From: a virus
Direction: 5' to 3' (one strand)
Virus record (IMG/VR): IMGVR_UViG_3300015371_000074
Span: 1-45,885 of that record
DNA length: 45,885 bases
The translations under genes and the position numbers were made by a program. The notes under the pieces are model-generated. The model did not search any database, had not been told where the DNA came from, and saw nothing but the letters and a program-made list of their open reading frames with translations. The first letter of the stretch is position 1. Each line of letters begins with the position of its first letter. Positions 1 through 45,885 of the stretch are shown here, piece after piece.

Positions 1-460
1 CTGCTCCTTTTTGAGCACCGAATCGACGGTGAAGGAGCCGGACTGCGTCTTGAAGACGATGGCGTCGAGGGTGAGCGAGCCTGTCTGGGTCTTGAAGATG
101 ACCGCATCGAGAGTGAAGTCGTCCTCAACAACCAGAACCAGCCACGCATCGAGGGTGAAGGACCCGGTCTGCGTCTTGAGGAAGACCGCGTTGAGCGTGA
201 AGGAGCCGGTCTGCTCCTTCTTGAGAATCGAGTCGAGCGTGAACGACCCGGATTGCGTCTTGAGAAGGACCGCGTCGAGCGTGAAGGTGCTCGACTGCGT
301 CTTGAAGATGACCGCGTCAGCGGCAAATGACCCGGTCTGGGTCTTCTTGATGATGGAGTCAGCGCCGAACGACCCCGACTGGGTCTTTTTGATGACCGCG
401 TCGGCGCTGAACGAGCCGCTCTGCCCCTTCTTGATGATCGCGTCGAGGGAGAAATCATCC
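1..460. repeat. 42-bp tandem repeats
   Basis: Degenerate 42-bp units lie in register, for example starting near 171, 213, 255, 297, 339 and 381. Each contains a variant of CTGCGTCTTGA followed by GACCGCGTCGA on the plus strand. They encode the 14-residue protein repeat on the minus strand. The array continues past the left edge. Third positions vary and the amino acid pattern is kept, so selection appears to act on the protein. Confidence 0.85.
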
Positions 461-507
461 TCGACCGTGGTGGCCCCACCACCACGCAGCAGGAGGAGCA
501 GGGACAT
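1..507 (-). CDS. Repeat-containing tail-region protein (partial)
   Basis: The frame is open from an ATG at 507 to the window edge, so the C-terminus is missing. The start follows GGAG and a 7-nt spacer, five bases past the stop of the upstream gene. After a short Leu-rich and Gly-rich start (about 17 residues) the protein is almost wholly tandem 14-residue units with consensus GSFTLDAVLLKTQ plus S or T; about ten units are visible, interrupted once by a VVEDD variant. The same unit occurs in the genes at 1431-2006 and 20917-23295. Position at the distal end of the tail module suggests a fibre or other exposed tail protein. The function is inferred from position; I do not recognise the family. 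Confidence 0.75.
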   Translation of the reverse strand, partial: MSLLLLLRGGGATTVEDDFSLDAIIKKGQSGSFSADAVIKKTQSGSFGADSIIKKTQTGSFAADAVIFKTQSSTFTLDAVLLKTQSGSFTLDSILKKEQTGSFTLNAVFLKTQTGSFTLDAWLVLVVEDDFTLDAVIFKTQTGSLTLDAIVFKTQSGSFTVDSVLKKEQ

Positions 508-511
508 GGCC

Positions 512-1420
512 CTACTCCACGATGAACGAGATCAGCCAGCCTGTGTTGCCCGCTGCCGACGCCGTGATCTGCACGCACCGAAGGCCCTGGTTCTGCCGCA
601 GCAGGATGCCGTGCCCGTTGGCGATGAGATAGGGCGGCACCAGTTCCAGGCCACCCTGCGAGGCGATCTGGATGGTGGCAGCGTTGGTTTCCTCAGACGA
701 CAGGGAGTAGTTCCACAGGTCGGTGCTCTGGGTTGCCCCACCAGACGGCTTGAGTCGGCAGGTGATGTCTGCATCCAGCGAGGTCTGGGAGGTGTCGGGC
801 AGCCACGCCGTCTGTGCCGTGCCGCCTGTGCCCACCGCCGTAGTGCGTTCCAGCAGCCAGTCGAACACCACGCCAGTCACGGCGGTGGTGATGTTCGGAA
901 TCTGGCGGATGCTCATCACCCGCACCAGCAGCGTCGCATCGGCGTTGAAGAAGTCCCACATCACCGTGTTGGCGCTGTTGACGTGTACGGTCGAGGCGAT
1001 GTTGTAGAGATACGTGTTCTGCCACGCCGGGCGGGTCATCACCGCGCCGTAGCGATCCAGCCACACCCACGACGCTTCTCCGTCAGCCTCGGCGGTGGGC
1101 AGCAGGCCGTTGGTGCGTCCCACACCCATCGGGTTGCCGGTGACGGTGGCCCCGTGGGCCGCGAAGCCGCCCACCTGCGCCCGCAGGTTGGTGGAGGACG
1201 ACTGAACGACCGTCACATCACCGCTGACGCGGGTGACATCGACATCGAGGCCGTTAGTGGCATCACCCGGCAGGTCCACGGCGGTGCCGTCAGCGGTGCG
1301 GATGGCGTTGGCCACACGCTGGAGATGCTGGGCGGACACCGAGCCGCCATTGAGGGTGGTGACCTCTTCGGTCGAGATTGTGGTGCCTGATCCGGCTGTG
1401 ATCGGGACGTTGTCGGCCAT
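512..1420 (-). CDS. Putative distal tail protein, 302 aa
   Basis: ATG at 1420 with upstream GGAGG. It encodes 302 residues rich in Thr, Ala, Val and Gly with few charges, a composition typical of beta-rich virion proteins. There is no signal peptide and no recognisable catalytic motif. The N-terminal 100 residues (ITAGSGTTISTEEV, then AVDLPGDATNGLDVDVTRV) look like the adaptor segment seen in many phage structural proteins. It lies between two repeat-bearing tail genes in one operon, and its stop is 5 bases before the next start. It is probably a virion component. I do not recognise the family. Confidence 0.65.
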   Translation of the reverse strand: MADNVPITAGSGTTISTEEVTTLNGGSVSAQHLQRVANAIRTADGTAVDLPGDATNGLDVDVTRVSGDVTVVQSSSTNLRAQVGGFAAHGATVTGNPMGVGRTNGLLPTAEADGEASWVWLDRYGAVMTRPAWQNTYLYNIASTVHVNSANTVMWDFFNADATLLVRVMSIRQIPNITTAVTGVVFDWLLERTTAVGTGGTAQTAWLPDTSQTSLDADITCRLKPSGGATQSTDLWNYSLSSEETNAATIQIASQGGLELVPPYLIANGHGILLRQNQGLRCVQITASAAGNTGWLISFIVE

Positions 1421-1430
1421 CAGGCCCTCC

Positions 1431-2006
1431 TTAGCAGGTCACCACCACGGTTCCGGCTGGGTGAGATGTCGCCCCGTCCCCACGCACGATGGTGAGCGTG
1501 TCGGTGCCGCAGCCACCCACCACGGTCACGATCTCGTTCCCGATTTGGAGGGCATATGGGCACGTATCGGGGAAATCGTCGGGGTTGGTGATGATGATGA
1601 CGGTGTCGTCAGCGTCGATGCCCACTTCCAACTGGCCAACCGGCGCATCAGATTCATGGATCACGGCGTCGATGCCGAAGGTGTGGGTGCGCTCCACGGG
1701 GTCGGGGTCCACGATCTCGGCATCCAGGCCGAACGAGTCGCTGATCGTGTCCTTGATGACCGCGTTCAGGCCGATGACACCCGACAGGTTCCCCGCAGGG
1801 TCATACGGAGCGATGTAGGCATTGAGGCCGAATACGAAGAAGCCGTGGAGGTAGTCCGCCCGGACTTGGGTCCACCTGGCGAGGAGGTCGTCAAGAACGT
1901 CGCATAGCGGCGTCCCCGCCTCGTACCGCCCGATGTCGGCTGAGAGCACAACGGTGCTGCAATCTTCGGTTTCGCGGTGATCGTAGGTGCGGTCGTGCTG
2001 CCACAT
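1431..2006 (-). CDS. Tail-region protein with FGLDA-type repeats, 191 aa
   Basis: ATG at 2006, three bases after the preceding stop. The first 55 residues are acidic and probably helical. Residues about 56-130 carry four to five looser copies of the FGLDA(V/I) unit (FGLNAYI, IGLNAVI, FGLDAEI, FGIDAVI, VGIDADD), the same motif as the long repeats at both ends of the structural region. The C-terminal 60 residues contain three Cys. It lies between a tail-tip protein and the 302-residue gene. A virion role is inferred from position and shared repeats; the exact function is unknown. Confidence 0.65.
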   Translation of the reverse strand: MWQHDRTYDHRETEDCSTVVLSADIGRYEAGTPLCDVLDDLLARWTQVRADYLHGFFVFGLNAYIAPYDPAGNLSGVIGLNAVIKDTISDSFGLDAEIVDPDPVERTHTFGIDAVIHESDAPVGQLEVGIDADDTVIIITNPDDFPDTCPYALQIGNEIVTVVGGCGTDTLTIVRGDGATSHPAGTVVVTC

Positions 2007-2009
2007 GGA

Positions 2010-3656
2010 TCACCCCGCAAGGCGGACTGTAACCCAGAACGTGGACCCCGTCACTGGTGCAACGAACAAGGTGATCGTGCCCGCGTTCGGGTTTTCCGCG
2101 TAGTCGGCCCCTTGACGCAAACGGAGTCCGTTGACATACACCTCGCTCGACACGGCGGCGTAAACGATGGGGTCACCACCGCTAGAGAGGGTGAACGTCT
2201 TGCGTGTTCCGTTGGCCGATTCGTCCGGCTCGCCCTGCCAGATCGCCCCGGGCGAGCCGGTGGCCGTCGAGGAGCCCGCCGCAGCCACAATGCGCTTGGT
2301 CTGCGCGGTTCTATCGAGGATTGCCTCCCAAATCTGCCACGGATCGTCCAGTGACAGCCCGAAATCACCCTCGAACCGGGCGAACGTCATCGGATCACCC
2401 CCGGTGTTGGAGGGCAAAGTCGGGAACGAAATGGAGACTCGGCGCAAGGGCAGCGTCAAGATGAGCGGCTTCGCCAGGCCGTTGCCGTGTACGTACAGAA
2501 CGATGGTCACGATCTCGCCCGGCACCAGATGGCGCTTGACGCCGTTGTTCATGGTCGGCACGTCGTGGGCGTACCACGAGAGGCGCACCTGCCAGCCCGG
2601 CTTCGAGGCGTTCTTGATGACCCCGTCGTTGTCAACGCCAGGAGGGAAGTCCGAGTTGTTGGGCGGCACGATGGCCTCAGCACGAGCGTTGACCGAGTTC
2701 TGGGTGCCCAGCGTGCCGAACTGCACCTCGGCCTTCTGCCAGCGTCCGTACTGCGCCTGCGACACCGTGTTCTGGCGACGGGCGAACAGCACTCCGGACG
2801 GATCACCGGGGTCGGTGGAGGCCACGAACGGTGACCCGCCCCACACGAAGATGTCGTTGACGATGCCGGTGATGTCCTGGGTGGTGTCGAGTTCCCTGAA
2901 TCCGTAGGTGGCACCCGAGAAGGTGGTGTGCGAGGTCAGGACGGACCGCTTGTTGGGCCGATCACTGAACCCCCACGGGGAAAAGACCTTCTCAGGGGCG
3001 TGGTAGTGCAGGCGCTTGTTGGCGTCGAAGTAGTAGATGGCCCCGTTGTAGTAACTGATCCAGGCCATCTCCTGACGAGCGGTGATGCCCTGCTCCCCGG
3101 CGTTGAAGAAGCCCCACTTCGCGTCATACGGATGGACCCGGCCCACGTTGTCCACGAACGTGCTGACGTTGAACCCACTGGGCGTGTCGATGTAGTCGGT
3201 CCACAACTTGGTGACCAAGTCCCCAGCCTGGGTATCCCCATCCTCAGCCGGAAGGGCATGGAAGTGGTCGGCATCCCGGTGCGCCACCAGCCGGTCGAAG
3301 AGGATGTTGTAGTTGCTGCCGCGCAGGACGAAGTAGCGCGAGGTCACATCATCCAGGTCGGTGGTATCGACCACGGGGAACGCGAAGGTGCGGCCAACCT
3401 GCTGGACGTAACCCCCGAAGTAGCGGGTCCCATCCAGGTCAAGCATGATCTCGTCGCCCGTGGTGGCCGTGTCGTTCTGCATGAACCCCAGGTCCCGCCC
3501 CGTGTCCTTGAGGGTGAGCGTGAACGTGCCGATCCCGGCTCCTGACTGCGCCTCGAACCGGGCATTGGAGAACAGGACGTGATCGGTGATGTCTACGCCA
3601 GAACCGCCGAACCCTGCCGCACGGTGCATGACTGAGATTTCAGAGGGGGTGGGCAT
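2010..3656 (-). CDS. Minor tail protein, 548 aa (paralogue of the next upstream gene)
   Basis: ATG at 3656, overlapping the stop of the 896-residue gene. Two stretches align by eye with that neighbour: IVNDIFVWGG against MVNDALIWGAG, and RRVSISFPT against RNMRISFPT. Both proteins also share the order of a phage tail-tip type beta domain, a long central region and a C-terminal strand-rich segment (VYVNGLRLRQGADYAENPNAG here). This suggests an old tandem duplication. In actinophages the two or three large genes after the tape measure encode tail-tip components, and that is the inferred role. No catalytic motif is seen. Confidence 0.75.
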   Translation of the reverse strand: MPTPSEISVMHRAAGFGGSGVDITDHVLFSNARFEAQSGAGIGTFTLTLKDTGRDLGFMQNDTATTGDEIMLDLDGTRYFGGYVQQVGRTFAFPVVDTTDLDDVTSRYFVLRGSNYNILFDRLVAHRDADHFHALPAEDGDTQAGDLVTKLWTDYIDTPSGFNVSTFVDNVGRVHPYDAKWGFFNAGEQGITARQEMAWISYYNGAIYYFDANKRLHYHAPEKVFSPWGFSDRPNKRSVLTSHTTFSGATYGFRELDTTQDITGIVNDIFVWGGSPFVASTDPGDPSGVLFARRQNTVSQAQYGRWQKAEVQFGTLGTQNSVNARAEAIVPPNNSDFPPGVDNDGVIKNASKPGWQVRLSWYAHDVPTMNNGVKRHLVPGEIVTIVLYVHGNGLAKPLILTLPLRRVSISFPTLPSNTGGDPMTFARFEGDFGLSLDDPWQIWEAILDRTAQTKRIVAAAGSSTATGSPGAIWQGEPDESANGTRKTFTLSSGGDPIVYAAVSSEVYVNGLRLRQGADYAENPNAGTITLFVAPVTGSTFWVTVRLAG

Positions 3657-6346
3657 CAGAGCACTTCCTGGCGTGGAGGGACGGGGTTGTTGCCCTGGGA
3701 CTGGTCAGCGCAATAGATGAGCGGGTTCTCAGCCGAACCTGCGCACACGAGGCCCCAATGCAGGTGGGGACCCGTGACATCCCCAGAGTCTCCGGAGTAG
3801 GCGATCACCTGGCCCTGGAGCACCGAGGCTCCGTTCGCCACCAACCGCTCCGACAGGTGGGCGTAGGTGGTGCGGAAGCCGTAGAACGGGTGGTAGATGT
3901 GGATCATCATCCCGCCCGCTTCTTGGTCCTCGTACACCACGCTCCCATCAGCGGCGGCATACACGGGCGTGCCGATGCCCACACCGAAGTCCACCCCGTT
4001 GTGGAAGTGCTCGTAGTACGAGCCGTGCCAGTAGTACGAGGGCCACCCATCGGCCATCGACCCGAACGAGCCCGTGATGGGAGCGTTATTGACCGGGAGG
4101 ATGAACAGCGCCTCCGGGGCGGGCAGGCCAATGGTGTAGTAACTGCTGTCGTAGCAGACGTACACGTCGCCGGACGGTGCCTCCACCAGTTCGATCTCCC
4201 CGCGCTGAGGAGACGACTCGGCGTAGTCGGTCCCACCCCCAGATAGGGTCAGGCCATCCACGGTGACCCGGGTGGTTCCGAGTGCATAGGGGTTCCGGAC
4301 GCGATACGTCAGCCCTGACAGGTGGACCGCCGTCTCACAGATTCGGGCGAGCGTACCGCGCTCGCTGCATGGAATGCCGTCCTCGTCGGGGCCGATCAGG
4401 ATGGCCCCGGCAGGGGTCCAATCCTCGTACGTAATCACCACGGAGGTGTTGATCCGCACACGCTCCAACCACCACTTGGGCAGGCCCGTGATCTCACCGA
4501 AGTCCACACCCAGCATGAAGTAGTTGCGGCTGGGCATCAGCAGCCGGACGGTGGCCTCGATGGTGTCTCCGCTCTCCATGGACCCCTGGATCAGGGGGGC
4601 GGGCTGCGTGTGAGGCTCCTTGTAGAACTTCGACGGGTACAGCAGCCCGAACATGAACTCATGGAGTCCGGCGGGCTCGGTGTTGTTCATGTGAACGCCC
4701 GGGAAGGGGAACAGTTGGCCGGTAACATCGCGGTCGCTCATCGTCCCGGCCATAGTCAGGCTCACGTCCATAACGGCGACGACCGGCCAGTTGGGGTTGA
4801 TCGTGTTCGTCCCGGCCTGGTAGGCGGTGTACCGATTTATCCACTCGTGGATGCGATCACCTTCAACGGCGATGCCGCCATCGCCGTTGTTGTACCAGAA
4901 CTTGTCGGCAAAGACCCAGGTGTACTCCACCATCGGGCTGCCAGAAGCACCGACCGCCGACTCGAAGTAGTTGTCTCCGACGAAGGTCCACTTGTTGGGG
5001 GGAAAGCCGTCCCCCGACTCAATCGACACATGATCGGTGACGTTTCCGGTCTGCACCTGTTGGGTGCCCTTGAGGCCCAGGTCCGTCGTGGGGACCAGTC
5101 CGGCTCCCACCGTGATGCCGAGGTTCTTGAACGCATCCTCCGGGGCAACCGAGCACGACGGGGGTGGAGTCTCGCCCCGCTCCGGCTCCTCCGGCTCGTA
5201 CGGCTCCACGATGCTCCACGGCTCATCCAGTTCGTGGCTGAGGCGCAGTTCATACATCACGTTGTAGGGCGTAGGGAACGAAATGCGCATGTTTCGCACC
5301 GGGATCACGTCGGTGAAGCCATGGGCCTCGTTCGTGAAATCGACCTTGTGGGCCACCCGCAGGCCAGGTGCGAAGACCTTGCACTCCACGCTCACCCGGT
5401 CGTCTTTGTGACCCCGCTTGCTCGACGGAGAGCCGTTGATGATCGAGTCAGCGATGCGATCCACCGAGCCCTGGTGCCACACCTGCTGTCGGAAGCCGTT
5501 GGGGTTCTGCCAGCGGCCATGGAGTTCGATAGAGGCGTCGTCTTCGAGGCGGGAGAACACGATGTTGGGTGAGCCCTGACCCGCTCCCCAGATCAGGGCG
5601 TCGTTGACCATCTGGGTCCCGTCGTGGAACAAGTACATCTCTCGGTAGCCGACTTCACCCACCGTCGTGGGCTGATCGGTGAGCACAAATGGCGCATCCG
5701 GCTCGTTTACGTCGGTGTAAACGAGGTAGCGGTCCGGGTCGATGTAGAAGATGGCCCCGACAGATTCAGCCGTCTCTCGCATCATCAGGCCGAACATGGA
5801 GGTCGGCCCTGGCAGCCGGAACTCGACGTAGGGGTCCGGTGATCCGACCGTCTCCACCTTGGTGGTGTAGTCGATGCCGTCTACATCATCGAGGTACAGG
5901 CTGATTGACTCCTCAATCGCGTCCTCGTCCGAGGTCCCGGCAGGCCAGATGTTGTCATTGGCGGTGTCGGGATCGGCCTTGTTGTAGAGCACCCGGCGCT
6001 CGAACAGCAGGTTGCGGTCAGCGCCGATCAGGATGTGCTTGCGCGGGGTGATGTGCGGGCACGGGTAGCAGTTGGCGGTATGGCCCTCGAACCAGTAGTT
6101 GTGCTTGCGCTGGACGGCGTAGCCATCCCACTCCCGCACGCCATCGAGGAACAACTCCAGGGTCTTTCCGGCTGTGAACGACATCAACTGCGCGTCGTCG
6201 CGGATGACGACCTGGGCCTCACCGGGGAACCCGCTGGCACGAGCGGTGAACCAGCAATCGGTCACCACGCAGTCGGCGGTGATGTCGTTCCCGTCGTACT
6301 TGATCTGGACATCCACGGTGGGGTCCGGCTTGAGGTACGGACTCAT
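3656..6346 (-). CDS. Minor tail protein with C-terminal M23 peptidase domain
   Basis: 896 residues; ATG at 6346 overlaps the tape measure stop (ATGA). The N-terminal half resembles the following 548-residue tail protein. Residues about 755-885 form an M23/LytM metallopeptidase domain: HNGVD supplies the HxxxD zinc ligands and HLHWG the HxH motif, in the usual GSF...HNGVDF...TPVYAAADG...HLHWG context. M23 enzymes cut peptidoglycan cross-bridges. In a tail-tip protein this would help the tail cross the cell wall at DNA entry. A separate M23 endolysin is at 34143-34880, so this one is likely virion-borne. A central Pro/Glu-rich linker (EPYEPEEPERGETPPP) separates the modules. Confidence 0.85.
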   Translation of the reverse strand: MSPYLKPDPTVDVQIKYDGNDITADCVVTDCWFTARASGFPGEAQVVIRDDAQLMSFTAGKTLELFLDGVREWDGYAVQRKHNYWFEGHTANCYPCPHITPRKHILIGADRNLLFERRVLYNKADPDTANDNIWPAGTSDEDAIEESISLYLDDVDGIDYTTKVETVGSPDPYVEFRLPGPTSMFGLMMRETAESVGAIFYIDPDRYLVYTDVNEPDAPFVLTDQPTTVGEVGYREMYLFHDGTQMVNDALIWGAGQGSPNIVFSRLEDDASIELHGRWQNPNGFRQQVWHQGSVDRIADSIINGSPSSKRGHKDDRVSVECKVFAPGLRVAHKVDFTNEAHGFTDVIPVRNMRISFPTPYNVMYELRLSHELDEPWSIVEPYEPEEPERGETPPPSCSVAPEDAFKNLGITVGAGLVPTTDLGLKGTQQVQTGNVTDHVSIESGDGFPPNKWTFVGDNYFESAVGASGSPMVEYTWVFADKFWYNNGDGGIAVEGDRIHEWINRYTAYQAGTNTINPNWPVVAVMDVSLTMAGTMSDRDVTGQLFPFPGVHMNNTEPAGLHEFMFGLLYPSKFYKEPHTQPAPLIQGSMESGDTIEATVRLLMPSRNYFMLGVDFGEITGLPKWWLERVRINTSVVITYEDWTPAGAILIGPDEDGIPCSERGTLARICETAVHLSGLTYRVRNPYALGTTRVTVDGLTLSGGGTDYAESSPQRGEIELVEAPSGDVYVCYDSSYYTIGLPAPEALFILPVNNAPITGSFGSMADGWPSYYWHGSYYEHFHNGVDFGVGIGTPVYAAADGSVVYEDQEAGGMMIHIYHPFYGFRTTYAHLSERLVANGASVLQGQVIAYSGDSGDVTGPHLHWGLVCAGSAENPLIYCADQSQGNNPVPPRQEVL

Positions 6347-9300
6347 CGCGGTCGAACGAGGTTCGCCCTCTGCCGCAGCGTCTCTTCCACCGCCCGCGCG
6401 ATGGCCTCGATGTCGCTGTCATTCCTGACAGAGGGGTTGTTGATGTTGATCTGGATCATGCCGCCACCGCCCGCCTCGCTGGTCAGGAGATGGCGGGGGT
6501 TGCGCAGCACGGCGACCGTCTCGTTGCCCGCCTCACCCACAGTGATGGTCTGAGCCCCGCTGGTGCTGAACAGCCCGCCTGTGGCATACCCACCACCCGT
6601 GGGGCTATCCCCGGCGCTGCGATCCCTGGTGTTGGTGCCGGACGTGTTGTTGAGCGGCACCTGGTTGCCCACGTCGCCCAGCCATGTGTCGTAGTCCTCG
6701 CGGATTTGCTCAAACGCATCCGCGATGTCCTCGGTCACGCCGGTCAGAATCTCGCCGGACTCGACATACACCCGGCGAATCTCGTCCTGAGCGAGGGTGA
6801 CGAAGTTCATGCCACGCCCGATCTGGGCGTCGATCTCCTGGGCGAGGATGTCGGCCTCGTCCTGGAGCATGCCGAGGTATTCCTCACCGGCAGCGGTGTA
6901 CTTCTCCAGGTCCCGCTCGCGCTCGATCTGCTGGATGGCGAAGACCGCATCCTGGAGCGCGCGGAGGTTCTGCTCGTCAACGATGGTGATCTGGTTCTCG
7001 AACTGAACACCCTCGTTCTTGAAGATGTCGCGCTGGTCGTTCAGGTTGGCCTGCGCGAACTGGGCCTCAATCCGGGCCTGCTCCATCTTGGCCGCAGCCT
7101 CAGCCGGGGTCGCCCCGCTGGTAGTGAACTGCGACGTGGCCAGCGAGAAGTTGATCTGGCGCTGGCTCATGTCCAACTGCCGCGCCTGCATGCGGCGGCT
7201 GATGAGCGTGTTCGCCCGCTGGAGTTCGAGGTTCTCGCGCTCCGCGAGGCCCACCGCGCTGGCCTGGGCGTCACCGACCTGCCCGGTCAACCCCACGAGG
7301 TCACTCAGCGTGCGGCGTGCGACCGTCAACTGCTGGTTGTAGGCAGCGGTGTTGACGGCCAACTGGCGCTGCATCAGATCGCCACGGATGGAGGCGATCT
7401 GGTCGCCGTATGCCTCCAGGCGGCTCAGGTCTTGTGGGCTGACCCCGATCTCGATGGCTGCCGCCCGACCCTGCGCCCTGCGGGCTGTGATCGCGGCCAT
7501 GGCGTCCTGTGCGGCCCCACCGAAGGCGGCGCGGGCACGGCCTGACGCGGCATCACCCGTATCGAAGGTGGTGCCGAACGGCAGCGGACGGTTGAGGGCG
7601 AAGCGGCGGAAGTCGGTGATGGGGCCGGTGAGCCGCGTCTGATTCTGGAACTGATCCTGAATCTGCATCATCGCGGCGTTGCGCTGACGCTCATTGGCCC
7701 GGTACGACTCACGCCCGGACGGCATCTCCAGGGCCTTGCCGAGGTCCTTGACGATCCCCGCCAGGTCCTCGACATCCATGACCATCTCGCCGTTGGCGTC
7801 GCGGAGCGCGACCGAGCCATCACGGACGGCTGCGGCCAACTCATTCGCGCCCAACGTGTCGAGCAGCGCGGCCTGCTGGAACTGTTCCTGGTTGGGGAGC
7901 CCTAGACCCATCGGGGTGCCTGGCTCAAACCGGGCGGTCTGCCCGACCTGCGCCAGTTCGCGGTTCATGTTGTCCGCGAAGCCCTCGAACGCCTTGTCGC
8001 GCATCTCCCCGACGTTCGGGCGACCCATGAGGTCATCGAAGAAGCCGCGCACACCCTCATCGAAAGCGGTGAAGGCCCCTGTCGGACCCTGCGGGCGAAT
8101 CCGCTCGAACTCGTTGCCGATGATTTCATCGAGGGACTGCTGCGCACCGATGGCCGTGCCGAACAGCCCGCCCGTAGGACGGACCAGGCCCGGGGCAATG
8201 CCGAACTCCTGGGCGTTGGGAGCCTGCGTCCGCAGGTTCTCCATCATCCGCAGCAGGTCACGCTGCTGCACGGCGCGGTTGGTGGCGACGACCGCACCAA
8301 CCTGCCCCTCGATGAGGGCTCGTTGCTCCGCAGTCGGCTCAAAGCCCGCCTGGGCGAAGCCACCAGCGACCGCACCGGAGACGGTGCCCCGCTCCTGTGC
8401 CGCCTGTGCCAGTTGCTCCTGGACCCGCTTGGTCGTGGCGTTGAAGCCGGTCAGCGTCTCCGCGCCTTCCCCGGCGATCTTGCCCAGCGCGTCGAGGCCC
8501 GCCTGAGCGAGCCCCATGGCAGCCTGGAAGATGAGCCCACCAGCGACGATGGCGGGCGTCAGGGCGGCGAGGTTGGCGATCTGGAGCCTGAGCGGCGCAA
8601 CGCCCTTGACCGCATCCTCAAGTTCTGGCCGGAGTCTCCCTTCGAGTTGCTCGGCCCGGACCCTGCGCTTTTGCGCGACCTGCCGCTCCGACTCCAACTG
8701 GGCTTCCCGCTCCGGGGTGAACGCCTGCCCGGTTCGGGTGTCGATTCCCGTCGCACGCTCTTGGCGGAGGATGGCCTCCGTCCCGAGTTCGACCTGGCGC
8801 TGCTCTCCAGCGATCCGGCCTGCGCGAGTAATGGCCCTCGACAGAATGCCTGCCTGTCGGGCCTTCGCTGTCGCCGGACCACGCGCCACGCGCTGGGCCA
8901 CGAACTGACCAATGGCGGTGGATAGCGCCCGCACCGGGGTCGAGGCCAGTCGTTCCTGAATCTCGCTCTGCTGTTCAGCGACGAACTCCAGCGTGCCCTC
9001 GGTCTGGTTGCGGGACTGCGACTCGATCCTGGAGATCAGGGCCGGGTCCACACCCGCTGCGATGGCCTCGGCCTGAACGCTGGAGGGACCCCGCGAATAG
9101 CGTCCGAGCCGGGACAGCCCGCTGGAGCCGCGTCCGCCACCGCCTGGGCCGAATCCACCCGGCGCGCCCGCGAACCCGAAGCCACCCTGGCCAGGAGGTG
9201 GACCTCCGCCACCGACAGGAGAGGCAGGTCCAGCAGCGCCCACGTTGACCATCCGTTGGCCGACGTTGACCCCGACCCCAGCCGCTCCCAGGTTCCAGCG

Positions 9301-12300
9301 GAACGGGCTGGCACCCATCTGCCCCGCCGCCACCGCAGCCGGGTCGAACATGGCCATCTGGCCCATCTGGGCCTGCTGGGGCTGCTGGTAGGCGTTCTGC
9401 CGACCGGCCCAGGTGCGAACGGACGACGGCCACAGGTCCTCTGGCTGTCCGCTGGCCTGGAGCCGCCGCACCAACTCGCCCTTGGCCTCTTCGGGCAGCG
9501 AGTTGAACTGCCGGTCGAGGTCTGCCTCTGCGACTGGCGAGGCAGCCTGAGCCTGAGCAGGCTCAGGGGCCATGCGCGGGATGTTCCCGGCGATGTTGTA
9601 CGACCGCTGCACCGGCCCGCTGGCACCCTGCCCGTAGAGGCGCATGCCCTCCTTGGTGCCGGGGTCGATGATTCCGCTCAGGAAACCGGGGATTTGGCCG
9701 CTGAGGCGCGCTAGGACAGAGGCGTCGTCATTGGGTCCAGCCGACCTCCCAGGCTCCGACAGACCCAGTCCGTGGCCCTCGATGCCATGCACCATGCCCA
9801 GGAACGACTGGCCGGTCCGCTCGACACGGGAGCGCAGTTTGCCCAGACCGGCAGCGCCGACCCCGAAGGTCTTGGCTGAGGTCTTGGAGGGATCGGTTTC
9901 GAGTTCGATGACCTCACGGACATCGTTGAGGACCCGCCCAGCCTCATCGACGTAGCGGTCACCGATGAGGGCAAAGACCTTCTCGACCTCGGCCCCCTTG
10001 ATGAGCCGCTGCATCTTGGCCCGGGACCCGGCGGTGATCTTGGTGCGGATGCCGGAGGTGCCGAATCCGCCACGCCCAAGACCCATGGCCGAGGCAATGT
10101 CGCGGACATCGGGCACGTCGATGGGCACGCCGCCCAGGCCCTCCAGTTCGGCCCGCGTACGACGCGCAGAGCCTTCGATGCGCGGCTGACGGACGCCGGA
10201 CTGGTCACGGCGTCGCCACACCGGAATGAAGGGCTCCTCCTTGGGAGGCGGAGGAGGCGTCGGCTGGCCAGGCTGAGGCTGAGGACCGCGCTTGATGCGA
10301 TCCGAGAGCGAAGAGCCGCTGAGGTCGAGTTTGTTGTCCCACAGGCGGTTCGGGAACCGCTCCTCCATGTGGGCGCGCGCCTGACGCGGATCGACGGCGC
10401 TGAACGCACGCCGGTTCGGGTCCTGGAGGAACTCCAGCAGCCCCTTGTCGCCCTTGAGTTCGTTGCAGACCGAGCAGGCCGAGGTCAGCGACTCGACGCC
10501 ACCGCCCTGAGCACGCGGGATGGCGTGATCGGCGTGGCCACGCTCGCGCCCGGTGAACATGGTGCCGCAGTACTGGCAGAAGCCAGTGTTGGCCCGGACC
10601 TCCTCCGACAGGCGGCGATGCGGACCCGTGAGGCCACGCTCGCGCGTCGTACGACGCTTCGCACCCTCCAGCCCGGAGTAGTCGCCCATTGAGGCGTTGG
10701 CCAGGATGTCCTGGAGTTGGCTGAGGCGCTTCTCGTTGTACTGGGGGTCCCCGAACTGCTCGAACGCCTCCTGCTGCTCCATCTCCTCGCGGAGCGCAGC
10801 GATGCGAGCCTGCCGGTTCGTCTCACCGACAGCCGAAGCAGGCCCACCCCGGCGTCCGCGTGTACGCGGCTTGGGGCGGGGCAACTCGTAGGTCTTGATG
10901 AAGTCGTTGAAGAGGGCGTCCCAGTCCTCTGCGCCGAGCGTCTCCGGCGGTGACCCAGGCGGGGGCTCCCCGGCAGGACGCCGTCCGTGCATCTTGCTGA
11001 ACTCTTCGACCGCAGCCCGGTAGTGGCGCGTCTCCTTGCCCTGCGCGGTGGCCTGCTGGGTCTTGAGGTCCTGCTCCGCGAAGAACGACTGCGCAAACGC
11101 CTGCCCGATCATCGAGTTCAGGGCGACGTACTCGGCCTCTTCCGGTCGCTCTGGATCGGGGAGCGCGCCCTCGCTGCGCAGCCGCCTGGCGCGCTGGGTG
11201 CCCTTGGACAGCGCCGCCTTGCGCTCCTGCTCGGTGAGCGGACGCCCGGCCTTCTGCGTCTCCGAGGCGACACGGCGGGCACGGATGAGCGCCATGGCCT
11301 CGGCACGCATCTGGAGCGCGCCGCGCGCCCCTCCCTCGGTACCCATTGGGTCCCCGAAGAACCCGCCGAAGTCCCCGGCCTTGAGTTTGCCCTCCAGTTC
11401 CTCGACCTCGGGCGACATCTGGAGGCCCTTGGCCATCTTCTGGATGGCCTTGGGGCTGCGAGCGCGCTCAGGACCGCCCATGAAGGAGAAGGTCCAGTCG
11501 CGCATGAGGCGCGTCTTGAACTCCTCGGGCGTTTCCCCTTGGCGCTGCTCGATGACATCACCGAGGGCGGCGAAGACCTCGTCTTCGCGCTTGGCCATGG
11601 CCTCATCGAAGAGGGCCTTGCTGTGGGCACGGACCTCCGGGTCGAAACCACCACCTGGGTTGAACCAGGCCATGCTGCGCATGTCGCCCAGCCCACGGCG
11701 TGGATCGTCGTAATCCGGGCGGCGGGAGGTGGTGACACGGCCCTCGACCGGGCGGATGCCCGCAAAGGTGCCGGGGCGCGAGGAGCGCAGGAGGGTGCGC
11801 AGGCCATCTTCGGTGACGAACCGGACGTTGCCGGTGGGAGTCCGACCCGCGTACTCGGCCTCGAAGCCGGATGCACCACGGGGCAGGCGCGGGTTGAGGG
11901 ATTCCAGGCCCGGAATCTCACGTCGGGCAGCCGACATGAAGGTGCTACGGGTGACGGTGCGCCACTCGCGCGCAGCCTCCGCCGACGCCTCCGACGCCGC
12001 CACCGTATTGGCGGCGATCTGCTCTTCCTTGGCCTTCTGCGCCCGCGTCTTGGGCGTGGCCGTGGACATGTTGGCGATGCCGCCGCCTGTGGTGGGCTCC
12101 TCTGGGGCTGGAGCCTGGCGCGGCTGCTGCGTGGCCGTGACCTTCGACCCAGACTGCTGGGGGGCAGACTGGGGCGAGGGAGATGTGGCGTCGCTCTGCC
12201 CGGTGGCTGTACGACGCCCACGGGAGGTCGTACCCTGCTGTGTGCCAGGAGAGCCGCCGGGCGCACCGCCGATGTTGCCGCCCGGTCCCTTGCCATCCGC

Positions 12301-12675
12301 CCACGACCAGGTGACCTCGACGTGGGCCTTGGCCTTGTAGTCGATCTCCAGCGGGATTTTCAGCCCACCGATGGCCTGCTTGACGATGCCCTCTAGGCGC
12401 GCCTTCTCCGCCTGCGGGTCCTCAAGGTGCAGATCGACGTTGATCGGGACGCTGTGCCCCGCCGTGACGCGCTTGACGAGGGCGTTGAGGTCCGACTCGA
12501 TGTTGCCCCACGACTCGCCCTTGACCGCATCGACGGTGACCTGGACCTTGCGACGCTCAATGCGCTTGGTCCAGTTGTCCACCTTCTGGGTGGCATTACC
12601 CAGGGAGGAGTCGAGGCCCGCGATGTCGGCAGTAATGCCGATGGAGATGCCAGCAACTTCGGTGTTGGTAGCCAC
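6343..12675 (-). CDS. Tape measure protein with embedded HNH domain
   Basis: 2110 residues; GTG at 12675 after AAGGAGGTGAGAG. Size, position after the tail assembly chaperones, long helical and Gln/Ala-rich segments, and a hydrophobic stretch near residues 1360-1395 identify the tape measure, which sets tail length and passes through the tail tube. At the usual 0.15 nm per residue the tail would be about 300 nm. Residues about 695-745 contain a complete HNH-like zinc module (CQYC, HADHAIP, CSVCNELKGD). A Gly/Pro-rich linker lies near 1155-1190. The C-terminal part before residue 2110 contains long coiled-coil-like helices. No intein splice motifs are seen around the HNH segment. Confidence 0.93.
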   Translation of the reverse strand: MATNTEVAGISIGITADIAGLDSSLGNATQKVDNWTKRIERRKVQVTVDAVKGESWGNIESDLNALVKRVTAGHSVPINVDLHLEDPQAEKARLEGIVKQAIGGLKIPLEIDYKAKAHVEVTWSWADGKGPGGNIGGAPGGSPGTQQGTTSRGRRTATGQSDATSPSPQSAPQQSGSKVTATQQPRQAPAPEEPTTGGGIANMSTATPKTRAQKAKEEQIAANTVAASEASAEAAREWRTVTRSTFMSAARREIPGLESLNPRLPRGASGFEAEYAGRTPTGNVRFVTEDGLRTLLRSSRPGTFAGIRPVEGRVTTSRRPDYDDPRRGLGDMRSMAWFNPGGGFDPEVRAHSKALFDEAMAKREDEVFAALGDVIEQRQGETPEEFKTRLMRDWTFSFMGGPERARSPKAIQKMAKGLQMSPEVEELEGKLKAGDFGGFFGDPMGTEGGARGALQMRAEAMALIRARRVASETQKAGRPLTEQERKAALSKGTQRARRLRSEGALPDPERPEEAEYVALNSMIGQAFAQSFFAEQDLKTQQATAQGKETRHYRAAVEEFSKMHGRRPAGEPPPGSPPETLGAEDWDALFNDFIKTYELPRPKPRTRGRRGGPASAVGETNRQARIAALREEMEQQEAFEQFGDPQYNEKRLSQLQDILANASMGDYSGLEGAKRRTTRERGLTGPHRRLSEEVRANTGFCQYCGTMFTGRERGHADHAIPRAQGGGVESLTSACSVCNELKGDKGLLEFLQDPNRRAFSAVDPRQARAHMEERFPNRLWDNKLDLSGSSLSDRIKRGPQPQPGQPTPPPPPKEEPFIPVWRRRDQSGVRQPRIEGSARRTRAELEGLGGVPIDVPDVRDIASAMGLGRGGFGTSGIRTKITAGSRAKMQRLIKGAEVEKVFALIGDRYVDEAGRVLNDVREVIELETDPSKTSAKTFGVGAAGLGKLRSRVERTGQSFLGMVHGIEGHGLGLSEPGRSAGPNDDASVLARLSGQIPGFLSGIIDPGTKEGMRLYGQGASGPVQRSYNIAGNIPRMAPEPAQAQAASPVAEADLDRQFNSLPEEAKGELVRRLQASGQPEDLWPSSVRTWAGRQNAYQQPQQAQMGQMAMFDPAAVAAGQMGASPFRWNLGAAGVGVNVGQRMVNVGAAGPASPVGGGGPPPGQGGFGFAGAPGGFGPGGGGRGSSGLSRLGRYSRGPSSVQAEAIAAGVDPALISRIESQSRNQTEGTLEFVAEQQSEIQERLASTPVRALSTAIGQFVAQRVARGPATAKARQAGILSRAITRAGRIAGEQRQVELGTEAILRQERATGIDTRTGQAFTPEREAQLESERQVAQKRRVRAEQLEGRLRPELEDAVKGVAPLRLQIANLAALTPAIVAGGLIFQAAMGLAQAGLDALGKIAGEGAETLTGFNATTKRVQEQLAQAAQERGTVSGAVAGGFAQAGFEPTAEQRALIEGQVGAVVATNRAVQQRDLLRMMENLRTQAPNAQEFGIAPGLVRPTGGLFGTAIGAQQSLDEIIGNEFERIRPQGPTGAFTAFDEGVRGFFDDLMGRPNVGEMRDKAFEGFADNMNRELAQVGQTARFEPGTPMGLGLPNQEQFQQAALLDTLGANELAAAVRDGSVALRDANGEMVMDVEDLAGIVKDLGKALEMPSGRESYRANERQRNAAMMQIQDQFQNQTRLTGPITDFRRFALNRPLPFGTTFDTGDAASGRARAAFGGAAQDAMAAITARRAQGRAAAIEIGVSPQDLSRLEAYGDQIASIRGDLMQRQLAVNTAAYNQQLTVARRTLSDLVGLTGQVGDAQASAVGLAERENLELQRANTLISRRMQARQLDMSQRQINFSLATSQFTTSGATPAEAAAKMEQARIEAQFAQANLNDQRDIFKNEGVQFENQITIVDEQNLRALQDAVFAIQQIERERDLEKYTAAGEEYLGMLQDEADILAQEIDAQIGRGMNFVTLAQDEIRRVYVESGEILTGVTEDIADAFEQIREDYDTWLGDVGNQVPLNNTSGTNTRDRSAGDSPTGGGYATGGLFSTSGAQTITVGEAGNETVAVLRNPRHLLTSEAGGGGMIQININNPSVRNDSDIEAIARAVEETLRQRANLVRPR
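10441..10585 (-). other. HNH nuclease-like domain within the tape measure gene
   Basis: This in-frame segment encodes two CxxC pairs (CQYC and CSVC) around the HADHAIPRAQGG core and ends CNELKGDKG, the pattern of HNH endonucleases of the McrA type. The His of the DH pair and the Asn after the last Cys are kept, so it may be active. The reading frame runs through it without break. Confidence 0.85.
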
Positions 12676-12693
12676 GAGCCTCTCACCTCCTTC

Positions 12694-12939
12694 CTACTGG
12701 AAATCGCCAATGAACGATTCGTCGTCCCAGCCGCCGATGATGCGTCGGTCGGATTCACGTTCGAGTTCGATCTTCTGGCGCACTTCGAGTGGGAGGTCCC
12801 ACCACTCCTTCTCGCGCTTCCAGAAGAGCCACTTACGTAACTTGCTGTACCAGTGGAACGGCATGTTCTCGAACACCCACGGCGGCTGGTGGAACTCCAG
12901 GGCGAGCCCCACCAGCACTTGGTCCGTGGGCTTTAGGGG
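12694..12939 (-). CDS. Tail assembly chaperone, frameshift (T-like) extension
   Basis: The frame entered from 12939 by a -1 shift adds 81 residues (PLKPTDQVLVGLALEFH...WDDESFIGDFQ) to the upstream chaperone. Its own possible GTG at 12918 has no good ribosome site, so translation probably depends on the shift. The sequence is Trp-rich and charged (WYSKLRKWLFWKREKEWW). In siphophages a G/GT pair of chaperones coats the tape measure during tail assembly, and the genes sit directly before it, as here (stop 18 bases before the tape measure start). Confidence 0.8.
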   Translation of the reverse strand, partial: PLKPTDQVLVGLALEFHQPPWVFENMPFHWYSKLRKWLFWKREKEWWDLPLEVRQKIELERESDRRIIGGWDDESFIGDFQ

Positions 12940-13271
12940 TTTGGGCCTGCCCCTTCCTCTTCAATCCCGGTTTCGGCCTCGTCCTTGACCTCTTCCTGGT
13001 CCTCAGCCCAGTGAAGCCGGGAGACTTCGCGCTTGAGCGCGCGGCTGATCTTGTACGGCAGGTTCATCAACTGCTGGTCGGAGAGCCCGTCGATGCTCTT
13101 GGTGAGCATCAACTTCACCATCAGCACCATATCGACGTTGCCGTCCTCAGCCGTCGCCAGGGTCAGGCACTCGTCGTACTCACCTGCCGTGAGTTCGCGG
13201 AGGGTATACGTGGTACCTCCTGCTTCAACTTCTACCGTCTCGAAGACGGGGTCGTTTCCTCTAGCGGCCAT
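12933..13271 (-). CDS. Tail assembly chaperone (G-like), 112 aa
   Basis: ATG at 13271 with AAGGAG 9 bases upstream. It is a 112-residue acidic protein (VFETVEVEAGGTTYTLRELTAGEYDECL...), the usual size and character of the first tail assembly chaperone. It ends in a low-complexity acidic tail (EEEGAGPNP) that carries the slip site. A minority of ribosomes should make a fusion of about 190 residues with the downstream frame. Its start overlaps the previous gene by about 40 bases, consistent with coupling. Identity rests on position, the frameshift signal and sequence style. Confidence 0.85.
   Translation of the reverse strand: MAARGNDPVFETVEVEAGGTTYTLRELTAGEYDECLTLATAEDGNVDMVLMVKLMLTKSIDGLSDQQLMNLPYKISRALKREVSRLHWAEDQEEVKDEAETGIEEEGAGPNP
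12939..12945 (-). promoter_or_regulatory. -1 programmed frameshift slip site CCCAAAC
   Basis: On the minus strand the zero-frame codons GGC CCA AAC CCC TAA contain the heptamer C CCA AAC, a canonical X XXY YYZ slip site, six bases before the zero-frame stop. A -1 shift here joins the G-like frame to the T-like frame exactly in register. Confidence 0.85.
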
Positions 13272-13591
13272 ATCTCGACTCCTTCGATCAGTAGGCTCAT
13301 CCCCTCCAGCACCGTTTTCTGGCCAGGGATCGCTTCGAGCCTGTACTGCTTATCCACCTTCCGGTCCCGGTCGCGGATCGAAATGGTGATTTGCTTCGTC
13401 AACGACTCTGCGTTGAAGAACATGGGATTTAGGTACGAAAAAACGGCGTGAAGACGGTACCCTGAACTGCGGGACCCATCTTCACGCCGCGTGAGCGACC
13501 ACTTCTGCATCGTACCGATCACCATGCCGAGTGACGGGACGGTGATCTCACCATCTACGCCACGCATCGACCTGAGTGTGTAACCGGGCAT
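13232..13591 (-). CDS. Tail module protein of unknown function, 119 aa
   Basis: ATG at 13591 after CCAGGAGAAGGC. It encodes 119 residues with alternating hydrophobic and charged strands (VPSLGMVIGTMQKWSLTRRED, ITISIRDRDRKVDKQYRLE). It lies between the major tail protein and the tail chaperones, after a strong hairpin, so its expression is probably lower than that of the tail tube gene. A structural or assembly role is likely from position. I do not recognise the family. Confidence 0.65.
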   Translation of the reverse strand: MPGYTLRSMRGVDGEITVPSLGMVIGTMQKWSLTRREDGSRSSGYRLHAVFSYLNPMFFNAESLTKQITISIRDRDRKVDKQYRLEAIPGQKTVLEGMSLLIEGVEIWPLEETTPSSRR

Positions 13592-13630
13592 GCCTTCTCC
13601 TGGGCTTTCGCCGGAGTTGAGGGGCTAAGA

Positions 13631-13660
13631 GGGGGCGGCGACGTGTGCTCCGCCGCCCCC
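13631..13660 (-). terminator. GC-rich hairpin after the major tail gene
   Basis: A perfect 10-bp stem GGGGGCGGCG/CGCCGCCCCC with a 10-base loop starts 13 bases after the stop of the tail tube gene. There is no long T-run, so it may attenuate or protect the 3' end rather than stop all transcription. Confidence 0.7.
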
Positions 13661-13672
13661 TGCTAAATCAGG

Positions 13673-14092
13673 CTATGAGCCGTCGAAGACGGTCCAGTTG
13701 CCCGCCGCACGGAAGTTCCCGGTGATCCGGATCGCGTCCGTGTTGGACGCCGTCACCGAGGCGTCGAAGAGGCCCGGGCCAGAGGCCACGAGCACCTCGA
13801 ACGAGGCGCGGTCGTCCGCGTACAGGTAGACCTGCACGATGTCTTCGTCCGAGGCGTTGAGCAGGAGGTCACCCGACGTGTCGAGGATGCCCGCATACGT
13901 CCCGGAGAGGTCCTTGAGGCCCACGAGGTACGTCTTGTTGGTGTCACCGAACACGGTGGCATCGACGTAGTCTCGGTTCAGGTTCAGCGTCCACTCGGTC
14001 TTCGTGGCGACCTTCGTGCCTGTTCCCTTGGCCCCATTGAGGTAGATGGCACCGTTCTTTCCGTGGAGTTTGGTGCCCGCATTGGCAGCCAT
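13673..14092 (-). CDS. Major tail tube protein, 139 aa
   Basis: ATG at 14092 with AGGAGG upstream. A compact beta-rich protein of 139 residues (KLHGKNGAIYLNGAKGTGTK...WTLNLNRDYVDATVFGDTNKTY...GNFRAAGNWTVFDGS). The NRDYVDATVFGD segment and order in the operon (after the tail terminator, before the chaperones) match siphophage tail tube subunits. Free space and a strong hairpin behind the gene fit a protein made in high amounts. The call rests on order and sequence style. Confidence 0.8.
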   Translation of the reverse strand: MAANAGTKLHGKNGAIYLNGAKGTGTKVATKTEWTLNLNRDYVDATVFGDTNKTYLVGLKDLSGTYAGILDTSGDLLLNASDEDIVQVYLYADDRASFEVLVASGPGLFDASVTASNTDAIRITGNFRAAGNWTVFDGS

Positions 14093-14106
14093 CGCTGGCT
14101 ATCCTC

Positions 14107-14538
14107 CTAAAGGGGTTGATCCGTCCAGATGGCGTAAGAACCGCCCACCTGGTAAACCTTCTTCCCCTCTTCGTCCACGTCGTCGGAGGATATGTCCGCG
14201 ATGCGGCGACAGATTAGGGTGGTCTGCTCGGTCACCCCGTCATCCAGCACCGCCATCAGATCGGCATCCTGGAGGATGGTGAATACGAGCCCATCGAGGT
14301 TGTTGGCCTCGACGCTGTTCTCCGAGTAGACGTACACGTCCACCGCCGTGATGAACATCAGTCCTGACGAGTCGTAGTTGTACGAGGTCGGCAGGAAGTT
14401 GTAGGTCACGAACGGATAGGCGACCTTTCTCGGAGCAAAGCCCTCGTGAATGCCTGAAACGGCACTCCGGAGCGTGTTATTGGCACGCAGCGTTGCAACG
14501 AGGGCCTGTTTGATGGGGGCGACGGTCGTCAGAGTCAT
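14107..14538 (-). CDS. Tail terminator protein, 143 aa
   Basis: ATG at 14538 sharing a base with the preceding stop. The 143-residue sequence starts with a helix (IKQALVATLRANNTLRSAVSGIHEGF), then AYPFVTYNF and a strand-rich body, the pattern of the HK97 gp10/lambda gpU-like tail terminator family that caps the tail tube and joins it to the head. Position between the head-tail joining genes and the tail tube gene supports this. Length is typical. Confidence 0.7.
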   Translation of the reverse strand: MTLTTVAPIKQALVATLRANNTLRSAVSGIHEGFAPRKVAYPFVTYNFLPTSYNYDSSGLMFITAVDVYVYSENSVEANNLDGLVFTILQDADLMAVLDDGVTEQTTLICRRIADISSDDVDEEGKKVYQVGGSYAIWTDQPL

Positions 14539-15419
14539 TAGCGGTTCGCCTGGTTGATGGCCTTGACGATCTCGGCCCGGTAGGACGTGGTGAGTTTCAG
14601 GATCGCCGGGCGCATGTACGGCGTGGCTCGGTTATGGCGAGTCCCGAACTCCTGGTATTGGGCGTAGGACGTGGGCGACACCACTCCGCCTCGGATGATG
14701 TTGCCCTGGAGGGTCGGCATCACCGGCTTGATCTCCTTGCGAAGACGCCCTCCGAGGGTGGTTACGCCGGTCTTCGGGTCGGTGAAGTTGGCCCTTCCGG
14801 TCCGCAGGTCATAGCGCCCACGAGCGTCCAGCCTGCTCACAGCCGGTCGGTAACGGAGCCTCCCGCCCCGCGTGAGTTCACGCCCGCCCCGTACCGGAGG
14901 CTCGATCTCCAAACCGAGGTCCTGGCTGCGCCCGAAGCCGCGCTCTCGCGTCTCTTCCAGAATCTTGCGTGCCTCTGCGATGTCGGCCTTGCTGGTGCCT
15001 CGCTCGATGAGAAACGGGGCGAACGAGTTGGGGTTGCCGCGTCGCGTGGCTGCCCGCCGCAGGTACGGATTGTTGGCCGAGGTCGGTGCAGGCCGTCCCC
15101 CCGTTCGAGTGAGCCCCATGGCTGCCCTGGCCAGCCCCAGGCGGCGTCGAATGGCGTCTTCCGAGTTGGCTTCGGGCAGGGTCATAAACCGCGCCCTACC
15201 GCCCCGCGTGCGCCGGAAGGAGCCCTTCTTGAAGACCGCCCTGACCGGCGCATCTTCAACTGCACTTTGGTGCGCTTTCTCCACCGAACGGCGCACTCCG
15301 GTGAAAACGGCGGAGATGATGTCGTTCCTCCAGCGTGCCAACTCCACGTCCACGCGCTTGCCGCGCGGGCCACGGGAGGTGAAGCGGGCACCCCCTGGCA
15401 TCGTGAAGTTGGGAGGCAC
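14538..15419 (-). CDS. HK97 gp10-like tail component, 293 aa
   Basis: ATG at 15419 overlapping the previous stop. The N-terminal 60 residues (ELARWRNDIISAVFTGVRRSVEKAHQSAVEDAPV) and the C-terminus (YAQYQEFGTRHNRATPYMRPAI) match HK97 gp10-type tail completion proteins, which usually have about 130-150 residues. This protein is about twice that long, with an Arg-rich insert of roughly 130 residues (about 75-215) that lacks recognisable domains. It acts in head-tail joining or tail completion. Confidence 0.7.
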   Translation of the reverse strand: MPPNFTMPGGARFTSRGPRGKRVDVELARWRNDIISAVFTGVRRSVEKAHQSAVEDAPVRAVFKKGSFRRTRGGRARFMTLPEANSEDAIRRRLGLARAAMGLTRTGGRPAPTSANNPYLRRAATRRGNPNSFAPFLIERGTSKADIAEARKILEETRERGFGRSQDLGLEIEPPVRGGRELTRGGRLRYRPAVSRLDARGRYDLRTGRANFTDPKTGVTTLGGRLRKEIKPVMPTLQGNIIRGGVVSPTSYAQYQEFGTRHNRATPYMRPAILKLTTSYRAEIVKAINQANR

Positions 15420-15793
15420 TATTCGATCCTCTCCAGGGTCGCGCGGATGAGAACCTTCCAGGTGCTCTCCACGCTCGTGTCCTGAACGGTGAACTGCTCA
15501 CCGTCCACCTCCACCCTGTCGCCGGGGGAGATGTCGGTCCCGACTGGCACGAACAGTCGGTGGCTCGACACCACCGCCTGCATGGCGTTCATGGTCCGGA
15601 TGTCCCCTGCCGGGGTGGAGCGCAGCCAGCCGATGGTGGTGATCGTCGTTTCGGACGCCACGACCTCGTCGTCCGTGTACGGGTTGGTGTCATTGAAGGT
15701 GCGCTTGGTGATGACGACCGTGCTCTGCATGCCCATCTCGGCCACAGAGCGCAGTTGCGCCATCTGGGAGGCGCTGACCAGTGGTGTAGGCAT
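15419..15793 (-). CDS. Head closure / head-tail joining protein, 124 aa
   Basis: ATG at 15793 overlapping the upstream stop. 124 residues with a compact beta-barrel style core (RLFVPVGTDISPGDRVEVDGEQFTVQDTSVE), as in head closure proteins that seal the portal exit after packaging. It sits between the gp6-like connector and the gp10-like component, the usual place. The family call is by position and sequence style. Confidence 0.65.
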   Translation of the reverse strand: MPTPLVSASQMAQLRSVAEMGMQSTVVITKRTFNDTNPYTDDEVVASETTITTIGWLRSTPAGDIRTMNAMQAVVSSHRLFVPVGTDISPGDRVEVDGEQFTVQDTSVESTWKVLIRATLERIE

Positions 15794-16671
15794 CAGCGCA
15801 CCGAGATGAAGCGCAGGCCCTCTAGGAGCACCGCTGCTGCGCTGGGGATGGCCTCAGCAGCCACCACCGTGCCCGACTTGCGGGCGTCGCGGCGCAGACG
15901 GACTTCCTCGACGGCGATTTCGGCCAGGTTGCCGAGGCCCTTGCCGACCAGATCGCGCTCACTGACGCTGGAGCCTGCGATCAGGGCCGTAGCCCGGGCA
16001 ACTTCGTATGGCAGCGAGTAGGTGTAGTCCACCGTGACCACGTCATCGAAGTCAGGGGCCGTCTCGCTGTCATCGAAGATGACGGTGCCCTCTTCACGGT
16101 CGATGGTGAGGTCGTCGTCGCGCTCCACGCCGTTGATGTAGACCTGCACGTCGTCGTCGGTCCAGAACTGGTTGACGGCACGCCAGGTGAGCGCATCGGT
16201 GGGCGTCAGCGTCTCTTCCTCCACGGGGAAGCGGTAGCCGTAGGTGTACGTGGCGCGGGCGATGATCTCCTCCAACCCGATGGTCGGGAAGATCGCCGCA
16301 CCCCACAGGCCCACGCTGGTGAGCCCAGCCTCCACGATCTCGATCCAGCCCTCTTCGTCCTCGATGTAGACCCGCTCAGGGTTGACAGAGAGGTACTGCG
16401 TGCTGGTCGCGTACAGCGACAGCGTGGTGAGGGTCAGGATCGGGCGCGACCGGAGCCGAATGCGACGGCTCTGGTACGACATCTCGTGCTCTTCGTTTGT
16501 CATGGTCCCGCCCCGGAATGAGTACCGGCTCGGGAGGAGGGGGACGTTGCAGTAGGAATCCACCATCCTGGATGCCGACTCCAGAATCGAGCGGAGTTCC
16601 CACTCCTCGACCCCATCAAGGTCCGATCCGACGCCCATGGTCCGGAAACGCTCAGGAGTCAGGTAGAGCAT
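15793..16671 (-). CDS. Head-tail connector (gp6-like), 292 aa
   Basis: ATG at 16671. The N-terminus LTPERFRTMGVGSDLDGVEEWELRSILESASRMVDSYCNVPLLP is a two-helix start typical of gp6/gp15-like adaptor proteins that bind the portal. The middle and end add an acidic beta-rich portion (VQVYINGVERDDD, then DDVVTVDYTYS) and end in a helix (DLVGKGLGNLAEIAVEEVRLR) found in the same family. Gene order (capsid, then this) supports the call. It is longer than the common ~100-residue form. Confidence 0.7.
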   Translation of the reverse strand: MLYLTPERFRTMGVGSDLDGVEEWELRSILESASRMVDSYCNVPLLPSRYSFRGGTMTNEEHEMSYQSRRIRLRSRPILTLTTLSLYATSTQYLSVNPERVYIEDEEGWIEIVEAGLTSVGLWGAAIFPTIGLEEIIARATYTYGYRFPVEEETLTPTDALTWRAVNQFWTDDDVQVYINGVERDDDLTIDREEGTVIFDDSETAPDFDDVVTVDYTYSLPYEVARATALIAGSSVSERDLVGKGLGNLAEIAVEEVRLRRDARKSGTVVAAEAIPSAAAVLLEGLRFISVR

Positions 16672-16688
16672 CGGTCACCTCGAAAGGC

Positions 16689-16723
16689 GGGGGGCCAGAG
16701 CAGACACAGTCTGATGACCCCCC
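16689..16723 (-). terminator. Hairpin after the major capsid gene
   Basis: A 9-bp stem of GGGGGGTCA with TGGCCCCCC closes a 17-base loop that itself contains AGAC/GTCT. It lies between the capsid stop and the connector start and is followed by CCTTTCG. It is likely a partial terminator or mRNA-stabilising hairpin behind a highly expressed gene. Confidence 0.7.
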
Positions 16724-16751
16724 ATCCGCACGCTCCCAGGAGCAACGCGGG

Positions 16752-18041
16752 TTATGCCTGCTGCACCCGGACCTTGTTCGAGAAGATCGGTGCCTTGACG
16801 GCAAGGCCCCACATCCCGAACACGATGTACAGGTGGGTCAACTGGCCGCTGATCCCAATCGGGATGTCCAGCACGGTCGGACCCGGGGAGCCCAGGTACG
16901 GGATCGTGACGGTGCGGCTGTTGAGCAGGTAGATGTCCGCGACATCGTTCGACGCGCGTGTGTACTGCCCGATGGAGTCACCGGGAACAGCGAACAGGCC
17001 GAGCCCACCGAAGATGGTGTTCACGGTCTGCACGTTCACGCCGACCGCTGCATTGGCGATGTCGCCCATGTAGCGGACGTTCTGGTCCTGCTGGTGGTTG
17101 AAGGCCATGAGTTCCTGCGGGCGAAGGAAGATGCGATCCACCGTCCCGCCGTTGTTCATCGCCTCCAGCAGGGCCGAGTCGATGGCCTGCCGGATGTTCT
17201 CCGGATCGGGGGATGCGGTCGGGTCCACGTCCACGGCACGCGCCGTGTTCAGGATGCGCCGCAGCCCGTCGAACGAGTTGGCGTCGAACGCGCCCTGCTC
17301 GTCGTCCTCGGTCCCGAGAGCGTACGTCGCATTGCCCTGGAAGATGGTCTTCTGCATCTTGTGGGCAATGGAGCGCATGCCGCCCTGGAGTTCGAGGTTC
17401 TCCGGGTTGAAGCCGGAACCGCTCTGGAGAGCCGCGAACTGGCTCTTGAGCGACACCCCACGCCGGGTGGCCAGGATCGCCACGTTGGTCGTCTGACGAA
17501 CGTAGGTGCTCTGGTCATCCGTCACGGTGCCGAGTTCCGACATGAACTGCGCGTCACCGAAGGAGGTCAGTTGGTTGAAGGCATGGACGAGGCCGTTCGC
17601 GGGCTCCTTGGGCAGATCATCGAACGCCGGGAACTCGCGGACGAACAGTTCGTACATGATCGGCTCAAGGTCCTGCCGGATGAGGGCAGAGCCAGAGCCG
17701 GAATCGAGGGCCTTGGTCAGGATCGCGTCGCTGGCGACGGCTGCCTGAACCGGACTCCCGCCTGTCGCGGCCCAGACATCGAACGGGATGCCGGTGTCCT
17801 TGCGCGACGCCTGCATGGCGAACATGGCATGCAGTTCAGGAATGCTCTTCTTCTTGAGTTCCGACCGGACTTCGTACATGTCGGACTGCGACATGTACTT
17901 CTTGACCGGCGCGGAACTCGGGCTCTCAGTCGGCCCCGCTGTGGGGGTCGTGCTGGGAGTCTCGTTCAGGGCCTCCAGGCTCTTCTGAATCTCCCCAAGG
18001 GAGTTGAGAGCGGCCTTGAGGTCCTGGTCGGTATCACCCAT
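16752..18041 (-). CDS. Major capsid protein, HK97 fold
   Basis: 429 residues; ATG at 18041 overlaps the protease stop by 8 bases. An N-terminal helical and Pro/Ser/Thr linker region (about residues 1-60, LKAALNSLGEIQKSLEALNE) resembles the delta domain removed on maturation of HK97-like capsids. The rest matches HK97 major capsid style: SALIRQDLEPIMYELFVREFP, an E-loop region with GSGFNPENLELQGGMR, and PYLGSPGPTVLDIP near the end. It forms the head shell. Following the protease gene and before connectors is the standard order. Confidence 0.85.
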   Translation of the reverse strand: MGDTDQDLKAALNSLGEIQKSLEALNETPSTTPTAGPTESPSSAPVKKYMSQSDMYEVRSELKKKSIPELHAMFAMQASRKDTGIPFDVWAATGGSPVQAAVASDAILTKALDSGSGSALIRQDLEPIMYELFVREFPAFDDLPKEPANGLVHAFNQLTSFGDAQFMSELGTVTDDQSTYVRQTTNVAILATRRGVSLKSQFAALQSGSGFNPENLELQGGMRSIAHKMQKTIFQGNATYALGTEDDEQGAFDANSFDGLRRILNTARAVDVDPTASPDPENIRQAIDSALLEAMNNGGTVDRIFLRPQELMAFNHQQDQNVRYMGDIANAAVGVNVQTVNTIFGGLGLFAVPGDSIGQYTRASNDVADIYLLNSRTVTIPYLGSPGPTVLDIPIGISGQLTHLYIVFGMWGLAVKAPIFSNKVRVQQA

Positions 18042-19206
18042 TGGTGGTATCTCCCGAGGTCAACATCTTGATGAAGTCGGGCTCGTAGATGCCGCTGAAC
18101 TTCGTGTGGAAGTCCGAGATGACGGCAGCATGCGAGGCCCGCCTACCGATAGGCAGTTCGGCCAACTTGTTGACGAACTGCTTTGCGAGTTCGACGTTGG
18201 CATTCGCCTCGTCGCGCTCGCGCTCCAGGGCCGCGACCTTCTTGTTGGCGTCCCACAGGGCCTTCTTCGCCTCCACCAGTTCCCCGGTGGCAGACTCGAC
18301 CATCTTCAAGAGGGTCGTGAAGTCGGCCTGCTTCATCGCCAGGAGGTTCTTGGCCTCATCACCAACAACGTCGGAATCGAGTTCAGACGCAGGCATCGGC
18401 TCCTTGGCCGGTGCTGCGGTCTTCTCGGGCTCCGTGCTCTTGGTGGTGCCGTCCGCAGAGGACTCAGGGGCCGGTGCATCACCTTCCTGCGCTGCCTCGG
18501 GCTCCGGTGCCGCCGCTGGAGTGGGGTTCTCCACGCCCCCCTCAACGGTTGTGACATCCGGCATGTTGTCGCTGTCCACCGACTCAGCGGGCGAGGGGCT
18601 GGCGACCTTCTCGTCGCCTTCCTCGCGGGCCTCGGTGGCGTTGTCAGGCTGATCTTCGCGGCGATCCGCCTCCTTCTCCGACTTCTCCTCAGCCTCTTCC
18701 AGCGCCTTGATGGCGTAGTGGACGAAGGAGCGCGGATTGGCGGGGATGCCAACGATGGATGCCTCCAGGAGCGCGACATCGTCAATGACGGTCACGCCCG
18801 TGGAGCGATCCTTCCAGGCGTCCTTGACGAGGGCTCCCACGCTGGTGCCCAACTTGACGCCCCGGATGATGCTCTTGTGCGTCGCTACGGCGCGGGGGTT
18901 GTCCTCCTCGACCTCGATGTCGAAGTCCAGGTCGAACTCATCGCCACGCTGTTCGATGTTGGCGGTCTTGACGATCCCGAACACGTCCTCGGGGACCGAA
19001 TACGAGTGGTTGAGGAAGACCGTCATGCCCTCTGCGGAGGACGCCATCGACTGGAGGGCCTTGAGGGTCATCTGATCGCCCTGGCGATCTGTCAGGGTGC
19101 TTGATGCGACGGTCTTGATCCGCTTCTTGCCGTCCTCGGCGTCATACGCCTTGAGGAGTCCCGAGAAGACGTTGAACTTCGTCGCCGGAAGGGGCTGCTT
19201 GTCCAT
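18034..19206 (-). CDS. Prohead protease fused to a scaffold-like region
   Basis: 390 residues; ATG at 19206 after GGAGG. Residues about 20-185 are an S78-type prohead protease: LNHSY (His67) and GTSVGA (Ser122) fit the catalytic pair, with FDIE and LLEASIVGIPANPRS nearby. Residues 200-290 are an acidic, Pro/Ala/Glu-rich linker, and about 300-370 form a coiled coil (LLKMVESATGELVEAKKALWDANKKVAALERERDEAN broken by linkers), typical of scaffolding. One polypeptide probably supplies both scaffold and maturation protease. The first 65 bases overlap the end of the glycosyltransferase gene. Confidence 0.85.
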   Translation of the reverse strand: MDKQPLPATKFNVFSGLLKAYDAEDGKKRIKTVASSTLTDRQGDQMTLKALQSMASSAEGMTVFLNHSYSVPEDVFGIVKTANIEQRGDEFDLDFDIEVEEDNPRAVATHKSIIRGVKLGTSVGALVKDAWKDRSTGVTVIDDVALLEASIVGIPANPRSFVHYAIKALEEAEEKSEKEADRREDQPDNATEAREEGDEKVASPSPAESVDSDNMPDVTTVEGGVENPTPAAAPEPEAAQEGDAPAPESSADGTTKSTEPEKTAAPAKEPMPASELDSDVVGDEAKNLLAMKQADFTTLLKMVESATGELVEAKKALWDANKKVAALERERDEANANVELAKQFVNKLAELPIGRRASHAAVISDFHTKFSGIYEPDFIKMLTSGDTTNG

Positions 19207-20383
19207 GTGCCAGTTCCTCCAAGAACTCATGGAACCTGTCCGCCGCGAAGTCCCACTTGAACTTCCGAACGTGGTCCCGACCTTCGAGGCCCAACTTCCT
19301 CCGCACACCTCCAGCGGTGTACAGATGTTCGAGGGCCTCGGTGAACGCAGGGATGTCCGCCAACCAGTGGTCCTGGGCGCTGGTGAAGGTGATCTCGGTC
19401 AACGGATCGACCAGAACACCGCCAGAGCCAACGACTTCGGGGATGGCTGAGACGTTCTGCGCGATAACGGGAACGCCGCAGGCTGCGGCTTCCGCGAGGG
19501 TGAGCCCGAATCCCTCGCCACGCGATGTGGAGAGGAACACGTCGGCTGCGTTCATCAGACCGACTAGGTCCTCGACTGGCCATCCGTGACTGGAAGTGAC
19601 CATATCGGGGAAGAAGAACCGGCCCTTAGTGTCCGGGTCCCGGCCCAAGAGGGCCTCCATGTTCACCGAGGCGTTTCCGTGCCCCTTGACGCAATGGAAG
19701 TGGACCTGAACGTCTGAATGCCGCTTGAGGAACGGCACGAGGGCCTTCCAAGAAGCGGGGTAGTCCTTACGGACGGTGTTGGTGTCGATGCGGAGGACGA
19801 GGAAGCCATCCGGGTCGAACCCAAAAGCCTGCTTGCACTCGCGCTTGGTGGTCACCACCATCCCGTTGGAGAGCGTGAGCGGCTCCTGGGAGGAAACCGG
19901 GTGGAAGGTGTCCGTATCGACGCCGTGATAAACGACTGGGGCCTCCGGCATGGCCTCCTGACCCCACTTGGTCATCGCCACGCGCTTCATGCACTTTTCG
20001 AGGAGGTCCCAGTTGGGCGGATTGTTGATCCCATCTATCGGGATGTACCCCAAGATCGGGCGGTACTGGAGCAGCAGGCGCTTCGGGTCGTACGGGTTCT
20101 CGAAGAGGATTTGGATGTGCTCCCAGGGGTCCCCCAACATCACCACCACGTCCGGCTCTAGCGCGAGCATGTCCAGGATGCGCGAGCGTCCGTAGTAGTC
20201 CTTGGGGTCCCGCATGGTGGGGACGTACAACTTGAGAGTCGTGTCCCAGTAGTCGCCCTTGTGATTACGAGCCAGGACGTGAACGTCGTGGCCCCTCTCA
20301 ATAAGCCGCTCCCCGATGGCATGGGTAACGCGAGCGAAGCCGGTGTGACACGCAGCGTCACCCAGCCAAAGGATTCTGGCCAA
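19142..20383 (-). CDS. Glycosyltransferase family 4-like (GT-B), 413 aa
   Basis: ATG at 20383 with AAGGAGTACCTCC-type context. The N-terminal MARILWLGDAACHTGFARVTHAIGERLIERGHDVHVLA is a GT-B start, and the C-terminal half has the donor-site E-x7-E element EGFGLTLAEAAACGVPVIA near residue 290-308, preceded by LMNAADVFLSTSRG. Such enzymes transfer a sugar from a nucleotide donor. It sits inside the virion gene block directly before the protease, with a second glycosyltransferase and an acyltransferase 6 kb upstream. Modification of virion proteins is a reasonable inference, but the acceptor is unknown. Confidence 0.88.
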   Translation of the reverse strand: MARILWLGDAACHTGFARVTHAIGERLIERGHDVHVLARNHKGDYWDTTLKLYVPTMRDPKDYYGRSRILDMLALEPDVVVMLGDPWEHIQILFENPYDPKRLLLQYRPILGYIPIDGINNPPNWDLLEKCMKRVAMTKWGQEAMPEAPVVYHGVDTDTFHPVSSQEPLTLSNGMVVTTKRECKQAFGFDPDGFLVLRIDTNTVRKDYPASWKALVPFLKRHSDVQVHFHCVKGHGNASVNMEALLGRDPDTKGRFFFPDMVTSSHGWPVEDLVGLMNAADVFLSTSRGEGFGLTLAEAAACGVPVIAQNVSAIPEVVGSGGVLVDPLTEITFTSAQDHWLADIPAFTEALEHLYTAGGVRRKLGLEGRDHVRKFKWDFAADRFHEFLEELAHGQAAPSGDEVQRLLGTPQGV

Positions 20384-20418
20384 GGAGTACCTCCACGCCG
20401 CAGGGAGCGGCTGATGGT

Positions 20419-20595
20419 TTAGGCGCGATCCTCTCGGGCGTCGGCCTTGACGAATCTGTCGAGCAGGTGTTGAACGCGGTCGGCCATCGGGTTGTTCTGG
20501 TCCCGCATGTCCTCGATGAGGCGCTCCATCTCCCAGACGTGGAGTTTCACGGCCTCGATGTCTCGAACGGAGACGAAGATGCGCCCCTCAGCCAT
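20419..20595 (-). CDS. Small helical protein, 58 aa
   Basis: ATG at 20595 shares a base with the upstream stop (TGATG), so translation is coupled to the BppU-like gene. The 58 residues (FVSVRDIEAVKLHVWEMERL, then IEDMRDQNNPMADRVQHLL) predict two amphipathic helices. The ORF could start earlier but the overlap and codon pattern favour this start. Function is unknown. Confidence 0.6.
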   Translation of the reverse strand: MAEGRIFVSVRDIEAVKLHVWEMERLIEDMRDQNNPMADRVQHLLDRFVKADAREDRA

Positions 20596-20915
20596 CACTT
20601 CCGCCTCACCAAGATCGTCTCGGTGTCCGAGGTGGTCTGCTCCCGGGCGTCTGGGTAGGTGACGTGCCACTGGACCTGGTACTCGCCCGACACGGCCAGG
20701 TCGTTGGGTCCCCAGCGGTAGCGGACCACGCCGCCGTCCACATCGAGGATGTTGGCCACCGCATTCACGGTGAAACGTCGGTCGTCCGGCTTCCTCATCT
20801 GGAAGCGGACGGTGCAGCCGGTCAGGTCCAGGACCGTCTCCGGGTCATCGAGCGCGTGAAGGGTGGAGGCGATGTCGGGTGCCGTATCTCCCTGCACGAA
20901 CGTCAGAGTGCTCAT
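20595..20915 (-). CDS. BppU-like N-terminal domain protein, 106 aa
   Basis: ATG at 20915, two bases after the stop of the repeat protein, with GAGGTG upstream. The sequence STLTFVQGDTAPDIASTLHAL...LDLTGCTVRFQMRKPDDRR...GVVRYRWGPNDLAVSGEYQVQWHVTYP broken into those parts matches the BppU N-terminal domain of baseplate upper proteins, a small beta-sandwich used to attach receptor-binding parts. It follows the large repeat-containing tail protein and probably belongs to the same structure. Confidence 0.75.
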   Translation of the reverse strand: MSTLTFVQGDTAPDIASTLHALDDPETVLDLTGCTVRFQMRKPDDRRFTVNAVANILDVDGGVVRYRWGPNDLAVSGEYQVQWHVTYPDAREQTTSDTETILVRRK

Positions 20916-20916
20916 C

Positions 20917-23295
20917 TCACACCTCAATCCATGCGTTCAGGCCGAACTGGTGCTCGATGTGGTACGTGTTCTGGCTTCCCAGGAACTCGGCGCTGTTCGT
21001 CGCTGCCAGGTAGCCCGTAGCCGAAGACGTGGATGCGATCTGGTTCGCGGTGCTGGTGGCCGAAATGAAGTCCCCCTCGGCGGTGAAGCCCACCACCGCC
21101 GCCATCAGGTCCCCGAACTCGACAAAGAAGGGGATGCCGCGCGTCAGGACCGCGTTGAGCCCGAAATCGTGCTCCTGGGTCTTGAGGACGATGGCGTTGA
21201 AGCCGGTGGTGGCGGTCACCACTTTCAACTTCCAGGCGTCGATCCCGAAGTCGGCGGTGAACGTCTTGCGCTGGATGGCCGCGAGGCTGAACGAGCCTTC
21301 GAGGGTGTCCTTCTGGATGGCGTTGAGGCCGAAGGCACTCTCGATGGTCTTGAAGATGACCGAGTCCGCACCAAACGAGGCGGTGGTCGTGCGCCGGATG
21401 ACGGCGTCTAGGTCGGCGTCTCCCTCGAATGTGGCCTTCTGGATCGCGTTGATCCCGAATGAGGACTCGGTGGTCTTCTTGACGACCGCGTCCGCACCGA
21501 AGGTGCTCTGAACGACCTTGAGCAGGAACGCATCGAGGCCGAAGTCATCCGATTGCGGGGACAGCAGTACGGCTTGGAGGTCAAAGCCGCCCGTTGCGGT
21601 GGCGCGGATGATGGCGTCGGAGCCAAAATCGGCGGCGTATGTTCGCCGTAGAACGGCGTCGAGCGAGAATGTAGCACCTTGGGTCTTGAGAAGTACAGCA
21701 TCGAGGCCGAAGTCGTCTTCAACAACGCTCGGTCCGCTGCTGAAAATGACCGCGTCGATCCCGAAACTGGCCGACTGGGTCTTCTTGATGACCGCGTCGA
21801 GCGTCGTCGTTCCCTGCGGTGCAGTCAGGACGATGGCGTCGATGCCGAAGTCCCAGAACTCCTCGCTCGATACCGGCAGCGCCAGCAGGGTGCCGATGTT
21901 GACGGCGCTGGTACCAGCGGTTGCTGTGCGGGTGCCGGTCGCACCCTGTGCGGTCGGCGTCTTGTGCGCGATCTCGGTGCTGACCCCAGCCGTACCCTGG
22001 TCGGTGTTGGGGTCTTCGATCATGCCGCTCGGCGGCGTGAACGAGGTATTCGCAGCGGTGGAGCCGACGAACACCAGCATCGTGTTGGGCGACGTGGTCG
22101 TAATCGTGGGAGCCACGACGCTGGTGGAGGCCGCGTTGACCTGCTGCCCGAAAACCTGCACGTCCAACACGGACGAGTAGGCGTCGATCACGCCCGCCGA
22201 CTTGATGTTGCCCGACAGGGTCCAGGTCCAGTTGGCCGGAGCCCCAGACGGAACGATGTAGCGGTAGACCGCCTGGCCCAGGACGGTGCCAGAGGTCTGC
22301 CGCGTTCCGACTAGCGACCACCCCGAGGGGACCGAGGTAATGGTCGTATTCGAGCCTGCGTCATCGCTGACCGAGGCGATGAGGATGTCGCCCTGAGCCG
22401 TGCCGCTCGGCTTGTTGAGGGTGAGGGTGGTGTCGCCTGCTGCCTTACCGCCGCCCTTGTGGTTCGCGCCCTTGAGACGGGCGTTGACGCCAAACGATCC
22501 CTGCTGCGGCGCACCAGCGAAGAACGCCTCAACGACGACCGAGGTGGTGCGCACGGCGACCGTGGAGGGCAGGATGTACGTCTCAGCGACGACCGAGGTG
22601 GTGCGGACGGCGGGGGTCGGAAGGATGTACGCCTCAGCCGCGACGCTCGTAACGCGGGCGCGGGTGCCGGGCAACTTGAACGACGCACCGACGTTGGTGC
22701 CGGAGCCGGAGTTCGTGACCGTCTCGATGACGCTGATGCCAGCGCCACCTGCGTCAGCGACCAGTTCGATTTGCGAGACGCCCCACAGACCAGCGTCGAG
22801 GCTGGTGGACTCCCCGGCATACGCAGCCGTTGGGCCGTTCGTGTCGTACAGCGTGATCTCTTGGGCACCGCTGGACGTGAAGCGCGAGGTCAGGCCGGTC
22901 GGCGGATCGTTCGGCGTCAGCGTGAACGGATCGTTGGCCAGGAACGCGGCCAGCACCCAAGCGGTCGATGCCGCTGGTGTGATCGCGCCGATGGTGAACG
23001 GGTTGGCCGTGACCATCGTCATGGCGTTGTGAGCGCCAATCGGAGTGGTTAGATGCTGGCCCCGATAGATGGCGACGCCGGAGCGCCAAACCGGGCTGCT
23101 ACCGCCGATTCCGAAGGTGACGATGCTGCCAACATCGTCGGCGGCGAGCACCTTGTAGGCCCAGTGGGCACGGACCGAACTGCCGGAACCACCGGACGAC
23201 GACGCTGTCGAGATCGTGGTCCAGCCACTCGGATTGGTGACCGCCGACGTGTTGTTGGCAATGACCAGCGCAATGGCAATGTCGCCGGATTGCAC
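20917..23295 (-). CDS. Large tail/receptor-region protein with 14-residue FGLDAV repeats
   Basis: 792 residues; GTG at 23295 just after the lectin-like gene's stop. Two copies of a beta domain (QSGDIAIALVIANN and AQGDILIASVSDDAG starts, both with PSGWT-type loops and a Y-R-Y/YRG strand) lie at about 1-190 and 285-470. Between them is a threefold repeat RTTSVVAETYILP. Residues about 480-725 hold some 16 tandem units of 14 residues (FGLDAVLLKTQGAT type), followed by a Ser/Thr/Ala-rich tail ending QFGLNAWIEV. It is probably a surface tail or head fibre. The repeat links it to the genes at 1-507 and 1431-2006, 20 kb away. Confidence 0.75.
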   Translation of the reverse strand: MQSGDIAIALVIANNTSAVTNPSGWTTISTASSSGGSGSSVRAHWAYKVLAADDVGSIVTFGIGGSSPVWRSGVAIYRGQHLTTPIGAHNAMTMVTANPFTIGAITPAASTAWVLAAFLANDPFTLTPNDPPTGLTSRFTSSGAQEITLYDTNGPTAAYAGESTSLDAGLWGVSQIELVADAGGAGISVIETVTNSGSGTNVGASFKLPGTRARVTSVAAEAYILPTPAVRTTSVVAETYILPSTVAVRTTSVVVEAFFAGAPQQGSFGVNARLKGANHKGGGKAAGDTTLTLNKPSGTAQGDILIASVSDDAGSNTTITSVPSGWSLVGTRQTSGTVLGQAVYRYIVPSGAPANWTWTLSGNIKSAGVIDAYSSVLDVQVFGQQVNAASTSVVAPTITTTSPNTMLVFVGSTAANTSFTPPSGMIEDPNTDQGTAGVSTEIAHKTPTAQGATGTRTATAGTSAVNIGTLLALPVSSEEFWDFGIDAIVLTAPQGTTTLDAVIKKTQSASFGIDAVIFSSGPSVVEDDFGLDAVLLKTQGATFSLDAVLRRTYAADFGSDAIIRATATGGFDLQAVLLSPQSDDFGLDAFLLKVVQSTFGADAVVKKTTESSFGINAIQKATFEGDADLDAVIRRTTTASFGADSVIFKTIESAFGLNAIQKDTLEGSFSLAAIQRKTFTADFGIDAWKLKVVTATTGFNAIVLKTQEHDFGLNAVLTRGIPFFVEFGDLMAAVVGFTAEGDFISATSTANQIASTSSATGYLAATNSAEFLGSQNTYHIEHQFGLNAWIEV

Positions 23296-23297
23296 GG

Positions 23298-24284
23298 CTA
23301 ACTCACCAGTTCAACGCCAGCCTGTAGTGCCGACAAGTCGGTCCACGCAGCCGACGTGTCTGGGTCCTGCTCCAGCAGGGCGTCGCGGACCTCCGTGACG
23401 TAGGCGTCGGGCACCGACTGCGTCGTTCCGTTCACGGTGGTCGATCCGCTCTTGAGTTTGGTGCGCGCTGTACGCACGCCAGCGTCGTCCTTGCGCCAGC
23501 GGGCACTAACGCCCACCGCCTTGATCGTGCCAGTAGAGCCCGGCGTGGTCAGGTTGTAGAGGTCGATGTTGCCCGCCGTAACGCTGCTGACATACGTGGT
23601 GTCGTCGTCGGGCGTCGTCGTCTCATCGACGTTGCTGACGTTGGTGGAACTCAGGGGTGTCCACTGTGTCGAGGACCCGGCGGCGTCCGGCGTAATCGCC
23701 ACGCAGCGGCCCGGCCCGTACTTGGTGCTGGCGACGTAGATGTCGCAGATGTCCTGCGTGTCTGCGTTGTTGCCACGACTCATCAGCCACGAGTCGATGG
23801 TGCCGTTGCCGCCAGCGCGCGTGTCCACCGTCGTGGGCGCGATGCGCTGGACGCCGTCGATCCACATCTCGACGGTGGCCGAGTCGGCAATGGTGGCGCG
23901 AATATCGACGCTGTACCAAATGTTGGCGAGGATTGTGAGGCCGGTAGCGGTGGCGACCACGGTCCCGGCGCGGGAGAGCGCGAGGTTGCTGCCGCTGATG
24001 CGGAGCCCAAGGTGTTCGGTAGCCCCCAAGCCTTCACACAGACGGACCGCGAGGGCGGTGTTAGGGGTATTGAAGTTGGCGCGCCACTTGAAGCCGGTAT
24101 AGAACTCGGTGCCCTGCGGAACGGACGTGCGGAAGGGCTTGGAGCCCGACCCGTTCTGGGCAACGCGAATCACGTTCTGGCTCTGGGGACCACCGCTGGT
24201 GATGGCGATACCGTCGCTGGTCCAGCCGCCCTTCGTCCCCGTGGAGTAGTACGCCCCGCACGAGTCGATGAAGTATGCCGTCAT
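23298..24284 (-). CDS. Lectin-like (LamG/ConA type) structural protein, 328 aa
   Basis: ATG at 24284 with AGGAGGT upstream. The first 200 residues read as a concanavalin-like jelly roll (TSVPQGTEFYTGFKWRAN, WYSVDIRATIADSATVEMW, IDGVQRI). The C-terminal 120 residues (WTPLSSTNVSNVDETTTPDDDTTYVSS...IDLYNL) recur in minor tail proteins of actinophages. It may bind carbohydrate on the host surface or on the virion. Assignment is by motif style and context. Confidence 0.7.
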   Translation of the reverse strand: MTAYFIDSCGAYYSTGTKGGWTSDGIAITSGGPQSQNVIRVAQNGSGSKPFRTSVPQGTEFYTGFKWRANFNTPNTALAVRLCEGLGATEHLGLRISGSNLALSRAGTVVATATGLTILANIWYSVDIRATIADSATVEMWIDGVQRIAPTTVDTRAGGNGTIDSWLMSRGNNADTQDICDIYVASTKYGPGRCVAITPDAAGSSTQWTPLSSTNVSNVDETTTPDDDTTYVSSVTAGNIDLYNLTTPGSTGTIKAVGVSARWRKDDAGVRTARTKLKSGSTTVNGTTQSVPDAYVTEVRDALLEQDPDTSAAWTDLSALQAGVELVS

Positions 24285-24300
24285 GGGATTGACCTCCTAC

Positions 24301-24322
24301 GAGCCGCATGGGATTGCGGCTC
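24301..24322 (-). terminator. Hairpin before the lectin-like gene
   Basis: A perfect 8-bp stem GAGCCGCA/TGCGGCTC with a 6-base loop, 9 bases beyond the stop at 24332. No T-run follows. It may reduce read-through into the tail-fibre genes. Confidence 0.5.
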
Positions 24323-24331
24323 CCCTAGTGC

Positions 24332-24895
24332 TTAGGCTGCCCCTCGGGCCTCCCCAAGGCGGCGATCCTCAGCGGGGTCGATGATCTCGTACTCGTGGGA
24401 CGCGATCTCGTCGCCCAGTTCGTGGTCGTTCTTGCTGACGATGGTCACGCTGTTCTTGCCAGCGTGCTGCGACCGCCACACGACGTGCGCCACGCCCTGC
24501 GGGTCGGTCTTATGCGTCAGGAAGGTCGGCTCTCCGGTGTTGTCGGTCCAGTCGAGACGGAACACGACGCCGGAGTTCGGGGGCAGGCCCGACGCCTTGA
24601 TGGTGTACTCGAAGTTGGTGCTCGGAGCCTCGGGTACGACCACGATCTGGGGGTCGGTGGCCTCAGCGTCCGGATTGGTGTCGGGCGAGGGCCACAGTTC
24701 GGGATGGGGCGCGCTGTTGATGGCAGCGGTGTCCATGCCCTCCGGACGCGCAGAAACGAACATCGGGTCCTGCTGGTCAGGATCGAGGTTCTCCTGCTTC
24801 TCCTCCACCGTCTCCGCCGCCGTCTTGGAGGTCGTCTTCTTGGCCGTCGTCTTCTTGGTCGTCTTGCCCTCGGTGTCGTCCGTCGTCTGGACCAC
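24332..24895 (-). CDS. Lys/Thr-rich-tailed protein of unknown function, 187 aa
   Basis: GTG at 24895 after AAGGAGTAACGAAC. The first 35 residues are low-complexity Lys/Thr (TEGKTTKKTTAKKTTSK), then an acidic linker, then a 100-residue beta-sandwich-like part (NFEYTIKASGLPPNSGVVFRL...HKTDPQGVAHVVWRSQHAGKNSVTIV broken here for length), similar in style to Ig-like domains on capsids. The neighbouring 104-residue gene looks similar in fold. It may be a decoration protein. The beginning overlaps the end of the upstream frame by 119 bases. Confidence 0.6.
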   Translation of the reverse strand: MVQTTDDTEGKTTKKTTAKKTTSKTAAETVEEKQENLDPDQQDPMFVSARPEGMDTAAINSAPHPELWPSPDTNPDAEATDPQIVVVPEAPSTNFEYTIKASGLPPNSGVVFRLDWTDNTGEPTFLTHKTDPQGVAHVVWRSQHAGKNSVTIVSKNDHELGDEIASHEYEIIDPAEDRRLGEARGAA

Positions 24896-25346
24896 GTTCG
24901 TTACTCCTTAGCAGCGTTGCGAGGCGGGACCTCGCCATCTCTGATCCGAGATCGTCTACGTCGTCTCCGGCGCAGATGGTCCCGTTGGGCAGAATCCACA
25001 TGCGGTCTACGTGACCATCGAGGCGCTTCTTCCCGATGCCGTAGGCCCGCACCTCGGCTGCCTCCTTGACCTCCAACATGCCGTCCTGGGTCATGCCCAG
25101 GGCGTCAGGCGGAGGCAGGTTGGCCACACCCAGGACGCGGGACGTGTAGTACGGCTGTTCCCCGTCGCTGACCGTCATCACGAAGACCGGCTCGCTCCCC
25201 TGCTTCCTGGCCAGAATCCACCGACCAGGAGCGCGCATCAGGTGCGCGTGCTTCTTCGTCCACCCCGGTTCATCGAGGTCTATGGCCGTGTGGGAGTCAG
25301 GGGTCAGCACTACGAGCACGTAGGGCGTTTCCCCCCGAAACTCCAC
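24777..25346 (-). CDS. Unknown protein, 189 aa, long overlap with next gene
   Basis: ATG at 25346 immediately after the upstream stop. The first 145 residues look coding (PYVLVVLTPDSHTAIDLDEP, MWILPNGTICAGDDVDDLG). The last 40 are a low-complexity Asp/Gly/Gln run (DDQEDDGQEDDLQDGGGDGG) that is the frame shadow of the next gene's Lys/Thr repeat. There is no earlier stop, so either the overlap is real or a small frame error exists near 24900. Function is unknown. Confidence 0.55.
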   Translation of the reverse strand: MEFRGETPYVLVVLTPDSHTAIDLDEPGWTKKHAHLMRAPGRWILARKQGSEPVFVMTVSDGEQPYYTSRVLGVANLPPPDALGMTQDGMLEVKEAAEVRAYGIGKKRLDGHVDRMWILPNGTICAGDDVDDLGSEMARSRLATLLRSNERGPDDGRHRGQDDQEDDGQEDDLQDGGGDGGGEAGEPRS

Positions 25347-25661
25347 TTAGGCCACGGTCACGGCCAGGGTCGCAGCGTCCGAGTCCTCTTCCTCATCGTG
25401 AAGGCGAAGGGTCCAGGACCCTGCCCCCGGGAAGACGTACCCGTTCCACTCGTGCTTCCCGTCCGCGCTCACGTTGAACAGGTGGGAGTAGCCCGACACC
25501 GTCTCCTCCTCAAGCCCCGCAGGCGGGGTGAGGCGGATGCGATACCGCTTCTGAGTTCCATCGTCGTTGTTGACATCCGCGCCGGTCACGTTGACCCGGC
25601 ACGCATCCAACTTCGCGGTGATCGACCCCGAAGGCGGGGTGATCGTAAGTGCAGCCGCCAT
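25347..25661 (-). CDS. Small Ig-like beta protein, 104 aa
   Basis: ATG at 25661 after AAGGAGGAGCA. The 104 residues alternate strands (LTITPPSGSITAKLDACRV, YVFPGAGSWTLRLHDEEED, AATLAVTVA) and look like a single Ig-like or fibronectin-like domain. Such domains decorate phage heads and tails. Location among fibre and modification genes fits. The call is inferential. Confidence 0.6.
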   Translation of the reverse strand: MAAALTITPPSGSITAKLDACRVNVTGADVNNDDGTQKRYRIRLTPPAGLEEETVSGYSHLFNVSADGKHEWNGYVFPGAGSWTLRLHDEEEDSDAATLAVTVA

Positions 25662-25670
25662 TGCTCCTCC

Positions 25671-25880
25671 TTACCGAGCCGTGGACCAGGTGTTTTCCAG
25701 GTCAACCTCTTCGGGGGTCTTCGGCTCGCTGTTGCCCGCCATGGGCGAAAGACCCGCGTCTTCCTTGGTCTGAGGGGCCGACCCCTGCTCATCCCAAGCG
25801 GTGTTGTTGTTGGGCTCGCCCGGCTTGCGGTAGTTCCACTGGGCGATGTCCTCAACGTCCTTCTTCTTCTTCGATGCCAC
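25671..25880 (-). CDS. Small hydrophilic protein, 69 aa
   Basis: GTG at 25880 after AAGGAGGAACTCC, which decides this start over upstream ATGs in the same frame. The 69 residues start with a Lys run (ASKKKKDVEDIAQWNYRKP) and are otherwise Asn/Glu/Pro-rich and probably disordered. It overlaps the end of the glycosyltransferase gene by 29 bases. Function is unknown. Confidence 0.6.
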   Translation of the reverse strand: MASKKKKDVEDIAQWNYRKPGEPNNNTAWDEQGSAPQTKEDAGLSPMAGNSEPKTPEEVDLENTWSTAR

Positions 25881-26661
25881 GGAGTTCCTCCTTCGAGAAC
25901 GCGAGTGACGCCACCGAGGGCCACCACTCGTAGTTGGTGACGTACGGCCACCCGAACCGTTCAGCCACACTGGTACATGCGTCGTGCATCATCAGTTTGT
26001 TGTGGCTCTCCCACCCCACATTGCCCTTCCCAGCCTCGTAATAGCGCAGGTAGTCGCGCATCATTTCGTCTAGGGAACGGGTGTGGTCGATGTAGCCATA
26101 CGGCCACCAAATCGCCCGCTTTGGGGACGGGCGTGAGTGCATGGTCTTCGGCCATCCGGCGTTCCTCCGGAAGAGGCGGAGGTGCCCGTGCTGCTCTTCG
26201 TACTCAACCCCCTCCACGAACGAGTGGAAGGGGACCCAGACGCCGTCATAGACATCCTTGGCGTAGGCCGTGGCGCTATGGAGCGACTGGAGCAGTTCGA
26301 TGTCCGGGCGCTCGTCGCATGCAACGGCGAAGCACCAGTCCGTTGTCGTCGCGGCCACCATCCGGGGCATCGACGCATCGCCGTGTCCCAGGTGGGGGTC
26401 TTCGAGGATCACGTCGCCCTCGCGGGTCAACAGGCCCTTGGCGATCTCCAGCGTGTCGTCGTCCGACTGCTGCACGCACACCACGGTGTGGGTGAACCAG
26501 GGCTTGAGATACTCGATTAGTCCGCCGATTCGTTCTGACTCGTTCCAGGCGACGATCAGCAGAGTGATGTGGTCATACGGCGGAACGTTGGGGTGACTGA
26601 TCTCTGTCTTCGCAACGATCTCGGGGATCGTGTCGGTGACGACAGTGAATCCGTCACCCAT
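25852..26661 (-). CDS. Glycosyltransferase family 2-like (GT-A), 269 aa
   Basis: ATG at 26661 overlaps the acyltransferase stop by 8 bases. It has the GT-A start YDHITLLIVAWNESERIGGLIEYLKPWF broken by VVCVQQSDDDTLEIAKGL, where the acidic cluster is the nucleotide-sugar contact region, then DWCFAVACDERPDIEL in the DXD-like position. The C-terminal half has many Trp/His/Tyr residues. It probably transfers a sugar. Together with the acyltransferase and the GT-B enzyme it suggests a small glycan-building set made with the virion proteins. Confidence 0.8.
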   Translation of the reverse strand: MGDGFTVVTDTIPEIVAKTEISHPNVPPYDHITLLIVAWNESERIGGLIEYLKPWFTHTVVCVQQSDDDTLEIAKGLLTREGDVILEDPHLGHGDASMPRMVAATTTDWCFAVACDERPDIELLQSLHSATAYAKDVYDGVWVPFHSFVEGVEYEEQHGHLRLFRRNAGWPKTMHSRPSPKRAIWWPYGYIDHTRSLDEMMRDYLRYYEAGKGNVGWESHNKLMMHDACTSVAERFGWPYVTNYEWWPSVASLAFSKEELRGIEEEEGR

Positions 26662-27328
26662 GCGGCCTGGGAGTCCCGAAGAACTCCTCCACCATGTCCT
26701 CATCGGGTCCCCACCCTCCGAAGCCACGCTCGGTGTACTTGCGCCGCTCCAGAGTGCGGGCAGGCACACCCATCACCTTCTCGCCATCAGGCACGTTGTG
26801 GGTCACAACGGCCCCTGCTCCCACCACGGCATCCTCACCGATGAGGACGCCCGGCAAGAGCAGGGCACCGCCGCCGACCCTAGCACGGGCTCCAATCTTC
26901 GGACCGACCACCTCACCGCCGCGCTGCATGGAGTTGTCGTTCATGGTGTAGACGCCCACGGAGATGAACGCCTCGTCACCAATGACGCAGTCGTAGGTGA
27001 TGTGGGTGAGGTCCACGATCTTGACCCGATTGCCGATGGTGGCCCCGTTCTGCACGGTGCAGTTGGAACCGACCACCGTGGAGTCCCCGATGGTGGTGTT
27101 CTCCCGGATGATCGTGCCGTCACCGATCAGGCAGTCGTCGCCCAGGTGGACCCCCGCGTAGATCACCGCGTTGGCCCCGATGACGCAGCGTTCCCCGATC
27201 TTCGTCTCGCGCGGCTCCTCCGGCTTGCGGGCGATCACGCCCGCCGCCATCGGTACCCGCCCGATGATCGCTCCCGGGAACACCGTAGTGCTGGCCGGGA
27301 TTGTGACCGGGACGATCAGCCGGGTCAT
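26654..27328 (-). CDS. Left-handed beta-helix acyltransferase, 224 aa
   Basis: ATG at 27328 overlaps the previous stop by 4 bases (ATGA). Residues about 40-185 are tandem hexapeptide repeats (IGERCVIGANAVIYAGVHLGD, IGDGTIIRENTTIGDSTVVG and following), the left-handed beta-helix of acetyl- and acyltransferases. The end GVPARTLERRK matches the family's C-terminus. Members of this fold acylate sugars or amino sugars using an acyl-CoA donor. The next gene is a glycosyltransferase, so a modified sugar is a likely substrate. Confidence 0.88.
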   Translation of the reverse strand: MTRLIVPVTIPASTTVFPGAIIGRVPMAAGVIARKPEEPRETKIGERCVIGANAVIYAGVHLGDDCLIGDGTIIRENTTIGDSTVVGSNCTVQNGATIGNRVKIVDLTHITYDCVIGDEAFISVGVYTMNDNSMQRGGEVVGPKIGARARVGGGALLLPGVLIGEDAVVGAGAVVTHNVPDGEKVMGVPARTLERRKYTERGFGGWGPDEDMVEEFFGTPRPHG

Positions 27329-27813
27329 GTCTCGTCGTACGAGTACGACACCGTCTCGGTCGGCCAGTTCCCCGGCGAGGCACCCGACCCCACTTGCAAC
27401 TGGAACACCGAGTACTTGGTCGTCGCGTTCAGGGCCGACAGGGACGCTGAATCCCAGGTGCCCTTCGCACCCGACGTAACCGTGGTGAAGTCGGTCGTCG
27501 CCACCGATGAGGTGGAGGCGGTGGGCGTGGTGTAGGACGTGACCGCACCGGCCCACATCAGGGTGGTGTTGGCCGCGACCGCGCCATCGCCCCAAATCTT
27601 GAAGTTGGTGACCGCGTTGGCCGGGACCACGTCGATCTTCAACTTGCAGAACTTCTCGAACGAGTTGGTGCCGACCGTGATCGGGTTGGCCTGCCGGTTC
27701 GCCAGCGAGTTGGTGGCGTTGTCGGCGCTGATGAGGTCAATGCCGGTGACGGCGCTCGACTCTGAGCCGGGCGACGAGCCGGTCTGGACCCGCAGGGTGA
27801 GGGTAGCGACCAT
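27325..27813 (-). CDS. Putative virion protein, 162 aa
   Basis: ATG at 27813 after AAGGAGCAACG. Ser/Thr/Ala/Val-rich (TLTLRVQTGSSPGSESSAV, WDSASLSALNATTKYSVFQL) with few charges, typical of beta-rich structural proteins. It lies just downstream of the portal gene, where minor capsid or decoration genes are common. No family is recognised. Confidence 0.6.
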   Translation of the reverse strand: MVATLTLRVQTGSSPGSESSAVTGIDLISADNATNSLANRQANPITVGTNSFEKFCKLKIDVVPANAVTNFKIWGDGAVAANTTLMWAGAVTSYTTPTASTSSVATTDFTTVTSGAKGTWDSASLSALNATTKYSVFQLQVGSGASPGNWPTETVSYSYDET

Positions 27814-27822
27814 CGTTGCTCC

Positions 27823-29193
27823 TTATGAGCCTCGGCGCGGGCGCGAGGAAGCCCCGGAGGAGGGCGTTCGTCCCGGACGTGCGGCGGGGGTGGCAGGGGG
27901 TTTCTTGGATTCGAGGGCCTCCTGCGCGGATGGCACCTCTTCGAGGTTCACGGCCCCGACCGGCGTGGTCATAATGAGTTCATCGAACTCCGGCCCCATC
28001 GGCTCTCGACCGTCTTCCTTGCGGGCCTCGTTCACCGTCTTCCACGGAGTTCCACCCAGCGCGATCTTGTTGATCTGCGCGCGTGAAAGCGTCTCCTTGA
28101 GGTTGAGGCTGGTGAAGCGGAAGGCCAGGTTGTTCTCTGGGCCACCAAATGCCGGGTCCCACACGATCTCGCGGGTGAAGTAGTCCTGGATGAGCGCGAG
28201 GAGCGGGCGGAGTCCCCGGTCCTCGGTATGCTCGGACTGCACCTCGGAGGTCGAGCGGTTGACATCCATGGTGATCCCAAGGTCCTGCGGAGCGAGGCCG
28301 AACACCGCCGCGATCTTGCGGACGAGGTACTCCTGCCACTCCAAGAACTGCATGTCCTTGTTGCTGTCGCGGAACGGGATGAACTTCGCGTTCTTCGTCC
28401 CGCCCAGGAACGCCATCGCTCCTCGGCCAGCAACCTCAGACAGCCAGTACGACTTGAACTGCTCGACCTGCTCAGGGCGGACGCCCTCACCCAGATCGAG
28501 CATGCCGTCCGGGGCAGCGGCCTGCACCTGACGGCGGTTGTATTCGTGGCCTCCGAGTTCGGCGTCGATGGTCGCCTTGAGCGTCTCCATCGGTGATAGC
28601 CCGACCGGCGAGTAGGTCCTCGGGTTGGCCATCATGTACACGAACTCTTCGTTGAGCCACCTGGCGCGCTCCTGGTGATCGGGGTACCAGAAGTACCTCA
28701 CCTCACGCGGGTCGCCATCCCAGGTCAGCGAGACGCGAACCGTCCCGCCATCGACGGCCCACATCTGGACCGTCTCGCCCCGCAGGTTACGCACCTTCTC
28801 GATGCAGCCCGCGTCCAAGACCAGCAGGTCCTCGACCACCGGCTCCACGAAGGCGCGAAACGAGCCGGACGCCACGTTGGGCGTGTCGAACAGGCCCTTG
28901 ATGCGCTTGGCGAGGCGCTTGTTATCGACTTCAACGTCCGGATTGGCGGGGACGATGTCCCAGTCGGCGCTCGAAACCTGGGTCTTGCGCACGTTGATCG
29001 CGGCGCGCACCCACTCGGAGTGCTCGGACCAGTTGCGGAAGATGCGGACGTGGCTCTTGGCGACCTGGTTGCCGTTGTAGACCATGCCGATCCCGGCGGT
29101 GGTCACCTCGGGGATTTTCTTGGGTGTGGCCCGGGGCGGTGCCTCCTTGGGACGGGTGACGACCCGCTTCGCCACCCACTCCTGGATGCTCAT
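27823..29193 (-). CDS. Portal protein
   Basis: 456 residues; ATG at 29193 overlaps the upstream stop (ATGA). Sequence pattern of the HK97-type portal: WVRAAINVRKTQVSSADWDI near residue 60, FVEPVVEDLLVLDAGCIEKV, then SPMETLKATIDAEL, FGLAPQDLGI with NRSTSEVQ, and LNLKETLSRAQI. A Pro/Ser-rich tail follows residue 410. The dodecameric ring is the DNA gate at the head vertex. Directly downstream of terminase as expected. Confidence 0.9.
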   Translation of the reverse strand: MSIQEWVAKRVVTRPKEAPPRATPKKIPEVTTAGIGMVYNGNQVAKSHVRIFRNWSEHSEWVRAAINVRKTQVSSADWDIVPANPDVEVDNKRLAKRIKGLFDTPNVASGSFRAFVEPVVEDLLVLDAGCIEKVRNLRGETVQMWAVDGGTVRVSLTWDGDPREVRYFWYPDHQERARWLNEEFVYMMANPRTYSPVGLSPMETLKATIDAELGGHEYNRRQVQAAAPDGMLDLGEGVRPEQVEQFKSYWLSEVAGRGAMAFLGGTKNAKFIPFRDSNKDMQFLEWQEYLVRKIAAVFGLAPQDLGITMDVNRSTSEVQSEHTEDRGLRPLLALIQDYFTREIVWDPAFGGPENNLAFRFTSLNLKETLSRAQINKIALGGTPWKTVNEARKEDGREPMGPEFDELIMTTPVGAVNLEEVPSAQEALESKKPPATPAARPGRTPSSGASSRPRRGS

Positions 29194-29390
29194 CCACCAC
29201 CTCCGTGTTCCTTGAAGTGGGCGGTGATGAGGTTCTGGCGGGCCTTGAAGAACCGCTCTCCGACGAACTTGTCGTTAGCGATCTGGGTCGCCTCAGTCAG
29301 CGTCAACTTGTGGGTGTCCAGTCCGGCCATCATGTCGGCCAGGTGATCGGGGATGTTCTTGATGCCGTCTCGGAACTCGACCTCAGCCAT
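29190..29390 (-). CDS. Small helical protein between terminase and portal, 66 aa
   Basis: ATG at 29390 after GGGAGGTAGTC, two bases past the terminase stop, and its own stop overlaps the portal start. 66 residues, mostly helical (TLTEATQIANDKFVGERFFK), ending in a Gly run. Tight coupling on both sides suggests a packaging or head role, but the family is not recognised. Confidence 0.65.
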   Translation of the reverse strand: MAEVEFRDGIKNIPDHLADMMAGLDTHKLTLTEATQIANDKFVGERFFKARQNLITAHFKEHGGGG

Positions 29391-29392
29391 GA

Positions 29393-30925
29393 CTACCTCC
29401 CGACCGCGCCGAAGAAGAACCCACCGCCGCCCAGGTCCATGGAGAACCCGAGCGCGTCGATCATGTCGTCGTGGCCCTTGGGAAATGACAGCAACTCCGT
29501 CTCGAACTCCGAGCCCTTGAGGCTGCTGTGGTGGAAGACCTTGTGAGCCTCGTACTTGGCGGCGACAGCGCGAGCGCGCGTCACCTTGTCCACGTCTGAT
29601 TTCTTCCCTTCCACGGGAAGACGTGGGTAGTCCCGTGCCAACTGCTGGATGAGCGTGGACTGGAACTGCTGGGACTCGATGATGATGAGCGCCATGTTCG
29701 GGTGGGCGATCCAGCCGTCCATGACGAACTCCGCGTGGTGGGTTTCCCGCTTATCACGAACGACACTGAGTACGTAGAAGTTGCCATCCTCGTCCTCCGC
29801 CGTCGTCACCCGAGCGGTGAAGTCGGCACGCTCCCTCTCACTCGATGCGAGGTCCACACCCATCCGGATCGTGTACTTCTTATCGGGAGGGAGGGCCTGG
29901 AAGTAGTAGTTGTCATCGAGGCGCTTGAAGATGTTGCCCGCCATGAGGCCGGAGATGTCGTTGAGGTACGAGCACGCGAACATGGGCGAACCCATGTCAA
30001 TGCGCTCCGCCTCCAGTCGTTCCAGGGGCCACATGTTGGGCCACAGGGCTTGACGCTCTCCCTCTTCATCTTCGTAGATCGCTCCTCGGATCAGACTTCG
30101 CCAGCCCTTGCCGCCCTCATCGACCGGGGTGATGAGTTTTTCGTACATGTCGCCCTCGGCCCATCGGGTACCGAGCACGATCACCACGCCGTCTGGGGTG
30201 AGGCAGGGCTTGAGCGTCTTCCAGAACCACTCCTCGATCTTCTCCTGCTGCTCGATGTTGGCGGTGTTCTCCTCATCGAGGATGTCGTCGCACAGGATCA
30301 GGTCGAACCGCTTGGAAATGATCGCGCCACCGGCTCCAGCCGAGTACAGGGTCACGTTGTTGGAGCCGTGGTGCTTCGATCCCTCGCGCAGCCACTCCAC
30401 GTCGGTCCACTTCACGCGCCCGACGATGTCCCCGAACAACTGCTTGAACTTGGGGTTGGACTCATAGGTCCAGCGGATGGCGCGCGAGAAGCCGTTGCTC
30501 TGCTTGGCGGTGTTGGAGATCAAACCCACACGGATGTGCGGGTTGAGCGCAATCAGCCAGGACAGCAGGATCGTGTTGCCCCAGGTGGTCTTGGCGTGCC
30601 CTCGGGGCTCCAGGATGACCGCGTTGGTCTTGGAGTCCATGCAGTCGAGGATGAACTCGACCATCTCGCGGTGGTGGTCGGCAGGAGCATGGCCGTAGAC
30701 GAACTCGCCGTAGGCGAAGGGATCAGTTGAGGCGAGGCCCTTCAAGGCGATCTGTCGGAGTTCGACCATCTCCAGGTCCGACAAGTTTCGCCCGAGTAAG
30801 TCGTTCAAGTTCCCGGAGAACCTGGAGATCGGGTCCTCCGGCGGTTCCGGAGTCAGTGATGTGGACGCCAAGGACGGTCGCCTCCGATCTGCTAGTTGCG
30901 CCGCCCGAGATGATCTGGAAGGCAT
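29393..30925 (-). CDS. terL: Terminase large subunit
   Basis: 510 residues if started at 30925. The ATPase domain has Walker A EPRGHAKTT (residues 106-114) and Walker B LILCDDILDEE (Asp213-Asp214). The nuclease domain has GVDLAS (Asp358) and ends with DDMIDALG. It cuts and pumps DNA into the prohead. The first 200 bases overlap the small subunit gene. The stretch DLLGRNLSDLEMVELRQIAL broken at residue 60 looks like real protein, so the start is upstream of the ATG at 30769 or is that ATG. The exact start is undecided. Confidence 0.93.
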   Translation of the reverse strand: MPSRSSRAAQLADRRRPSLASTSLTPEPPEDPISRFSGNLNDLLGRNLSDLEMVELRQIALKGLASTDPFAYGEFVYGHAPADHHREMVEFILDCMDSKTNAVILEPRGHAKTTWGNTILLSWLIALNPHIRVGLISNTAKQSNGFSRAIRWTYESNPKFKQLFGDIVGRVKWTDVEWLREGSKHHGSNNVTLYSAGAGGAIISKRFDLILCDDILDEENTANIEQQEKIEEWFWKTLKPCLTPDGVVIVLGTRWAEGDMYEKLITPVDEGGKGWRSLIRGAIYEDEEGERQALWPNMWPLERLEAERIDMGSPMFACSYLNDISGLMAGNIFKRLDDNYYFQALPPDKKYTIRMGVDLASSERERADFTARVTTAEDEDGNFYVLSVVRDKRETHHAEFVMDGWIAHPNMALIIIESQQFQSTLIQQLARDYPRLPVEGKKSDVDKVTRARAVAAKYEAHKVFHHSSLKGSEFETELLSFPKGHDDMIDALGFSMDLGGGGFFFGAVGR

Positions 30926-31256
30926 TGACCAGGGTGGCGAGGTCCTTCGGTGTGATCGGCACCAGGCCCGCCTTCAACTGGCGTCCGTACTCGTAGAACG
31001 AGGCACGGATCAACTTGATCGCCTCATCCAGCATCTCTTCGCGCTCGGAGACGTGCCGCTCGCGGGTGTTGGCCAGGGCCGTCTCGCTGATGGAGGCGCG
31101 ATACGCCTCGCGCTTGTCGTTCCAGTCGCGCTTGCGAGCGATTTCGGCCATCGAGGAGAAGGCCCCTTCGTACCTGGTGGCCAGCGACCGGATCGAGTCT
31201 GACCCGGTTACGTACTCGCTCTCAGCCGCGTCGTAGTCGATCTTCGACCGGCTCAA
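30723..31256 (-). CDS. Terminase small subunit candidate, 177 aa
   Basis: TTG at 31256 after GAGGAGGTGCGGG. 177 residues, beginning with a helix-turn-helix-like segment (DYDAAESEYVTGSDSIRSLA, then AEIARKRDWNDKREAYRAS) as in small terminases, which recognise the packaging site. A long central helix region with REEMLDEAIKLIRASFYEYG follows. Position directly before the large subunit supports it. The end shares about 200 bases with the large subunit frame. Confidence 0.75.
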   Translation of the reverse strand: MSRSKIDYDAAESEYVTGSDSIRSLATRYEGAFSSMAEIARKRDWNDKREAYRASISETALANTRERHVSEREEMLDEAIKLIRASFYEYGRQLKAGLVPITPKDLATLVNAFQIISGGATSRSEATVLGVHITDSGTAGGPDLQVLRELERLTRAKLVGPGDGRTPTDRLEGPRLN

Positions 31257-31542
31257 CCCGCACCTCCTCTACCTGCACAGGCGGTGTGACCTCGACGGTC
31301 GTGGCCTGCGGCGTGTTCGCCGCCATTCCGGCCTCAAAGTTCGCCTGCGAACGACGCCCAACCGAGGACGCGAGGGACTCCCCGAACACGAACTGCGCGG
31401 AGAGGGTCATAAACGAGATGAATGCGCCCTGGATCAACTCCGGCAGCGCGAAGTCGTACAGCACCAGCGCGTAGAAGCCCAAGCCGAACACGAAGACCGC
31501 GAAGATGTGGGTGACGATGAAGCGGGTGGTGTCAGTTCTCAT
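31222..31542 (-). CDS. Membrane protein, holin candidate, 106 aa
   Basis: ATG at 31542 after AAGGAGTTGAGCG. Two hydrophobic segments at about residues 8-30 (FIVTHIFAVFVFGLGFYALV) and 35-55 (LIQGAFISFMTLSAQFVF), then a hydrophilic tail with many Val/Glu. Size and two-segment topology fit a class II holin, but the endolysin is 2.6 kb away, so this is only a candidate. Overlaps the neighbouring genes on both sides. Confidence 0.6.
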   Translation of the reverse strand: MRTDTTRFIVTHIFAVFVFGLGFYALVLYDFALPELIQGAFISFMTLSAQFVFGESLASSVGRRSQANFEAGMAANTPQATTVEVTPPVQVEEVRVEPVEDRLRRG

Positions 31543-31726
31543 CGCTCAACTCCTTGAAGCGGACCCGGATTTCGGCGGACCCCTTCGTCTCCTCGGAATC
31601 GGCATAGGTAACCGACACGCAGCGGTACAGACGACCCATGACCACGATGACGCTGCCGATGACCGGCATGGGGTCAGTCGCCCCGGTCGTGTGACCCAGG
31701 ACCTCCTCGTCGTTGCGTGTCGGCAT
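31532..31726 (-). CDS. Small beta-rich protein, 64 aa
   Basis: ATG at 31726 after GGGAGGAACCGCCCC, which sets the start well inside a longer open frame. Contains strands VIGSVIVVMGRLYRCVSVTY and IRVRFKEL. Stop overlaps the holin candidate start. Function unknown. Confidence 0.6.
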   Translation of the reverse strand: MPTRNDEEVLGHTTGATDPMPVIGSVIVVMGRLYRCVSVTYADSEETKGSAEIRVRFKELSDEN

Positions 31727-31910
31727 GGGGCGGTTCCTCCCACTTTTGCCAGCGGTAGCCGCAGTTCCGGCAAGTGATTTGGAACGCCACTGGACCCACC
31801 CGGTCCTGGGTGTCGAGAAACCAGAATCGGCTTCCGCAGTTGACGCATCCGACTTCATACCGCTTACCGGCCCAGGAAGTCAGCGGCGATTCGTTCGAGG
31901 GCGATCCCAT
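31674..31910 (-). CDS. Zinc-ribbon protein, 78 aa
   Basis: Two CxxC pairs, CVNCGSRFWF and CRNCGYRWQK, form a classic zinc ribbon. The ATG at 31910 lacks a clear ribosome site and overlaps the ParB-like gene by 47 bases, so the true start may be a little downstream. The C-terminus is Arg/Gly/Asp-rich. Small phage zinc ribbons often bind nucleic acid or polymerase. No target is known here. Confidence 0.65.
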   Translation of the reverse strand: MGSPSNESPLTSWAGKRYEVGCVNCGSRFWFLDTQDRVGPVAFQITCRNCGYRWQKWEEPPHADTQRRGGPGSHDRGD

Positions 31911-32502
31911 CGGGGGTGTCGGGCTCCTCCTTGGCGGCAGCGATGGCGCGGTCGAGGACCTGCGCGGCCTCAGAGGGTAGCCGATAGATGCGCTCCACCC
32001 AGGTGTCTTCCGACCGGGTCTGCTTGCGCCCCTCCTCGAACGAATCCCAGTCGAAGGCGGGGACGTTGACCAACTCCTCGAACTTCTCCTTGGAGTACGG
32101 CAGCACGGTCAGCAGTTCCTCGGTCGTCTCGCTCTTGAGCAGGTCTTTGAGCAGGTCGCTCAACTTGTCCTTCTCGGGCGAGCCCTTCACCTCGTTGAGG
32201 ACGATGGTCAACTGCTTGGCGACCGCGTCATCCAGCCAGCCCAGGCTCCAGATGGGGGCGTAGCGGTACTTGAGGTCGGCCAGGACCTTCCAGCGGTTCT
32301 CGCCGTCGATGATCTCGTAGCCGCCATCGGCGTGCTTGCGGACGGTGATGGGGACGGCCATCCCGAACTTCTTGATGGACTCTGTCTCTTTGGCGTAGGT
32401 CGCCTCGTCCATCTTGTTCGGGTTCCAGGGGTTAGGACGCAGTTCCTCCAGCGTGACCCAGAGCAACTCGGCGCGCTCGATGGCCTCTTCGGCGCTTACC
32501 AC
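31864..32502 (-). CDS. ParB-like nuclease-domain protein, 212 aa
   Basis: GTG at 32502 after GGGAGGACCGCC is preferred to the ATG at 32526. Residues about 10-90 match the ParB/Srx fold: LRPNPWNPNKM, then KFGMAVPITVRK and YEIIDGENRWKVLADL, with GENR in place of the GERR box. The rest is helical and acidic. Phage ParB-domain proteins may act as CTPases, nucleases or in DNA modification. Which applies cannot be told from sequence. Confidence 0.82.
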   Translation of the reverse strand: MVSAEEAIERAELLWVTLEELRPNPWNPNKMDEATYAKETESIKKFGMAVPITVRKHADGGYEIIDGENRWKVLADLKYRYAPIWSLGWLDDAVAKQLTIVLNEVKGSPEKDKLSDLLKDLLKSETTEELLTVLPYSKEKFEELVNVPAFDWDSFEEGRKQTRSEDTWVERIYRLPSEAAQVLDRAIAAAKEEPDTPDGIALERIAADFLGR

Positions 32503-32632
32503 GGCGGTCCTCCCTGCGGGGGGCAATCTGCATTGCGCACAACCTGCAATAGGGGACGTTCCGGCCCAGCGGGTAAGCCGCGAACGTGGTCGGTGTACCG
32601 CAGCCGGTACATTCCTGGACCTGTCCGATCAC
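32432..32632 (-). CDS. Small zinc-binding basic protein, 66 aa
   Basis: GTG at 32632 overlaps the QueD stop (GTGA), a coupled start. CTGCGT...CRLC supplies two Cys pairs for a zinc site, followed by an Arg/Lys-rich tail (RREDRRGKRRRGHRARRV). It overlaps the ParB-like gene by about 70 bases. The second half may be a shadow of that gene's beginning, so confidence is moderate. Confidence 0.5.
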   Translation of the reverse strand: MIGQVQECTGCGTPTTFAAYPLGRNVPYCRLCAMQIAPRREDRRGKRRRGHRARRVALGHAGGTAS

Positions 32633-32988
32633 ACCCGTACCTCCCGGCTCACCGTGACACCATCTGTCTCGTCCATAAACACATCGACCTGGAAGATGGT
32701 CCGGTGTTGCAGGCTCAGGCGCTCCATCACCCAGGCCCCGATGTTCTCGGGCATGGTGTGCGTGCCTGGCAGCATCTCGTTCAGGTGTCGTCCATTGACC
32801 TCGGTCAGCAGGTTGCCGAGGTCGGTGCCGAGCGATTGGGGGGAGAGTCGGCCCTTGAGCGGGTCGAAGCGCGAGTGGATGGCGGCGATGACCTTCCAGC
32901 GGTGCCCGTGTACTCGGGCTCCGAGGGGGCAAAACTCCTCCTCGTGGGAGGCGCTAAACGACCGTTCCGCTGAAACTGCGAACTCCAT
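32629..32988 (-). CDS. queD: 6-pyruvoyl-tetrahydropterin synthase / QueD family
   Basis: 119 residues, the usual length; ATG at 32988 after GAGGGACGG. Family marks: FSASH and VHGHRW supply the zinc histidines, CPLGARVHGH holds the likely catalytic Cys, DLGNLL follows, and MDETDG has the substrate-binding Glu. QueD makes 6-carboxy-tetrahydropterin on the way to preQ0. Phages use this for deazaguanine DNA or tRNA modification. No QueC, QueE or FolE is in this window, so the pathway here is incomplete or elsewhere. Cys is seven residues before HGH, a slightly unusual spacing. Confidence 0.85.
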   Translation of the reverse strand: MEFAVSAERSFSASHEEEFCPLGARVHGHRWKVIAAIHSRFDPLKGRLSPQSLGTDLGNLLTEVNGRHLNEMLPGTHTMPENIGAWVMERLSLQHRTIFQVDVFMDETDGVTVSREVRV

Positions 32989-33010
32989 CCGTCCCTCGTG
33001 CGAGCATGAA

Positions 33011-33052
33011 GAACGGACGGGAAGACGCCGAGCAACGTCTCCCCGTCCGTTC
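33011..33052 (-). terminator. Long perfect hairpin upstream of queD
   Basis: A 17-bp stem (one G-T pair) of GAACGGACGGGGAGACG with its complement and an 8-base loop. On the minus strand it is followed by TTCATG, so not a strong T-run. It separates the RlpA-like gene from queD and may terminate, attenuate or shield mRNA. Confidence 0.65.
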
Positions 33053-33058
33053 GGGGTC

Positions 33059-33105
33059 GCGTCACACAACGTATGACGCTCACATGTGCGGTTGGGCGGA
33101 ATATA
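33059..33105 (-). promoter_or_regulatory. Possible promoter with inverted repeat
   Basis: TATATT (33100-33105) is a good -10 on the minus strand, but no -35 is seen. Downstream, GCGTCA and TGACGC (33059-33079) make an inverted repeat that could be an operator for the queD group. Weak evidence. Confidence 0.3.
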
Positions 33106-33126
33106 ACGCACGCCCGTGCGGTTTGC

Positions 33127-33627
33127 CTAGTCTCCCTGCATTGCCGTGTTCGGGAGCATGAGCGGCTCGACCAATCCCTCCCTCCAAACGATGACCGGAT
33201 ACAGGCCCCGGTTGAGGTCCAGCCCCAGCCGGGCGACCACGCCGTACTGCAAATCCACGATCCGCTGCTTGGCGGTCCCGGTGTAGCAGTCGCAAAAATC
33301 GACCACCGGGGCCTGCACCACCTCGCCGGTTTCAACTGACTGGATGGTGACGATCCCGCACCCGGAGGTGTGGCGCACCTCCCAGGTGCAGAAGTTCATG
33401 GCCACCCCGTCTCCGGGGCCGTAGTGACTGGCTGTGCCCTCACCGAACACCTCGCATCCGGCGATGCCGGTCGGGGTGTTGGTCGTCACCGGGGTCGTCT
33501 CACAGGCTGCCAGCGTCTTCCCCCACCAGGTCCCGGCCAGGAAGATGAGGGCGATGGCGAGCAGGATGGCCACCGTGAACAGGATGAACACGATGGTGTA
33601 GCCGTGCTTGTCACCGTTCGGGTTCAT
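33127..33627 (-). CDS. Membrane-anchored RlpA-like double-psi barrel protein
   Basis: 166 residues; ATG at 33627 after AAGGAGGAGGCCG. One transmembrane segment at about 11-32 (IVFILFTVAILLAIALIFLA) leaves the rest outside. Residues 58-160 look like a double-psi beta-barrel of the RlpA type (GEGTASHYGPGDGVAMNF, VVDFCDCYTGTAKQRIVDL). Bacterial RlpA cuts peptidoglycan glycan strands. Conserved Cys pairs here suggest an exported fold. Likely acts on the cell wall with the nearby M23 endolysin. Catalytic Asp is plausible but not proven. Confidence 0.72.
   Translation of the reverse strand: MNPNGDKHGYTIVFILFTVAILLAIALIFLAGTWWGKTLAACETTPVTTNTPTGIAGCEVFGEGTASHYGPGDGVAMNFCTWEVRHTSGCGIVTIQSVETGEVVQAPVVDFCDCYTGTAKQRIVDLQYGVVARLGLDLNRGLYPVIVWREGLVEPLMLPNTAMQGD

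Positions 33628-45885: not shown

Follow-up and report, generated by a model that had tools for sequence, protein, structure and literature searches.

Short repeats are known to build rods in the 14-residue head repeats of YadA-type proteins and in the adenovirus and reovirus triple beta-spiral, the latter with a 15-residue period and a conserved Gly/Pro turn. The repeat described here, found in an IMG/VR viral record of 45,885 bases (the window, that is, the whole stretch of DNA analysed), is similar in length to these rod-building repeats, but its unit has a conserved D-A core and no conserved turn Gly or Pro. It also resembles collagen-like and SDHRHG-type repeats (labelled by eye), which we take to be fibre repeats: in both cases tandem units follow an attachment-like domain and occupy the same gene slots, but the 14-residue F-x-x-D-A-V unit of the window has no Gly-X-Y or His-x-His pattern. 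The lactococcal phage baseplate upper protein (BppU, PF10651) is represented by a BppU_N-like domain in the array proteins of two relatives, with scores (22.9 and 22.0) just under the Pfam gathering cut-off of 23.1; the window proteins have no match to it, and the 14-residue array is not known to be part of BppU. The BACON-domain repeats of crAssphage likewise form an evolving tandem repeat in a phage protein but are reportedly whole carbohydrate-binding-type domains rather than 14-residue units (PMC6949934).

The structural genes of the window lie on the minus strand. In the direction of that strand they run from terminase and portal through small proteins, including two glycosyltransferases and a hexapeptide-type protein, to P0005, P0001, GT1 and the major capsid protein, and then through connectors and a 2110-residue protein to P0007, P0006, P0003, P0004 and P0002. 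The features used below are as follows.

29393-30925 and 27823-29193, minus strand: terminase and portal, respectively
23298-24284, minus strand: P0005, immediate upstream neighbour of P0001
20917-23295, minus strand: P0001, head-side array protein of 792 residues, in which two beta domains precede 17 tandem units and a unit at the C terminus
22696-23286, minus strand: beta domain 1 of P0001, residues 4 to about 200
22459-22500, minus strand: isolated unit of P0001, residues 266-279, ahead of beta domain 2
21856-22392, minus strand: beta domain 2 of P0001, residues 302-480, common to the array proteins of relatives
21130-21855, minus strand: tandem array of P0001, 17 14-residue units, residues 481-722
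20920-20952, minus strand: C-terminal unit of P0001, ending QFGLNAWIEV before the stop (the closest relative, L254, ends alike in SFGISAWIEV)
19142-20383, minus strand: GT1, group 1 glycosyltransferase, the next gene downstream of the head-side array
16752-18041, minus strand: major capsid protein
6343-12675, minus strand: 2110-residue protein in tape-measure position
3656-6346, minus strand: P0007, hub-like tail-region protein with a C-terminal M23 peptidase, whose homologue is fused to units in relatives
2010-3656, minus strand: P0006, tail-region protein and anchor for the tail slot; arrays adjoin its homologues in relatives
1431-2006, minus strand: P0003, probable tail fibre in which units (about 1644-1838) come after a conserved N-terminal domain
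1-507, minus strand: P0002, tail-side array protein cut by the contig end, with units at 1-459

Several other features of the locus were observed. Residues about 670-754 of the protein in tape-measure position resemble an HNH endonuclease, and a homing insertion is possible. The two glycosyltransferases and the hexapeptide-type protein within the head cluster (19142-20383, 25852-26769 and 26654-27595, minus strand) are kept in relatives, and virion glycosylation is possible. A TROVE/vWA (Ro60-like) protein and an SPFH/Band 7 protein are encoded at 36877-38643 and 35892-36827 (minus strand), and an SPFH gene is near the terminase in relative L041 too. Between the two beta domains of P0001 there is a 54-bp tandem repeat (22524-22638) unrelated to the 14-residue unit.

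The unit, approximately [G][S]F[T/G][A/L/V]DA[V][I/L]KKTQ[S/T], is encoded on the minus strand in P0001, P0002 and P0003. The sequence-only reading had proposed that these three structural genes share a 14-residue repeat, and this is borne out by a profile, by shuffling and by lag-14 same-residue identity (P0002 0.50, P0001 0.24; most other lags give roughly 0.05). A profile built from 1061 units of relatives, with the window's own units excluded, finds 16 units in P0001, 10 in P0002 and 2 in P0003, and none in seven other window proteins; in 200 shuffles the same profile finds at most 1, 1 and 0, respectively. The counts given in the sequence-only reading, about 16, about 10 and 4-5 units, are close to those obtained: 17 tandem units plus the isolated and C-terminal ones in P0001, where spacing is 14 save for one of 18; 10 full units plus an 11th cut by the contig end in P0002, in the exact 42-bp register that had been described; and 3 units by profile with 1-2 weaker ones by eye in P0003. 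The genes had been placed 20 kb apart, which holds for P0001, but P0002 and P0003 lie close to each other among the tail genes.

Among 1309 units from 60 arrays found in relatives, 93% have Ala at position 7, 91% Asp/Asn at position 6, 92% Ile/Leu/Val at position 9 and 82% Phe/Leu at position 3; Gly occupies position 1 in 42%, and no column is rich in Pro. Spacings between units are exactly 14 in 945 cases, 15 in 38 and 28 in 99, and the aromatic units show no clear super-period. With the 14-residue spacing dominant and no Pro-rich column, the triple beta-spiral does not fit, and no YadA/Hep_Hag Pfam family was found up to an E-value of 1 for P0001-P0003. Synonymous codon sharing between P0001 units equals the expectation from codon usage (0.520 vs 0.523) and that between P0002 units is slightly above it (0.664 vs 0.583); across arrays it is 0.446 for neighbouring units and 0.408 for units more than 15 apart. 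The units are therefore old, their protein pattern having been held by selection while synonymous sites became saturated. These sites show no recent exchange between units or between genes, and recent gene conversion is rejected.

No match to the repeat was found in Pfam, in PHROGs, among PDB sequences or, using tblastn with P0001, P0002, L093, L046 and L033, in isolated phages. The sole isolated-phage matches of P0001 and L093 are a beta domain in prophi79-1 and a BppU-like domain in Halorubrum tailed virus 25, respectively. Since P0001 finds a 22-kb relative at an E-value of 3.7e-12, similar arrays in isolated phages should be detectable, unless the low-complexity filter masked them. A related-locus search seeded with P0002 and P0001 found no relative, and no paper on a 14-residue phage repeat was found among publications judged by title or the start of the abstract. 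The repeat is thus apparently an undescribed family, in keeping with the earlier failure to place it in a known one. A two-unit DNA pattern matches 74 stretches of viral contigs, of which 62 encode at least three units in frame; in bacterial and archaeal genomes, searched with one genome per species, it matches at least 119 stretches, and only 3 of the 119 matches listed encode at least three units. Judged by sequence, the repeat is widespread in uncultivated tailed phages. One of these three (L182) lies in a genome contig labelled Diapherotrites archaeon; this contig carries arrays, equals viral record L104 in length (39,772) and is probably a phage contig placed in an archaeal bin. An ORF of L223 is of the same size as an ORF of L104.

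Each unit probably contributes one short beta strand at positions 3-9 (F-x-[ALVI]-D-A-V-[ILV]) and a variable loop at positions 10-14 and 1-2, and units joined end to end would build a shaft beside globular domains. An AlphaFold model of the P0002 array, calculated from 42 aligned arrays (model 1), is a regular solenoid with a strand at positions 3-9 in all 11 units, at a pLDDT of 57.2 and a pTM of 0.52. Foldseek with this low-confidence model gave no PDB match at an E-value of 1e-3, and the nine matches in a viral library at 1e-3 or less all had poor TM-scores. Its VIA matches were mostly beta-helices (the best being SufB-SufD, Z-score = 13.1, 2.9 Å over 151 residues), which for a model of low confidence would indicate at most a fold class. 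In a second model, of P0001 residues 286-570, the beta domain has block pLDDT values of 69-88 over its first 80 residues, and the six units are unstructured (pLDDT about 35-45), where the alignment is also ragged; a fold search with beta domain 2 gave no clear match (best Z-score 6.4). The beta-solenoid suggested from the sequence is a possible fold, seen at low confidence in model 1 but not in model 2.

Residue coupling is strong within the unit (z up to 15.1), and none was found between neighbouring units in a test for parallel or antiparallel stacking, which is not what tight stacking predicts. This observation, together with the unstructured units of model 2, the occurrence of single units apart from arrays and the fact that, of 63 closed array ORFs counted with duplicates, 12 have a unit at or just before their end, often as a C-terminal DA[FWV]I[VA], would also suit units that act as independent linear motifs, each a short strand in a flexible tether, which together dock many copies of one virion or host molecule, so that the array is a multivalent string and not a rigid shaft. 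However, a flexible string has no need of the near-strict spacing, and the replacement of arrays by collagen-like and SDHRHG-type repeats, described below, points to a shaft; we regard the motif string as quite unlikely.

The gene slots were surveyed with GT1 or P0006 as seed, not with the repeat. An array of 4 to 91 units ends within 2 kb upstream of GT1 in 40 of 56 usable loci (GT1 identity of 40% or more and no less than 1.5 kb of upstream sequence), in none of nine loci with a more distant glycosyltransferase (36% identity or less), and downstream in none of 80 GT1-seeded loci. The comparison of unit number between related phages, recommended earlier, thus shows it to be very variable within one slot. 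Arrays are present in 16 of 24 loci seeded on P0006, located in the next gene downstream (the P0003 family), in genes further on or in one ORF with the upstream hub protein, and in-frame fusions with P0007-like hub proteins are found in L040, L063, L068 and L069. Relatives of P0003 have the N-terminal domain in common (38-44% by tblastn over up to 101 residues). In one array ORF (L101, 1486-4539) the N-terminal part matches a phage methyltransferase family, phrog_15480, at an E-value of 5e-14.

Where the 14-residue array is missing, other repeats may take its place. Among 16 GT1 slots that lack the array, seven contain a different tandem repeat within 2.5 kb, with units of about 20-21 residues (L262, L306, L311, L312 and L317), 24 residues (L266) or collagen-like character (L263); in the remaining nine no tandem repeat was detected. 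Two tail slots have a P0003-type N-terminal domain with a different continuation in the same protein: collagen-like repeats in L244 and a 45-residue SDHRHG repeat in L243. The virus of L244 has the collagen-like repeat in its GT1 slot as well (L263). The closest relative (L254; GT1 73% identical) has a 20-residue repeat together with 14-residue units in both slots. The two slots do not always agree in repeat type: no 20-21-residue repeat was seen in the tail slots of 3300046740_000391 and 3300009176_000030, which have it on the head side, and the 20-residue repeat of 3300025325_000038 was likewise not found in its tail slot. This second repeat, of about 20-21 residues (R-T-x-x-D-x-x-x-x-S-D/E-x-x-T-R; L094, L099, L254, L306, L311 and L312), occurs alone or preceding the 14-residue array in the same slot. 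A Trp-rich repeat (FLDWADTTR) lies between the array and the BppU_N-like domain in L047 and L093.

As the same slots hold other tandem repeats, including collagen-like ones, we read the arrays as exchangeable fibre shafts. On grounds of position, exchange and constraint, the 14-residue unit probably builds the shafts of virion fibres, as a module that can be exchanged, throughout a large lineage of uncultivated tailed phages. This is consistent with the hub fusions, the slot surveys, the replacement by other repeats, the near-cut-off BppU_N-like domains, the protein pattern kept in spite of saturated synonymous sites, the strand in every unit of model 1, the agreement of the two slots in array presence and subtype (below) and the homologues of P0005, whose positions in isolated phages coincide with or adjoin genes annotated as tail fibre. 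The low model confidence, the missing coupling between neighbours and the nine array-less GT1 slots without a detected repeat speak against it. P0001 would form a long fibre, its gene occupying an accessory slot upstream of GT1, and P0003, which starts with a conserved and probably attaching domain, and probably P0002 would be shorter fibres adjoining the tail hub; the phages may alter the shaft by swapping or lengthening arrays.

The two slots vary together. Among viruses with both slots visible, the window left out, 14-residue arrays occur in both slots in nine and in neither in five, with no discordant case (14/14), which for independent slots has a probability of 1/2002 (5.0e-4). Each virus was counted once; contigs showing only one slot were left out, as were 3300049442_000202 and 3300025327_000717, apparent duplicates with identical ORF sizes and scores, and the sequence of one of the five viruses with neither array (L236) stops 0.6 kb past P0006. 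Unit composition is also closer within a virus than between viruses (Jensen-Shannon 0.134 vs 0.181; permutation p = 5e-5, n = 10 including the window). Where both slots have at least eight units, a virus's own head array is the nearest for 8/8 tail arrays and its own tail array the nearest for 5/8 head arrays. The matching is strongest at position 5 (0.095 vs 0.322), remains when this position is removed (p = 0.00075) and is seen for the loop alone. The best head-tail unit pairs have 0.60-0.79 DNA identity.

The Leu subtype at position 5 is scattered on the trees of GT1 (L031 and L086 left out of the alignment), of P0006 and of both joined: 3300028831_000155 (Leu) is sister to 3300042191_000021 (Ala) on all three, and 3300003267_000287 (Leu) is sister to 3300046740_000391 (Ala) on the GT1 and joint trees but not on that of P0006. 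As sisters differ in subtype while their slots match, both arrays must have changed together more than once. Similarity within a virus might reflect only its overall amino-acid composition, as the matching of loop positions 10-14 would allow. This reading is decidedly improbable, in that sister viruses differ in subtype and the share of Ala at position 5 in one slot follows that in the other (r = 0.94) and not the Ala/(Ala+Leu) of GT1 and P0006 (r = 0.25 and 0.11); the control for relatedness and composition is nevertheless partial.

It is likely that the shared subtype reflects either an old spread of the array between the fibre genes of one virus or a need of the fibres to fit together. The loop matching favours old transfer, and the effect at the strand position leaves room for co-assembly. 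The initial proposal of a common assembly or of recombination between the genes thus agrees with the subtype co-variation, but recent recombination does not, given codon sharing near the baseline. A more specific but rather unlikely arrangement is a single composite shaft made up of the long fibre from the head side and the short arrays from the tail side, in which a hub stub of the same repeat is continued by the fibre. Such a shaft would require both genes to carry the same type of residue at strand position 5 (Ala, Leu or Val/Ile) and to switch subtype jointly.

A tail fibre would not usually be encoded between the portal and capsid genes, as P0001 is. Capsids can be modified by phage glycosyltransferases. 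The head-side array protein could accordingly be a capsid fibre or decoration, possibly glycosylated by GT1 and GT2, leaving only the tail-side arrays as tail fibres; its conserved place among the head genes, next to two glycosyltransferases and a hexapeptide-type protein, agrees with this. Capsid modification by a glycosyltransferase is suggested for one phage (PMC11256854). However, the BppU_N-like domains in two array proteins, the position of P0005 homologues beside tail-fibre genes and the match of subtype with the tail arrays make a capsid role unlikely, and P0001, like the tail-side proteins, probably belongs to the fibres of the virion.

Because the searched family libraries do not contain the repeat, probable fibre genes of a large group of uncultivated phages go unannotated, and the repeat profile finds these candidates. 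As far as can be told from sequence comparison, the co-change of distant arrays links the two genes to one structure or one source. Matched subtypes in genes about 20 kb apart are a rare and testable signature of the co-assembly of fibre parts or of the exchange of shaft modules.
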